NCBI GenBank assembly: GCA_027315345.1
Contig: DAHUYE010000034.1
Location: 1 to 55,607 of the forward strand
Direction: 5' to 3'
DNA: 55,607 nucleotides
From: Actinomycetota bacterium
GTDB taxonomy: Bacteria; Actinomycetota; Acidimicrobiia; Acidimicrobiales; JAJPHE01
Position 1 is the first letter of the stretch, and each line of letters opens with the position of its first letter. A model generated the notes under the pieces. It did not search any database and was not told where the DNA came from. It saw only the letters and a program-made list of their open reading frames with translations. The translations under genes and the position numbers were made by a program. Below, one piece after another: positions 1-55,607 of this stretch.

Positions 1-1
1 C

Positions 2-967
2 GGGGGCCAGACGGCCAGTGGCTCCTCCAGCCCCATCACCGTCACCGGGCTGACCAATGGTGACAGCTACACCTTCACCGTCACCGCCACCAACTCGAAA
101 GGGACCGGCCCGGCTTCGGGCGCCTCCAACGCGGTGACGCCTCAGGCACCCGTCTCCTCCGGCGGGGGCAGTCCGCCAACTTCGCCCCCCACCCCGGCCC
201 CCCCACCCCCAGGCGTCTCCGGGGCTGACGCCACGGCCTTGAGCACGACCACGACGCCGGCGTCGGCGCCCAGCACCCTGAGCGGGTCCAGCGGCGGCGC
301 CTCGGCTTCGGTCGACGTTCCGGCTGGCGCCCTTCCCGCCGGCACCACCGTGACGGAATACGCCGTCAACACCTCGGGCTTCACCCCGCCGCCCGGGGCC
401 AGCTTCGTGGTCGGCTTCGCCGTGTCATGGAGAGCGCCCAACGGTGCCACCTCGGCCTCTTCGCCGATCACGATGACCATCACCGACCCTTCCATCGTGG
501 CCGGGGACGTCATCTACATGGTGGGCCCGAGTGGCTCGTTGGTTCCGGTCGGAGTGGCCAATGCCAACGGAACGGTGACGGTGAGTTTCACCCAGGACCC
601 GGCGTTCCTGGTTGCCGCTCCCGCCTCCGGCTCCTCGCCCCCGCCCGTCGGCCCTCCGGCTCCGTTGGCCCCGCCGGGCTATCAGCTGGCCGGCGCCGAC
701 GGAGGCGTGTTCAGCTTCGGTGACGCCGCCTTCCACGGCTCGGCCGCGGTCACCCACCTGGCCGCTCCGATCGTGGGCATGGCCGCCACCCCTGACGGGG
801 CCGGCTACTGGCTGGTGGGCGCCGACGGAGGCGTGTTCAGCTTCGGTGACGCCGCCTTCCACGGCTCGGCCGCGGCCACCCACCTGGCCGCTCCGATCGT
901 GGGCATGGCCGCCCCGTCAGTCCGGGCCGCCAGACCCGCGGGAACGTCCGGGAGGCAGGCGGCCTGA
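2..967 (+). CDS. Secreted FN3 / GVFSFG-repeat protein, 5' end cut by window
   Basis: The frame is open from base 2, so the N-terminus lies outside the window. What is visible is the end of a fibronectin type III domain ([20 protein letters not shown]), a Pro/Ser-rich linker, a roughly 130-residue beta-rich segment, a second Pro-rich linker, then two 42-residue repeats containing [19 protein letters not shown]. Such repeats are common in exported proteins of Acidimicrobiia; their role is unknown. The last repeat breaks off at VGMAA and is followed by an unrelated Arg/Ala-rich tail of about 17 residues, so the C-terminus may be a recombination scar. It converges on the ABM-domain gene with a 21-bp gap. 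The reading frame is certain, the function is not. Confidence 0.8.
692..911 (+). repeat. 126-nt tandem coding repeat (GVFSFG units)
   Basis: Two consecutive copies with a 126-nt offset (starting at 692 and 818) encode the 42-residue unit. Over about 94 nt the copies are nearly identical (one GTC/GCC change seen), which suggests recent duplication or gene conversion. The same 126-nt period occurs in the DUF4232 gene near 51 kb. Confidence 0.85.
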
Positions 968-988
968 CGCTCGGGGAGGGCGCCTTCC

Positions 989-1333
989 TCAGTTCAGGTC
1001 GTGGGCGGAGATGCCTATGAAAAGGTCTATGTCGGGGCGCTTCTCCAAGAGGCCCTCGCAGGCCTTGGCCATGTCGACCATCTCGGCCGAGTCGAAATGC
1101 GCCGCCTGGGCCTCGGGGCTTTCCCACTTCTGAACGATCAGGTAGCGCCCGGGCCGGGTGGCCGAGGCGCACAGGTCCATGTTGCGACAGCCCGGATGTC
1201 CCCGGGAGACGACCACGTATTTGGACAGCACCGACAGGAGGCGGTCGGCGGCAGCCTCGTTGGCCTCCCGGGCGTCGAAGACCATGGTGACCATGGTCAA
1301 ATCCACCTCCGGGGCCATGGGCGCATCGCTCAT
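989..1333 (-). CDS. ABM-domain protein (putative quinol monooxygenase-like)
   Basis: The 114-residue product has the ferredoxin-like ABM layout: a first strand (DLTMVTMVFDA), a helix (NEAAADRLLSVLSKYVVVSR), then HPGCRNMDLC, and the conserved strand RYLIVQKWESPEAQAAHFDS. Members oxidise small aromatic quinols or act as stress-related proteins, usually as dimers without cofactor. No catalytic claim can be made from sequence alone. It is transcribed away from the sigma-factor gene, and the 114-bp divergent gap holds an 8-bp inverted repeat that could serve both genes. Length fits single-domain ABM proteins. Confidence 0.75.
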   Translation of the reverse strand: MSDAPMAPEVDLTMVTMVFDAREANEAAADRLLSVLSKYVVVSRGHPGCRNMDLCASATRPGRYLIVQKWESPEAQAAHFDSAEMVDMAKACEGLLEKRPDIDLFIGISAHDLN

Positions 1334-1341
1334 CGGGCGGA

Positions 1342-1379
1342 CCTTATCGTTCAGATCCGGACGACTCAGGCCGATAAGG
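1342..1379. promoter_or_regulatory. 8-bp inverted repeat, candidate operator
   Basis: CCTTATCG (1342-1349) and CGATAAGG (1372-1379) form a perfect 8-bp inverted repeat separated by 22 nt, a 30-bp centre-to-centre distance (about three helical turns). It lies between the divergent ABM and sigma genes. No T-run follows, so a regulator site is more likely than a terminator. This is inference. Confidence 0.4.
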
Positions 1380-1447
1380 GGTCATGTCCGGACCAATAGA
1401 CCGGATGAGCGGGGTGGGGCAGACTCACGCCGAGCTTGGAGGTCACG

Positions 1448-2383
1448 GTGGCGGCTAAGGGGCGGGAGCGGGACGACGAGGACCTGGTCCGGGTCTATCT
1501 GGGTGATATCGGGCGCTACGCCCTTCTGACCAAGGACGATGAGGCCGAACTGGCCCGGCAGATGGAGGAGGGCCTGGCCGCCCAGTCCCGTCTGGCCGAG
1601 GGAATCGATCTCGATCCGGCCACCGCCCGCCGGCTGCGCCGAGTGGTCCGTCGGGGGGAGGAGGCCAAGTACCGCTTCGTCCTGGCCAACCTCCGTCTGG
1701 TGGTCTCGGTGGCCAAGCGCTACCAGTCCTCCGGCCTGCCCCTGCTCGACCTGATCCAGGAGGGCAACATCGGCCTCATGCACGCCGTGGAGAAGTTCGA
1801 CTGGCGGCGGGGCTTCAAGTTCTCCACCTACGCCACCTGGTGGATCCGCCAGGCCGTGACCCGGGGCATCGCCAACACCGGGCGGACCATCCGCCTCCCG
1901 GTCCATGCCGGGGACCTGCTGGTCCGCATCCACCGCTGCCAGGTCCGACTCGAATTGCGCCTGGGCCGGCCTCCCACGCCGGCGGAGCTGGCGGCCGAGG
2001 CCGAGGTCTCCGAGGAACGGCTCACCGAGGCCCTCCTGTTCCGGGCCGAGCCCGTGTCGCTGTCGGAGCGGCTGCGGGACGACGCCGAGGCCGAACTCGG
2101 CGATCTAGTGGAGGACGTCGGCGCCGAGACGCCCTTCGAGGCCGTGGCCTCGTCCATGCTGCCGGAGCAGATCACCCGTCTGTTGGCGTCCCTGGAGCCG
2201 AGGGAGCAGGAGATCCTGCGCATGCGCTTCGGTCTGGACCGGGGCGAGCCCCGCACCCTGGAGGAGGTCGGGGCGCATTTCAACCTGACCCGGGAGCGGA
2301 TCCGCCAGATCGAGTCCCGGGCCATGTCCAAGCTGCGCCGGCCCGAGTTCGAAGCCGAGGCCCGGGAGCTGCTGGTCGTCTGA
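1448..2383 (+). CDS. RNA polymerase sigma-70 factor, group 2 (RpoD/HrdB-like)
   Basis: This 311-residue primary-like sigma factor carries region 1.2 (DLVRVYLGDIGRYALLTKDD), region 2 (ANLRLVVSVAKRYQ, LLDLIQEGNIGLMHAVEKFD, FSTYATWWIRQAV), region 3 and a complete region 4.2 helix-turn-helix (TLEEVGAHFNLTRERIRQIE). It lacks the long acidic N-terminal extension of housekeeping SigA, so it is probably an alternative group 2 factor recognising SigA-like promoters. A TTG at 1436 would add four residues, but GTG 1448 has GGAGG five bases upstream and is preferred. Its 3' end runs about 104 bp into the antisense HAD-IB gene. Confidence 0.92.
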   Translation: MAAKGRERDDEDLVRVYLGDIGRYALLTKDDEAELARQMEEGLAAQSRLAEGIDLDPATARRLRRVVRRGEEAKYRFVLANLRLVVSVAKRYQSSGLPLLDLIQEGNIGLMHAVEKFDWRRGFKFSTYATWWIRQAVTRGIANTGRTIRLPVHAGDLLVRIHRCQVRLELRLGRPPTPAELAAEAEVSEERLTEALLFRAEPVSLSERLRDDAEAELGDLVEDVGAETPFEAVASSMLPEQITRLLASLEPREQEILRMRFGLDRGEPRTLEEVGAHFNLTRERIRQIESRAMSKLRRPEFEAEARELLVV

Positions 2384-3173
2384 GCCGGCCCGGCCCCCGC
2401 CAGCCGTAGAGGCGCCACCACACGCCGGCCGCGGCCAGTCCGGCCACGGCCATGGCGGCGGCCACTCCCGGAACCCCGCCGGGCGGCCGGTGCCGGCTTT
2501 CCAGCCGGACGGTGCGCTCCCAGGTACGCACTTCCCATTCGCGCTCTTTGGCCAATTTGCCCAGGACCCGGTCCGGGTTTATGACCACCGGGTTGCCAAC
2601 TGCTTCCAGCATGGGCAGGTCGGTATAGGAGTCGGAGTAGGCCCAGGAATTGGCCAGGTCGATGCCTTCCCTCTCGGCCAGCTCCACCATGGCTTCGACC
2701 TTGTAGGGGCCGTAGGCGTAGAAGGCCATTTCCCCCGTGTAGCGGCCTTCCTCATCGACCTTGGGCCGGCTGGAGATGGCCCCGTCCACGCCCAGGTGGG
2801 CGGCCAGGGGAGCGACTATCTCCTCGGGGGAAGCCGAGACCAGGTAGACCTTGCGCCCGGCCTGGCGGTGCAGCTCGATCTCCTCCAGGGCCTCGGCGTA
2901 GCTGATGGGCTCGACCACCGTCTCCAGGGTCTCCCTGACGATCTGGCGGATCTGGTCCCGGTCCCAGCCCCGGGTCAGGGCCAGCACCGAATCCCGGATC
3001 TTGGCCAGCTTCTCCTCGTTGGCCCCCAGGTGCATGTAGACGAGCTGGCCGTAGACGGCCCGCAGGACCGTGGTCCGGGAGATGAGGCCCTCCCGGTACA
3101 GCGAGGGCCCGAAGGCGACCATGGAGGCCCGGGCGATGACGGTCTTGTCGAGGTCGAAGAAGGCGGCCTCCAC
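2280..3173 (-). CDS. HAD-IB family phosphatase (SerB-like), C-terminal extension
   Basis: The N-terminus VEAAFFDLDKTVI holds HAD motif I (DxDxT-like). VYLVSASPEE is motif II, and the C-terminal acidic motif is YSDSYTDLPML. The helical cap between I and II fits subfamily IB (phosphoserine phosphatase-like, often paired with acyltransferases in actinobacteria). After about residue 235 comes a hydrophobic stretch (VAAAMAVAGLAAAGVWW) and an Arg/Pro-rich tail encoded antisense to the sigma gene. The frame is open to 3302, but no homologous-looking residues precede GTG 3173, so that start is chosen although its ribosome site is weak. Substrate unknown. Confidence 0.82.
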   Translation of the reverse strand: MEAAFFDLDKTVIARASMVAFGPSLYREGLISRTTVLRAVYGQLVYMHLGANEEKLAKIRDSVLALTRGWDRDQIRQIVRETLETVVEPISYAEALEEIELHRQAGRKVYLVSASPEEIVAPLAAHLGVDGAISSRPKVDEEGRYTGEMAFYAYGPYKVEAMVELAEREGIDLANSWAYSDSYTDLPMLEAVGNPVVINPDRVLGKLAKEREWEVRTWERTVRLESRHRPPGGVPGVAAAMAVAGLAAAGVWWRLYGWRGPGRLRRPAAPGPRLRTRAGAAWTWPGTRSGGSAPGSG

Positions 3174-3356
3174 GACTCCCAGGTTATGGCCCCCGGCCCC
3201 ATTCCGGGACCGGGACGGGTTGACCCGGCCAATGGCGCGTAACGGGACGGTGAATTTCCTTGGAGGAGTCCGCCCCGCCGGTGGCGAATATCCCCCCAAC
3301 ACAAACTAGGGGCCTCTAACCAATGCCCCACATCACACCTGATTCGGGGGCAAGGC

Positions 3357-4664
3357 ATGAAAGAGGGTTCGCGGTTGAAGGTAAAGGTCCTGACCGCCGG
3401 AGCGGTCGGATTCCTGGGGGCGGCCCTGGCCGCCGGTCCGGCTCTGGCCACCACCACCGTGGTCGGCCCGGTCAGCATCTCCACCGGGGCGGCGGGGACC
3501 CCGGAGGTCTACGCCGGCTCCGCCTCGGGCACCGCCCTCAAGCTGTCGGTCCTGGGCCAGAGCCTGACCGCCGGCATCAGCAGTGCCCAGGTCGCCTCCG
3601 ACCTCTCCGCCGTGGCCTCGGCCGTGGGCCAGCTGGCCCCGGTGGCTGCCACCGCCTCCCAGCAGGCCTCGGTCAAGGGCAACAACCAGACCCAGGCCCC
3701 GGCCCAGCAGTGCGGGACCCCGCCCCTGCCCACCCTGCCCTCCCCCTTCCCGGCCCTTTCCGCCGGCCCGGCCTGCTCCAACGTCATCGCCGGGGTGAAG
3801 GACGGCCAGCCCACGGCCATGGCCCAGGGCACGGTGGCCGACATCACCGCCAACGCCGCCGCCACCTTCACCACCGTGCTCCAGCCGGTGCTGGCCCCGG
3901 TCCAGCAGATCTTCGGTGATCTCAACCAGATCGCCCCCAGCCTGAACCCGGCCACCGCCACCGTGAGCCAGCTGCTCAACGTCCTGCAGAACAGCCAGAC
4001 CCTGGGTCTGCACCTGGGTGAGAGCAGCTCCATGGTCCAGACCGTGGCGGGGAAGGTGACCGCTCTCAACATCGCTTCCGGCGGGGAAGTCGACATCCTC
4101 GGCATCGGCGGCTCCCCCGTGGCCAAGATCGTCATCGGCTCCTCCCAGGCCGAGGCGGTCTACGACCGGGCCACCGGTAAGGCCACGCCCAGCTACGACG
4201 CGGCCATCGTCACGGTCACCATCAACCCGCTTCCCGCCACCGGCCTGGCCGCCCAGACCCTCACCGTGGCCCCGGGCCAGAGCCTGACCATCCTGCAGGG
4301 CACGCCGCTGCAGTCCACCATCACCGTGGCCGACGGCACCTCGACGGTCAACAAGGACGGCTCGGTCACGGCCGTGGCCGACGGCGTCTCCCTCGACCTG
4401 CTCCAGGGCCTGGGCGCCTCCTCGCCCACCGCCACCGACGGCGGCATAGACCTGGCTCTGGCCGAGTCCACCGCCAGCGTCGGCGGTAAGCCGGCCATCC
4501 CCGCCGCCCCGGTGGTGGCCGCCACCTCCATCACCCCGCCGGCCATCAAGGCCCTGCCCTTCACCGGCAGCACGCCCACCCTGCCCCTGGCCGGGGCCGG
4601 CCTCCTGGCCGTCGGCATCATCGGCCGCCGCCTCCGTACCTGGATGCGCCGCCCGGCCGTCTGA
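3357..4664 (+). CDS. LPXTG-anchored surface protein (LPFTG sorting signal)
   Basis: The 435-residue exported protein has an N-terminal signal peptide (KVKVLTAGAVGFLGAALAAG, cleavage near ALA). The body is an Ala/Thr/Val-rich beta-type region with choice-of-anchor-like composition. The C-terminus is a textbook cell-wall sorting signal: LPFTG, a hydrophobic segment (LPLAGAGLLAVGIIG) and a positive tail (RRLRTWMRRP). A sortase gene begins 142 bp downstream, so covalent cell-wall attachment by that enzyme is the natural inference. The body resembles no enzyme I recognise. Confidence 0.85.
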   Translation: MKEGSRLKVKVLTAGAVGFLGAALAAGPALATTTVVGPVSISTGAAGTPEVYAGSASGTALKLSVLGQSLTAGISSAQVASDLSAVASAVGQLAPVAATASQQASVKGNNQTQAPAQQCGTPPLPTLPSPFPALSAGPACSNVIAGVKDGQPTAMAQGTVADITANAAATFTTVLQPVLAPVQQIFGDLNQIAPSLNPATATVSQLLNVLQNSQTLGLHLGESSSMVQTVAGKVTALNIASGGEVDILGIGGSPVAKIVIGSSQAEAVYDRATGKATPSYDAAIVTVTINPLPATGLAAQTLTVAPGQSLTILQGTPLQSTITVADGTSTVNKDGSVTAVADGVSLDLLQGLGASSPTATDGGIDLALAESTASVGGKPAIPAAPVVAATSITPPAIKALPFTGSTPTLPLAGAGLLAVGIIGRRLRTWMRRPAV

Positions 4665-4806
4665 TCCGGCCGCTCCAATCCCTAACCACGGCGAAATCAC
4701 CGCCGATACAGCCGACAGGAGACTGCCCGGTCCGGCTACTACCGTCAGGAGAGGGACGGTGGTGCCGGGCCGGCTCTCCAATCCGGTCCCATCGGAGCCG
4801 AGATAG

Positions 4807-5448
4807 ATGACCATGCAGAAATCCCCCGACCGACTGGTCTCCTACCTGAGGAACCACAAGGCGGCCCGCTGGGCGATCTCCGGCCTGTCCGGGGCCCTCG
4901 TCCTGGCCGCCATCGGGCTCCTCGGCTACCCCTTCTTCACCAACATCTACCAGACCAACCTGCAGAGCCGGCTGGCCCACCAGCTGGCCACCGACCCCTC
5001 CTTGGCCCAGCAGTTCCGCAACGACGCCGTGCCGGTCGGGGACAGCCTGACCCGGATCCAGATCCCGGCCATCGGAGTCAACGTGGTGGTGGTGGAGGGG
5101 ACCTCGGAGGCGGACCTGATGGCCGGGGCCGGGCACTACCCGGGCACGCCGCTGCCATGTGAGATCGGTGATGTCGCCATCGCCGGTCACCGCACCACCT
5201 ACGGCCGGCCCTTCTCCAACGTCGACCGCCTGGTCCCGGGTGACCGGATCATCCTGACCACGCCGGTAGGCTCGTGCACCTACGAAGTCGACCGGGCCCC
5301 CTTCGTGGTCCTGCCCAGTGACACCTCGGTGGTGGCCAACACCCCGGGCCAGTACACCCTGACTCTCACCTCGTGCACTCCCAAGGGCTCAGCCAGTCAC
5401 CGCATCGTCATCAAGGCGATGATGGTGGGCGTGCCCACCCAGGCGTGA
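4807..5448 (+). CDS. Class E-type sortase
   Basis: The 213-residue membrane transpeptidase has one N-terminal membrane segment (residues ~24-42) and a sortase barrel. The catalytic triad is visible: His128 in IAGHRTTYGRP, Cys190 in TLTSCTPKG and Arg199 in SHRIVI. Class E sortases of actinobacteria act as housekeeping anchoring enzymes, cleaving LPxTG-like or LAxTG-like motifs; the upstream gene supplies an LPFTG substrate. The stop codon overlaps the GTG start of the next gene (GTGA), so translation is coupled. Confidence 0.92.
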   Translation: MTMQKSPDRLVSYLRNHKAARWAISGLSGALVLAAIGLLGYPFFTNIYQTNLQSRLAHQLATDPSLAQQFRNDAVPVGDSLTRIQIPAIGVNVVVVEGTSEADLMAGAGHYPGTPLPCEIGDVAIAGHRTTYGRPFSNVDRLVPGDRIILTTPVGSCTYEVDRAPFVVLPSDTSVVANTPGQYTLTLTSCTPKGSASHRIVIKAMMVGVPTQA

Positions 5449-6782
5449 GGCGCCTCAGTTTCCGGCTCCTGGGCGCCGCCGGCGCCGGGGCCGGTCTGCT
5501 GCTGGTGGCCGGGGCCACCCCGGCCCTGGCCGGGCCGCCCAACGTCAGCGTGGTGTCGCCCTCCAACGGCTCGACCGTGTCGACCTCGTCTCCCCAGGTG
5601 GCCGGCACCGTCAGCGCCACGTCGACCGGGGGAGTCATCAGCGGCGCCCTACAGGTGACCGTCACCTCCTCGGCCGGCCACCCCGGGTTCTCCTCCACCA
5701 CCCCGTCGTGGTGCGGTCAGTCCTCCTGCGGCTTCACCATCAACGTCAGCCCCGGCCTGGCCTACAACGGGGTGTACCAGCTGAGCGTCAGCGCCCAGGA
5801 GAGCGACCCGCCTCTCAACTCGACCCGCAGCGCCTCCTATGACGGCAGCTTCAGCGTCAACGTCCCGCCGGTTGCTCCCCAGGGCGTCAGCGCCCAGCCG
5901 GCCGCCGACGGCTCCTCCATCACCGTCTCCTGGAACGCCAATCCCGAGCCCGACATCGTGGGCTACCAGGTCAGCCGCAGCCCGACCTCGGGGGCCTGGC
6001 CGGCGGCGGTGACCGGCACCAGCATCACCGACTCCGCCGTGACCCCCGGCACCAGCTACACCTACTCGGTGACCGCCGTCCGGCGGGGAGACACCTCCGG
6101 CTCGGTCCTGTACTCCTCCCCGTCCAGCGCCTCGGCCACCGATCCCACCGTCACCGACGCCAGCCCCGGCTCGGGGTCATCCAGCGGCTCGGGTTCGTCC
6201 TCGACCGGCTCGGGCAGCTCGTCCGGCTCCACGTCCGGCGCCGGCAAAGGGACGGGCTCCGGCTCGGGCACCGCCTCCGGCTCGTCCGGGTCGGCTTCGA
6301 GCTCCGGCGCCTCCGGTTCCGGGTCGGGTTCCGCCGGCTCCGCTTCCTCGGGGTCCCGGTCCGGTCAGCCCTCCTTCGGCACCTACGGGCGGGCCCCCGC
6401 CTCCTCGGGCGGCTCCTCCCAGAACCTGTCCAGCTTCGACCAGCTGGTGCAGAAGACCAAGGCCCAGTCGGCTTCCTCGTCCTCTGCCGCTGCGTCCAAC
6501 GCAGCCGGGGATCAAGGCCTCAGCGGGGCGGCCCTGCCGCCCCTGACCGGGGACGGTGTGGCCCCCGGCAGCGATAACCCCACCGTGGCCCCCTTCAGCT
6601 CGGGTAGCAGTGGGACACAGGCCGAGGCCGGGGGCGCCACCACCGTCTCCTACGCCACCTCGGTGGAGAACCACAACGCCGTGGTGAGGGACTTCGCCGC
6701 CGTGGCTCTGGCCGCCCTGTTGCTGGCCGTGGTCACCCACCTGCTCTGGCTCCGCCACGCCGCCGTCCGCCTGGACGCCTGA
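5445..6782 (+). CDS. Membrane-anchored Ig-like/FN3 surface protein
   Basis: GTG 5445 overlaps the sortase stop by 4 nt and gives a clean signal peptide (MRRLSFRLLGAAGAGAGLLL, cleavage near ALA); the longer open frame upstream is inside the sortase gene. Domains in order are an Ig-like region (residues ~30-130), an FN3 domain (~140-230), a long Ser/Gly-rich linker (~235-320), a mixed Ser/Ala region and a C-terminal membrane helix (AAVALAALLLAVVTHLLWL) with a short charged tail. There is no LPxTG motif, so it is probably anchored by the helix. It may assist or scaffold the sortase system. Function unknown. Confidence 0.8.
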   Translation: MRRLSFRLLGAAGAGAGLLLVAGATPALAGPPNVSVVSPSNGSTVSTSSPQVAGTVSATSTGGVISGALQVTVTSSAGHPGFSSTTPSWCGQSSCGFTINVSPGLAYNGVYQLSVSAQESDPPLNSTRSASYDGSFSVNVPPVAPQGVSAQPAADGSSITVSWNANPEPDIVGYQVSRSPTSGAWPAAVTGTSITDSAVTPGTSYTYSVTAVRRGDTSGSVLYSSPSSASATDPTVTDASPGSGSSSGSGSSSTGSGSSSGSTSGAGKGTGSGSGTASGSSGSASSSGASGSGSGSAGSASSGSRSGQPSFGTYGRAPASSGGSSQNLSSFDQLVQKTKAQSASSSSAAASNAAGDQGLSGAALPPLTGDGVAPGSDNPTVAPFSSGSSGTQAEAGGATTVSYATSVENHNAVVRDFAAVALAALLLAVVTHLLWLRHAAVRLDA

Positions 6783-6794
6783 CGTAGCTCCCTC

Positions 6795-6813
6795 GCCCGC
6801 CGGGCCGGCGGGC
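6795..6813. terminator. GC hairpin between convergent genes
   Basis: Nine-base arms GCCCGCCGG / CCGGCGGGC flank a single G (in reality a 5-nt loop). It lies between the converging surface-protein and helicase genes. There is no U-tract on either strand, so a bidirectional terminator is plausible but not certain. Confidence 0.45.
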
Positions 6814-6850
6814 CAGCCCCGCCCGCCCGCCCGGCCGGCCGGCCCGACCA

Positions 6851-9148
6851 TCAACCCAGGATGGCTTCCAACAGGGCGATGGCGCCGGCCTTGTCCAGGG
6901 GCTCGTTGAGGTTCCCGCACTTGGGCGACTGCACACAGGACGGACAGCCCGAATCACAGGGGCAGTCGGAGATGGCCTTGAGCGTGGCCGACAGGTGGGT
7001 GCCGGCGGCGGCGTAGCCCAGCTCGGCCACCCCGGCCCCGCCCGGATAGCCGTCGTAGATCAACACGGTCGCCTCCCCGGAGTCCTGGTGCCAGTGGGTG
7101 GAGACCCCGCCGACATCCCAGCGGTCGCAGATGGCGAAGAGGGGCAGGATCCCGATGCCGGCGTGCTCGGCGGCATGGAGGGAGCCGGCCAGGGTCTCGA
7201 GGTCGGCCTGGTCCAGCCCGGCCCGGCCCAGCACCGGCTCGGCGAAGGTGTACCAGAACCCCCGCGTCACCAGGGTGGTGGCCGGCAGGTCCAGATCCTC
7301 GTCCCCCAGGACCTCCCCGCTGGCCAGGTCCCGGCGACGGTACCCGGTCACATGCTCGGTCACCTCCACCGCCCCGAGGTGCAGGCGGGCCCGGCCCACG
7401 CCGTCGGAGGCGTCCACCCCCAGGATGCGGAAGTCGGTCTGGCTGCGGGCCTGGGTCATCTCCCCCGGGTCCACGGCGTCGACCCAGGCGGCCCGGTCGT
7501 CCAGGTCCAGGCGGTCGACCCGGTAGTGCTGGCCGGCGTGGAGGTAGATGGCCCCGGGGTGCACAGCCGGGTAGGCCCGGTCCCGCTCGATGGTGCCGAT
7601 CAGGCCGCCGTCCTGGCTGAGGATCCGGATCTGCTCGTTGGACCCGCTGCGCAGGCCGATCCCCGCCGCCGGGTTGCCCCGCCGGCCCGGCACGGCCCGG
7701 CCCCGGCGCAGGACCAGATCGTCTTTGACCACCATCTCCCGCACCGTGTCCTCGAAGACGCCCCCGGCCAGGCCGGGCGGGCCCCACCACTCCTCATCGG
7801 CCGGCTCCAGGGCCCGCTCGTAGGCGGCGCAGGCCAGGTGGGGCTGCATCACGAAGGCGTTGGCGGGGTTGATGACGGCCGGCTCCGGGGCCCGGGTGAC
7901 CAGCTCATCGGGATGGGCCATGAGCCACTGGTCCAGGGCATCCTCCCCGGCCACCAGCACGGCCAGGGACTGCCCGGCGGAGCGGCCGGCCCGGCCCATC
8001 TGCTGCCACATGGAGGCGATGGTGCCGGGGAAGCCGTCCAGGACGCAGGCGTCCAGGCCCCCGATGTCGACGCCCAGCTCCAGGGCGTTGGTGGCGGCCA
8101 CCCCCAGCAGGCGCCCCTCGAAGAGGTCCGCCTCCAGCGCCCGGCGCTCCGAGGCCAGGTAGCCGCCCCGGTAGGGGCGGACCCGGGCCGCCAGGTCCTC
8201 CGGCAGGCGGCGCTGGGCCCCGGCCGCCACCAGCTCGGCGGCCTTGCGGCTCCGGGTGAAAGCGATGCTGCGCCGCCCGGCGCCGACCAGGGCGGCCAGG
8301 AGCCGGGCCGTCTCGGCATGGGCCGACGCCCTCGAGCCCGAGGCCCGGTCCCACCACGGCGGGTTCCACAGGGCCAGCAGGCGCTCCCCGGCCGGGGAGC
8401 CGTCCTGTTCCACCTCGGCCACCGCCAGCCCGCACAGGGCCGAGGCCAGCTGGGCCGGGCGGCCGATGGTGGCCGAGGTGAACACGAAGGTCGGGTAGGA
8501 GCCGTAGCCGGCGGCCAGGCGCCGCAGCCGTCTGAGCACGTGGGCCACGTGGCTGCCGAAAATTCCCCTCAGAGTGTGCAACTCGTCCAGCACCACATAC
8601 CGCAGCCGCATGAGGAAGGTCGACCAGCGCCGGTGGTTGGGCAGGATGCCGAAGTGCAGCATCTCCGGGTTGGTCAGGATCACGTTGGCGTGCCGGCGGG
8701 CCCAGGCCCGCTCCTCGCGGCTGGTGTCCCCGTCGTAGGTGGTGGCCACCACGCCCAGGGGTGCGTAGGCCCCCATGGAGCGCAACTGGTCCTGGGCCAG
8801 GGCCTTGGTGGGATAGATGAGCAATGCCGTGGCGGGACCGGCCTCGGCGTCCGGATCGGCCACCGCCTCGGCTATCGGCAGCTGGTAGCAGAGGGACTTG
8901 CCCGACGCCGTCCCGGTGGCCACCGCCACCGAGGTGCCGGCCCGGGCCAGGTCGATGGCCGCCGCCTGGTGCGACCACAGCCCGCCGCCCGGGATCAGCT
9001 CCTCTAGGGGACCGCCGAGCGGCCGGGCCAGCCGGCCGGGGACCGCCTCCCGGGCCGGGAGACGGTGGAGGTGGACCAGCTGGCCGTGCTCCGAGAGCCC
9101 GGTGAGCAGCTCCTCCAGATCCGAGCCCGGAGCCGCGGGCGGGCCCAT
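6851..9148 (-). CDS. DEAD/DEAH helicase with DUF1998 zinc domain (MrfA/YprA family)
   Basis: The 765-residue SF2 helicase has Walker A ATGTASGKS, motif II DELH (VVLDELHTLRG), motif III SAT (FTSATIGRP) and motif VI QMGRAGR. The C-terminal DUF1998 part ends in a four-cysteine cluster (CPCDSGCPSCVQSPKCG) that binds metal in MrfA. In Bacillus, MrfA and its partner MrfB repair mitomycin C lesions; a DNA-repair role here follows from family membership. No exonuclease partner is adjacent. It is divergent from the STAS gene with about 90 bp between the starts. Confidence 0.9.
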   Translation of the reverse strand: MGPPAAPGSDLEELLTGLSEHGQLVHLHRLPAREAVPGRLARPLGGPLEELIPGGGLWSHQAAAIDLARAGTSVAVATGTASGKSLCYQLPIAEAVADPDAEAGPATALLIYPTKALAQDQLRSMGAYAPLGVVATTYDGDTSREERAWARRHANVILTNPEMLHFGILPNHRRWSTFLMRLRYVVLDELHTLRGIFGSHVAHVLRRLRRLAAGYGSYPTFVFTSATIGRPAQLASALCGLAVAEVEQDGSPAGERLLALWNPPWWDRASGSRASAHAETARLLAALVGAGRRSIAFTRSRKAAELVAAGAQRRLPEDLAARVRPYRGGYLASERRALEADLFEGRLLGVAATNALELGVDIGGLDACVLDGFPGTIASMWQQMGRAGRSAGQSLAVLVAGEDALDQWLMAHPDELVTRAPEPAVINPANAFVMQPHLACAAYERALEPADEEWWGPPGLAGGVFEDTVREMVVKDDLVLRRGRAVPGRRGNPAAGIGLRSGSNEQIRILSQDGGLIGTIERDRAYPAVHPGAIYLHAGQHYRVDRLDLDDRAAWVDAVDPGEMTQARSQTDFRILGVDASDGVGRARLHLGAVEVTEHVTGYRRRDLASGEVLGDEDLDLPATTLVTRGFWYTFAEPVLGRAGLDQADLETLAGSLHAAEHAGIGILPLFAICDRWDVGGVSTHWHQDSGEATVLIYDGYPGGAGVAELGYAAAGTHLSATLKAISDCPCDSGCPSCVQSPKCGNLNEPLDKAGAIALLEAILG

Positions 9149-9237
9149 GTGTGGAAACTACCTGGGAAGGGATAGGTTGACGGCGCCGGTGGGCCGTTTG
9201 GACCCGGCCGGCGGTCAGCGGATTACGAGGAGCGGCA

Positions 9238-9585
9238 ATGGATCTGGGTCTGGACGTAACCGAGCGCAACGGATTCGCCGTCCTGGCCGTCCGCGGCGAA
9301 GTCGACGTCTACACCGCCCCCCGTCTGCGGGAGCGCCTGGTCGAGATGGTGAGCCAGGGCCACCACCAGGTGGTCGTGGACCTCGAGGGCGTGGACTTCT
9401 TGGACTCCACCGGGCTGGGCGTGCTGGTGGGCGGCCTCAAGCGCCTCCGCAGCCACGAGGGCGACCTGACCCTGGTCTGCACCCAGCGGCGCATCCTCAA
9501 GGTCTTCGAGATCACCGGCCTGACCAAGGTGTTCCAGATCTTCGATGACGTGGATGCCGCCACCGGCGGTGCCTCGTCGGACTGA
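9238..9585 (+). CDS. STAS anti-sigma factor antagonist
   Basis: The 115-residue single-domain STAS protein carries the hallmark [13 protein letters not shown], with Ser57 the expected phosphorylation site. In partner switching the dephosphorylated form binds a serine kinase/anti-sigma protein and frees a sigma factor. The next gene, ten bases downstream, encodes a diverged HATPase-like partner. AGGAG lies just before ATG 9238. Confidence 0.9.
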
Positions 9586-9594
9586 TCGAGCCCT

Positions 9595-10086
9595 ATGGCC
9601 GGTAGCGGCGCCGCCATCGAACATGTCGAGCGCACCGGCGGTGTCCAGATCGACGTCCCCGCCGAGGCCGGCTACCTGTCCCTGGTCCGCATGCTGGTCC
9701 ACACCCTGGCCCAGCGCCGGGATCTGGACGATGAGCGCATCGAGGACCTGGTCCTGGCCGTCTCCGAGGCCTGCGGCTGGGTGGTGGGCTCCCGCCGGAC
9801 CGCCGACACCCCCCGCCCGGTCCAGGTCCGCTGGTCCGAGTCCGAGAACGCCTGCGTCATCGAGGTTACCGACACCACCTCCCAGGACGGTGACGCCCCC
9901 TCCGTCCCCTCCCCCGATGAAGTCGTGCTCCCCCCCGACCCGGGCCGGGCCGCCCTGGAGGGGGAACTGTCCCTGCCCCTGGTCCTGGCCCTGGTGGACG
10001 AGGTCACCAGCAGTGCCGGACCGAACGGTTCCAGCGTTCATATGACGGTTACCTGCGGCGCATGGCAGGGCCAGCCCGACCTCTGA
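9595..10086 (+). CDS. Anti-sigma / HATPase_c_2-like partner protein
   Basis: The 163-residue protein has the size and position of an RsbW-like anti-sigma kinase. Helix LVRMLVHTLAQRRDLDDERI followed by DLVLAVSEACGWVV matches the first part of the HATPase_c_2 fold, but the ATP-binding N-box (ExxxNA) reads ExCGWVV, and no clear G-box (GxGL) is seen. It may bind its sigma or STAS partner without kinase activity. Assignment rests on fold resemblance and on coupling to the STAS gene. Confidence 0.65.
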   Translation: MAGSGAAIEHVERTGGVQIDVPAEAGYLSLVRMLVHTLAQRRDLDDERIEDLVLAVSEACGWVVGSRRTADTPRPVQVRWSESENACVIEVTDTTSQDGDAPSVPSPDEVVLPPDPGRAALEGELSLPLVLALVDEVTSSAGPNGSSVHMTVTCGAWQGQPDL

Positions 10087-10106
10087 TCCCGCCGGGGCGG
10101 ACGCCG

Positions 10107-10766
10107 TCAGGAGACGAGTAGGGCCCGGACCTCGTCCTGGGAGGCGGGGGTGACCAGGGCCATGACCTCGTCCCCGGCCAGAAGGAGGGTGTCGCCCTTG
10201 GGCACCACCACGTGGCCCTTGCGGATGACGGCCACGAAGGTCGCATCCCGGGGCAGGGACAGCTCGGCGATGCTGCGCCCGGCGGCGGGGGAGTCCTCGG
10301 CCAGGGTCACCTCGACCAGGTTGGCGTCCCCGTGCTCCAGCTGGAGCAGACGGACCAGGGAGCCGACCGTGACCGCCTCCTCCACCACCCCGGTCAGGAG
10401 CTGGGGGGTGGACACGGCCACGTCGACGCCCCAGGCCTCGTTGAAAAGCCAGTGATTCTTGGGGTGGTTGACCCGGGCCACGACGCGGGGGACGGCAAAC
10501 TCCGTCTTGGCCAGCAGCGAGACCACCAGGTTGTCCTTATCGTCCCCGGTGGCCGCCACCACGACATCGGCCTCGGCCACCCCGGCGGCCTGCAGATTGG
10601 TCACCTCACAGGCGTCCCCGGCCAGCACCTGATAGGCAACCTCGCCCTTTAGCCGCTTGGCCAGGACGTAGTCCAGCTCCATCACCGTCACCTGGTGGCC
10701 GCCGGCGTGGAGGTCACTGGCGATGAAGGAGCCGACCTTGCCGGCGCCGACGATGACGACCTTCAA
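10107..10766 (-). CDS. TrkA-family K+ transport regulator (second of pair)
   Basis: The 219-residue protein starts with a Rossmann motif (VVIVGAGKVGSFIASDL), carries an acidic ribose-binding residue after strand 2 (VMELD) and ends in a TrkA_C (RCK_C) domain (residues ~135-219). These peripheral subunits bind NAD(H) or nucleotides and gate Trk/Ktr-type K+ channels. Its ATG overlaps the stop of the upstream TrkA gene (ATGA, 10763-10766), so the two are made together. No TrkH/KtrB membrane subunit is in this window. Confidence 0.9.
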   Translation of the reverse strand: MKVVIVGAGKVGSFIASDLHAGGHQVTVMELDYVLAKRLKGEVAYQVLAGDACEVTNLQAAGVAEADVVVAATGDDKDNLVVSLLAKTEFAVPRVVARVNHPKNHWLFNEAWGVDVAVSTPQLLTGVVEEAVTVGSLVRLLQLEHGDANLVEVTLAEDSPAAGRSIAELSLPRDATFVAVIRKGHVVVPKGDTLLLAGDEVMALVTPASQDEVRALLVS

Positions 10767-11425
10767 CGGCCGGCCCCGGTGTCGTGGAGGCGCCGGGTCA
10801 GCTCGTCCAGGGCCTCGCGCTGGACGAGGATGTGGAGGATGTCGCCCTCCTGGCCGACCTCATCGGTGGTGAGGACGGAGCGGTCGGCCCGGGTCACCAG
10901 GGCCACCCGGATGCGGGTGTCCAGGTTGAGCCCGGAGATGCGCCGGCCGGCCCAGACCGGGGGCAGGGCCCGCTCGACCATGCACATGTCCCCGGAGGAG
11001 TCGGTCCATTCCAGGCTGGCGTCCTCCGGGAAGAGCCGGCGGCGGACCTGATCGGTGGTCCAGGTCACCGTGGCCACGGTGGGGATGCCCAGGCGGCGGT
11101 AGATGGAGGCCCGGCGCTGGTCGTAGACCCGGGCCACCACGTTCTCCACCTCGTAGGTCTCCCGGGCGATGCGGGCCGAGATGATGTTGGAGTTGTCCCC
11201 GCTGGTCACGGCGGCCAGGGCCCCGGCCCGGCGGATGCCGGCCTCCTCCAGGGAGTCGCGGTCGAAGCCGTATCCGGTCACCCGCTGGCCGGGCCAGTCC
11301 TCGGGCAGGAAGCGGCGGAAGGCGTTGGGCGCCTGGTCGATGATGGCCACGGTGTGGCCGTCGGCCACCAGAGAGATCCCGAGCCCGGACCCGACCCGTC
11401 CGCAGCCGACCACCACCACGTGCAC
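10763..11425 (-). CDS. TrkA-family K+ transport regulator (first of pair)
   Basis: This 220-residue TrkA protein has HVVVVGCGRVGSGLG at the N-terminus and a C-terminal RCK_C domain. The open frame extends to 11713, but only GTG 11425 places a start directly before the Rossmann strand and clear of the divergent regulator. The ribose-binding acidic residue follows VAIID. The paired arrangement resembles the CeoB/CeoC genes of mycobacteria. The acid-rich segment SLEWTDSSGDMCMVER leads into RCK_C. Confidence 0.87.
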   Translation of the reverse strand: MHVVVVGCGRVGSGLGISLVADGHTVAIIDQAPNAFRRFLPEDWPGQRVTGYGFDRDSLEEAGIRRAGALAAVTSGDNSNIISARIARETYEVENVVARVYDQRRASIYRRLGIPTVATVTWTTDQVRRRLFPEDASLEWTDSSGDMCMVERALPPVWAGRRISGLNLDTRIRVALVTRADRSVLTTDEVGQEGDILHILVQREALDELTRRLHDTGAGR

Positions 11426-11489
11426 GAGTCGTATTGCTACTACATCGATGGTGACGGGCCCCCGGGTGCTTCGCACCGCGCCCGCCACT

Positions 11490-11516
11490 GCCAGCGGGGG
11501 CCCCAGCCCCGCTGGC
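11490..11516. promoter_or_regulatory. Perfect 10-bp stem-loop in divergent leader region
   Basis: GCCAGCGGGG (11490-11499) and CCCCGCTGGC (11507-11516) pair perfectly around a 7-nt loop. It lies between the divergent trkA pair and the DtxR-type gene, so it would be in the 5' leader of one of the two. No T-run follows, making a classic terminator unlikely. Confidence 0.45.
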
Positions 11517-11553
11517 GCCAGTCCAGATTGCATCTTTCGGGGGGACGAAACTA

Positions 11554-11573
11554 GGTTCCGGGACTCGGAAACC
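11554..11573. promoter_or_regulatory. Imperfect dyad next to DtxR-type start, candidate autoregulatory operator
   Basis: GGTTCCG (11554-11560) and CGGAAACC (11566-11573) form a dyad with one unpaired base, ending immediately before ATG 11574. DtxR/MntR proteins bind dyads overlapping their targets' promoters, so autoregulation is a reasonable guess. It is not a match to a known DtxR box. Confidence 0.3.
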
Positions 11574-12256
11574 ATGGAACCGGTCCTTTCAAAGTCCGAG
11601 CGCGAGGCCCTCAAGGCCATGTACCGCCTAACCAAGGCCGGCACCGACGCGCACACCGGGGCGCTGGCCGATTCCCTGGGGGTGAGCCCGGGCACGGCCA
11701 CCACCACCGTCAAGCGGCTGGCCGACCGGGGCCTGGTGGACCACCGCCCCTACCGGGGAGTGGAACTGACGCTGACGGGACGGCGGGCGGCGGTGGCGGC
11801 CATCCGCCGGCACCGCATCGTGGAGCGCTTCCTGTCCGACATGCTCGGCTACGCCTGGAACGAGGCCGATCGGCTGGCCGGTTCCTTCGAGGCCGACCTG
11901 CCCCAGGAGGTGGAGGACCGCCTGTACGTGGCCCTTCACCGGCCGGCCACCTGCCCGCACGGCTTTCCGATCCCGGAGCCCCAGGACCGCGACATCGCCG
12001 ACCTGCCCGTGCTCTACGACCTCGAGCCCGGGGAGGTGGCCATCGTGGCCGTTCCCGGCTCGACCGACCCAGATGTGGTTGCCTTCCTCGACACGTTGGG
12101 CCTACGCCCGGGGGTGCGGGTCGAGATCAGGGAGAAACATCCCTTCGACGGACCGTTGGTCCTGAACGTCGAGGGAGAGGACCGCACGGTGGGCGAGAAG
12201 CTCGCCCGCCAGCTGTTCGTGACCAAGGACCAGTCCAACAGGAAGGAACACTCGGC

Positions 12257-12260
<4 letters not shown>
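11574..12260 (+). CDS. DtxR/MntR-family metal-dependent repressor
   Basis: The 228-residue protein starts at ATG 11574 (the open frame begins further upstream within the divergent region). It has a winged-helix N-terminus (VSPGTATTTVKRLADRGLVDHRPYRGVELT), a dimerisation/metal-binding region (HRIVERFLSDMLGYAWNEAD, with HRPATCPHGFPIP) and a C-terminal SH3-like FeoA domain (LEPGEVAIVAV ... GVRVEI). Members sense Mn2+ or Fe2+. The gene ends in ATGA, overlapping the hppA start, an unusual coupling of a metal regulator with a proton-pumping pyrophosphatase. Confidence 0.9.
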
Positions 12261-14569
<2,309 letters not shown>

Positions 14570-14598
14570 GCGACGCCGGCTGGTACTGAAGCGCGCCT

Positions 14599-14625
14599 GA
14601 GGGCCGGTCGATGAGACCGGCCCTC
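14599..14625 (+). terminator. 11-bp perfect stem-loop after hppA
   Basis: GAGGGCCGGTC and GACCGGCCCTC pair perfectly around GATGA, 30 bp after the hppA stop. The T-run is absent, as is common in GC-rich actinobacteria. Position and stem quality support a terminator. Confidence 0.7.
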
Positions 14626-14719
14626 TGCGCACTCCGCCCGCAAAAACCACGGGACGCACAGATGTCGGCGGTCCCGCCGGCTTCCTTGAGCAATGGACGA
14701 ATCCGCGGCCGGCTCCGCC

Positions 14720-14783
14720 GTAACTTCCGTGACGTGTAACTTACGTGGATCGTGAGTTACGTCGGACGTCAGTTACCATTCTC
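14720..14783 (+). repeat. Four tandem 16-nt repeats spanning the ATPase start codon
   Basis: Units begin at 14720, 14736, 14752 and 14768, exactly 16 nt apart. Their heads read GTAACTTCCGT, GTAACTTACGT, GTGAGTTACGT and GTCAGTTACCA. The third unit supplies the GTG start of the following ATPase gene, so protein binding here would block translation start or a leaderless promoter. The block is more AT-rich than its surroundings. Confidence 0.7.
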
Positions 14784-16149
14784 CTTCGTCAACCGGGAGG
14801 GGGAGCTGGCCGCTCTGGAGGCTTGGTGGTCCCAGCGCGGCGGGAGAGCCGGACTGGTCTGGGGCCGCCGGCGAGTGGGGAAGACCGCCCTTCTGCAGCG
14901 CTTCGCCGAGGGTCGAAGGACGATTTTCCACACCGGGGCCGGCCGAGCAGCGGTTGGGGAGCTGGCCCAGCTGTCCCGACAGGTGGGGGCGAGCCTGCCG
15001 GGAGGTCTCCGGGACCTGTCGGCTCGCCCCTACGCCGACTGGGACGACGCCTTGGACAGCCTGGCCGAGCTGGGCCGGCAGGAGCCACTGCTGGTCGTCC
15101 TGGACGAGTTCCCGGAGCTGGCGGGCAGCAGCCCCGAGCTTCCGGGCGTCCTGCGCGCCTTCCTCGATCGCGCCGCCGGCCACACCAAGCTGCGTCTCCT
15201 GCTCTGCGGTTCGGCGGTCCGGACCATGTATGGGCTGCAGGAGGAGAGGGAGCCTCTCTACGGTCGCTTCAACCTGTCGCTGCAGCTGAACCCCTTCGGT
15301 CCGGCCGAGTCGGCCCGGATGCTTACCGGTCTGGCCCCGTCCGACCGGGCCCTGGTCTACGGCCTCGTCGGCGGCATGCCCCTCTACCTCAGCTGGTGGG
15401 ACCAGCAGCGCTCGCTCCGGGAGAACCTCCGCCATCTCGTCTGCCAGCCAGGGGCGCCGCTTCTGACTGAGGGCCAGCTGGTACTGGCCACCGAAGTCGA
15501 GGCCGGAGAGCACCCGGGCGCGGCGTTGTACGCCATCGCGGCGGGACGCACCCGCTACGGCCAGATCAAGGACTACCTGCGGGCCGAGCCCGCCCGGACG
15601 CTCGATCGGCTCATCGAGCTCCGTCTGGTTGAGCGCCTGGTCCCCGTCACCGAGGGTGAGACGAGCCGGCGCCGCCTGTACCGGCTGACCGACAACTTCC
15701 TGGCCTTCTATCTGGGCGTTATCGGCCGCTATCGGGCCGAGATCGAAAGGGGCCTCGGGGAGTCGATCCTCGATGTGCTGGTCGAGTCGCTCGATGACCA
15801 CATGGGCCCTCGTTACGAACAGTGCTTCCGAGACCATTTGCGTGCCGAAGCCGCCGCCGGACGGCTCGGGCCCCGGGTGGTGGCCGTCGGGCCCTGGTGG
15901 CGGGAAGATCCTCCGACCGAGATCGACGCCGTGGTATTGGCCGGGCGCGAGCGCAAGCCGATCCTGGTGGGTGAGTCGAAATGGACGCGCCGAGCCGATG
16001 CCTCTCGCCTGGTCTCCGAGCTGCGGACGAAGGCGGCGCGGCTGGGGGAGCTGCCTGACCTGCGCTATGCGGTCTGCGCCCGGGAGCGGCTCATCAACGT
16101 ACCGTCCGGTGTCCTGGCCTGCACCGCCGAGGACATCTTCGGATCCTGA
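14752..16149 (+). CDS. ATP-binding protein, archaeal-type ATPase_2 / DUF234 family
   Basis: The 465-residue STAND-like ATPase carries FVNREGELAALE at the N-terminus, Walker A WGRRRVGKT (residues ~38-46), Walker B LLVVLDEFPELA (~113-124) and a sensor region (LLLCGSAV). A winged-helix part follows, then a C-terminal DUF234 domain with a nuclease-like core (EIDAVV ... ILVGESKWT), reminiscent of the PD-(D/E)xK fold. Family members are abundant in archaea and bacteria; their role is unsettled. An in-frame stop at 14737 makes GTG 14752 the only good start. No Shine-Dalgarno is seen, so the mRNA may be leaderless. Confidence 0.8.
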   Translation: MSYVGRQLPFSFVNREGELAALEAWWSQRGGRAGLVWGRRRVGKTALLQRFAEGRRTIFHTGAGRAAVGELAQLSRQVGASLPGGLRDLSARPYADWDDALDSLAELGRQEPLLVVLDEFPELAGSSPELPGVLRAFLDRAAGHTKLRLLLCGSAVRTMYGLQEEREPLYGRFNLSLQLNPFGPAESARMLTGLAPSDRALVYGLVGGMPLYLSWWDQQRSLRENLRHLVCQPGAPLLTEGQLVLATEVEAGEHPGAALYAIAAGRTRYGQIKDYLRAEPARTLDRLIELRLVERLVPVTEGETSRRRLYRLTDNFLAFYLGVIGRYRAEIERGLGESILDVLVESLDDHMGPRYEQCFRDHLRAEAAAGRLGPRVVAVGPWWREDPPTEIDAVVLAGRERKPILVGESKWTRRADASRLVSELRTKAARLGELPDLRYAVCARERLINVPSGVLACTAEDIFGS

Positions 16150-16240
16150 TGGTGGTGGCTCCAGCCGGCCGCCGGGGCCGCTGCCCGTTCTGGGGGTCGT
16201 TTGACAGAGCCCCGGCTATCTGCCAACCCTGACACCCCAA

Positions 16241-19015
16241 ATGGCCAAGCCCCTCGTGATCGTGGAGAGTCCCGCCAAGGCGAAGACCATCGCCGGCTTC
16301 CTGGGCTCTGAGTACATGGTGGAGTCCTCCATCGGGCACATCCGGGACCTGCCCCGTAACGCCGCCGACGTGCCGGCCGCCTACAAAGGTGAGCCCTGGG
16401 CCCGCCTGGGCGTCGACACCGAGAACGACTTCAAGCCCCTCTACGTGGTGGCGTCGGAGAAGAAGGCCCAGGTCAGCAAGCTCAAGTCCCTGCTCAAGGA
16501 CGCCAGCGAGGTCTACCTGGCCACAGACGAGGACCGCGAGGGCGAATCGATCGCCTGGCACCTCCTGGAGGTCCTCAACCCCCGGGTCCCGGTCCGGAGG
16601 ATGGTCTTCCACGAGATCACCCGGCCCGCCATCGAAAGGGCGGTGAGGGAATGGAGGGACCTGGACCGCCGGCTGGTGGACGCCCAGGAGACCCGCCGCA
16701 TCCTCGACCGCCTCTACGGCTACGAGGTCAGCCCGGTCCTATGGCGCAAGGTGATGCCCCGACTGTCCGCCGGCCGGGTCCAGAGCGTGGCCACCCGCAT
16801 GCTGGTGGACCGGGAGCGGGCCCGGATGCGCTTCCACTCCGCCGACTGGTGGGACATCGAGGGGGTGTTCCAGAAACAGGGCGACACCGAGTCCTTCCCG
16901 GCCACCTTGAGCGCCCTGGATGGCAAGCGCCTGGCCTCGGGCCGGGACTTCGAGGAGTCCGGCCGGCTCAAGACCGACTCCGACGTGGTCCGCCTGGACG
17001 AGGCCTCCGCCACCGACCTGGCCCGGCGCCTGGAGAACTCGGCGTTCGAAGTGGCCTCGGTGGAGGAGCGGCCCTTCACCCGCCGGCCCTACGCCCCCTT
17101 CATCACCTCGACCCTCCAGCAGGAGGCGGGTCGCAAGCTGCGCTTCAGTTCGGCCCGGACCATGCAGGTGGCCCAGCGCCTGTACGAGAACGGCTTCATC
17201 ACCTACATGAGGACGGACTCGACCACGCTGTCGGAGACGGCCGTCACCGCCGCCCGGCGCCAGATCGAGACCCTGTATGGCAAGGCCTATCTGCCCGATG
17301 CGCCCCGGCGGTATGACAAGAAGGTGAAGAACGCCCAGGAGGCCCATGAGGCCATCCGCCCGGCCGGGGACGACATGCGCACCCCCGAGTCACTGGCGGC
17401 CCAGCTGCACGGGGACGAGGCCCGCCTATATGACCTGATCTGGAAGCGGACCATCGCCTCCCAGATGAGCGACGCCCGCGGCACCAGCGCCCAGGTCCGC
17501 ATCGTCGGCCGGGCCGCCGTGTCGGGGGAGGGGAAGGCGGAGGAGGCGACCTTTTCCGCTTCAGGCAAGATCATCCAGTTCCCCGGGTTCATGCGGGCCT
17601 ACGTCGAGGGCGCCGATGATCCCGACGCCGAGCTGGAGGACAAGGAGGTCCGGCTCCCGCCCCTGGCCGAGGGCGATGCCCTGGCCGTGGTGGACACCGA
17701 CGCCGGCCCCGGTCTGGACGCCCGCTCGCATGCCACCCAGCCCCCGGCCCGCTACACCGAGGCCTCCCTGATCAAGGCCCTGGAGGAGATGGGCGTGGGC
17801 CGGCCGTCCACCTACACCTCCATCATCTCCACCATCCAGGACCGCGGCTACGTGTGGAAGAAGGGCAGCGCCCTGGTGCCGTCCTTCACCGCCCTGGCCG
17901 TGGTGGGCCTGTTGGAGGAGCACTTCGGGGACCTGGTCGACTACGGCTTCACCGCCGCCATGGAGGACGACCTGGACGAGATAGCCGGCGGCTCGGCCGA
18001 GGCGGTCCCGTACCTGCGGAAGTTCTACTTCGGGGCCGAGCGGCCCGGGCTCAAGGCCCTGGTGTCGGATGACCTCGACCGCATCGACGCCCGGGAGGTC
18101 AACTCCATCCCCATCGGGCTGACCCCGTCCGGGGAGACCATCTACGCCCGGGTGGGCCGCTACGGGCCCTACGTCCAGAGCGGGGAGGAGCGGGCCTCCA
18201 TCCCCGAGGACATGGCCCCGGACGAGCTGACCGTGGAACGGGCCCAGGAGCTGCTGGCCGCCCCGTCGGGGGATCGCACCATCGGCATCGACCCCGCCAC
18301 CGGGCTGGCGGTGGTGGCCCGGGCCGGCCGCTTCGGCCCCTACGTCCAACTCGGCGAAGTCGACTCCAACTCCAAGGAGCGCCCCCCCACCGCCTCGTTG
18401 TTCAAGACCATGTCCTTGGACACCGTCACCCTGGACGACGCCCTCCGTCTGCTCAGCCTGCCCCGGGTGGTCGGGACCGACCCGGCCGACGGAGCCGAGA
18501 TCGAGGCCCTCAACGGCCGCTACGGGCCCTACCTCAAGAAGGGCGCCGACACCCGCTCCCTGGCCAACGAGGAGGACCTCTTCAGCGTCACCCTGGAGGA
18601 GGCCCTGGGCCTGTTCGCCCAGCCCAAGACCCGGGGCCGGGCCGCCGCCGCCGCTCCCCTCAAGGAACTGGGCGCCGATCCCGTCAGTGGCAAGCCCATG
18701 GTGGTCAAGTCGGGCCGCTTCGGTCCCTATGTGACCGACGGGGAGACCAACGCCTCCCTGCGCAAGGGCGATGATTCCGAATCCCTGACCGACGAGCGTG
18801 CCGCCGAGTTGCTGGCCGACCGCCGGGCCGCCGGGCCGGCCAAGAAGCGGGCCGGACGGGCCGGGGCGGCCCGCAAGTCCACCGGCACCACCAAGAAGGC
18901 CGGCGCCACCAAGAAGGCGACCGCCAAGAAGACAGCCGCCAAGAAGACAGCCGCCAAGAAGACAGCCGCCAAGAAGACGACGGCCAAGAAGCCCTCCTCC
19001 GGAACCTCCGACTGA
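16241..19015 (+). CDS. topA: DNA topoisomerase I
   Basis: The 924-residue type IA topoisomerase relaxes negative supercoils. The TOPRIM domain is at residues ~3-130 (LVIVESPAKAKTIAGFLG; ATDEDREGESIAWHL), and the catalytic tyrosine is Tyr322 in FITYMRTDST. Several C-terminal repeat domains with GRYGPY / GRFGPY replace the zinc fingers of E. coli TopA, as in actinobacteria. The end is a Lys-rich tail (repeated AAKKT) that aids DNA binding in mycobacterial TopA. It begins a run with tmk and holB. Confidence 0.97.
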   Translation: MAKPLVIVESPAKAKTIAGFLGSEYMVESSIGHIRDLPRNAADVPAAYKGEPWARLGVDTENDFKPLYVVASEKKAQVSKLKSLLKDASEVYLATDEDREGESIAWHLLEVLNPRVPVRRMVFHEITRPAIERAVREWRDLDRRLVDAQETRRILDRLYGYEVSPVLWRKVMPRLSAGRVQSVATRMLVDRERARMRFHSADWWDIEGVFQKQGDTESFPATLSALDGKRLASGRDFEESGRLKTDSDVVRLDEASATDLARRLENSAFEVASVEERPFTRRPYAPFITSTLQQEAGRKLRFSSARTMQVAQRLYENGFITYMRTDSTTLSETAVTAARRQIETLYGKAYLPDAPRRYDKKVKNAQEAHEAIRPAGDDMRTPESLAAQLHGDEARLYDLIWKRTIASQMSDARGTSAQVRIVGRAAVSGEGKAEEATFSASGKIIQFPGFMRAYVEGADDPDAELEDKEVRLPPLAEGDALAVVDTDAGPGLDARSHATQPPARYTEASLIKALEEMGVGRPSTYTSIISTIQDRGYVWKKGSALVPSFTALAVVGLLEEHFGDLVDYGFTAAMEDDLDEIAGGSAEAVPYLRKFYFGAERPGLKALVSDDLDRIDAREVNSIPIGLTPSGETIYARVGRYGPYVQSGEERASIPEDMAPDELTVERAQELLAAPSGDRTIGIDPATGLAVVARAGRFGPYVQLGEVDSNSKERPPTASLFKTMSLDTVTLDDALRLLSLPRVVGTDPADGAEIEALNGRYGPYLKKGADTRSLANEEDLFSVTLEEALGLFAQPKTRGRAAAAAPLKELGADPVSGKPMVVKSGRFGPYVTDGETNASLRKGDDSESLTDERAAELLADRRAAGPAKKRAGRAGAARKSTGTTKKAGATKKATAKKTAAKKTAAKKTAAKKTTAKKPSSGTSD
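18923..18982 (+). repeat. 15-nt coding tandem repeat in topA tail
   Basis: GCCAAGAAGACAGCC is repeated three times at 18923, 18938 and 18953, with a fourth diverged copy at 18968, encoding the AKKTA steps of the basic tail. Copy number is likely to vary between strains. Confidence 0.9.
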
Positions 19016-19018
19016 ACC

Positions 19019-19654
19019 GTGCGCGGGCGGCTGATCGCCTTCGAAGGGGGAGAGGGCTCGGGTAAGTCGACCCAGGCCGCCCGCCTGGCCGAGCGCATCG
19101 GGGCCGTGCTGACCCGGGAGCCCGGTGGCACCCCGCTGGGCGAGACGCTGCGGGACGTGGTGCTCCATCATCGGGTGGACGACTTCGACGCCCGGGCCGA
19201 GACCCTGGTCATGTTGGCGGCTCGGGCCCAGCACATGGCCGAGGTGGTCGGCCCGGCCCAGAACAACAACCGCACGGTCATCTGTGACCGCTTCAGCCAC
19301 TCCACCCTGGCCTACCAGGGCTACGGCCGTGGGCTCGACCTGGCCGACCTGCGCCGGATGTGTTCCTGGGCCAGCCGGGGGATCTGGCCCGATCTGGTGG
19401 TGTTCCTGGACGTGCCCCCCGAGCTGGGTCGGGCCCGGATGGCCCGGCCGGCCGACCGGCTGGAGGGGGCCGGCGCCGAGTTCCACGCCAGGGTCCACGC
19501 CGGCTTCGTGGAGATGGCCCGGGAGGACCCCAAGGGCTGGCTGGTCATCGACGGCACCGGATCGGTGGACGAGGTGGCGGCCCAGGTGGCCGAGGGCTAT
19601 GACCGCTGGGCCGGGGTGCGCCAAGCGACCCCCAAGCCACCCTGGGAACTGTGA
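19019..19654 (+). CDS. tmk: Thymidylate kinase
   Basis: The 211-residue enzyme phosphorylates dTMP to dTDP. The P-loop is FEGGEGSGKST (residues ~8-18), followed by TREPGGTPLGE and the DRx motif ICDRFSHSTLAYQGYGRG. A LID-like segment (ARPADRLEGAGAEF) follows. GTG 19019 lies three bases after the topA stop and no other start precedes the P-loop. The gene is co-transcribed with topA and holB, a common DNA-replication cluster. Confidence 0.95.
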   Translation: MRGRLIAFEGGEGSGKSTQAARLAERIGAVLTREPGGTPLGETLRDVVLHHRVDDFDARAETLVMLAARAQHMAEVVGPAQNNNRTVICDRFSHSTLAYQGYGRGLDLADLRRMCSWASRGIWPDLVVFLDVPPELGRARMARPADRLEGAGAEFHARVHAGFVEMAREDPKGWLVIDGTGSVDEVAAQVAEGYDRWAGVRQATPKPPWEL

Positions 19655-19715
19655 GAGTGGCGCCCATGGGAGCGTCCGTCAGCGGCACCCGCCGGCCCGG
19701 CCGACTCGGCCGGCT

Positions 19716-20675
19716 ATGAGCGCGCCCGCCGTCACCCTGCCCCCGGTGCTGGAGGCGCTGGATCGCCAGCCCCGGGCGGCGGCGGCCCTGGCCGCGGCGG
19801 TGCCGGGCCCCGTGCACGCTTACCTGCTGGTCGGCCCGGCCGGCCCGGCCAAAGCGGCCGCGGTGGCCTTCGGCGCCGCCCTGCTGTGTCCTGACGGTGG
19901 CTGTGGCCGGTGCCGGGTGTGCCAGCGGGTGCTCGGCGGCAATCACCCCGACCTGGTCTTGGTGGAGCGGGTGGGGGCGTCCATCAACGTGGACCAGGCC
20001 CGGGAGATCACCCGGGTGGCGGCCCGCAGCCCCTTGGAGGGCGAGCGGAAAGTGCTGGTCCTCACCGACTTCCATCTGGTCGGCCCGGCGGCTCCCGCCC
20101 TGCTCAAGACCCTGGAGGAGCCGAGCCCCAGCACCATCCTGGTGGTGACGGCGGAGCGGATCACCCCGGAGCTGGTCACCATCGCCAGCCGGTGCGTGAA
20201 GGTAGAGGTGGCCGACCCCGGGGCGGCGGTGGTGGACGAGGCCTTCCAGGCCCGGATGGCGGCCTGGAAGGCCGTTCCGGACCGCCTGGACGGCACCGGA
20301 GCAGCCGCCATCGCCCTGGCCACCGAGCTGATCGAATCCCTCGACGCGGCCGTGGAGCCGGTCCGGGCCCGCCAGGCCGAGGAGGCCCAGGCCGCCGCCG
20401 CCCGGGCCAAGGCCACCGGGGAGCGTGCCAACACCAAGGAAACCGAGGAACGCCAGCGCCGGGAGCAGCGCCGGGCCCGCATGGATGAACTGAGGGCCGG
20501 CCTGGTTCAGCTGAGCGTGGCCTACCGGGACCGGCTGGTGGCCGCCCGATCCGCCTCTGAGGCCGAGGCCGCCGCCCGGGCGGCCGCCACCATCGGTGAG
20601 GCCGGGCGCGAGCTCATCCGCAACCCCAACGAGTCCCTGATGCTCCAGGTCCTGTTCCTGCGGATCGGGAAGTAG
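19716..20675 (+). CDS. holB: DNA polymerase III subunit delta-prime
   Basis: The 319-residue clamp-loader subunit has a zinc module CPDGGCGRCRVC near residue 57, a degenerate P-loop (VGPAGPAKAA) unable to bind ATP as usual for delta-prime, the HPD motif (GNHPDLVLVE) and LLKTLEEPSPSTILVV, typical of the family. The C-terminal half contains an unusual Ala/Glu/Arg-rich helical, probably coiled-coil segment (residues ~205-265). ATG 19716 was chosen over the longer open frame, which overlaps tmk. It acts with DnaX and HolA to load the sliding clamp. Confidence 0.93.
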   Translation: MSAPAVTLPPVLEALDRQPRAAAALAAAVPGPVHAYLLVGPAGPAKAAAVAFGAALLCPDGGCGRCRVCQRVLGGNHPDLVLVERVGASINVDQAREITRVAARSPLEGERKVLVLTDFHLVGPAAPALLKTLEEPSPSTILVVTAERITPELVTIASRCVKVEVADPGAAVVDEAFQARMAAWKAVPDRLDGTGAAAIALATELIESLDAAVEPVRARQAEEAQAAAARAKATGERANTKETEERQRREQRRARMDELRAGLVQLSVAYRDRLVAARSASEAEAAARAAATIGEAGRELIRNPNESLMLQVLFLRIGK

Positions 20676-20724
20676 GAACCGCAACAGATCGGACCGGTTC
20701 GACTCTCGAGCCGAAAGGACTTCG

Positions 20725-22644
20725 GTGAGGGAGCCCGAACCTTCCCGAGTGGGAACTTCTCCGATCCGCCTCCGGCCGTACAGGATGGGTGTCTTCCTCG
20801 GGCTGGGACTGCTCTGGGTGGGCAGCCTCCTGAGCGTGCCCGCCCAGGCCGGACCGGCTCGGACGGGTGGAAGTCCGGGGGCGCCGGCCGCCGCCATGCC
20901 CTGGCTCAGCGTCTCCCACCCGGCGGGAGGACAGGCGCAGATAGTCGACCCGTACGGTCGGAGCGTGATCCTGCGCGGGGTCAACCTGGTCGGTCTCGAG
21001 GACGACTACTACACCACCTCGGCGGTCGGCACCGGCGGCTACTCCGCCGCCCCCTTCTGGCCCGTCGATCCGGCTCGCTACCAGGGTCGCTGCCCGGCCA
21101 ACTCCCATGACATATCCGAGCCGCCGGTCTGCGAGGTCCAGGCCGGGCGGCCCGAATACGCGCAGTCATCCGCTCCGGGGTCCGGGGACGATCTGGCCCA
21201 GATGCGGGCGCTGGGCTTCGACGTCATCCGCCTTCCCGTGAACTGGAGCCAGCTCGAGCCGAGCCCGGGTCATTACAGCTCGACCTACATCGACCGCATC
21301 GCCCAGGTGGTCGGCTGGGCCGCCCAGCAGAACATCTACGTGATCATCGACATGCACGAGGACAACTACTCCCGCTTCACCCCGGCCTCGGCGCCGGTGT
21401 CGGCGCCCCCGGTCGTCTCGGCCAGCCAGGAGAGCGGGGGACATGCCGACGGGGCCCCACCCTGGGCCGTCATGAGCCAAGGGGCCCCGGCCGAGGCCCT
21501 GGCTGGACAAAGTGTGTTCAACGCCTACGTGGAGACCGCTTTCACCAACTTCTGGCTGAACCGGACCCCCACCAACGCCGCCGGCCAGGCGCTGCCCGCC
21601 GGCCAGGCCCCCGGGACGGGCCTGCAGGACCACTACATAGGGGCCATGGTCCAGCTGGCCAAACGCTTCGTCAACGACCCCACCGTGGTCGGTTACGACG
21701 TCATGAACGAGCCGCTGCCGGGATTCCTGGCCCCTGGCCTGTTCGATCAGAACTATCTCTATCCCTTCTACGCCAGGGTCATCGAGGCGTTGACCGGCAC
21801 CGTTCAGGGCATCCCTTGTCCGGCGTCGAGCTCCTACACCGCCGGCTGTAGCTATCCCGACCAGGGAGTCGATGACCGGCGCCACCTCTTCTTCGTCGAG
21901 CCTATGGCGGCCCGGAATCTGACCGATGCGGCCGTCGGGGCCTCGGCCCCCTTCACCGCCTACCCGAACATCGTGTACGCCCCCCATGCCTATACCCATG
22001 TCTTCACCGTGGACACCGACGTCCCGGGGGGAGCGGCGTCCGCGGTCTATCCGACCAGCTACAACCAGGCCATGCAGACCGCCTCCCTGGAGGCACGTGC
22101 CCTGGGCGCCGCCTTGTTCATCGGTGAGTACGGGAACTCCGCCGACCAGGACGGCACCATCCTGGCCCAGGAGACGGCCGCCCAACAGACAGCCATGGTC
22201 GGTTCGACCCTGTGGGCCTGGAAGGGCAACTGCGGATCCGGCCAGACCGCCGCCGAGTGCGAGCCCGGACTGTGGTCCGTGTACCAGGGGGACCCCTCGG
22301 CCACTCCGGCTCAGAACCTGGGTCTCATCGCCACCCGAGTGACCTATCTGGACCGGGCCTGGCCCCGAGCCACCGCCGGCACCCTCCAGGGCTACGCCTA
22401 TGACCCGTCCACCGGCGCCTTTTCGATGTCGGCCTCCGGCGCCGGGGCGGTGAGAAGAGGGGACAGGGACCACGAGACGGTCGTCTACGCGCCGGGACCA
22501 CTGGCGGGACCCGTGGTGGTGACGGGCGCGGCCCGCCTCGACGCCGTGATAGCCGAACCGGACGGAACCCGCCTCGTCTACGTGGCGCCGACCGGCCCGG
22601 CCGGCTACGGCGTCGAATTGTCCAGCCGGCCCGCGGCCGGATGA
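20725..22644 (+). CDS. Secreted GH5 glycosidase (endoglycoceramidase-like)
   Basis: The 639-residue protein has an N-terminal signal/anchor (MGVFLGLGLLWVGSLLSVPAQA after a short Arg-rich leader). The (beta/alpha)8 barrel shows ILRGVNLVG, YVIIDMHED, the acid/base Glu329 in VMNEPLPG and the nucleophile Glu468 in FIGEYGNSA, followed by STLWAWK. Insertions and the C-terminal beta domain resemble GH5 enzymes of the endoglycoceramidase/glucocerebrosidase type rather than plain cellulases; the actual substrate is unknown. GTG 20725 has AAAGGA five bases upstream. The stop overlaps the next start (ATGA). Confidence 0.88.
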   Translation: MREPEPSRVGTSPIRLRPYRMGVFLGLGLLWVGSLLSVPAQAGPARTGGSPGAPAAAMPWLSVSHPAGGQAQIVDPYGRSVILRGVNLVGLEDDYYTTSAVGTGGYSAAPFWPVDPARYQGRCPANSHDISEPPVCEVQAGRPEYAQSSAPGSGDDLAQMRALGFDVIRLPVNWSQLEPSPGHYSSTYIDRIAQVVGWAAQQNIYVIIDMHEDNYSRFTPASAPVSAPPVVSASQESGGHADGAPPWAVMSQGAPAEALAGQSVFNAYVETAFTNFWLNRTPTNAAGQALPAGQAPGTGLQDHYIGAMVQLAKRFVNDPTVVGYDVMNEPLPGFLAPGLFDQNYLYPFYARVIEALTGTVQGIPCPASSSYTAGCSYPDQGVDDRRHLFFVEPMAARNLTDAAVGASAPFTAYPNIVYAPHAYTHVFTVDTDVPGGAASAVYPTSYNQAMQTASLEARALGAALFIGEYGNSADQDGTILAQETAAQQTAMVGSTLWAWKGNCGSGQTAAECEPGLWSVYQGDPSATPAQNLGLIATRVTYLDRAWPRATAGTLQGYAYDPSTGAFSMSASGAGAVRRGDRDHETVVYAPGPLAGPVVVTGAARLDAVIAEPDGTRLVYVAPTGPAGYGVELSSRPAAG

Positions 22645-23873
22645 GCGCGCCCCGTCGCGGCCCACAGCCGCCGCGGCCGTTCCGGGTCTTGCGCTGGGTG
22701 CCGCTATCGGCGGTGGCCATCGGCATAGCCGGGGCCCTGGTGGTGGCGGCGGCCCCGTGGAGCTCGGGCGCCATCCCCTACGGCTCGGGCTCGGGGCTGG
22801 AGGGGGGTCCGGCGGTGATACCGGGCTTCAGCGTGCCGCTCGGATACCACGTCGTCTACCGGGTGTCGGGCCAGGGCCTGTCGCCCTACACCGAACAGAT
22901 CTGGGCCGACCGGCCCTTCGACAGCGTGGATCAGACCCAGTCCGGCCCGCCTCCCGGCGGCCCGATCGACCTGGCCACGGTGTCCCGCCTGGGCGCCGAG
23001 GTGCTGACCACCGGTCATTCCGAGCCCGCCCTCATCCATGTCCCGGTGATGATGGGGGCCAGGGACGTCCGGCTGGACGCGGTGATCAGCTCCGCCCTCA
23101 ACGGGGGCTTCCTGCGTTATGAGGGGACATCGACGGTTCTCGGCCGCCGGTGCTGGAACTACCGCAGCGCCCAGTCCCTGGCCGTCACCGGGGCCATGGC
23201 CAAGCTGAGCGGGACCGGAAACTACGTGCTCAGTTGTGTCGACGCCGACGGCATCGTCCTGGCCGAGGCCACCTACAAGAACGCCCGGCTGACCCAGCTA
23301 CGCCAGGCCGTCAGCCTGTCGGTGGGGACGGTGGCGGGAGACACGGCCGAGTACCAGATGGCGGCGGTGACGACTCCATTCAGCCAGGGGGGTGGGTCCT
23401 TCCAGGCCCTGACCCTGTCCAGTTCGCCCCCCGGGCTGTCCTGGATGGCCACCTGGGTCCCGCCCGGCTTCGCCCACGCCGGCCGCTACGCCGTGGTGCC
23501 ATCCCAGCCCCAGCTCTTCGACCAGAGCTCGGGCCAGCCGCCCAGCCCGCTGGGCGTGCCCTCGGGTCTGGTGTCCGAACTCGACGACGCCTATGTGTCC
23601 GGCCCGAACCTCATCGTGGTCCAGCAGGGAGTGACGGCCGGTAACTCGGTGTTCAAGGCTCCGACCGGGGGCGTGAACGTCGCCCTCGGAGCGGTCATGG
23701 GCACCGGCCAGCTGATGCTGTCGGCCACGGCGTCCTTCGTCAGCGCCGAGCCCGACGGGGGGTCCCACTTCGTCCGGGTGTCGGGGACCGTCCCCCCGGC
23801 CGAACTGGTCCGGGTGGCCCGATCCCTGGTGCGGGAAAGCCCGGGGCGACTGGTGCAGCTCCAGGGCGGTTGA
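22641..23873 (+). CDS. Membrane-anchored protein of unknown function (possible LolA/RseB-like fold)
   Basis: The 410-residue protein has one N-terminal membrane segment (VPLSAVAIGIAGALVVAAA) and an outside domain rich in beta strands. Phrases such as YHVVYRVSG, LRYEGTSTVLGRRCWNY and SWMATWVPPGFA recall the RseB/MucB or LolA-like lipid-binding fold, which can sense envelope state, but I see no decisive motif. It is translationally coupled to the GH5 gene, so it may work with that enzyme at the cell surface. The start overlaps the GH5 stop by 4 nt. Confidence 0.7.
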   Translation: MSAPRRGPQPPRPFRVLRWVPLSAVAIGIAGALVVAAAPWSSGAIPYGSGSGLEGGPAVIPGFSVPLGYHVVYRVSGQGLSPYTEQIWADRPFDSVDQTQSGPPPGGPIDLATVSRLGAEVLTTGHSEPALIHVPVMMGARDVRLDAVISSALNGGFLRYEGTSTVLGRRCWNYRSAQSLAVTGAMAKLSGTGNYVLSCVDADGIVLAEATYKNARLTQLRQAVSLSVGTVAGDTAEYQMAAVTTPFSQGGGSFQALTLSSSPPGLSWMATWVPPGFAHAGRYAVVPSQPQLFDQSSGQPPSPLGVPSGLVSELDDAYVSGPNLIVVQQGVTAGNSVFKAPTGGVNVALGAVMGTGQLMLSATASFVSAEPDGGSHFVRVSGTVPPAELVRVARSLVRESPGRLVQLQGG

Positions 23874-24031
23874 TTAGGTTCTGCCCGAGTTGAAGGGATT
23901 TGTCCGGTTCGGGCGGAGTGCCGGACCGGCCGGGTCGGACTGGGCAGGAAAGTTGGGGCCGGCAGGGATCCACCTGCCGCGATCGCACATGGGGGGTTCA
24001 TGTCCGCAGGGCATGGTCGGGGGAACGCCAG

Positions 24032-26254
24032 ATGACCACAGTGACCCCGGGCTTGGGCGCCGGCGCCCCGGCCGTGGCCAGCCGGCTCGACAGGTGGGTG
24101 GAGGACGCCCGGGTCCGGCGGGCCTTCAACTGGGCGGCGGCGGCCCTGGCCCTGTACTGGGTGGTGGAGCGGCTCTGGGATCCCCCCGTCGGGGTCATCC
24201 TCAAAGGCGCCGTCATCGGCGGCCTCTACTCCCTCCTGGCCCTGGGTGTGGCGCTGGTCTACCGGGCCAACCGGATCATCAACTTCGCCCAGGGCGACAT
24301 GGGGGGCGCCCCGGCGGCCCTGACCGTGATGCTCCTGGCCGCATCCCACTGGCCCTATCCGCTGGCCATCGCCACCGGCCTGGTGTCCGGAGTGGTGGTC
24401 GGGGTGGTGGTCGAGTTCGTCATCATCCGGAACTTCTCCCGGGCCCCCCGCCTGGTGCTGACGGTGGTGACCATCGGCATCTCCCAGCTGCTCACCATCG
24501 TGGAAGTCGATCTGCCTCAGTGGTTCGGGTCCAAGGCCCCTCCCCAAACCTTCCCGTCCCCGTTCAACTTCCACTTCAACATCGGGCCCGTCCGCTTCTA
24601 CGGCAACGACGTGCTGGCCATGGTGATGATCCCGGTGGTCATCGTCGGGCTGGGATACTTCCTCAACCGGACCAATATCGGCGTGGCGGTGCGGGCCTGC
24701 GCCGAGAGCGCCGATCGCGCCTCGTTGCTCGGCGTGCCCATCAAGCGGGTCAATCTCACGGTGTGGGCGGTGGCCTCGCTGATGGCCACCATCGCCATCA
24801 TCCTCAACGCCGGGGTGGTCGGCCTCGGCATCGGCTCTCCCCTCGGCCTGTCGGTCCTGCTGCTCGCCCTGGCCGCATGCGTGCTCGGGCGCATGGAGAA
24901 CATGGTGGTCATAGCCGGGGCCGCCATCCTGCTCGGGGTGGTCCAGCAGTCGGTGGTCTGGCACACCGGATCCTCGGACCAGGTCTACATCATCGAATTC
25001 CTCGTCATCATGGTCGGCCTGCTGGCCCAGCGGGGCCGGCTGGCCACCCGGGCCGAGACGGCCGGCCTGTCGACCTGGACCGCCATCCGGGAGGTCCGCC
25101 CCATCCCTCCCGAACTCCGCCGCCTGCCCGAGGTGCTCTACACCCGGGCCGGGCTGGCCGTGGCCGGAGGCGCCCTCGTGCTGTTCATCCCCGCCCTGGT
25201 CGGTGAGGCCCGCACCGTCCTGGCCAGCTTCCTGTGCGCCTACCTCATCATCGCCCTGTCCATGTGGGTCCTGGTGGGCTGGACCGGCCAGATCAGCCTC
25301 GGACAGTTCGGCTTCGTGGGAGTCGGCTCCACCGTGGCGGCCTGGACCAGCCTGCACTGGCACATGGACATCAGCCTCCAACTGGCTGGCGCCGGCGTCA
25401 TCGGCGCCCTGGTGGCCGTGCTCATCGGCATCCCGGCCCTCCGTATACGCGGGCTGATGCTGGCCGTGGCCACCCTCGCCTTCGGCTTCGGAGCCAACTT
25501 CTTCCTGCTCTCGTCCAGTCACTTCTCCTGGATCCCCGACGCTTTCACCCAGATCCCCCGCCTGCCCCTGTTCGGGCGGGTGGACCTGTCCAGTTCCAAC
25601 CGCTTCTACTACTTCTCGCTGGCCGTGCTGCTGCTGTGCGTCGTGGCCGTCCTCGGCCTGCGCAACAGCCGCATCGGGCGGGTGCTCATCGCCGTAAGGG
25701 AGAACGAGCGGGGGGTGCAGGCCTACGGGGTCAACCTGACCCGGACCAAGCTCACCGGCTTCGCCATCTCCGGTTTCCTGGCCGCCGTGGCCGGCGTGCT
25801 GATCTTCGGCGGCCAGCAGTACCTGTACTCGGGCGCCGCCGACCCGCAGTCGAGCCTCGACGTGTTCGTCATGGTGGTCATCGGTGGCCTGGGCTCGATG
25901 ACGGGTGTCTTCGCCGGGGCCATCTACCTGGAGGGTCTGTCCTGGCTGACGACCTCGGTGCCCCACTCCATCCAGAGCATCTTCACCCTGGCCGGCTCCG
26001 GCCTGGGGCTCATCATCATCCTGGCCTTCCTGCCCGGAGGGGTCGGCTCGGCCATCTACCTGGGCCGGGACCGGCTGTTGCGCCTGGTGGCCGACCGGCG
26101 GGGAATAGTGGTCCCGAGCCTGGTGGCCGACATGGCCGTGTACCGGGACGAGCCCGACCCGGCGGCGGGGGCCCCTCCGGAGGAGATGGATCCGCTGGCC
26201 GCCCTGGAGGCGGGCGAGGCGCTGGAATTGCTGGCGGGGTCGGGTCGGTCGTGA
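24032..26254 (+). CDS. Fused branched-chain amino acid ABC permease LivH-LivM
   Basis: The 740-residue protein joins both permease halves in one chain. The LivH half (~residues 40-330) shows LVYRANRIINFAQGD and VRACAESADRASLLG. After a hydrophilic linker the LivM half (~370-690) shows WTGQISLGQFGFVGVGS, LRIRGLMLAVATLAFG, AVRENERGVQAYGVN and the coupling-region motif FVMVVIGGLGSMTGVFAGA. ATG 24032 follows GGGGGA and starts a typical cytosolic N-terminus; the open frame extends upstream without homology-like sequence. The stop overlaps the GTG of the ATPase gene (GTGA). About 155 bp upstream hold no gene. Confidence 0.93.
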   Translation: MTTVTPGLGAGAPAVASRLDRWVEDARVRRAFNWAAAALALYWVVERLWDPPVGVILKGAVIGGLYSLLALGVALVYRANRIINFAQGDMGGAPAALTVMLLAASHWPYPLAIATGLVSGVVVGVVVEFVIIRNFSRAPRLVLTVVTIGISQLLTIVEVDLPQWFGSKAPPQTFPSPFNFHFNIGPVRFYGNDVLAMVMIPVVIVGLGYFLNRTNIGVAVRACAESADRASLLGVPIKRVNLTVWAVASLMATIAIILNAGVVGLGIGSPLGLSVLLLALAACVLGRMENMVVIAGAAILLGVVQQSVVWHTGSSDQVYIIEFLVIMVGLLAQRGRLATRAETAGLSTWTAIREVRPIPPELRRLPEVLYTRAGLAVAGGALVLFIPALVGEARTVLASFLCAYLIIALSMWVLVGWTGQISLGQFGFVGVGSTVAAWTSLHWHMDISLQLAGAGVIGALVAVLIGIPALRIRGLMLAVATLAFGFGANFFLLSSSHFSWIPDAFTQIPRLPLFGRVDLSSSNRFYYFSLAVLLLCVVAVLGLRNSRIGRVLIAVRENERGVQAYGVNLTRTKLTGFAISGFLAAVAGVLIFGGQQYLYSGAADPQSSLDVFVMVVIGGLGSMTGVFAGAIYLEGLSWLTTSVPHSIQSIFTLAGSGLGLIIILAFLPGGVGSAIYLGRDRLLRLVADRRGIVVPSLVADMAVYRDEPDPAAGAPPEEMDPLAALEAGEALELLAGSGRS

Positions 26255-29200
26255 GCCACGCCGAAGCCGACCTCACCGGTCGGACGGGATCAACATCGGC
26301 CCGGTCGCCGCGGGCGTTCTTCAGCCATCTGAGCCAACAGGTGGGCCCGAACGGGATGGGCCCGGTACTGGTGCTGATGCTGGCCTACGGCATCGAGCGC
26401 TTCACTGTTGCCGCCGTCGGCATCCTCGCCCCCAACATCCGCGACAGCTTCCATGTCTCCAACCAGACCTTCATCACCGTATCTACGCTCACCTCGATCC
26501 TTCCTGCCGTCGCCTCCGCCCACATGGGCTACCTGGCCGACCGCGTCAACCGGGTCCGCCTGGCCATCGTGGGAACCGTGGCCGTGGGAATCGTCGGCAT
26601 CGGCCTGGGCCTGTCCCCGACCTTCTGGCTCTTCGGCGTCCTGCTCTTCGCCGCCGGCCTCGGTCAGCTGGTCAACACGCCCACCCACAGCAGCCTGATC
26701 ACCGACTACTACCCGCCCAGCGCCCAGGGGATCACCTGGACCTTCTACCTCTTCGCCAGCGGCGCCATCGGGGTCGTGGCCGGACCGGTCAGCGGGGCGG
26801 TGGCGGCCCTCACCGGCTGGCGGGGCGCCTTCATCATCCTGTCCGTCCCGGTGATCGCCATCGTGGCCCTCCTGGCCCGGCTGCGCGACCCCGGCCGGGG
26901 CGCCTCGGTGGGCCTGGTGGGTGTTCTGGCCCAGAGCGAGGAACATGCCTCCTTCTGGGAGGGTTTCCGCCGCCTCCGGGCCATCCGGTCGCTGCGCCGG
27001 ACCTGGTGGGCGGCCGCCTTCTTCGGCGGCGGGGTGGTGGCCTTCGCCAACCTGCAGAGCATCTTCTTCCACGACGTCTACCACTTCGGCACCTTCGCCC
27101 GGGGCTACCTGCTCGGCCTCTTCGGCGTGGCCGGCCTGGTGGGCACGGTCATCGGCGGGCGCTATGTGCAGCGCTGGCTGCGCACCGCCAAGCCCGAACT
27201 GCTGCCGGTGGTGAACGGGCTCATGGTGGTCGAGTTCGGGGTCGGCACCATCCTCATGGGCGTGCTGCCCGGGCGCTGGCTGGCCGTCGCCATGCTCTTC
27301 GTGCTCGGCATCGGCGCCGCCGGCTTCGCCCCCGCCTACCAGGCCATGGTGGGTCTGGTCACGACCCCGCGCCTGCGGGGCCAGGCCTATTCGTACTCGC
27401 TCATCTGGGTGACCCTCGGGGCCATCATCGTCTCGGCCGTGATCGGCGGGATCGCCAACCATCACGAGCGGGCGGCCACCTGGGTGCTCGGCGCGCTCAT
27501 GGTCATGGCCGGGATGATCGAGGTGACGGCGCGCAAGTTCGTCTCCCGGGACGTGGCCCAGGCCCTGGCCGTCCAGGCCGCCGCCGATGTCGATTCCATC
27601 CTCACCATCCGGGGCCTGGAAGTGGCCTACACCGGAAACCTGCAGATTCTCTTCGGCGTGGATCTGGAGGTCAACGAGGGGGAGATAGTCGCCCTCCTGG
27701 GCACCAACGGCGCCGGTAAGTCGACTTTGCTGAAGGCGGTCAGCGGCACCATGGATCCGATCGGCGGGGTCATCTACTTCAACGGCCGGGATGTCACCCA
27801 CGCCGACGCCGTGACCAAGGCCACCCTGGGCATGGCCCTGGTGCCAGGGGATCGGGGGGTCTTCCCGTCGCTCACCGTGGCGGACAACCTGCGCATCGCC
27901 GGGTGGATGCTGCGCCGGGACCAGGCGTTCCTGGCCCACTCCACCGAGAAGGTCCTCGACTACTTCCCGGTGCTGCGGGAGCGCTGGAGCGTCCCGGCCG
28001 GCAACCTCTCGGGGGGAGAGCAGCAGATGCTGGCCCTGGGCCAGGCCCTGCTGGGCCGGCCCAAACTGCTCATGATCGACGAGCTTTCCCTGGGCCTGGC
28101 CCCCGCCATCGTGGGTCAGCTGCTGGAGACGGTGCGGCGCCTGGCCGAGGACGGGATCACCATCCTGCTGGTCGAGCAGTCCGTCAACGTCGCCCTCACC
28201 CTGGCCAAGCGGGCCGTGTTCATGGAGAAGGGCGAGATCCGCTTCAGCGGGCCCACCGAGGAACTGCTGAGCCGGCCCGACGTCCTGCGGGCGGTGTTCC
28301 TGGAGGGCACGGCCAGCGCCATGGGCGACCGGGAGGTGGAGAGCTCGGCCGATGGTCAGGACCCGGTTACGGCGGCGGAGCCGGCCAGTCCCTCCTTCGG
28401 CATCTCCTACCGGACCTCGGGCCTCAATGGGCACGTCTCGGCCGGACCGGCCCTGGAGACGATCGGGATCTCCAAGCGCTTCGGTGGCGTGGCCGCCACC
28501 CAGGACGTCAGCATCACCTTGCACCGGGGCGAGATCCTCGGGCTCATGGGCCCCAACGGGGCCGGCAAGACGACCATCTTCGACCTCATCTCCGGGTTCA
28601 TCCCGGTGGATTCCGGCCAGATCTTCCTGGACGGGACGGACATCACCAACCTCTCCCCGGATACCCGGGCCCGTCTTGGCCTGGGTCGGTCCTTCCAGGA
28701 CTCCAAGCTGTTCCCCGCTCTGACTGTGGCCGACACCATCAAGGTCGCCTTCGAATGCCAGCTGGAGGTGCGCGATCCCATCGCCGCCGCCGTGCGCCTC
28801 CCAGCCGTATCCGACTCCGAGCGGGATGTGCAGGAGCGGGTGGAGGAGCTGATCGAGATGGTCGGGCTGTCCGCTTTCCGCAACAAGTTCGTCTCCGAAC
28901 TGTCCACGGGAACCCGCCGGATGGTCGACCTGGCCTGCCTTCTGGCCCATGAGCCCAAGGTCATCCTCTTCGACGAGCCGTCCTCGGGGATCGCCCAGCG
29001 GGAGACCGAGGCGTTGGGTCCGGTGCTGCGACGCATTCGGGAGATGACGGACTCCAGTCTGCTGGTCATCGAACACGACATGCCGCTACTGACCGGGCTG
29101 GCGGATGAAGTGATCGCCCTGGAGTTGGGCCGCACCGTGCTGCGGGGCCGTCCCCAGGCGGTGCTGAGCGACCCCCGGGTGGTGGCCGCCTACCTGGGCA

Positions 29201-29382
29201 CCAGCACCGAGGCCGTGTTCCGCTCCGGAGCGGTCCATGCCGGCCCGGGAGCCGAGTCGGAAGCCGTTCCCCGCCCCCGGGCCGGCCGGGCGCGGGGCGT
29301 CACCAAGCGGGCTCCGGCCCGCAAGAGAGCAACCACTGCGAAGAAGGCGTCCCCGCGGACGCCGACCAAGAGAAGCGAGTGA
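26251..29382 (+). CDS. MFS transporter fused to LivF- and LivG-type ABC ATPases
   Basis: One uninterrupted 1043-residue frame. Residues ~35-440 form a 12-helix MFS domain with motif A GYLADRVNRVR. Residues ~449-690 are a LivF-type ATPase: Walker A GTNGAGKST (~485), LSGGEQQ (~586), Walker B LLMIDELSLG. Residues ~735-990 are a LivG-type ATPase: Walker A GPNGAGKTT (~767), signature LSTGTRR, Walker B VILFDEPSSG and H-loop IEHD. The tail is Lys/Arg-rich (KRAPARKRATTAKKAS). GTG 26251 overlaps the permease stop. The ATPases should serve the fused LivHM permease; the attached MFS domain is unexplained, perhaps a second exchanger or a membrane tether. Confidence 0.9.
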   Translation: MSHAEADLTGRTGSTSARSPRAFFSHLSQQVGPNGMGPVLVLMLAYGIERFTVAAVGILAPNIRDSFHVSNQTFITVSTLTSILPAVASAHMGYLADRVNRVRLAIVGTVAVGIVGIGLGLSPTFWLFGVLLFAAGLGQLVNTPTHSSLITDYYPPSAQGITWTFYLFASGAIGVVAGPVSGAVAALTGWRGAFIILSVPVIAIVALLARLRDPGRGASVGLVGVLAQSEEHASFWEGFRRLRAIRSLRRTWWAAAFFGGGVVAFANLQSIFFHDVYHFGTFARGYLLGLFGVAGLVGTVIGGRYVQRWLRTAKPELLPVVNGLMVVEFGVGTILMGVLPGRWLAVAMLFVLGIGAAGFAPAYQAMVGLVTTPRLRGQAYSYSLIWVTLGAIIVSAVIGGIANHHERAATWVLGALMVMAGMIEVTARKFVSRDVAQALAVQAAADVDSILTIRGLEVAYTGNLQILFGVDLEVNEGEIVALLGTNGAGKSTLLKAVSGTMDPIGGVIYFNGRDVTHADAVTKATLGMALVPGDRGVFPSLTVADNLRIAGWMLRRDQAFLAHSTEKVLDYFPVLRERWSVPAGNLSGGEQQMLALGQALLGRPKLLMIDELSLGLAPAIVGQLLETVRRLAEDGITILLVEQSVNVALTLAKRAVFMEKGEIRFSGPTEELLSRPDVLRAVFLEGTASAMGDREVESSADGQDPVTAAEPASPSFGISYRTSGLNGHVSAGPALETIGISKRFGGVAATQDVSITLHRGEILGLMGPNGAGKTTIFDLISGFIPVDSGQIFLDGTDITNLSPDTRARLGLGRSFQDSKLFPALTVADTIKVAFECQLEVRDPIAAAVRLPAVSDSERDVQERVEELIEMVGLSAFRNKFVSELSTGTRRMVDLACLLAHEPKVILFDEPSSGIAQRETEALGPVLRRIREMTDSSLLVIEHDMPLLTGLADEVIALELGRTVLRGRPQAVLSDPRVVAAYLGTSTEAVFRSGAVHAGPGAESEAVPRPRAGRARGVTKRAPARKRATTAKKASPRTPTKRSE

Positions 29383-29404
29383 GCGACATGGAGACAGAGG
29401 CGAT

Positions 29405-31450
29405 ATGAGTACGGCCAGGCGCGGCGTGGGGGAGATGACCCTGGGCGACATCGGCCGGGGGGTGATGAGGTACCGACCCTTCCTGCTGGCGGTGGCAACC
29501 ATCGTGCTGGTGGTGGTCTTCCTGCCCGGAAAGCCCTCGAGCACATCGTTGGCATCGGGGGGTTCGGTGGCGTCCGGGTCCGGGGCCGGGGGCGCTTCCG
29601 CCGGCGGTTCCTCCTCGGCGGCCTCGGCCGGCTCGGCGGGGTCCGGCTCCGGTGGCTCCGGCGTCGGAGGCAGCGGCGCCGCCGGGGGATCCTCGGGTGT
29701 GGGAGGCAGCTCGCTCAGTGCCGGGTCCGGGTCGGCCACCGGGGCGTCGGGGACCTCGGGGTCCTCCGGATCGGGCGGATCCTCGCTCACCGCAGGGGGG
29801 TCCAGCGCCCCGGTGTCGACCACCGACCCTCATTGCGACCCCAAGACCGGTCACGAGGCCATTCCGTCCGTCTACACCCCGCCCTGCGTGCCCAACTGGT
29901 CCCCCTCCCAAGGCAACGGAGGCAGCACCTACAACGGGGTCACATCCAGCACCATCACCATTGCCGTTCCCCTGGCCCAGAACCAGGGCGAAGCGGCGGC
30001 GCTGCGGGCGGCCTCCAACGATCCCGATACCCAGGCCGAGATCGAGCAGGGCAATGCCGATGCCGTGAACCTCTTCGAGCACCACTATCAGACCTACGGC
30101 CGCAAGGTGAAGCTGGACTACTACACATCCAGTTACAACTCGGGCGACTCTCTGGCCGCCCAGAACGCCGAGTGCCAGTCGGACGCCAACAAGGTGGCCA
30201 ATCAGATGCACGCCTTCGCCTCCTGGCTCGACTGCGGCACCAACGCCTATGAGAACACGCTGTCCGCCGACGGGGTCCTGTGCTTCTGCACCGTTACCGT
30301 GGCCGCCTCCTACTACCTGCAGTGGGCGCCCTACGTCTGGGGCACCGGCCTGCCGGACGAGACGGCGGCCTACAACATGCGGGCCGAGGTGATCTGCAAC
30401 AACCTGGTGCCTTACGCTCCCAAGTACGCGGGCAGTGCCAACCTGAACAGTCCGGTGGCCAAAAAGCGCGTGTTCGGATTGATATGGCCGGGCGCCTCCA
30501 GCCTGGACGACACGGACATCTACCAGTCCGGGGCCCAGTACTTCGCCGATAAACTCAAAGCCTGCGGGGCCGACTTGGCCGAGGACGTGTCGTTTCCGAT
30601 CGTCGACCCGACCGGACCGGCGGATGCGCAGACCCTCATGGCCAAGTTCCAGAGCGCCGGGGTGACCACCATCATTTTGGTCTCGGACCCGCTGGACCCG
30701 ATCTTCCTCACCGGGGCGGCCACCAAGCAGGGCTACGACCCGGAGTGGTTCGACAGCGGCTCCGCCCTCATCGACACGACCCACTACGGACGCCTGTACG
30801 ACCAGACCCAGTGGAAGCACTCCTTCGGTATCAGCTTCCTGGCCGACCGGGTCGAGCCCGCCGCGTCTGACGCCTTCAACTTCTACAACTGGGAGTACAA
30901 CTCCCAGCCCCCGGATCCTCCCGACTACCTAATCAATCAGGCCTTCTTCGAGTGGCTGTTCACTGGCCTCCAGCTGGCCGGCCCGGACCTGACCCCGTAC
31001 CACCTCCAGTGCGGTATGCCCCCTTACACGGAGAAGACCAAGACCGGAGCTCTGGGGGCGGCCCAGGGGGTCGCCTGCGTGGGCAAGACGTACCCCGGGC
31101 TGTTCGGCTACATCGGGCCCCTCAACTGGCAGAACCGGGTGAGCAACGCCCTCATCGCCTACGGAGACCGGTTCTGGCCCTGGGACTACTACAACCAGAT
31201 CAACGACGGCGTGCTGATCTGGTGGAACTCCACCGCCTCCGGACCGGATGAGGACAACAGCTCCGGTACCGGCATGCAGGAGTACATGAACAACGGCAAG
31301 CGGTATCTGTGGGGCGAGTTCCCCACCGGGCAGCAGCCGTGGTTCAGCCCCACCGGGGCGGTGGACATCTTCACCTCCCTGCCGGCTGCCGACCAGCCCC
31401 CCAGCTACCCGTACTCCTGCTACTACCTCTGTAATTCCCCCGGCTACTGA
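29405..31450 (+). CDS. Membrane-anchored substrate-binding protein of the Liv-type ABC system
   Basis: The 681-residue protein has an N-terminal membrane helix (FLLAVATIVLVVVFLPG) and, instead of a lipobox, a Gly/Ser-rich tether of about 90 residues. The periplasmic-binding-protein fold of family 6 (leucine/amide-binding type) follows from ~residue 160: ITIAVPLAQNQGE, an ANKVANQMHAFASW region and VTTIILVSDPLDPIFLTGAA. It is Cys-rich for the family (for example CDPKTGH, LCFCTV, YSCYYLCN), suggesting disulfides. ATG 29405 has GAGG upstream; earlier in-frame starts lie in the ATPase tail. Ligand unknown; it could be an amino acid, amide or urea. Confidence 0.87.
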   Translation: MSTARRGVGEMTLGDIGRGVMRYRPFLLAVATIVLVVVFLPGKPSSTSLASGGSVASGSGAGGASAGGSSSAASAGSAGSGSGGSGVGGSGAAGGSSGVGGSSLSAGSGSATGASGTSGSSGSGGSSLTAGGSSAPVSTTDPHCDPKTGHEAIPSVYTPPCVPNWSPSQGNGGSTYNGVTSSTITIAVPLAQNQGEAAALRAASNDPDTQAEIEQGNADAVNLFEHHYQTYGRKVKLDYYTSSYNSGDSLAAQNAECQSDANKVANQMHAFASWLDCGTNAYENTLSADGVLCFCTVTVAASYYLQWAPYVWGTGLPDETAAYNMRAEVICNNLVPYAPKYAGSANLNSPVAKKRVFGLIWPGASSLDDTDIYQSGAQYFADKLKACGADLAEDVSFPIVDPTGPADAQTLMAKFQSAGVTTIILVSDPLDPIFLTGAATKQGYDPEWFDSGSALIDTTHYGRLYDQTQWKHSFGISFLADRVEPAASDAFNFYNWEYNSQPPDPPDYLINQAFFEWLFTGLQLAGPDLTPYHLQCGMPPYTEKTKTGALGAAQGVACVGKTYPGLFGYIGPLNWQNRVSNALIAYGDRFWPWDYYNQINDGVLIWWNSTASGPDEDNSSGTGMQEYMNNGKRYLWGEFPTGQQPWFSPTGAVDIFTSLPAADQPPSYPYSCYYLCNSPGY

Positions 31451-31460
31451 ACGGTCCACC

Positions 31461-31486
31461 GGCCGGAGGCGGCGGCGCCTCCGGCC
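31461..31486 (+). terminator. 11-bp perfect stem-loop after the Liv operon
   Basis: GGCCGGAGGCG and CGCCTCCGGCC pair perfectly around GCGG, 10 bp after the stop of the binding-protein gene. No T-run follows. It probably ends the Liv operon before the tRNA gene. Confidence 0.7.
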
Positions 31487-31545
31487 CGGTGGGCCCTGGC
31501 CGGCCGCCTCGGCCCGGCGGGTATCCTGAGCCCGGCATCCCGCCG

Positions 31546-31618
31546 GCCCGAGTAGCTCAGACGGCAGAGCAACGCACTCGTAATGCGTAGGTCAGGAGTT
31601 CGATTCTCCTCTCGGGCT
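31546..31618 (+). tRNA. tRNA-Thr (CGU anticodon)
   Basis: The cloverleaf is complete: acceptor GCCCGAG/CTCGGGC, D-stem GCTC/GAGC, anticodon stem ACGCA/TGCGT with loop CTCGTAA (anticodon CGU, reads ACG), variable AGGTC and T-stem AGGAG/CTCCT with TTCGATT. The discriminator is T and CCA is not encoded. Its 3' end abuts the integrase region, the usual place for site-specific insertion. Confidence 0.95.
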
Positions 31619-31636
31619 CAGAGAAAGACCTGGTCA

Positions 31637-31654
31637 GAGGCCATATTTGGCCTC
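31637..31654 (+). promoter_or_regulatory. 7-bp hairpin between tRNA and integrase
   Basis: GAGGCCA and TGGCCTC pair perfectly around TATT. It could end the tRNA transcript or form part of the attachment region. No T-run is present. Confidence 0.4.
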
Positions 31655-31660
31655 ATCGAA

Positions 31661-31738
31661 ACCCAACAAATTTCCTGCTAGGGTAAAACCCAACAGAAAA
31701 CCCTACAACTCTTCCGGACTTTGCGAAATTTGTTGGGT
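31661..31738. repeat. Candidate attL with integrase arm-type sites
   Basis: ACCCAACAAATTTC (31661-31674) and GAAATTTGTTGGGT (31725-31738) form a perfect 14-bp inverted repeat. A third partial direct copy, ACCCAACAGAAA, lies at 31688-31699. The block is clearly AT-richer than the flanks, sits between the tRNA-Thr 3' end and the integrase start, and has the layout of arm-type integrase sites. The core crossover would be inside the tRNA 3' end. Confidence 0.65.
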
Positions 31739-31761
31739 GGAGTTGAGCGGGGAGATGGGTG

Positions 31762-32949
31762 ATGGCGGGCAGCATGCGGCTGGTCCGAGGGACCGACGTC
31801 TGGGAGCTGAGGGTGTACCTCGGGCGCGACAGCACCGGGCGCGTCCGCCAGCGCAGCCAGCGCTTCCAGGGGACCAAGCGGGCGGCCGAGCGCGAGCTGG
31901 CCCGGCTCGTGATCGCCCAGGAGGACCAACCGGCCGTGGTTCCCGAGGCGCCGGTTCAGTGGGGCCCGAACACGACCATCAACGACGCCCTCGAGGCCTG
32001 GCGGTCTAACGGCTGGGACGACCTGTCACCCAAGACCTCCCGCCGTTACGAGAGCGCGTGGGACGTTCACATCCGGGCCAGCTTCGGGCGCCGCCGCATC
32101 GCCAGCATCGGTCCCTACGACGTGGAGCGTTATTTCCGAGCACTCAAGGCCGCCGGCCTGTCCGAGGGCAGCGTCCGCATGATCCGCTCCGTGCTGCACC
32201 GGGCGTGCCGGCTGGCCCGGCGCTGGAGTGGCAACGTCCTGCCCAACCCCATCGCCGATACGGAGCTGCCCCGCTGGGACATGGCCGATCGGGCCGAGCC
32301 GGTCCGAGCCCCCTCGGTCGATGAGGTCCTGGCTCTCATCGCCACGGCTCGGTCGCGCGATGAGCGCCTCGGTGTGTTCCTCCGGGTCCTGGCCGCCACC
32401 GGTATGCGCCGGGGCGAGGCGGCCGCCTTGCGCTGGTCGGATCTCGACTCCGAAGCGGGGACCCTGCGGGTGGACAAGGCGGTGGTGGCCGCCCGCGGGG
32501 GCGCGGAGCTGCGTTCCCCCAAGACAAGGGCCTCCATGCGAACCCTGGCCGTGGATGACGACACCCTGGCCGAGCTGGCCGATCTCCGGGAGCGCCAGGC
32601 CGGCCTGGCCACCAGCTGCGGGCTGGAGCTGGCCCCAGACGGGTTCGTCTTCTCCTACGAGCCCGGCGGCAGCGATCCTCCTCACCCCGACACCTTCAGC
32701 CACGGCCTGGCCCGGACCCGGTCCAAGGCGGGCGTCGCCAGCGATGTCCACCTTCACTCCCTTCGCCACTTCCACGCCACGGTGGTCGACTCGGTGATCT
32801 CCGAGGCGCAGAAGCAGGCCCGGCTGGGATGGTCGACGGTCCAGATGGCCCGGCACTACACCGACGCCGTGCCCGCCGAGGACCGCCGGGCCGCCGAGCA
32901 CGTGGCCCGCCTTCTGGCCGGCGCCGCTGTCCCGTCGGGCGCTGAGTAA
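31762..32949 (+). CDS. Tyrosine site-specific integrase
   Basis: The 395-residue phage/ICE-type recombinase has an N-terminal arm-binding domain (WELRVYLGRDSTGRVRQRSQ), a SAM-like core-binding domain (residues ~65-165) and a catalytic domain with Arg in ATGMRRGEAAALRW, HxxR in HLHSLRHFH and the nucleophile Tyr in QMARHYTDAV. It sits 144 bp after tRNA-Thr, so insertion into that tRNA is very likely. ATG 31762 has GGGGAG upstream; a GTG directly before it is possible. Confidence 0.95.
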   Translation: MAGSMRLVRGTDVWELRVYLGRDSTGRVRQRSQRFQGTKRAAERELARLVIAQEDQPAVVPEAPVQWGPNTTINDALEAWRSNGWDDLSPKTSRRYESAWDVHIRASFGRRRIASIGPYDVERYFRALKAAGLSEGSVRMIRSVLHRACRLARRWSGNVLPNPIADTELPRWDMADRAEPVRAPSVDEVLALIATARSRDERLGVFLRVLAATGMRRGEAAALRWSDLDSEAGTLRVDKAVVAARGGAELRSPKTRASMRTLAVDDDTLAELADLRERQAGLATSCGLELAPDGFVFSYEPGGSDPPHPDTFSHGLARTRSKAGVASDVHLHSLRHFHATVVDSVISEAQKQARLGWSTVQMARHYTDAVPAEDRRAAEHVARLLAGAAVPSGAE

Positions 32950-32988
32950 GGCCATGGGCGAACTGCCCGCTTCGCTCGTCATGGACCA

Positions 32989-33183
32989 ATGAAAGTCCGG
33001 GAGGTCATCTCGATTCTCGAGCGGGAGGGCTGGGCCTTGGCCCGCCAGAGCGGGTCGCACCGCCAGTTCAGCCATCCGGAGCGCCCCGGCGTGGTGACCG
33101 TGGCCGGCAACCTGGGCGACGAGGTGCCCCGGGGTACGCTGGCCAGCATCTGGCGCCAGGCCGGAGAGAAGGGACCCCGATGA
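32989..33183 (+). CDS. hicA: HicA-type mRNA interferase toxin
   Basis: The 64-residue protein has the dsRBD-like HicA fold: VREVISILEREGWALARQSG, then the catalytic-His motif SHRQFSHPE, then VTVAGNLGDEVPRGTLASIW. HicA cleaves mRNA when free of HicB. The stop overlaps the start of hicB by 4 nt (ATGA). As an island passenger it could stabilise the element. Confidence 0.9.
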   Translation: MKVREVISILEREGWALARQSGSHRQFSHPERPGVVTVAGNLGDEVPRGTLASIWRQAGEKGPR

Positions 33184-33395
33184 GCGGGTACGCCGTGATC
33201 ATCGAGAACGAGGGCGAGTCCTGGGGTGCCTACGTGCCCGACCTGCCCGGTTGCGTGGCCGTCGGGGCGAGCCGGGCCGAGGTCGAGCAGCTGATCCGAG
33301 AGGCCATCCCCATGCACCTGGACCTGATGCGGGAGCAGGGAGAGGAGATCCCGCAGCCCTCAGCGGCGGGGGCGATCGTCGTCCAAGTCGCCTGA
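33180..33395 (+). CDS. hicB: HicB-type antitoxin (short form)
   Basis: The 71-residue partially degraded RNase H-like domain reads YAVIIENEGESWGAYVPDLPGCVAVGAS, then EVEQLIREAIPMHL. It lacks the extra C-terminal DNA-binding helix-turn-helix of longer HicB proteins, so autoregulation may depend on the complex or another factor. It is coupled to hicA. Confidence 0.9.
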   Translation: MSGYAVIIENEGESWGAYVPDLPGCVAVGASRAEVEQLIREAIPMHLDLMREQGEEIPQPSAAGAIVVQVA

Positions 33396-33430
33396 TCGGA
33401 CCCGGCCGACTCGGCCGAGGTTCTGAGCCG

Positions 33431-33775
33431 TCACCGGCGGCGGGACCAGGCTTCACTGCCGGTCTTTCCCCGAGAGCAGTCCGATCGCGACGGAACCCGT
33501 CCCCCTCGCGACTCCTGAAGGTCGACTTGGCGCCCTTGAGCCTCTGTGGTGACGGGCTCCTCGGTGCCCACCGGCGGCAGTCCGTCGAGCAGGCGAAGCA
33601 CCGCGCGGCGCGGGATCCGGATTCGGCCGTTGATCCGGTACACGGGTAGCGGCAGATCGCCCCGCTTGATCGAGCGGTAGAGGCTGTCGCGGCTTTCGCC
33701 CAGGAGAATGGACGCCTGGTCGACGCTGAGCAAAGGCTTGGGCGCCTGGTCCTGGCGGTTGGGTCCAGGGCTCAT
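33431..33775 (-). CDS. Excisionase-like helix-turn-helix protein
   Basis: The 114-residue protein carries the MerR-like excisionase motif LLSVDQASILLGESRDSLYRSIKRGDLP-type helix followed by PVYRINGRIRIPRRAVLRLL. Such proteins direct excision of tRNA-integrated elements. ATG 33775 precedes the domain closely. The basic C-terminal tail (about 45 residues) is longer than usual for Xis. It converges on hicAB and lies 2 kb from the integrase. Confidence 0.82.
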   Translation of the reverse strand: MSPGPNRQDQAPKPLLSVDQASILLGESRDSLYRSIKRGDLPLPVYRINGRIRIPRRAVLRLLDGLPPVGTEEPVTTEAQGRQVDLQESRGGRVPSRSDCSRGKTGSEAWSRRR

Positions 33776-33814
33776 CGATCCACCGCCCGGGCGCCCCACC
33801 CGATCAGGTCCCAT

Positions 33815-34091
33815 GCTCCCAGCCCCGTCCGGCGCCGGGGGCGCCTCCTCGCGCAGTCATGCACCCCGTCGGCTTCCGGTCGTCTCCGTGGGGCCGCAGC
33901 GCGGCCTACCGCGCTTGCAGCAGCGTCGGAGGCTGCTGGTGGCCACGGGGGAGGGTGCCCGCGCGGCGTGGGCTCCTCGCCCCGGACCGGCCGTGTCTGG
34001 TGGAGCGACCCCAGGCGCCCGAGCACGGGGACCACTGTGACCAGCCCCGGCCCGACGCGGGCAGCCGACACCACGGGCTGCCGACTCTGTC
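33815..34091. other. Gap without recognised gene
   Basis: The 277-bp gap separates two minus-strand genes. Open frames exist on both strands, but none has protein-like composition, and I see no hairpin with a clear role. Confidence 0.5.
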
Positions 34092-34811
34092 TCATGCCTG
34101 AGCCCGGGCCAGGGCCTCGGTGGCCAGATGAAGCTGGTAGTACACGGAGCGATAGAGCCCGGGGCCGGCTGTCGTCCCCACCGCCCGACGAGGCGCGCCG
34201 GCCGCCGCGGCCAAGAGGAGCCGGGCGTGGCTGGGGTGAAGGCGCCCTCGCCGATGGGCCTCGGTCACGGCCAGCACCACCCGCTCGGCCACAGTCCGGG
34301 CGTCATCAAGCTCGGTGGTGGGCAGGGGGACTCGGGACAGCTCGACCCAGCGCGCCTCTCGGCGCCGGGCGGCACGGCGTTGCCCCCGCAGAGCGCCCAC
34401 TGCCCGGTCGATGAGAACCCGGCCGGAGCTGTCCGCCTCGGTACCGGCGCCGGACACGATGGCCTCCCAGAGGTGGTTCAACAGCTCGGCGCGGACGTCA
34501 TCCAGACACTCCGAGACCCGCAGGCTCGGTCGACGCTCGAGGCCGGCTTCCTGTATGCGGCCCACGAGGATCTGCAGGAGTGTGCGAGCGGCGAAGCTGT
34601 CCGCACCGGCCAGTCGCAACAAGGACGCCTCGATCGGTCCGGCCTCGCCCGCCTCGACGCTCTGGGCGAAGCCGACCAACTCGGCGGGAGAGGCGTGGCC
34701 GGAGAGCACCGGCTCGGCCTCGACCCAGGCGGCCAGGGCCCGCCTGGCCGTGGCGGTGGCGCCTAGGCGGGCCCAGTCAGCCTCCAGCTCAGTGAACGGG
34801 GAAGTGCTCAC
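34092..34811 (-). CDS. Unknown helical protein of the integrative element
   Basis: The 239-residue, strongly helical protein is Ala/Arg/Leu-rich. Segments such as DVRAELLNHLWEAIVSG, ARRREARWVELSRVPLP and TVAERVVLAVTEAHRRGRL recall regulator or sigma-like proteins found on actinobacterial integrative elements, but I do not recognise a family. GTG 34811 (VSTSPFTELEADWARLG) is chosen; the open frame extends to 34946 through the TGGGGA repeat block, which is unlikely to code. It may be regulated by those repeats. Confidence 0.6.
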   Translation of the reverse strand: MSTSPFTELEADWARLGATATARRALAAWVEAEPVLSGHASPAELVGFAQSVEAGEAGPIEASLLRLAGADSFAARTLLQILVGRIQEAGLERRPSLRVSECLDDVRAELLNHLWEAIVSGAGTEADSSGRVLIDRAVGALRGQRRAARRREARWVELSRVPLPTTELDDARTVAERVVLAVTEAHRRGRLHPSHARLLLAAAAGAPRRAVGTTAGPGLYRSVYYQLHLATEALARAQA

Positions 34812-34833
34812 ACCGGGATTATCCGGATCGGAC

Positions 34834-35067
34834 TCCCCAAAAGGTTCCCCATGACCTTCCCCAACAGAGAATTTTTTCCGGCCCTCCCGGACCCGTTCCG
34901 GGTGCTCCGGGACGGGCATGGGGAGTGAGCATGGGGAGTTCTCCATCCCTGGTCAGAGCCCCTGTCGGCCGATTTCGCTGAGCCCATGGGGAATGAGTGG
35001 GGAAAGCGATGGGGAACGTCAGGGTGCAGAAATTTCTTGGTCCCCACGAGATCAACCCGTTCCCCAG
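34834..35067. repeat. Cluster of ten TGGGGA(A) repeats, candidate replication or control locus
   Basis: TGGGGA occurs ten times in 234 bp. Three minus-strand copies (34834, 34845, 34857) are followed by five plus-strand copies (34918, 34931, 34986, 34997, 35009) and two more minus-strand copies (35041, 35060). Six copies have the full TGGGGAA. The arrangement resembles iterons of a replication origin or multiple operators. No coding evidence spans the block. A nested inverted repeat (TCCCGGA/TCCGGGA at 34885-34912 around ACCCGTTCCGGGT) lies in the middle. Confidence 0.7.
34885..34912. repeat. Nested inverted repeats inside the TGGGGA block
   Basis: Outer arms TCCCGGA (34885-34891) and TCCGGGA (34906-34912) enclose the palindrome ACCCG-TTC-CGGGT (34891-34903). 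The two overlap in sequence, so they could form alternative structures. Confidence 0.5.
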
Positions 35068-35627
35068 CCGCTCCAGGAGCCACTTTCCGATGACTCGGCC
35101 GCCAGGGACTCCCGAGAGGGCTTCGGTGGCCTCGGTGGCGAGCGGATGGCGTACTTCTTTGCCCTGTCCGCCCGGCCCCGGATGGCTGAGGGGCCCCAGC
35201 CTGTCGCCCGGGATGGCGGCACAACCCCTGCCCGGGCCTCTGAGCTCGGAGGCGGCTTTGTGCCCCCACCAGCGCCTCGCTGTTCTTGGTCATCGCAGTC
35301 CCCTCAGCTCCGAGCCCACGCGGCCCTACCTGTATTTCGGGCTGTGGCAAGACCGAAGTCCGAAAAGAATCCCGTCCAAGCCCCAGATTTCTCTTCAATC
35401 GGCCCGGGCGAGTTGCGCCGCGGCCCGGTTTGCGGCTCGGGGCCGTCACCCATTCCGTCCCCGGAGACCGACCTGTCGGTCGCGGCTACAGGCCCCGAAA
35501 GTCAAGGGCGGAAGCCGACACACCCTGGCATCTCCGATCATCCCGGAGCCCCGCCGGCCGGCGTCCGGCCCCAGGTCAGGGGCCATCTTTTTGAAAAACG
35601 GCGATCCGCTGCCCGTACTACAAGTAG
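35068..35627. other. Non-coding leader region of the relaxase
   Basis: This 560-bp stretch has no convincing gene. It contains the 16-bp palindrome at 35466-35481. A minus-strand frame shows protein-like words (GGRVIGKWLLERLGNG) but no start or family, and may be an old remnant. Confidence 0.5.
35466..35481. promoter_or_regulatory. Perfect 16-bp palindrome, candidate oriT or operator
   Basis: GACCGAC (35466-35472) and GTCGGTC (35475-35481) flank CT, 146 bp before the MobF relaxase start. MobF relaxases nick next to an inverted repeat that usually lies close to their gene, so this is a candidate oriT hairpin. An operator is the alternative. Confidence 0.4.
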
Positions 35628-36950
35628 ATGCTCAGTATCGGTCGGATCTTCGCGGGCAGTGGCTGGCGCTACCTGGCCGAACAGGTCTCCAGCGGCGTCG
35701 AGGACTACTACTCCGCTGACGTGGCGCGGGGCGAGGCGCCCGGGCGGTGGTCGGGGAGCGCGGCCGACCTGGAGCTGGGCCTGTCCGGGGTTGTCAGCGA
35801 GGACCAGATGCACCGGGTCTTCGGCCTGCTCATCCACCCCGCCCGCCCCGAGCTGTTGGGCCGGGCGGCTGCTATCTACCGGCCCCTGGCCGAGCGCCTG
35901 GAGGTAGCCCGGCAGAAGCACCACGAGCGGGCCGGGCGGACCTGGATCATCCGCGAAGCCGAGATGGTGGCAGGGGCCGAGACCCCGGAGCGGATCGAGT
36001 CCGAGCACCGGGCCAACGACGCCCGGGTGTCCGAGGAATGGGCCGAGCGCGAAGCGGCCATGCGTCGGGCCGGCGAGCGCCGGTCGGTGGCCGGGTTTGA
36101 CCTGACTTTTAGCCCGCCCAAGAGCCTGAGCGTGCTGTGGGCCGCCGCGGATGTTGCTGGGCGGGAGACCATCTGGGCCGCTCACCACGAGGGCGTCGAG
36201 GCTGCCCTGGCCTACCTGGAACGAGAGGCGGCCTGGTCCCGGGCGGGCCATGACGGCATCCGCCAGGTGGACACCACCGGTTGGGTGGTGGCTTCCTTCG
36301 ACCATCGCATGTCGCGCACCGGCGATGTCCAGATACACACCCACAACGCCGTGTTGAACCGGGTTCGCTGTGCCGATGGCCAGTGGCGGTCCCTGGACAG
36401 CCGAGCTGTGTATCGCGCCGCGGCGTCGGCCGGGGCCCTCTATGACCGGGTGCGGGAGGCCGCCCTGGAGCGCGACTTGGGCGTCCGCCACGAGGTCAGG
36501 AGAGAAGGCGGGCCCCGCGAGATCGTGGGCGTGGATGACGAGATGTGCGCGCTGTTCTCCTCCCGGCGGACCCAGATCAAGGGGCGACTGGAGGAGATGG
36601 TGGCTGCATACCGGGAGGCCCACGGGGCCGAGCCCACCCAGTGGGTGCTGGCCCGGATGAGTGATTGGGCCACCCTGGCCACCCGGCAAAAGAAAGAGGG
36701 CTCGGAGACCACCGCCGAGGCCCTGGCCCGCTGGCGCTCCGAGACCCGCGACCGCGTCGGGGGTTCTCTGGCTGACGTCTGGGCCCGGGCCACCGACGCC
36801 CGCCTCTTCTACGACACCGACCTTCACCCGGCCCCGGAGCCCACCGACGAAGAGCTGCTGAGCAACGCCGTCGAGACCGTGGAGGCCACGCACTCCACCT
36901 GGACCCGCTATGACCTGGCCCGGGCGATCCGATCTCCGCGCCGGGGCTGA
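35628..36950 (+). CDS. MobF relaxase (TraA/TrwC N-terminal half), truncated
   Basis: The 440-residue protein holds the complete relaxase domain: MLSIGRIF...DYY near residue 28 (candidate catalytic Tyr), FDLTFSPPKSLSVLWA (~155) and the metal-binding DVQIHTHNAVLNRV (~228-241). Actinobacterial TraA proteins normally continue with a helicase of more than 500 residues; here the frame ends after TRYDLARAIRSPRRG, just where the helicase would start. The break coincides with the start of the GMC operon. Nicking may survive but unwinding in cis cannot, so self-transfer is probably lost. Confidence 0.88.
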   Translation: MLSIGRIFAGSGWRYLAEQVSSGVEDYYSADVARGEAPGRWSGSAADLELGLSGVVSEDQMHRVFGLLIHPARPELLGRAAAIYRPLAERLEVARQKHHERAGRTWIIREAEMVAGAETPERIESEHRANDARVSEEWAEREAAMRRAGERRSVAGFDLTFSPPKSLSVLWAAADVAGRETIWAAHHEGVEAALAYLEREAAWSRAGHDGIRQVDTTGWVVASFDHRMSRTGDVQIHTHNAVLNRVRCADGQWRSLDSRAVYRAAASAGALYDRVREAALERDLGVRHEVRREGGPREIVGVDDEMCALFSSRRTQIKGRLEEMVAAYREAHGAEPTQWVLARMSDWATLATRQKKEGSETTAEALARWRSETRDRVGGSLADVWARATDARLFYDTDLHPAPEPTDEELLSNAVETVEATHSTWTRYDLARAIRSPRRG

Positions 36951-37006
36951 TGACCCTGGTCGGTGGCATGGGAGTCCTGGCTGCCCTGCTTCGGCGGGAG
37001 GACTGA
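36950..37006 (+). CDS. 18-codon ORF at the relaxase/GMC junction
   Basis: ATG 36950 opens MTLVGGMGVLAALLRRED, whose stop TGA overlaps the ATG of the next gene. The in-frame sequence before it (DPISAPGL) is also protein-like, so this is either a small coupled leader peptide or the C-terminal remnant of a gene cut by the junction near 36937. Confidence 0.35.
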   Translation: MTLVGGMGVLAALLRRED

Positions 37007-37743
37007 TGGGCCGCGATCTCTCCAAGCCTGATCACCTCCCGAACCTGCGTCCGGGCAGGGAACCGCCGCACTCGTCCTGGCTGCCCTTGCAACGCCGGGG
37101 GATCACCCCCCAGATGATCGGGCGCTACCCCGACTACGACGTCCTCGATTCGGCGGACACCTGGGACGACGCCACGGCCAAGGTGGTCAACGCTCGTCTC
37201 CACGTCCCCACCGAGCTCCGCTTCTTCTCCGTTGGGGAGGTCGCCACGCTGCGGGCGTTTTGTAATGTCTGCGTCGCCCAGGATGGCGAGCCCCGGGTGC
37301 CGGTGGTGGAGATGATCGATGAGAGGCTGGCCGCCGGCCGGCTCGATGGTTACCAGTACGCCGACATGCCCGACGACCGCGACACCTGGCACGTCGTACT
37401 CGCCGGCCTGGATGAGGTCGCCGAGGCCCGGTACGGTAAAGCCACATTCGCGGCTTGCGAACTCGAGACCCAAGAGGCCATCGTCGCTCAGCTGGCCGAC
37501 GCCCAGCTGTCGGGCGGGTCGTGGGACAGCCTCAACGTGAAGCGAGCCTGGTCGGTGTGCATGCGCATGATCCTGGCCGCCTTCTACGCCCACCCTTGGG
37601 CGTGGAACGAGATCGGCTTCGGTGGTCCGGCCTACCCCCGGGGGTACATGCGACTGGGGCCGATTAGTACTCTGGAGCCCTTCGAGCGGCCGGGGGCGAC
37701 CGACGAGGACCCGGTCCGGGAGGCGCCGGAACTGAAGGGATGA
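37006..37743 (+). CDS. Gluconate 2-dehydrogenase subunit 3 family protein
   Basis: This 245-residue small subunit of a GMC-type flavoprotein complex shows FSVGEVATLRAFCNVCVAQ near residue 75 and a conserved C-terminal part (WNEIGFGGPAYPRGYMRLG). Subunit 3 partners the FAD subunit and often brings it across or to the membrane; no twin-arginine leader is evident here. ATG 37006 is preceded by GGGAGG. The stop overlaps the GMC start (ATGA). Confidence 0.85.
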   Translation: MGRDLSKPDHLPNLRPGREPPHSSWLPLQRRGITPQMIGRYPDYDVLDSADTWDDATAKVVNARLHVPTELRFFSVGEVATLRAFCNVCVAQDGEPRVPVVEMIDERLAAGRLDGYQYADMPDDRDTWHVVLAGLDEVAEARYGKATFAACELETQEAIVAQLADAQLSGGSWDSLNVKRAWSVCMRMILAAFYAHPWAWNEIGFGGPAYPRGYMRLGPISTLEPFERPGATDEDPVREAPELKG

Positions 37744-39392
37744 AGCGCAACCTGTTGAAGGGATCGGTCGGACCGAAGGACAACGATTCGCGCTTCCTGC
37801 TCGACGTGCACCGTCGGGATCTGCCCGGCGAGGACACCATGGTCCGCTACGACGACGCCGACGAGGTCGACCTGTGCATCGTGGGCGCCGGGGCGGGGGG
37901 CTCGGTGTTGGCGCAACGGGTGGCCCGGGCCGGGTGGCGGGTGGTGATTCTCGAGGTCGGCCCGTTCTGGCATCCCGATGAGGACTGGGTCTCCGACGAA
38001 GCCGGCTCGCATGACCTGTATTGGACCCAGAAGCGGATCATCGGCGGGACCGACCCGATCGAGATGGGAAAGAACAACTCTGGTCGCGGCGTGGGCGGCT
38101 CGATGGTGCATTACGCCGGGTACTGCCCGCGCTTCCATCCCTCCGATTTCCACACCCAGACCCTCGATGGGGTCGGCGCCGACTGGCCCATCGCTTATGA
38201 GGATCTCCGCGCCCATTACGAGACGGTGGAGCGGGAACTACCGGTCGCCGGACAGGACTGGCCGTGGGGATACCCCCACTCCTACCCGTTCTCACCGCAC
38301 CCGATCTCCGAGGCCGCCTCAGTAATGTGGCGCGGCGCCCTAAAGCTCGGGATCACCATGCGGGTGGGACCCGTCGGGATCGTCAACGGCACCTTTGGGA
38401 ACCGCCCGCACTGCATCTACCGCGGCTACTGCCTGCAAGGCTGCAAGGTCAACGCCAAGGCCAGCCCCTATGTCACCCACCTGCCCGACGCCCTGGCTCA
38501 CCACGTCGAGATACGGGCGGGCTGCATGGCCGCCCGAGTCGAGATCGACCAGCCCAGCGGGCAGGCGACGGGGGTCACCTACCTGCGCGAAGGCGACGCG
38601 GTCGAGCGGTTGCAACGGGCCAAGGTCGTGGCCGTGGCCGGGTACTCCATCGAAACCCCCCGCCTGCTCCTCAACTCCGCGTCCGGTCGCTTTCCACGCG
38701 GGCTGGGTAACAACGAGGACCAGGTCGGCCGGTACGTGATGGTCCAGGGCGCGTCGCAGACGGCGGGCCGGTTCCCCGACGAATTGCGCATGTACAAGGC
38801 TCCCCCGCCCGAGGTGTCCTCCGAGGACTTCTACGAGACCGACCCCTCCCGCGGCTTCGCTCGAGGGTTCTCCATCCAGACGGTGTCCCCGTTGCCCATT
38901 GGCTGGGCCGAGCACGTGCTGGCCGATGGGCACTGGGGGCGGGCACTGCGCGAGTACATGCGCGACTACAACCACTGGGCCTGCATCGGGGTGCTCAACG
39001 AGCTGCTACCCCAACCCGACAACCGGGTCACCTTGGCGGAGGAGAAGGACCCCTACGGCCTGCCGGTGGCCCGCTTCGACTTCAGCCTGGGCGACAACGA
39101 TAAGGCCAACATTGCCTATTCGACCAAGGTGATCACCGACATCCTGCACGCCGCGGGCGCCCAGGACGTGCTCACTATCCACCGCTACGCTCACCTGGTC
39201 GGCGGCGCCCGCATGGGCACCGCCCCCGACAACAGCGTGATTGACGCCGACCAGCGCCTGTGGGGGGTTCCCAACGTGTATGTCTGCGACGGCAGTGTCT
39301 GCCCGACCCAGGGCTCGGCCAACCCGGCGCTGACGATCATGGCCCTCGCCTCCCGACTCGGCGCCCACCTGGCCCGCAACGGCCGGCCGTGA
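37740..39392 (+). CDS. GMC-family FAD oxidoreductase (gluconate 2-dehydrogenase-like)
   Basis: The 550-residue flavoprotein has the dinucleotide motif LCIVGAGAGGSVLAQRVA (residues ~42-59) with Glu ending strand 2 (VVILEVG), the GMC signature region GVGGSMVHYAGY, a cysteine pair in YRGYCLQGC and the C-terminal active-site segment HLVGGARMG ... NPALTIMALASRLG. It probably oxidises a sugar, aldonate or alcohol and passes electrons to a carrier via subunit 3. The stop overlaps the GTG of the GH15 gene. Confidence 0.92.
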   Translation: MKRNLLKGSVGPKDNDSRFLLDVHRRDLPGEDTMVRYDDADEVDLCIVGAGAGGSVLAQRVARAGWRVVILEVGPFWHPDEDWVSDEAGSHDLYWTQKRIIGGTDPIEMGKNNSGRGVGGSMVHYAGYCPRFHPSDFHTQTLDGVGADWPIAYEDLRAHYETVERELPVAGQDWPWGYPHSYPFSPHPISEAASVMWRGALKLGITMRVGPVGIVNGTFGNRPHCIYRGYCLQGCKVNAKASPYVTHLPDALAHHVEIRAGCMAARVEIDQPSGQATGVTYLREGDAVERLQRAKVVAVAGYSIETPRLLLNSASGRFPRGLGNNEDQVGRYVMVQGASQTAGRFPDELRMYKAPPPEVSSEDFYETDPSRGFARGFSIQTVSPLPIGWAEHVLADGHWGRALREYMRDYNHWACIGVLNELLPQPDNRVTLAEEKDPYGLPVARFDFSLGDNDKANIAYSTKVITDILHAAGAQDVLTIHRYAHLVGGARMGTAPDNSVIDADQRLWGVPNVYVCDGSVCPTQGSANPALTIMALASRLGAHLARNGRP

Positions 39393-41164
39393 CCGCCGCC
39401 GGACATCTCGACAGCGCGGCGGCGTTCCCACCGCACGTGCTGCGGGAGTACGCCCTGTTGGCCGACGGAGAGCGGGGGATCCTGGTCGGCCCGAGAGGCG
39501 ACTTCGCCTGGATGTGTGCGCCCCGGTGGGATTCCGATGCCGTGTTCTCCAGTCTGATCGGCGGCGGCGGCCTGTACGCGGTGACCCCGACCGACGCCCG
39601 ATTCGTGTGGGGCGGCTTTTACGAGGAGGGCAGCCTGATCTGGCGGTCTCGGTGGGTGACCTCGACGGGGATCATCGAGTGCCGCGAAGCCTTGGCGTTC
39701 CCCGCCGATCCGCACACCGCGGTCATCCTCCGCCGGGTCATCGCCGTGCAGGGCACGGCCAAGGTCCGCGCCATTCTCGAGCCCCGAGCCGACTTCGGCC
39801 GCCGGGCCATGCGAGACGTGAAACGCGACGGCGGGGTGTGGACGGCCCGCACTGGCGGCCTGTACGTGCGCTGGACGGGGGCGCCCGGGGCCAAGAGGGC
39901 GGCCGGGGAAGCGTTGAGCCTTGACATGGCCCTCCAGCCCGGGACCCATCATGACCTGGTCCTCGAGCTCGGTGAGCACGCTCTGGACGACGATCCGCCC
40001 GACGCCGGGTTGGTGTGGGAGGCGACCGAGGCGGCCTGGGCTCGGGCCGTGCCCGAGCTGTCCGACACCTTGGCGACGCGTGACGCCCGTCACGCCTATG
40101 CGGTGTTGCGGGGGTTGACCAGCGCCGGTGGGGGGATGGTCGCCGCCGCCACCATGTGCCTGCCGGAGCGGGCCCAGGCGGGCCGCAACTACGACTACCG
40201 CTACGCATGGATCCGCGACCAGTGCTACGCCGGACAGGCCGCCGCGGCCACCCAGCCGTATCCGCTGCTCGACGACGCCGTGAACTTCATCGCCGAGCGG
40301 GTCCTGGCCGACGGGCCGCAGCTGAAACCGGCGTATCGGATCGACGGCGGGGCGGTCCCCGACGAGCAGACCCTTCCGCACCTGCCTGGCTACCCCGGCG
40401 GGGCCAACAAGATCGGGAACTGGGTCAACCGCCAGTTCCAGCTTGACGCCTTCGGCGAGGCGCTGCTGCTATTCGCGGCGGCGGGCCGCCACGACCATCT
40501 CGGCTCTGACCACTGGCGGGCAGTGGAGGCCACCGCGGCTGCAATCGGAACCCGTTGGGGGGATCCCGATGCTGGCATCTGGGAGTTGGATAACCAACAC
40601 TGGGCGCACTCCCGGCTTACCTGCGTCGCCGGGCTGCGCGCCATTGCCAAGGTCGCGGCCCCCCATCAGGCGGCCGAGTGGGCCAGCCTGGCCGACACCA
40701 TCGCCGCCGACGTCGGATCCGACTGCGTCCATTCGAGCGGCCGGTGGCAGCGGGCCCCGAGCGACGAACGGGTCGACGCGGCGCTGCTGCTGCCGGCCAT
40801 CCGGGGGGCGCTACCGGGCTCGGATCCTCGCAGCCGAGCCACCGTGGCCGCGGTGGCCGACCAGCTCGGGGCGGAGGGCTACGTGTACCGGTTCCGTCAC
40901 GACCAACGCCCCCTGGCCGACGCCGAGGGGGCGTTCGTGCTTTGCGGGTTCCTCATGGCCCTCGCCGCCCACCAGCAGGGACGCCCCGTCGAAGCGATGG
41001 CCTGGTTCGAACGGAACCGGGCAGCGTGCGGGCCGCCGGGCCTGCTCACCGAGGAGTTCGACATCGGGCAGCGCCAACTGCGCGGCAACATCCCTCAAGC
41101 GTTCGTGCACGCCCTTCTCCTCGAATGCGCCGCCCGTCTTCGCCAACCGTGGGAGGAACCATGA
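39389..41164 (+). CDS. GH15 glucoamylase/trehalase-like glycoside hydrolase
   Basis: The 591-residue cytosolic enzyme has an N-terminal beta domain (GDFAWMCAPRWDSDAVFSSL) and an (alpha/alpha)6 barrel with YDYRYAWIRDQCY, the region GIWELDNQHWAHSRL containing the likely acid Glu, and LLTEEFD with the likely base. Bacterial relatives hydrolyse trehalose or maltodextrin; substrate is not fixed by sequence. GTG 39389 overlaps the GMC stop; the gene stop overlaps the next ATG. It probably supplies glucose to the oxidoreductase pair. Confidence 0.92.
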   Translation: MTAAGHLDSAAAFPPHVLREYALLADGERGILVGPRGDFAWMCAPRWDSDAVFSSLIGGGGLYAVTPTDARFVWGGFYEEGSLIWRSRWVTSTGIIECREALAFPADPHTAVILRRVIAVQGTAKVRAILEPRADFGRRAMRDVKRDGGVWTARTGGLYVRWTGAPGAKRAAGEALSLDMALQPGTHHDLVLELGEHALDDDPPDAGLVWEATEAAWARAVPELSDTLATRDARHAYAVLRGLTSAGGGMVAAATMCLPERAQAGRNYDYRYAWIRDQCYAGQAAAATQPYPLLDDAVNFIAERVLADGPQLKPAYRIDGGAVPDEQTLPHLPGYPGGANKIGNWVNRQFQLDAFGEALLLFAAAGRHDHLGSDHWRAVEATAAAIGTRWGDPDAGIWELDNQHWAHSRLTCVAGLRAIAKVAAPHQAAEWASLADTIAADVGSDCVHSSGRWQRAPSDERVDAALLLPAIRGALPGSDPRSRATVAAVADQLGAEGYVYRFRHDQRPLADAEGAFVLCGFLMALAAHQQGRPVEAMAWFERNRAACGPPGLLTEEFDIGQRQLRGNIPQAFVHALLLECAARLRQPWEEP

Positions 41165-41718
41165 CCGGCCCGGACGGGGAGCCTCCGGCACCGGGCGAGG
41201 GCCTCGGGAGGCGGATCGTACGGGTCCTCAGCCCGGCCCGGGCCGTCATCGGCGCCGCCCGGCTGGCGTTCCCAGCCCTGTCGCTGCCAGGAATCAACGC
41301 TGGCCGTCTGAGCCTCAGAGGACGAAGAGTGGTCCGGGTTCTTGGCGCCCGCCAGGTCGTCCAGGCCGGGCTCACCGGTCGGACCCCGACCCGGGCCGTG
41401 CTGTGGTTGGGGGCGGAGGTCGACGCCGCCCACGCCGCCAGCATGGTCGGCCTGGCTGTGTGCTGCCGGCGGTACCGGCGCGCCGCGATCGGCGACGCTG
41501 CGGTCGGCGGTACCCTCGCCGCGGCGGGAGCGTGGGCGGCGCTCCATTCGCCGGGCGAGCCGATTGCCGGGCGCACACCGGCTGGGGTGTGGCGCGACCG
41601 GATGGCCGAGCGGCTGGCCGGCCTGGCCGTGCCCGGATATCCCCCAGTCGCAAAGGGGCACCAGAGCGAACCTGGGGGCGGGACGACTATCGGGTTCGAC
41701 CCGGGAGCCGGCGGATGA
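41161..41718 (+). CDS. Small membrane-associated protein of GMC/GH15 operons
   Basis: This 185-residue protein has hydrophobic helices (RAVIGAARLAFPALSLPG, AAHAASMVGLAVCC, AAIGDAAVGGTLAAAGAWAA) separated by Arg-rich loops, including LGARQVVQAGL. I do not recognise a named family; DUF4267-like is the nearest impression. A decayed paralogue lies at 46.1-46.5 kb, also next to a GH15 gene remnant. It overlaps both neighbours by 4 nt, so it belongs to the operon. Confidence 0.72.
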   Translation: MTGPDGEPPAPGEGLGRRIVRVLSPARAVIGAARLAFPALSLPGINAGRLSLRGRRVVRVLGARQVVQAGLTGRTPTRAVLWLGAEVDAAHAASMVGLAVCCRRYRRAAIGDAAVGGTLAAAGAWAALHSPGEPIAGRTPAGVWRDRMAERLAGLAVPGYPPVAKGHQSEPGGGTTIGFDPGAGG

Positions 41719-42017
41719 GCGGGGCGGCGCCGTCGGGGGAGCAGTTCGACCTCCGGTTCGGGGATCAGGGGGACACGATCGTGGAGGTCGGCGGCGGGGT
41801 GCATCGATCAGGTCGCCGACCGGCCGTCCTCGTGGCGGCGGATCCCGCTGCCCACTTCGACGACGGTCCGTCGCTAACGAGGAAGGGCCCTGGCCGTCCA
41901 AACTCGGTGTCGATAAACTCAATGCCTCGTCCGGCGTCCATTTTGTATCGGGTGGCCGCGAGGGGTGCACTTGCGTTGACCGGCGACCCTTCCTCGGGTC
42001 TGGACTCAGGGTGGTGA
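41715..42017 (+). pseudogene. Aldose 1-epimerase, N-terminal fragment
   Basis: The first about 30 residues (SGEQFDLRFGDQGDTIVEVG) look like the start of an aldose 1-epimerase, whose usual length is near 300 residues. After VGGGV the sequence loses resemblance and stops at residue 100. The gene is therefore cut at about 41800. An epimerase fits the sugar-oxidising operon, converting anomers for the GMC enzyme. It is coupled by ATGA. Confidence 0.6.
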
Positions 42018-42254
42018 ACCCGGATGACGAGGTCACCCCGGAGGGGTTGGCGACGTGACTAAGGGCCGGTAGGTCCAAGTCGATCGTCGCTTTGCCGATG
42101 GTGGCCGAGGATCGCCTCCGACCAGCGCACGTGGCCCACCGCCGACCAGCAACCCCTCCAGTGTGGCGGGTCCAGCCTACGCAGGAGGAGAGTGGCAACA
42201 GGTGCCCGCTCTATTCCCGTCGGTGGGGTGATCAGGTACGAGCCTCACCGTAGC
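42018..42254. other. Gap without recognised gene
   Basis: Together with the non-homologous tail of the epimerase fragment this makes about 450 bp with no supportable gene, site or strong hairpin. It probably marks an old recombination border between the sugar operon and the MarR-ClC genes. Confidence 0.5.
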
Positions 42255-42291
42255 GTAGCTAATCTTGCTTGCCATATGCGATAGTTGCTAC
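42255..42291. promoter_or_regulatory. Candidate MarR operator/promoter
   Basis: GTAGCTAATC (42255-42264) and the inverted TAGTTGCTAC (42282-42291) match at 7 of 10 positions around an AT-rich centre with CATATG, and end at the MarR ATG. A tandem GTAGC precedes the left arm. MarR proteins usually bind such dyads in their own promoter. Confidence 0.45.
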
Positions 42292-42783
42292 ATGCAGGGG
42301 GTGTTTTCTGTTGAGGATCTGTCCGCCGCTGACCCCGTGATCGACGCCGTCCTGCGGGCCAGCCGAGCGCTCGTCGCCGTGGCTGCCAGGTCCTTAGCCC
42401 AGGCCGCTGCCGACGTGACCCTGCCCCAGTACCGGGCCCTGGTGCTATTGGCCGGGCGGGGATCGCAGAGCTTGGCCGACCTGGCCCACACCCTCGGGGT
42501 CAACCCGTCCACGGCCACCCGGATGTGCGATCGGCTGGTGAGCAAGCGACTGGTGCGCCGCCGGACTGTGCCCGGGGACCGCCGCCAGGTCAGCCTGAAC
42601 CTGACCGAAGCCGGCCGGGAACTGGTGGACGAGGTCAGTGACGCTCGACGTAAGGAGATCGCCGCCATTGTCGGGGCCATCCCCGCTAGCCGGCGGAGTC
42701 ATGTGATAACCGCACTCGACGCCTTCTCGGCCGCCGCCGGGGAGTTGGCCGAAGAGGACTGGGCTGCCGGGTGGTCGCTCTGA
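42292..42783 (+). CDS. MarR-family transcriptional regulator
   Basis: The 163-residue winged-helix protein shows LPQYRALVLLAGRGSQSL, recognition helix NPSTATRMCDRLVSKRLV and the wing RRRTVPGDRRQVSLNLT. MarR dimers usually repress their own operon and respond to small ligands. ATG 42292 directly follows the candidate operator. It overlaps the ClC gene by 13 bp, so the ClC protein is its likely target. Confidence 0.9.
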   Translation: MQGVFSVEDLSAADPVIDAVLRASRALVAVAARSLAQAAADVTLPQYRALVLLAGRGSQSLADLAHTLGVNPSTATRMCDRLVSKRLVRRRTVPGDRRQVSLNLTEAGRELVDEVSDARRKEIAAIVGAIPASRRSHVITALDAFSAAAGELAEEDWAAGWSL

Positions 42784-44936
42784 GCCACCGACGACGGGGA
42801 GCCTCTGCGTATGCAGCGGGAATAGCGCGGTTCGGTCCGGGCCGGGCTGTTCCGCTACGGACCCGGCTGCGCGGCGTCGGAACGGCCGGATCCCGGCGGC
42901 TGCGGTCCACCACCTATCTGCGTAAATGGTTGGTGCTGGGCGTCCTGGTGGGCGTCATCGCGGGCCTAGGAGCGCTGGTCTTCTACAACGCTCTGGATCT
43001 GGCGACCCACCTGTTCCTGCGGGACCTGGCCGGCTACCAGCCCCCGACGCCGGCCGGAGAAGGGGGCCTCGCCGGCGCCTCGCATTTCACCCGGCCCTGG
43101 GCCATTCCCCTAGTCGTCGGACTCGGCGGGCTGTTGTCCGGTCTGATCGTGTTCAACTTCGCCCCCGAGGCGGAGGGACATGGCACCGACGCCGCCATTG
43201 CCGCCGTCCACGACAACCCCCGGGGCGTCCGGGCCCGAGCCGTCGTGGTCAAGATCGTGGCCTCGGCCATCACCATCGGCGCTGGCGGGTCCGGGGGCCG
43301 GGAAGGCCCGACCGCCCAGATCTCGGCGGGGTTCGGCTCCTTTCTGGCCCGGGTTCTCAACCTGGGGCCGGCCGACGGTCGGATCCTGGTCTCCATCGGG
43401 ATCGGCTCCGGCATCGGATCGATATTCGGCGCCCCCCTCGGCGGGGCCCTCCTATCGGCTGAGATTCTGTACCGGGACGACATCGAGGTCGAGGCGATCG
43501 TTCCCGGCATCATCGCCGCCGTGGTCGGCTACACGGTCTTCTCCGCCGTTCAGGGCTTCGAGCCACTATTCGGCTTTGCCACCGGCTCCTATCAGTTCCT
43601 GCAGCCCTTGGCCTTGGTTTGGTTCGGCCTCATCGGAATACTCGGAGGCCTGGTCGGTCTCGCCTACGCCAAGGTCTTCTACGCCACCGCGAGGGTCTTC
43701 GCCGGTCTGCGTATCGCCCGTGCCCTCAAGCCCGCCGTCGGAGGTGTCCTCGTCGGCCTGATCGCCCTGGCTCTGCCCGGAGTCCTGGGGACGGGCTATG
43801 GCTGGATCCAGAAGTCCCTGGGACACCAGCTGCTCGGTCTGCCCCTGTGGGTGGTGCTGGCCCTGCCGGCGGCCAAGATCCTCACCACGTCCCTTTCGAT
43901 CGGCTCGGGTGGCTCGGGGGGCATCTTCGGTCCCGGCATGGTGATCGGCGCCTTCACCGGGGCCTCGGTCTGGCGCCTCCTGGAGCCGATCGCACCCGAC
44001 ATTCCCCACAGCCCGGCACCGTTTGTGATTGTGGGGATGATGGCTTGTTTCGGAGGGATCTCCCGGGCTCCGTTGGCCGTGATGCTCATGACCGCGGAGA
44101 TGACGGGGAGCCTGGCCGTGCTGGCACCGGCAATGGTGGCGGTCGGGCTGTCGACACTCATCGTGCGCCGAGCCGATGACACCATCTACCGCAGCCAACT
44201 GGCCAGCCGGGCCGATTCCCCCGCCCACCGCCTGCAGGCAGGCATGCCCCTTCTTGGCTCCATCCCTGTCGCACAGGTCATGGGCGCGCCCCGGGTGATC
44301 TTCGATGCCCGCAACAGCGCGACCGAGGCGGTCGCCAAGCTTGAGCGCGAAGGACTTCCAGGGGCTCCGGTCGTCGATGAGAACGGCGTCTTCATTGGCA
44401 CGGTGAACGCCCGGGCTCTCCAAGAGACGAGCCTCCCAGTCGACCCAGACTCAGAGCTGGAATCGGACCACGGTCCCGGCGTGGGGCGCCTAGCCGACCC
44501 CACGGCACCCACCGTCGTGGGGACCGATCGGCTGACCACGGCGCTGGAGGCGTTGATGAACGCCGGTACCAACTGGATCCCGGTGGTCGATGAGGACCGC
44601 AGAGTCATCGGCATCCTGTCCACCTCGGCCGTCGTGAGGGGCTACCGAGAGGGTTTGGCCGCCGGGCTCCGCCAGGTCTCCCACATCGCCCCCCACGCTA
44701 TATCCCTGGATGTACGGGTCGCCCCCGGGTCCCCCTCCGCTGGACACACTCTCGCGGAGCTTGCCCTGCCTCCGGGGACCATCGTCATGAGTCTCCAACG
44801 AGGAAGTGACCAACTCCTGCCTAGGGGTGACACTGTGATCGAGTCAGGAGACACGCTCGGTGTACTGACCCGGGAGGTCGATCTAGACAACGTCCGGCGC
44901 ACCTTCTCGGCCTCGCCCGAGGACCGCCCGGAATAG
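42771..44936 (+). CDS. ClC-family anion channel/transporter with CBS and TrkA_C domains
   Basis: The 721-residue protein has a ClC membrane core (~residues 50-465) followed by two CBS motifs (~505-625) and a C-terminal TrkA_C-like domain (~640-710). The gating Glu is kept in GSGGREGPT and the second filter motif in GGIFGPGMVIGA. The first filter motif reads EGHGTDAA instead of GSGIP, and the proton-pathway Glu of E. coli ClC appears replaced (AEILYRDD). It may therefore be a channel or have changed ion preference. The start is uncertain: GTG 42771 lies inside the MarR gene. Confidence 0.88.
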   Translation: MVALSHRRRGASAYAAGIARFGPGRAVPLRTRLRGVGTAGSRRLRSTTYLRKWLVLGVLVGVIAGLGALVFYNALDLATHLFLRDLAGYQPPTPAGEGGLAGASHFTRPWAIPLVVGLGGLLSGLIVFNFAPEAEGHGTDAAIAAVHDNPRGVRARAVVVKIVASAITIGAGGSGGREGPTAQISAGFGSFLARVLNLGPADGRILVSIGIGSGIGSIFGAPLGGALLSAEILYRDDIEVEAIVPGIIAAVVGYTVFSAVQGFEPLFGFATGSYQFLQPLALVWFGLIGILGGLVGLAYAKVFYATARVFAGLRIARALKPAVGGVLVGLIALALPGVLGTGYGWIQKSLGHQLLGLPLWVVLALPAAKILTTSLSIGSGGSGGIFGPGMVIGAFTGASVWRLLEPIAPDIPHSPAPFVIVGMMACFGGISRAPLAVMLMTAEMTGSLAVLAPAMVAVGLSTLIVRRADDTIYRSQLASRADSPAHRLQAGMPLLGSIPVAQVMGAPRVIFDARNSATEAVAKLEREGLPGAPVVDENGVFIGTVNARALQETSLPVDPDSELESDHGPGVGRLADPTAPTVVGTDRLTTALEALMNAGTNWIPVVDEDRRVIGILSTSAVVRGYREGLAAGLRQVSHIAPHAISLDVRVAPGSPSAGHTLAELALPPGTIVMSLQRGSDQLLPRGDTVIESGDTLGVLTREVDLDNVRRTFSASPEDRPE

Positions 44937-44946
44937 CCTTCGAACT

Positions 44947-46131
44947 GTGACACAGGACTCTGGCCCTTCGACAGAAGTTCCGCCTACGGCTTTGGGCGCC
45001 GCGCCTCCGAAATCTCGGGCGCCCTCTCCCCTGAGGAAGAGGCGACCTGCGTCGACGGAGATGATCTGGGTGGCCACATCCGGCGTCGCGCTTCTGACTC
45101 TGGGCCTGGTCGATCTCTCCCTGCCGACCCGGCAGAACATCTCCGGCGCTCTTGTCGTGGGGCCATTTCTCGCCTCCGGTGGCTCTCGGCCCCGAGCAGT
45201 GGCCCTGACCGGGGTTGGGGCCGTGATCCTTGCCGTCGGGCTCGCCTTCTCCGACGGCAGTGGCCTGCGAGCCAGCGCGGCACGCCTGGCCATCATTGCT
45301 CTCGGGACCATCGTGGCGACGCGTGCCTCATCGGTGCGCATCCGCCGCGAGCGCAGCCTGGTGGAGCTGTCCACCGTCGCAGAAGTGGCGCAGGGCACGA
45401 TCATCAGACCGCCGGCGCCGCGCGTCGGCCATGTCGGCGTGGCCACCTCCTATGAGTCCGCCACGGCCGGCGCCACCGTCGGGGGAGACTGCTACGAGAT
45501 CCTTGACACTCCATTCGGAGTTCGGGCCTTCATCGGTGACGTTCGCGGCCACGGCCTGTCCGCCGTCCGGCTGGCTGCCCTGGTGCTTGGCGGCTTTCGT
45601 GCTCTGTGCTTCTTCGAGTCAGACCTCGCCAGCGTAGGTCGGGAGTTGGATCTGTTCACCACCAGATACGCGGATGACACCTCTGCAATGGGTACCGAGG
45701 GAGAGGAGTTTGTCACCGGCGTTCTCGTGGAGATCCGCGGCCGGTCAGTGATCGTTGCCAACTGCGGGCACCCCGCCCCTCTGCTCGTCGGGGCTGGAGG
45801 CGAAGTCCGGAGTCTCGACCCTTCAGTGAGGTCCCTGCCCCTGGGGCTAGGAGCGGACCCCGACGTGGACCGATTCGAGATGCCGGTCGGGTCTCGCCTC
45901 CTGCTCTACACGGACGGTTCGCTCGAGGCGCGCGACGTGTCCGGGAGGTTCTTCGACTTGACCCGGGCGGCTGGGACACTAGCCAACGGATCTCTCCACG
46001 AGGCCTTAGCCGGGCTTGGTGCGGACCTGAACCACCACGCTCGGGGAGGGGTCGAGGATGACGTCGCCTTCATGATTATCGAGGCCCTCCTGGACCAGCC
46101 GACCCGACAGCCTGACGCTCCTCCGCGTTAG
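44947..46131 (+). CDS. Membrane-linked SpoIIE/PP2C-type serine phosphatase
   Basis: The 394-residue protein has an N-terminal part with four hydrophobic segments (residues ~40-125) and a SpoIIE phosphatase domain (~150-385): VGGDCYEI, FIGDVRGHGLSA with metal-binding Asp, ANCGHPAPLLV, LLLYTDGSLEAR and the last Asp in VEDDVAFMII. It resembles RsbU-type phosphatases that activate STAS proteins. GTG 44947 follows the ClC stop by 10 bp. Likely partners are the STAS proteins at 9.2 or 51.6 kb. Confidence 0.88.
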   Translation: MTQDSGPSTEVPPTALGAAPPKSRAPSPLRKRRPASTEMIWVATSGVALLTLGLVDLSLPTRQNISGALVVGPFLASGGSRPRAVALTGVGAVILAVGLAFSDGSGLRASAARLAIIALGTIVATRASSVRIRRERSLVELSTVAEVAQGTIIRPPAPRVGHVGVATSYESATAGATVGGDCYEILDTPFGVRAFIGDVRGHGLSAVRLAALVLGGFRALCFFESDLASVGRELDLFTTRYADDTSAMGTEGEEFVTGVLVEIRGRSVIVANCGHPAPLLVGAGGEVRSLDPSVRSLPLGLGADPDVDRFEMPVGSRLLLYTDGSLEARDVSGRFFDLTRAAGTLANGSLHEALAGLGADLNHHARGGVEDDVAFMIIEALLDQPTRQPDAPPR

Positions 46132-46454
46132 ATATGCCGAGCGGCTGGTCCGCCAGGCCGAGACCGACGATGACGAAGAGCGCTGCGAGACCAGCGTCGA
46201 TGGCCGCCGCCCGACGCCAGCGGCGCTCGGCCACAGCCACGCCTAGGGCGGTGAGGCCGTGAGCGGCATCGACGAACGACCCCAACCGACGCCATGGAGC
46301 GCGTGACGAGCGCCGAGAGCGACCAGGATCCTCCGCCCGGCCGGCTCCTCGGGGCCACCCAGCAGGTGCATGACTCGGTCGGGCATGGTTAGAGCCGCCC
46401 CGCCCAGACAAGGCGGACCACGCCCAAGAGCCGACCGCGACTCGTCAGCGTCAC
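46076..46454 (-). pseudogene. Decayed paralogue of the small GMC/GH15-operon membrane protein
   Basis: Read in three frames, the minus strand gives RGRLLGVVRLVWAG, then MPDRVMHLLGG ... GRRILVALGARHALHG, then LGSFVDAAHGLTALGVAVAE and RRWRRAAAIDA. These align in order with the intact protein at 41161 (VIGAARLAF, RRVVRVLGARQVVQA, LGAEVDAAHAASMVGLAV, RRAAIGDA). One frame change lies in a G-run near 46395 (one missing G restores the frame); the second, near 46290, goes with a loss of about 11 residues. The 3' end overlaps the phosphatase gene antisense. Confidence 0.7.
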
Positions 46455-46524
46455 CGATGCCGCCCGATGACCCGCTGCTCGTCGGGCTGCGTCATAGGAT
46501 CCTCGGCCATGCCCTTCGGCAGTT

Positions 46525-46862
46525 TCAAGGTCGGCCGGCTGGCTCCAGGGAGTGCGCAGCGTTGATCAGGGCCAGCTGGGACAGACCTTGAGGAAAGCTG
46601 CCCAGAAATTCGCTCGTCCCTGGATCGACCTGCTCCGAGAAGAGCCCGAGGTCACTGGCGTAGGAACTCGCCTCACCCATCAGCTGGCGGCCCCGCTGGA
46701 TCTGTCCCGTGATCGCCAGAGCCTTCACCATCCAGAAGGTGCAAGCCATGAAGGCCCCCTCCTCTTCGTCCATTCCCGAGTATCGGTAAAGAGCGGACCT
46801 CGCCCGAGCTCGGCGGTCAGGGCCTCGATGGTGCGGGCCAACCGGGGGCCGCGATCGAACCC
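46525..46862 (-). pseudogene. GH15 glycoside hydrolase, C-terminal remnant
   Basis: The minus strand encodes ARTIEALTAELGRG, then after a frame change near 46795 YRYSGMDEEEGAFMACTFW, LGLFSEQVDPGTSEFLG and FPQGLSQLALINAAHSL. These match the C-terminal third of the GH15 enzyme at 39389 (RATVAAVADQLG, YVYRFRHDQ, EGAFVLCGF, LLTEEFD, IPQAFVHALLLE). The first two thirds are missing. It lies upstream of the decayed membrane-protein gene, the same order as in the intact operon. Confidence 0.78.
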
Positions 46863-47114
46863 GGTCCGCCCGCCCAGGAGAACCGCGGCAACCGCGGCTG
46901 CTACCAGCTGGCGGTAGGAGGGCCCTCCGGTGGCGGTGACGGACGGTTGGTGGCTGAGCCCGAGGGCGGTGAGGGCTCCGAGGCCCGCCCCGATGGCCAC
47001 GCCGTGGCCGATGATCACGCCACCCACCAGCAAGACGGTCAGGCACAGGTAGCGCCGGCCGATGACGTCTTGCGCCACAAACCCGATCGTACCGCCGGCC
47101 GCCGGCCCGGTCAC
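46725..47114 (-). CDS. Small membrane protein fused to GH15 remnant (chimeric ORF)
   Basis: The 129-residue frame starts at a GTG overlapping the stop of the upstream gene. Its N-terminal ~85 residues form two hydrophobic helices (YLCLTVLLVGGVIIGHGVAIG, LVAAAVAAVLLGG) of a family I do not recognise. From about residue 87 the sequence is GH15-like and then runs out of frame. The likely history is a deletion joining a genuine third gene of the SDR operon to a broken GH15 gene. Whether it is expressed as a protein is unclear. Confidence 0.5.
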   Translation of the reverse strand: MTGPAAGGTIGFVAQDVIGRRYLCLTVLLVGGVIIGHGVAIGAGLGALTALGLSHQPSVTATGGPSYRQLVAAAVAAVLLGGRTGFDRGPRLARTIEALTAELGRGPLFTDTREWTKRRGPSWLAPSGW

Positions 47115-47764
47115 TCCTCCGGCTCGTACTTGTCGTTCAAGGCGGTATCCGCCTGGTTTGGGGTGTGCGGGCCGGGATAGCTGTCCATGCGGTCGAATCG
47201 GGCGTGGAGGTAGGCCAGGAAGGGAACACGGTCATACCAGGCTTTGGAGGAGCCCGGATGGGTGGGAGACCTCTTGGCAACGAACGCGGAGGCCCGGAGT
47301 TGGTTCCGACTCTCGCCCAGGGCATCGCGGACCTTGCCGAGCTCATCGGGCGCAGAAGACGCATCGGCGCCAATCAGTTGTCTCAGCTCCTCGACGGCGG
47401 TAAGGAAAGGCTGGGACATGGCCAGATCCCTGGCCGAGAGGCCCCGGGCCAGGTCATATAGGCGATCGAGGAGCAACCGCACCCCGGGGGTATGGACTGT
47501 GAGCTGATCGGCCAGGTGAACCTGGCCGAGGTCCCGCAGGACCCGGCCGACGTCCTCCTGGGCGGCCAGGCGGATGGCGGCGTGCTCGATGAGCAGCATG
47601 CCGAGAGTGCCCCTATCCCAGGCTCGGGAAACGGCCTTACCTCTGTCCCGAGTCGAGACAGCCGCCGCCTGCCAATCTTGGAGGATGTCGGCCAGGGCAC
47701 GATCCTCTTCAATCAAGAGGTCAAGGGAGTCCGGCCGACCGTCGCTACCCTGGTGCGCCTTCAT
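47111..47764 (-). CDS. Unknown helical protein, possibly hemerythrin-like
   Basis: The 217-residue all-helical protein begins near DSLDLLIEEDRALADILQDW and has GTLGMLLIEHAAIRLAAQEDVGRVL. The layout recalls HHE/hemerythrin domains (DLL..DH ... LL.EH...EE..), but several iron-ligand His are missing, so metal binding is doubtful. ATG 47764 overlaps the SDR stop and its own stop overlaps the next GTG, forming a three-gene coupled operon. Confidence 0.65.
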   Translation of the reverse strand: MKAHQGSDGRPDSLDLLIEEDRALADILQDWQAAAVSTRDRGKAVSRAWDRGTLGMLLIEHAAIRLAAQEDVGRVLRDLGQVHLADQLTVHTPGVRLLLDRLYDLARGLSARDLAMSQPFLTAVEELRQLIGADASSAPDELGKVRDALGESRNQLRASAFVAKRSPTHPGSSKAWYDRVPFLAYLHARFDRMDSYPGPHTPNQADTALNDKYEPEE

Positions 47765-48792
47765 CGGGTATCGCCATTCCCAAGGGAGGTCATGGCCCGG
47801 TAGAGGGTCGCTTTCTCCTTGGTCGTGCGGACGAGGGCGGATGCCAACGTTCGGGCAGTTTGCGGCAGGCTCTGGAGGAAGCTGGGGTCGAGGAAACCGC
47901 CGGCCTTCGCGTCGAACATGCCCCGAGCACCATGGTCCTCGTCGACATCGACCGGGTGGTAGAGATTCACTGGCCGGCTTGGCCTCACGGCCTGATCGGT
48001 CAGCTGGGTATCCCACGCCCCGATGGCGGCGTACTGGTTGCCCAGGCCGGGGAAAAGGCGCCCGGCTAAAACCAAAGCCTTGTTCCAGGAACCCACCACT
48101 TTGCTACGGCGGCCGTCGAGCGCAGCGGCCAGGATGAACTTGGCCGGAATCTCCGGCTGGTATATCGGAGGTACCGGCTGGGGGTGGTGCTTCATGGTCG
48201 TCTCACACCAGTCGAACTGCGGGGTGTTGACCGCCGGCAGGTGGACCATGCTGAGCCTCACGTTGCTACCTTCGTGGAGCAGCTCGGCGCGGGTCGACTC
48301 GAAGAAGCCTCTACAGGCGAACTTGGACGAGCAGTAGGCCGCCTGGAGGGGAATGCCGACGAAGGCCAGGGCCGAGCCGACGTTGACGATCCCGCCCCGG
48401 TCGCGGGGCCGCATGCGGGCCAGGGCCGCTGTCGTTCCCCAGACCTGGCCCAGGAATGTCACTTCGACGGCCCGCTGGAAGTCCGCCGGTCGTACCTCCC
48501 AGCTGGGAGCGAAGACGGTGGTCATGGCGTCGTTCACCCACACGTCCAGAGGCCCTAGCTCGGCCTCGACCTGCATGGCGGCGGCATCGACCTGATCGAA
48601 GGAGGAGACGTCCGTAGGCACCACGAGGGCCCGGCCCCCTGCGGCCTGGACCTCCTTGGCCGCTGCTTCGAGGCCAGCGGCGCCACGGGCCAGCAGAGCG
48701 ACATCGAAGCCGCTCTCGGCAAAGACTCGCGCCGTCGCCCGTCCCACCCCCGCGGATGCACCGGTGATGGCCACGACACTACGACTCGACAT
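47761..48792 (-). CDS. Short-chain dehydrogenase/reductase with C-terminal extension
   Basis: The 343-residue SDR has the cofactor motif TGASAGVGRA (residues ~10-19), a Rossmann fold to ~residue 200, the catalytic Ser in VGSALAFVG and Tyr/Lys in YCSSK. The NAG motif is altered to NDA (VWVNDAM). The C-terminal ~100 residues (FPGLGNQYAAIGAWDTQLTD) are typical of large SDRs found beside GMC/GH15 sugar operons in actinobacteria. ATG 48792 has GGGAAG upstream; the longer frame is not supported. Substrate unknown. Confidence 0.88.
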   Translation of the reverse strand: MSSRSVVAITGASAGVGRATARVFAESGFDVALLARGAAGLEAAAKEVQAAGGRALVVPTDVSSFDQVDAAAMQVEAELGPLDVWVNDAMTTVFAPSWEVRPADFQRAVEVTFLGQVWGTTAALARMRPRDRGGIVNVGSALAFVGIPLQAAYCSSKFACRGFFESTRAELLHEGSNVRLSMVHLPAVNTPQFDWCETTMKHHPQPVPPIYQPEIPAKFILAAALDGRRSKVVGSWNKALVLAGRLFPGLGNQYAAIGAWDTQLTDQAVRPSRPVNLYHPVDVDEDHGARGMFDAKAGGFLDPSFLQSLPQTARTLASALVRTTKEKATLYRAMTSLGNGDTR

Positions 48793-48925
48793 ACTGCTTC
48801 CCTTTTCTTTCCTTTGGCCCACCGGCGGCTCACCGTGCCGGCGCGAGTGCCCGGCCCCGGAGGCGAAGGGTCGAGGAGCGGACACGATGCCCGCCTCAAC
48901 CCTGCTACTTGTAATTAAATTATTG

Positions 48926-48956
48926 TCCTATCCCATCAGCCTTCAAACCTTGTCAA
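48926..48956 (-). promoter_or_regulatory. Candidate promoter of the SDR operon
   Basis: On the minus strand TTGACA (48956-48951) is a perfect -35 box, followed 18-20 nt later by GATAGGAC as a weak -10. The AT-rich tract ATAATTTAATTAC just downstream is striking in this genome. The distance to the SDR start is about 135 nt. Confidence 0.45.
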
Positions 48957-49076
48957 AGCTCCAATCTGCCGTATCAGGAGTCGACGAGATGGACGCGATG
49001 ATCCTCAACCGGGGATCGCTGGCGGGCTGAGATGGCACTTTGAGGAGACCAGGGAGAGTTGAAAGGGCTCTGGCTG

Positions 49077-49115
49077 GCGGGGACACCTCGCCGCAGCACG
49101 GCGAGGTGTCCCCGC
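49077..49115. promoter_or_regulatory. 17-bp perfect hairpin upstream of the exchanger gene
   Basis: GCGGGGACACCTCGCCG (49077-49093) and CGGCGAGGTGTCCCCGC (49099-49115) pair perfectly around CAGCA. It is the strongest stem-loop in the window. It sits between divergent genes, so it is not needed as a terminator for either. A regulatory RNA element, cruciform or recombination site is possible. Confidence 0.65.
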
Positions 49116-49206
49116 TGACAGCTTCCCGTGACTGGCCTTTCCCAGGATGGCTGCACCGGATTGGTTTACGCGAGACTGCCGGCTCCATGCGTCGGCGCGT
49201 CAAAGG

Positions 49207-50214
49207 ATGACGTTCTCCTCTCCGCTCGCAGCCGGTCTCGTCTTCGGAGTATCGGCGGTGGTTTCCCTGGCAGCGAGCTTCGTCCTGGCCTCCAGACTCG
49301 AGCGGATAGTCACCCGGGCGGGACTCTCCCAGGCAATCCTGGGTCTCGTGATCGCATTGGGCGCCGACTCTCCAGAGGTCACGTCCGCCATCACAGCCTC
49401 GAGCAGTGGCCACCGCAGCATCGGAGTCGGTGTTGTCCTGGGCTCCAACGTGTTCAACCTGGCAGCGCTTCTCGGACTGGCCTCGATCGTGGCGGGGACC
49501 ATCCGCATGCATCGCCGCGCCGTGCTTCTCGAGGGATGTCCCGCCGTTTGGATCGCGGTCGTGACCGTCCTAGCCCTCTCCACCCGCCTCGACCCAGTTG
49601 TAGCGCTTGGCCTGGTGCTGGTCGTCATCGTTCCTTACCTGGTTATGTCTGCCTTCTCGGCTGGCAGGATCGGACGGCTCCCCTTCGGGACGCGTGCCCG
49701 CCACTGGCTAGAAGTGGCTGTGGCCGAAGAGCAAGCGGAGCAAGCCCAGGCGTCCCGGACGTCGGGTGCAAGTACCTGGGATGGCCCGTTCGCACTACTC
49801 AGCCTCATCGTCGTGGTGATCGCCAGTGTCGCTATGGAGCGGGCCGCTTCGCAGATCGGGCAGGACTTTCACCTTACGAGCCTTGTCGTGGGTGGGGTCA
49901 TCCTGGCGGCAGTTACAAGCTTGCCCAATGCGGTGGGAGCGGTCTATCTCGTCACTCGCGGCAAGGGCGCAGCGGTGCTGAGCGAAGCCATGAACAGCAA
50001 CCTGCTCAACGTTGTCGTAGGACTGCTGATCCCGGCCACCGTGGTGGGCCTGCCCGCACGAACCGGATCTGGCCTAACCACGGCGGCCTGGTACGCGGTC
50101 CTTACAGTCGTTAGCCTCGTCCTTGCTGTCGCCGGACGGGGTCTGACCCGGCGCTCCGGCCTGGTCATCGTGGTCGGGTATCTCGCCTTCGTCGTTGTTG
50201 CCCTGACCCGCTAG
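49207..50214 (+). CDS. Cation/Ca2+ exchanger (CaCA family)
   Basis: The 335-residue membrane protein has about ten helices and the two inverted alpha repeats of the family: LVIALGADSPEVTSAI with SNVFNLAALLG, and ILAAVTSLPNAVGAV with NSNLLNVVVG. The hydrophilic loop near the middle (VAEEQAEQAQASRTSG) fits the cytosolic loop. Members export Ca2+ in exchange for H+ or Na+. ATG 49207 is preferred as it precedes the first helix; an in-frame ATG at 49147 with GGATGG context is possible. The second-repeat motif lacks the usual Glu (TSLPN instead of TSxPE), so transport may be altered. Confidence 0.85.
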   Translation: MTFSSPLAAGLVFGVSAVVSLAASFVLASRLERIVTRAGLSQAILGLVIALGADSPEVTSAITASSSGHRSIGVGVVLGSNVFNLAALLGLASIVAGTIRMHRRAVLLEGCPAVWIAVVTVLALSTRLDPVVALGLVLVVIVPYLVMSAFSAGRIGRLPFGTRARHWLEVAVAEEQAEQAQASRTSGASTWDGPFALLSLIVVVIASVAMERAASQIGQDFHLTSLVVGGVILAAVTSLPNAVGAVYLVTRGKGAAVLSEAMNSNLLNVVVGLLIPATVVGLPARTGSGLTTAAWYAVLTVVSLVLAVAGRGLTRRSGLVIVVGYLAFVVVALTR

Positions 50215-50248
50215 GGACCTCCCGAGGCGTTGGGCACGTCGTAACGAG

Positions 50249-50269
50249 GCCACCGAGGTCCGAGGTGGC
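50249..50269. terminator. Weak hairpin between convergent genes
   Basis: GCCACC and GGTGGC flank GAGGTCCGA, shortly after the exchanger stop and before the converging DUF4232 gene. With only six base pairs it is a tentative terminator. Confidence 0.3.
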
Positions 50270-50394
50270 AGGGGAGTATCGGGAAACACTGCGAGTGCAG
50301 CGGGGTCGGGACTACCAGGCTGCCCTGGCGGAGAGATCATTGAAGGGCTCGGATGGCAGAGTCGCCGTTCCGATTGCCCAGCTATGGGTCGGTA

Positions 50395-51441
50395 TCACTG
50401 GGACGCAGCGCCGGCCTTGACGGCTGATACGGTGATCTGGCCGCATTGGAGATTCTGTGTTGATCCTCCGTATGGGCTTATGTGCCAGGAGATAGTGAGG
50501 GGCTGGTATGCGTTGGGTGGGGTTATTTCCACCTGGCTGGAGGTGGGACAGTACTCGTTGGGGTAGCCCGTTGCCGCCGCCCAATAGGCGAGGAACGATG
50601 CATCTCCTCCATGAGCGAGGGTGACTGCTTGTTCCGGGGAAGAGCTGGCCCGGATGACGTGGGTAGGCAGCGGTTTGCCAGAGGAGTCGAGCATGAGCAT
50701 CCCCGGGTAGCCATACATATTGCAGGTGTTCCTCGAGGTGTTCGTCAGGGTCACAGTCTGGCCGCGGTGGCCGGCGGCCGCACTGGCTTGGCCAAGGCTG
50801 ACCGACAGCTCCGAAGTAGTGCATCTCGGGACGGACGCGGGGATGGAGGCTTGGCCATAGGAAGTGGCGTTACCGAAGCTGAAGATCCCACCGTCGGCCG
50901 CCACCAACCAGTAGCCGTCACCTGACGGAGTCGACGCCATCCCGACCACCGGCTGAGCCAAGGCGATATTGCCCGTGGAGCCGTGGAAGACGGCGTTACC
51001 GAAGCTGAAGACCCCACCGTCGGCCGCCACCAACCAGTAGCCGTCACCTGACGGAGTCGACGCCATCCCGACCACCGGCTGGCTCAACGTGATGCCTGTG
51101 AGCGACCCGGCGCACGGGGCGTTGCCAAAAGCCGCCACGTCGCCGAACTGGTCGACCTCCCAGTAACCCCCGCCGCTTGGGGTGGTGGCCATGCCGACCA
51201 CCACAGCCCCGGCGGGGAACGCGGAGCTACACCCGGGCTGAGCCGCGGCCGCAGTAGCCACTGACCCGCCGAGAACGAGCCCCACCGTGCTGCCGACCAG
51301 GGCCATCACGGCTACGAAACCTGGGACCCTCGCCTTCAGTGCCTCAGCCGTTCCTCTTGTCCGGCCGCACCCAATACTCGACGGACTTAGCTTTGACGAC
51401 AATGGTGGTCGCTCGAACTTGGTCTCGGCTGTCCTCGGCAC
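50395..51441 (-). CDS. Secreted GVFSFG-repeat protein with DUF4232 domain
   Basis: The 348-residue exported protein has a signal region [18 protein letters not shown]...ATAAAA. Three copies of the 42-residue repeat follow: one diverged ([19 protein letters not shown]) and two close copies ([19 protein letters not shown]). After these comes a DUF4232 domain ([12 protein letters not shown] ... [20 protein letters not shown] ... [12 protein letters not shown]), common in actinobacterial lipoproteins and surface proteins. The GTG start at 51441 is uncertain because the signal peptide begins about 40 residues later. Function unknown. Confidence 0.82.
50871..51122 (-). repeat. 126-nt tandem coding repeat (GVFSFG units)
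   Basis: Copies start at 50871 and 50997 (126-nt offset) and are nearly identical over about 100 nt; a third, diverged unit follows. The period equals that of the repeats at 692-911. Confidence 0.8.
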
Positions 51442-51486
51442 GATATGGGGACTCCTTCTCTTGCCGATGTCCTACCCAACCTGGCG

Positions 51487-51494
51487 GTATATAC
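51487..51494 (-). promoter_or_regulatory. TATATA -10-like element
   Basis: GTATATAC is a perfect palindrome about 45 bp before the GTG of the DUF4232 gene, within GGCG...CGCC. It is very AT-rich for this genome and may be a -10 box. No good -35 is seen. Confidence 0.35.
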
Positions 51495-51553
51495 GCCCAA
51501 TCGCCTCAGGAAGGCCTGGCTATGAGACTACGTCGGCGGGAGCAGAAGCGGAC

Positions 51554-51973
51554 CTATCGAGCTTGTGAAGCAGCTCGGCAATGGCACCCCTGAGCTAAGC
51601 AGTTGTCAGCAGGAATTGTACTGCTTGAGCCGCCTAGGTGGTGCACGGCTGACTCGAGGCTGTCCTCGACCGTGACGACCCGGTCGAGTCCCACCGTGCG
51701 CAAGAGCCGCGAGATGGGCCTGCGGCCGGAGCATACCACTACCCTGCCGCCATGCTCTCGAATGCGCCGGATCCCGCCGATTAGGGCCCCGAGGCCACAG
51801 GAGTCCATGAAGGCAAGTCCGGAGAGATCGAAGACGACCCTGGACCGGCCGCAGAGCTGGGCGGCAGCTTCCCGGAAAGCCGCCGAGGTCCGGGCGTCTA
51901 GATCCCCCTCTGGGTGGCAGACCGCTACCTCTGTGTCCTCGCCGATCTGGACGTACTCTGGGCTGACAACCAT
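51554..51973 (-). CDS. STAS anti-sigma factor antagonist
   Basis: The 139-residue protein has a STAS domain with the phosphorylation-site motif FMDSCGLGALIGG (Ser58) and a variable C-terminal tail containing two Cys. ATG 51973 is chosen: the open frame extends through the divergent promoter region to 52231 but without homology. It is divergent from the response-regulator operon. SpoIIE phosphatases at 44.9 and 54.9 kb are candidate activators. Confidence 0.87.
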   Translation of the reverse strand: MVVSPEYVQIGEDTEVAVCHPEGDLDARTSAAFREAAAQLCGRSRVVFDLSGLAFMDSCGLGALIGGIRRIREHGGRVVVCSGRRPISRLLRTVGLDRVVTVEDSLESAVHHLGGSSSTIPADNCLAQGCHCRAASQAR

Positions 51974-52035
51974 GTCCGTTCCTCTCCGGGTCCGCCGGAC
52001 CTCGCGGTCACGACCCTCTGATCTTGGCCCGGGTA

Positions 52036-52045
52036 CTACGCGTAG
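52036..52045. promoter_or_regulatory. 10-bp palindrome in divergent promoter region
   Basis: CTACGCGTAG is a perfect palindrome between the STAS and response-regulator genes, 14 bp before the paired hexamers. It could be a second regulator site. Confidence 0.35.
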
Positions 52046-52058
52046 AGGCGACAGCAAC

Positions 52059-52075
52059 GTAACGGTTGGGTAAAG
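52059..52075 (+). promoter_or_regulatory. Paired hexamers GTAACG-N5-GTAAAG, candidate response-regulator site
   Basis: Two hexamers with an 11-nt period lie 40 bp before the response-regulator start. OmpR/PhoB-type regulators bind such direct repeats on one face of DNA. A matching perfect pair is found on the other strand at 54847-54863, so autoregulation is likely. Confidence 0.5.
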
Positions 52076-52114
52076 AACCCGGCCGCTCGACAACAGCTGG
52101 GCGGCTGTCGGGAC

Positions 52115-52843
52115 ATGATGGGCGTGAGCGGCGGGGAGGGGCCCGGCCGGGAGAGGGGGCCGGTGCCGGGTCGGATCCTGTTGATCGAGGACGATGCGAA
52201 CATCCGTTCCGCCCTGGGTATGTTCCTCCACCAGGAGGGCTACACCTTGACAGAGGCCGCCAGCGGAGAGGAGGGCCTGGTCGCCTTCGAGGCCCGCCCC
52301 TCGGACGTGGTGCTGGTCGATCTGCTGCTGCCGGGGATCGATGGGTTCGAGGTCACCCGCCGGCTACGCCGGGTCAGTGACGTTCCCATCCTGATGGTGA
52401 CGGCCCGGACCGACACTCACGACGTCGTGGCAGGGCTGGAGGCGGGGGCCGATGACTACCTGACCAAGCCGGTGGCGGCCAAGGAGCTCTCCGCTCGGAT
52501 CCGCGCCCTGCTCCGGCGGGCCCAGCCCGGTTCCCGCCCTCCGACCACCCTCAGTTTCGGCTTGCTCAGCATCCAGGTGGAGGCCGGGGTGGTCACCAGG
52601 GATGGCCAGGGCGTCACCCTTACCAAGACCGAGTTCCGACTGCTGTGCGAGCTGGCCAGCCATCCGGGGTGGGTGATCAGCCGTCCCCAGCTCCTGGAGC
52701 GCGTGTGGGGCTACGACTACTTTGGTGACACCCGCCTGGTCGATGTCCACATCGGGCGCCTGCGGGCCAAGGTGGAGGAGGATCCTGCCAATCCCTCGTT
52801 GATCCTCACCGTGAGAGGCCTCGGGTACAGGCTCGAACCATGA
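52115..52843 (+). CDS. OmpR/PhoB-type response regulator (MtrA-like)
   Basis: The 242-residue protein has a receiver domain (acidic pair LLIEDDAN, phospho-acceptor Asp69 in VVLVDLLLPGIDG, Thr in MVTART, Lys in DDYLTKPV) and a winged-helix output domain with VTLTKTEFRLLCELA, QLLERVWGYDYFGDTRLVDVH and GLGYRLEP. Its kinase and a GerMN lipoprotein follow, the order of mtrA-mtrB-lpqB, a system for cell-wall and envelope control in actinobacteria. The ATG ATG start at 52115 is followed by about 18 variable residues; a later start is possible. Confidence 0.93.
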   Translation: MMGVSGGEGPGRERGPVPGRILLIEDDANIRSALGMFLHQEGYTLTEAASGEEGLVAFEARPSDVVLVDLLLPGIDGFEVTRRLRRVSDVPILMVTARTDTHDVVAGLEAGADDYLTKPVAAKELSARIRALLRRAQPGSRPPTTLSFGLLSIQVEAGVVTRDGQGVTLTKTEFRLLCELASHPGWVISRPQLLERVWGYDYFGDTRLVDVHIGRLRAKVEEDPANPSLILTVRGLGYRLEP

Positions 52844-52853
52844 CGGGCCTCGG

Positions 52854-54239
52854 ATGAGCGCCGGCAGGCGCTGGCCGACCCCCGGCCTGCGATCCCGGGC
52901 CACGATGGCCTTTGCTGCCGGGGCCGCCCTGCTGTCAGGAGCGCTGGCGGGTGGCACCTATGCCGTGGCCCACCACTACCTTCTGAACCAACGCCAGGCC
53001 GGCGCCGAGACCCAGACCTACGCCGACGCCCGCCTGGTCAAGCAGGACCTGACAGCGGCCGGGACCAACGTGGCCGACGTGTTGTCTGTCCTGGCTCCGG
53101 CCCAGGGCACGCGCTCTCTCGTCTACCGGGGAGGACAGTGGTTCTCCACGTCGGTCTCCGTGGGTCGCTCCAGCGTGCCCACGGCTCTGCTGGAGATGGT
53201 CCGACAGGGAACTCCAGCCATGCAGCGGGAGGTCATCAATGGCGCTCCCGCCGTGGCCATCGGACTTCCCCTGCCGGCGGTCGGGGCCGACTACTTCGAG
53301 ATCGAACCGCTGGGCGAGCTGGCGCGCACATTGCGCCTGTTGGCGGCCGTGCTCGCGGGAGCCGGCCTGGCCACCACCATGGGCGGTGTCGTCATCGGGC
53401 GCTGGGCGAGCGCGCGTCTGGTCCGGCCCCTCGCCAGCGTGGCCGCGGTGGCCGGCGCCATCTCCCAGGGAGCCCTCGATCAGCGACTTCCGGCTGATCG
53501 TGATGCGGACCTGGCCCCGCTGGTCACCTCCTTCAACGGCATGGTCGACGCCCTGTCCCGCCGCATCGAGCGCGATGCCCGCTTCGCCTCCGACGTCAGC
53601 CATGAGTTGCGCTCGCCTCTCACTACTCTGCAGGCCGCGGTCGAGGTTCTTGCCGCCTTCCGGTCCAGCCTCCCCATCGAAGGTCGAAAGGCGCTGGAGC
53701 TGCTCCGCAGCGAGACCAGTCGCTTCTCGGAGATGGTCCAGGACCTGCTCGAGATCGCACGGATCGACGGCGGGGCCGCTCCCCTGGAACTCGAGGAGCT
53801 GCCCCTGGACGAGGTCATCACCCGTACGGTGGGGGCATTCAGCGCCGTTCACATACCGGTTGACGTGCAGCCGGGAGCCCGGGGTGCGTCCATCCTGGCG
53901 GACCGCCGCCGGCTGCAGCGCGTAATCGCCAATCTGCTCGACAACGCCGGCAAGTACGGGGGCGGGGCGACCCTCGTCAGCGTGGATTGCATGGCTGGTT
54001 GGGCCCGGGTCTGCGTAGACGATGCCGGACCCGGAGTGCCCGCAAGCGAGCGCGATCGGATCTTCGAGCGCTTCTATCGGGGACCGGCCGCTGGGCGGCG
54101 GGCCGACGGATCGGGAACGGGTCTCGGTCTCGCCTTGGCGTCCGAGCACGTGGGCGCCCATCACGGCCGGATCTGGGTGGAGGCCGCCCCGGGCGGCGGG
54201 GCCCGCTTCTGCCTCGAGTTCCCCGTGGATGGGCCATGA
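52854..54239 (+). CDS. Sensor histidine kinase (MtrB-like)
   Basis: The 461-residue kinase has a membrane helix (~residues 18-40), an extracytoplasmic domain (~41-155), a second helix (~158-182), HAMP (RLVRPLASVAAVAGAISQG), HisKA with His250 in SDVSHELRSPLTTL, and HATPase with N-box RVIANLLDNAGKYG, G1 DDAGPGVP and G2 GSGTGLGLALA. The phospho-acceptor and ATP motifs are complete. It is 11 bp after the regulator and overlaps the lipoprotein start by 4 nt. Confidence 0.94.
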   Translation: MSAGRRWPTPGLRSRATMAFAAGAALLSGALAGGTYAVAHHYLLNQRQAGAETQTYADARLVKQDLTAAGTNVADVLSVLAPAQGTRSLVYRGGQWFSTSVSVGRSSVPTALLEMVRQGTPAMQREVINGAPAVAIGLPLPAVGADYFEIEPLGELARTLRLLAAVLAGAGLATTMGGVVIGRWASARLVRPLASVAAVAGAISQGALDQRLPADRDADLAPLVTSFNGMVDALSRRIERDARFASDVSHELRSPLTTLQAAVEVLAAFRSSLPIEGRKALELLRSETSRFSEMVQDLLEIARIDGGAAPLELEELPLDEVITRTVGAFSAVHIPVDVQPGARGASILADRRRLQRVIANLLDNAGKYGGGATLVSVDCMAGWARVCVDDAGPGVPASERDRIFERFYRGPAAGRRADGSGTGLGLALASEHVGAHHGRIWVEAAPGGGARFCLEFPVDGP

Positions 54240-54829
54240 GGCGGCGGCCCAGTGGCGCTGGGGGGGCGATCCTCGTCCTGGTCGGCCTGGGAGTCCTCGC
54301 CGGCTGCGGGGTGGGTCCCCAGTCCTCCCCTCAGGCCCTCGACCCCCACGGCGTGCCCTTCGGGCTCCTGGCCCCGGCGTCGACCACAACCTCGACCACC
54401 CAGCCCAGCCCGCACGCCGTGGTCGTGTACTTCGAAGGCACCCAACGCCTCGTGGCGGTGCCGCGCACGGTGTCCGGCCCGCTCACGGTGGCCGCCGCCC
54501 TCGGACAGCTAGCACAGGGTCCGAGCGCAGCCGAGGCCGGCCGCGGGCTGACGAGCCCCGCCTCATCGGCCGCACCCTTCGATGTCGGGCGGATCAGCGG
54601 CGGCACCGTGACTGTCGACGCAGCCGCCAGCTTCGCCAGCCTGGCGGGCCAGAGCCAGATCGTCGCTGCCGCCCAGATCGTGTTCAGCGCCACCTCGGTG
54701 CCGGGAGTGACCAGTGTGTCTCTATCAGTCGGCGGCCAGCAGACGGAGGTGCCCACCGCGGACGGCAGCCTCAGCCCGGGACCTCTCACCCGCGCCGACT
54801 ATGCGTCCATCGGCCCGGCACCGGGGTGA
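54236..54829 (+). CDS. GerMN-domain lipoprotein (LpqB-like, short)
   Basis: The 197-residue protein has a lipoprotein signal (ILVLVGLGVLAGCG with lipobox LAGC) and a GerMN domain (residues ~60-175: VVVYFEGTQRLVAVPR, LTVAAALGQLAQGP, TVTVDAAASFA, AAAQIVFSATSVPGVTSVSL). It lacks the beta-propeller of true LpqB (about 580 residues). LpqB binds the outer part of MtrB, so a role as accessory to the kinase is inferred. The start overlaps the kinase stop (ATGA). Confidence 0.88.
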   Translation: MRRRPSGAGGAILVLVGLGVLAGCGVGPQSSPQALDPHGVPFGLLAPASTTTSTTQPSPHAVVVYFEGTQRLVAVPRTVSGPLTVAAALGQLAQGPSAAEAGRGLTSPASSAAPFDVGRISGGTVTVDAAASFASLAGQSQIVAAAQIVFSATSVPGVTSVSLSVGGQQTEVPTADGSLSPGPLTRADYASIGPAPG

Positions 54830-54846
54830 GAACCGATGAGGGAGTC

Positions 54847-54863
54847 CGTTACTGATCCGTTAC
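54847..54863 (-). promoter_or_regulatory. Paired hexamers GTAACG-N5-GTAACG, candidate response-regulator site
   Basis: On the minus strand GTAACGgatcaGTAACG is a perfect direct repeat with 11-nt period. It lies 75 bp before the preferred start of the phosphatase gene and matches the site at 52059. This suggests that the MtrA-like regulator also controls the phosphatase gene. Confidence 0.55.
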
Positions 54864-54937
54864 CTTCCTGTCGCGCTCCTGGGAAGATTCGAATTCATGC
54901 TGGGTCCATGGACACCACCCGTAGGAGGTCGCATAGG

Positions 54938-55570
54938 GTGGAGCACTTGAGCCTCGAGTGCGCAGCCTCCTCGCTCCTGGCGTCCGGGGCGACAGCGGGG
55001 TGGGACTGGTGGGACGTGATCGCACGCCCAGACAGGACGGTGGCGCTGGTCCTCGGCGAGGTGATGGGCCATGGTGACACCGTGGCGGGCCTAGCCGGCG
55101 CCCTGGGTTCGACAGTGCGGGCGATCACCTCGGAAGGACACGGCCCGGAGACCGTGATGGCTAACGCCCGGCGCTGGGCGTGTCGCCGCGGCGTCATGGC
55201 TACCATGTTCTTGGGCCTGCTCGACGTCGAATCCGCCAGACTGCGGTTCTGCTCCGCCGGACATCCTCCACCCGTGATCCTGTCCTGTGGGGCCGTCTCG
55301 CTGATCTCGTTGGTTCCGGGCCCACCGCTCGGAACCGGGTGGCCCCAAACCGAGACCTGGGGCGAGATCGAGCTAAAACCCGGCGACACCCTAGTGGTCT
55401 ACTCCGAGGGCCTGGCCGGTCGGGACGGGTTGGCCGAGCCGCGCCTGATGACGGCCCTGCGCCGAGCAGCCGACCGAGATTGCGACGTCCCCATCCTCTG
55501 CCAGGTGGCCGTGGCCACGGTCGAGGCCGGCGGCCATGATCGCACCGTGCTCGCCGTGAAGGTCCAATAG
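54938..55570 (+). CDS. SpoIIE/PP2C-type serine phosphatase domain protein
   Basis: The 210-residue protein is a bare SpoIIE phosphatase domain: WDWWDVIARPDR, VLGEVMGHGDTVAGLAG, FCSAGHPPPVIL, TLVVYSEGLAGRDGL and HDRTVLAVKV. The usual metal Asp of GDVxGHG is Glu (GEVMGHG), and the first motif is WDVI instead of GDxYD, so activity needs testing. GTG 54938 has GGAGG nine bases upstream. ATG 54836 and 54908 are in frame, but the first would put the GTAACG pair inside the gene. Confidence 0.83.
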   Translation: MEHLSLECAASSLLASGATAGWDWWDVIARPDRTVALVLGEVMGHGDTVAGLAGALGSTVRAITSEGHGPETVMANARRWACRRGVMATMFLGLLDVESARLRFCSAGHPPPVILSCGAVSLISLVPGPPLGTGWPQTETWGEIELKPGDTLVVYSEGLAGRDGLAEPRLMTALRRAADRDCDVPILCQVAVATVEAGGHDRTVLAVKVQ

Positions 55571-55596
55571 CGCGGAAGGAGGAGTGGGAGCCGTTC

Positions 55597-55607
55597 ATGG
55601 CCGACAC
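55597..55607 (+). CDS. Start of a further gene (cut by window end)
   Basis: ATG 55597 is preceded by GGAAGGAGGAG, a strong ribosome-binding site 11 bp upstream, 26 bp after the phosphatase stop. Only three full codons (MAD) are visible. Confidence 0.4.

Follow-up and report, generated by a model that had tools for sequence, protein, structure and literature searches.

In the arsenite pump ArsA-ArsB, the carrier ArsB can run alone or with the ATPase ArsA; ArsB lies outside the major facilitator superfamily (MFS), ArsA does not belong to the ABC ATPases, and the pump has no Liv permease. The locus described here lies in a window of 55,607 nt (contig DAHUYE010000034.1 of an Actinomycetota genome) and likewise pairs a carrier with ATPases, but these are of the ABC type, the carrier is an MFS protein and a Liv permease is also present. 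With the Liv/HAAT importers (LivHMFG, UrtBCDE) it shares two BPD_transp_2 permease halves, ATPases of the LivF and LivG types and, in some relatives of its binding protein, a match to the Liv-type binding proteins. It differs from them in that the permeases are fused, the ATPases are fused and an MFS carrier is fused to LivF, and in its membrane-anchored binding protein, too diverged for Pfam. As outlined in PMC8399759, an MFS transporter (CamM) and an ABC transporter (CamABCD) of Rhodococcus jostii RHA1 serve one pathway, the re-import of excreted cholate metabolites, although they are separate transporters.

The fusion gene (Table 1) is a single open frame of 1043 residues with zero internal stops, as the initial annotation had it, and encodes, in this order, an MFS carrier, a LivF-like ATPase and a LivG-like ATPase. 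The product matched Pfam MFS_1 (best stretch 42–311, E 1.7e-38) and two ABC_tran domains, and the best NCBIfam models were UrtE at residues 451–672 and LivG and UrtD at 735–984. Scored over the whole chain, UrtE (304 vs. a cut-off of 285.8) and LptB (276 vs. 240) passed, and the LivF and LivG models stayed below cut-off; because these scores sum both ATPases and both UrtE and LptB pass, the cut-offs leave the ATPase subtype undecided. In a family alignment of 40 rows, both ATPases retain Walker A, signature and Walker B, the intact Walker motifs having been claimed before: GTNGAGKST (484–492), S587-G588-G589 and D610-E611 in the LivF-like domain, and GPNGAGKTT (767–775), S885-T886-G887, D908-E909 and H942 in the LivG-like one. 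Both these ATPases and the two LivH/LivM-type domains of the upstream protein are features of a Liv/HAAT importer. The structure of the full chain was also predicted; the fold matches of this model are mostly to the MFS domain, so that the parts past residue 444 are little tested there.

Table 1. Features of the fusion locus (window coordinates)
Feature	Coordinates	Strand	Basis
Accessory protein (cluster c4), conserved, membrane-like N-terminus, no family name	22641..23873	+	no Pfam match
LivH-LivM fused permease, 740 aa	24032..26254	+	two BPD_transp_2 stretches, E 6.3e-63
GTGA stop/start overlap of LivHM and fusion gene; fusion start is GTG at 26251	26251..26254	+	sequence reading
MFS-LivF-LivG fusion gene, 1043 aa	26251..29382	+	single open frame; Pfam MFS_1 and two ABC_tran; model pLDDT 84.6, pTM 0.72
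MFS carrier domain, residues 25–440	26323..27570	+	Pfam; separate model pLDDT 89.2, pTM 0.86; Foldseek
Thr52 codon; Asp/Glu in 56/63 family rows; TM1 position aligned with HnSpns Asp41 and DgoT Asp46	26404..26406	+	printed alignment
Leu132 codon; Arg in 56/63 family rows; TM4 position aligned with HnSpns Arg122	26644..26646	+	printed alignment
Junction: helix 428–444 after last MFS helix, short loop, first LivF strand at 451	27532..27600	+	model secondary structure and confidence
LivF-like ATPase, residues 451–686	27601..28308	+	NCBIfam; VIA-align to 1ji0, Z 33.5, rmsd 2.3, 239 aligned
Unstructured linker, residues 687–732	28309..28446	+	pLDDT <50 at 684–728
LivG-like ATPase, residues 733–985	28447..29205	+	NCBIfam LivG match 735–984
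C-terminal tail, basic, disordered	29206..29379	+	pLDDT <50 at 992–1043
Substrate-binding protein, membrane-anchored, 681 aa, 12 Cys	29405..31450	+	N-terminal membrane segment; relatives matching Peripla_BP_6

The LivHM gene lies directly upstream of the one-frame fusion in 39 of 42 loci, the other three beginning at a contig edge. The GTGA coupling described for the window is present in the sequence, and an identical one-base codon overlap was found in 28 of these 39 loci using our own gene calls. The binding protein carries an N-terminal membrane segment and a Ser/Gly linker, as do several of its relatives, which agrees with its earlier description as anchored and Cys-rich; it had no Pfam match at E 0.01, and 11 of its 30 aligned relatives matched Peripla_BP_6 (best 2.6e-12). 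The locus had been called a six-part machine, a count that holds only with the MFS domain included, since there are five parts to the ABC importer and the MFS is an added sixth.

Many related bacteria have the same fused arrangement, which is therefore a genuine transporter architecture rather than an error of sequencing. The source genome holds seven copies, and 35 of the 79 related genome loci fetched contain MFS and two ABC_tran domains in one frame. Wherever the MFS directly precedes LivF (57 loci), the two share the frame at the junction, and only locus L062 breaks, inside LivF. The source is a draft genome of 106 contigs and most of the related loci come from metagenome-assembled genomes; the chance of an assembly or gene-call artefact is nonetheless negligible, being ruled out by these 57 same-frame junctions, which in the window includes no stop codon, and by their occurrence in many independent genomes, among them that of the strain Jiangella asiatica 5K138. 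The MFS-LivF-LivG fusion is thus a family spread through the phylum and not a single case. A second layout, MFS-LivF with LivHM-LivG, occurs in five of 110 systems, including Embleya, and is the earliest branch of the LivFG tree, so that attachment of the MFS to LivF is common to both layouts. The Embleya record was the only one with at least 80 % cover among 5000 plasmid records counted, where it is unannotated. No MFS-ABC fusion of this kind appeared in the open-access literature, as judged by titles and the first lines of abstracts; such fusions could well carry the label 'MFS transporter' or 'ABC transporter' alone, so that half of the function is overlooked. Separate products from an internal start near 27590, as once envisaged, find no support in the sequence: none of four in-frame starts at residues 420–460 and neither of two at 686–737 is preceded by a Shine-Dalgarno-like stretch, by a weak rule that also misses three of four real operon starts, including that of the fusion gene.

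We favour, with a probability of about one half, the reading that the locus codes for a Liv-type (HAAT) ABC importer to which another carrier is covalently tethered, the MFS domain probably offering a second route for the importer's substrate or a related organic compound. The ABC part would be an ordinary ATP-driven importer formed by the binding protein, LivHM and LivFG, its ATPase pair made as one chain with the MFS on the N-terminus of LivF. The MFS part would be a real Spinster/SLC17-like carrier, capable of transport and held 1:1 beside the importer through the short helical link to LivF. It might carry across the membrane the importer's own substrate or a relative of it, an organic anion or lipophilic acid, and, according to the direction of flux, could provide low-cost uptake, exchange or a release valve.

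Several roles had been proposed for the link. The best match to the data is a second carrier whose substrate is that of the importer or a related one, because divergence of the MFS parallels that of the permease and the binding protein, even when LivF is controlled for, and because the MFS can be lost or freed without loss of the ABC set. Partial correlations of MFS distances with those of the binding protein and LivHM, beyond LivF, were 0.47 and 0.42, compared with 0.12 for MFS and LivF given LivHM; this tracking may only reflect that these are the fast-evolving parts. It also counts against the favoured reading that LivHM was tracked more closely by LivF (0.79) than by MFS (0.67), and that the MFS and LivFG trees agreed only in part. 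The two halves could instead be unrelated transporters with different substrates and no cross-talk, their fusion serving just co-expression, targeting to the membrane or matched dosage. This is unlikely, although divergence is far greater for the MFS (mean distance 1.42) than for the ATPases (0.53 and 0.60) and MFS presence changes some ten times on the trees, with free forms at several places, which suggests that the link is dispensable. It would be at odds with the tracking beyond LivF and with the constant order, the MFS being always on LivF across the two layouts; none of the 57 loci has a stand-alone MFS gene in the 400 bases preceding LivF.

A single fusion event without later change was rejected, because 11 changes in MFS presence are needed on the LivFG tree and nine on the LivHM tree. 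Both are quick trees, with long branches (L098, L110) flagged on the former, and the true number is a little lower, because L062 was scored as lacking the MFS through its frame break and three loci (L065, L078, L081) start at contig edges. On the MFS tree, free proteins nest within the fused clade (six rows at four places); two of the nine rows labelled as close free forms, L009 (contig edge) and L062, are really fused and were not counted as free. Four of the seven free forms adjoin AMP-binding, P450 or FMO-like genes, and six have no LivHM of this fusion's family nearby. Only one of the seven, L114, lies beside an ABC set in trans, whose permease is from an MFS-less clade, its MFS nesting with the fused ones; this is suggestive of a free MFS working with an ABC set in trans, and may be due to chance. 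The nested free proteins, mostly lacking LivHM, indicate that the carrier can live alone, and the MFS-less systems nested among MFS-bearing ones that the importer can; each half therefore probably works alone.

The MFS domain is under purifying selection: dN/dS ranged from 0.12 to 0.39 in 14 pairs outside the clade of the window copy (window clade), compared with 0.07–0.40 for LivHM. Values were higher in five pairs of the window clade (0.40–0.63) and this, like the missing proton-switch pair of the same clade (see below), counts against the favoured reading.

The best Foldseek matches of the MFS domain were structures of DgoT and Spinster (query TM 0.70–0.83 in the first five), to which its best sequence matches also point. 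MFS_1 scored 132.8 bits (cut-off 33.4) with fold matches across the domain, which belongs to the major facilitator superfamily, and D97, R98 and R101 of motif A are kept, as the initial annotation held. It falls short of the SLC17/D-galactonate transporter model TIGR00893, the domain alone reaching 44.8 bits against a cut-off of 395. The membrane proton switch of Spinster consists of a TM1 Asp, a TM4 Arg and a TM4 Glu. In the window, alignment to 6e8j places Thr52, Leu132 and Gln139 at these sites. Like the Spinster and SLC17/DgoT carriers, 56 of the 63 family rows have the TM1 acid and the TM4 Arg; unlike them, all 63 lack the TM4 Glu (HnSpns Glu129, DgoT Glu133), 34 having an acid four residues on. 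The fused carrier differs from them further in bearing two ATPases. Arg132 is missing in exactly the seven rows without an acid at 52, and this acid/base pair was jointly lost at three independent places. The window clade has thus lost the pair matching the proton switch, and transport by its MFS may be uncoupled or absent altogether. The window MFS lacks charged membrane residues kept by most of the family. The premise that the carrier uses an ion gradient is weakened for the window copy by the absence of the pair.

A carrier deprived of the pair would be without its usual energy source, and its direct link to an ATPase might then, by analogy with ArsB-ArsA, allow ATP hydrolysis by LivF-LivG to drive or gate the MFS as well as LivHM. 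Such a hybrid pump is very improbable, because LivHM lies directly upstream in all 39 loci in which that side is present, giving the ATPases their normal partner, and because versions with a free MFS or none exist; the missing pair could be substituted, in the window clade, by Glu49/Arg50 of TM1, and no socket for LivF/LivG-type ATPases is known in MFS folds. A narrower form, in which the window clade has an MFS without proton coupling whose alternating access is set by the LivF-LivG ATP cycle, one ATPase pair thereby serving two membrane pathways, also seems a long shot.

The MFS might otherwise have ceased to move substrate and act as a ligand-binding membrane sensor, tuning the ATPases via the LivF link, much as has been outlined for the SLC5 transporter-like domains of SLC5/STAC histidine kinases. 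The lost pair of the window clade, the predicted helix of the link into LivF and six cytosolic-side charges (R98, R101, D152, R216, R250, R376) conserved in no fewer than 59 of the 63 rows would suit such a role. We regard it as doubtful, given the pair kept in the other 56 rows and the six of seven free relatives without a LivHM of this family nearby; moreover, five of the six charges are also kept in all six distant free MFS proteins and so show no sign of ATPase contact. E237, R250 and R284, common within the fused clade and missing from these six proteins, were rejected as a signature of fusion contact, as nested free relatives retain most of them.

Transport driven by ATP and transport driven by gradients are commonly regarded as distinct. 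This stable family, which builds both into one chain, is well suited to asking whether, and in what way, such pathways work together. Controls are built in: relatives without MFS, relatives with a free MFS, relatives with the MFS on LivF but LivG on the permease, and carriers that retain or lack the proton-switch pair.

Neighbouring genes showed no common pathway, and hence no shared substrate, among the 114 scanned of 173 candidates, which also counts against the second-carrier reading; the commonest Pfam family was AMP-binding (six), with alpha/beta hydrolases in five. The accessory clusters c1, c2 and c4 were not related to each other by profile comparison, and none of the members scanned in Pfam (one per cluster, two for c1) received a name. 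Cluster c4, which includes the gene upstream of LivHM in the window, has eight entries from seven distinct places (L002 and L084 being the same place), all of them in MFS-fusion loci.

The fusion gene encodes a single protein of 1043 residues without internal stops, as read in the translation of the window, in which Pfam recognizes one MFS_1 and two ABC_tran domains, as the initial annotation had proposed for an MFS carrier joined to two Liv-type ATPases. The best NCBIfam models for the ATPase domains were of the UrtE/LivF and LivG/UrtD kinds. A GTGA overlap joins this gene to that for a 740-residue LivH-LivM fusion (LivHM), with two BPD_transp_2 stretches (Pfam), and the downstream gene encodes a putative binding protein of 681 residues that has a membrane segment at its N-terminus, a stretch rich in Ser and Gly, and 12 Cys; the GTGA coupling to LivHM and the anchored, Cys-rich nature of the binding protein, both claimed previously, were confirmed. 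The binding protein itself had no Pfam match, but among its 31 aligned rows Peripla_BP_6 was recognized in 11. AlphaFold (40-row alignment) modeled the fusion chain with a mean pLDDT of 84.6 and a pTM of 0.72; in the model, residues 428–444 form a helix after the last one of the MFS, LivF has its first strand from 451 on, and the LivF-LivG linker (684–728) and the tail (992–1043) are predicted to be disordered. The parts of the fusion are of known kinds. No model spanning it whole appeared among the best 25 of 198 matching NCBIfam families, no report of an MFS-LivF-LivG fusion was found in the open-access literature and, to our knowledge, there is no earlier case of a stable combination of this type with two layouts.

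The genome of the window contains seven MFS-LivF-LivG fusions, the same number retrieved by a profile search, together with three LivFG sets of the same family lacking the MFS. Scanning 84,980 species genomes gave 79 loci, kept from the best 80 of 208 stretches; among these, 35 contained MFS-LivF-LivG in one open frame, some ending at a contig edge, and a further locus, L062, has the same order but with a frame break inside LivF. By record title, 78 of the 79 loci belong to actinobacterial lineages and the other (L055, without MFS) to Acidobacteriota. A profile that ran from the MFS across the junction to the Walker A of LivF had matches at E 1e-30 in 58 of 99 relatives. Among 396 genomes from across the phylum, with only four candidates scored in each, it matched 25; one genome (G000) belongs to both sets. 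Counting among the matches listed, the match extended into LivF in at least 47 and at least 19 genomes, respectively. MFS and LivF were in the same frame at the junction for all 57 MFS domains having LivF within 400 bases, and LivHM was directly upstream in 39 of 42 one-frame loci (including L001), with the remaining three beginning at a contig edge.

The second layout occurs at five loci, among them L093 of Embleya: MFS-LivF forms one chain and LivHM-LivG the next, the MFS being still on LivF. This layout was the first branch in a quick LivF+LivG tree of 110 systems, rooted with seven ordinary sets in which LivF and LivG are encoded separately (six of them from the window's own genome), and was followed by MFS-LivF-LivG, LivF-LivG and LivHM-LivF-LivG. 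The presence of the MFS required 11 changes on this tree, a count slightly inflated by the frame break in L062 and by three contig-edge rows (L065, L078, L081), and 9 on the LivHM tree. In the MFS tree, the fused domains formed one clade (98 SH-aLRT) to the exclusion of seven distant free MFS proteins. Six free-standing MFS proteins appeared at four places within the fused MFS-LivF-LivG group, and a seventh, L117, fell with the MFS-LivF set, with support that was not strong. Although the tree counts alone would fit gain or loss alike, the simplest story is a single old joining of MFS and LivF, after which the MFS was lost repeatedly and, several times, released as a free protein. Four of these seven free copies (L115, L116, L118, L127) adjoin AMP-binding, P450 or FMO-like genes. 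Near six of the seven, no family LivHM was found, the sequence of L115 reaching 139 bases past the MFS stop; three of the six are on contigs with a family LivHM ca. 40–115 kb away and three on contigs with none, and a genome with a free MFS (G026) had no LivHM of this family at E 1e-40. The remaining copy, L114, lies beside a complete set.

The closest solved relatives of the MFS by sequence were a bacterial Spinster homologue (6e8j, E 5.1e-38), which we take to be HnSpns, in agreement with the residue numbers counted along the alignment, human Spns1 and DgoT; by fold, they were DgoT, Spns2 and 6e8j, and comparison with Spns1 gave a VIA-align Z of 41.1 (rmsd 3.4, 411 aligned residues). The proton-switch network of Spinster carriers is described in a preprint as TM1 Asp41, TM4 Arg122 and TM4 Glu129 in HnSpns (PMC13192786), and active transport by DgoT is reported to need Asp46 as well as Glu133 (PMC6532931, PMC10149257). 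In the alignment to 6e8j, with numbers counted along it, residue 52 of the fusion corresponds to Asp41/Asp46 and residue 132 to Arg122. Of 63 family rows, 56 combined an acidic residue 52 with Arg132, seven had neither (the window, L005, L006, L009, L032, L111 and L112) and none had just one of the two; the naive Fisher value, 1.8e-9, ignores the kinship of the rows. When all 325 column pairs were compared for joint change by strict residue identity, this pair came second, behind 237/240. On the tree the pair was jointly lost at three independent places, too few events for a significant sign test. None of the 63 rows had an acid at the Glu129 site, and 34 had one four residues further on, none of them in the clade that contains the window (the window clade). 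On this pattern, a modified form of proton coupling would be possible for most members, and the window copy is probably not coupled by the known route; two TM1 residues of the window clade, Glu49 and Arg50, could be stand-ins for the lost pair.

Nei-Gojobori estimates of dN/dS, which are rough at this high GC, gave 0.12–0.39 for the MFS in 14 pairs that exclude the window clade versus 0.40–0.63 in five pairs within it, where the values were also high for LivHM (0.35–0.53, three pairs) and the binding protein (0.51, one pair). MFS distances correlated with those of LivHM (0.67), LivG (0.62) and LivF (0.58) in 36 systems, and of the binding protein (0.63) in 30; the LivF-LivHM correlation was 0.79. 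Given LivF, the partial correlation of the MFS was 0.47 with the binding protein and 0.42 with LivHM, and that with LivF, given LivHM, was 0.12, suggesting that changes in the MFS follow those of the substrate-handling parts more closely than those of the motor to which it is fused, although faster evolution of those parts may account for some of this tracking.

In Liv systems, the binding protein gives its ligand to the permease and the LivF-LivG ATPases power import. By analogy, the anchored binding protein would pass the ligand to LivHM, with import driven by the LivF-LivG pair of the fusion chain. Since each fusion chain has one LivF and one LivG, and each LivHM chain both permease halves, a single MFS would accompany every importer, plausibly giving the same compound, or one related to it, a second route. 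CamM (MFS) and CamABCD (ABC) of Rhodococcus are a precedent for both kinds of transporter serving one pathway (PMC8399759). ATP may also gate the MFS, above all in the window clade.

A tRNA-Thr(CGT) gene lies just beyond the binding-protein gene and is followed by integrase, HTH_17 and relaxase genes, so that region 31546–36947 is probably an integrated mobile element abutting the operon. A single further copy of the final 20 bases of the tRNA occurs in this genome, close to the beginning of contig C53 (445–464), and is possibly the far attachment site or a second tRNA.

Location of the fusion gene and of neighboring features in the window and in related loci
Feature	Location	Context or basis
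MFS-LivF-LivG fusion gene	26251-29382	window
GH5 cellulase-like gene	20725-22644	window, upstream of accessory gene (cluster c4)
Phage-type integrase	31759-32946	window, after tRNA-Thr(CGT)
HTH_17 gene	33434-33814	window
TrwC relaxase	35628-36947	window
Cluster c1 protein	L010:8970-10022	
Cluster c2 protein	L050:636-1997	
Cluster c2 protein	L114:7977-9245	
MoxR/DUF58/transglutaminase set	L033:4050-8702	Pfam
MoxR/DUF58/transglutaminase set	L036:9023-14342	clustering
MoxR/DUF58/transglutaminase set	L045:8922-13926	clustering

The GH5 cellulase-like gene showed a weak match to an endoglycoceramidase model (NF051847, 79 bits versus a cut-off of 700; NCBIfam). Two clusters of neighboring proteins recurred among the related loci. 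Cluster c1 (ca. 330 residues) occurs in L010 and 27 other loci, mostly directly after LivFG and in systems with and without MFS; the two members scanned had no Pfam match, and the two inspected show a signal-like N-terminus and, close to the end, a membrane segment. Cluster c2 (ca. 460 residues; L050 and 13 other loci, including L114) sits ahead of the binding protein in L114 and throughout the one clade without MFS where it occurs, and the member scanned had no Pfam match. Genes for a MoxR-type AAA protein, a DUF58 protein and a transglutaminase come after the fusion gene in one group of MFS-bearing loci (L033, L036, L045). LivH-LivM-LivF-LivG, the whole Liv permease-ATPase set in one polypeptide, occupies a single open frame in L060, L066, L071, L074, L075, L077, L079 (Aciditerrimonas ferrireducens), L080, L082, L083, L091 and L092.
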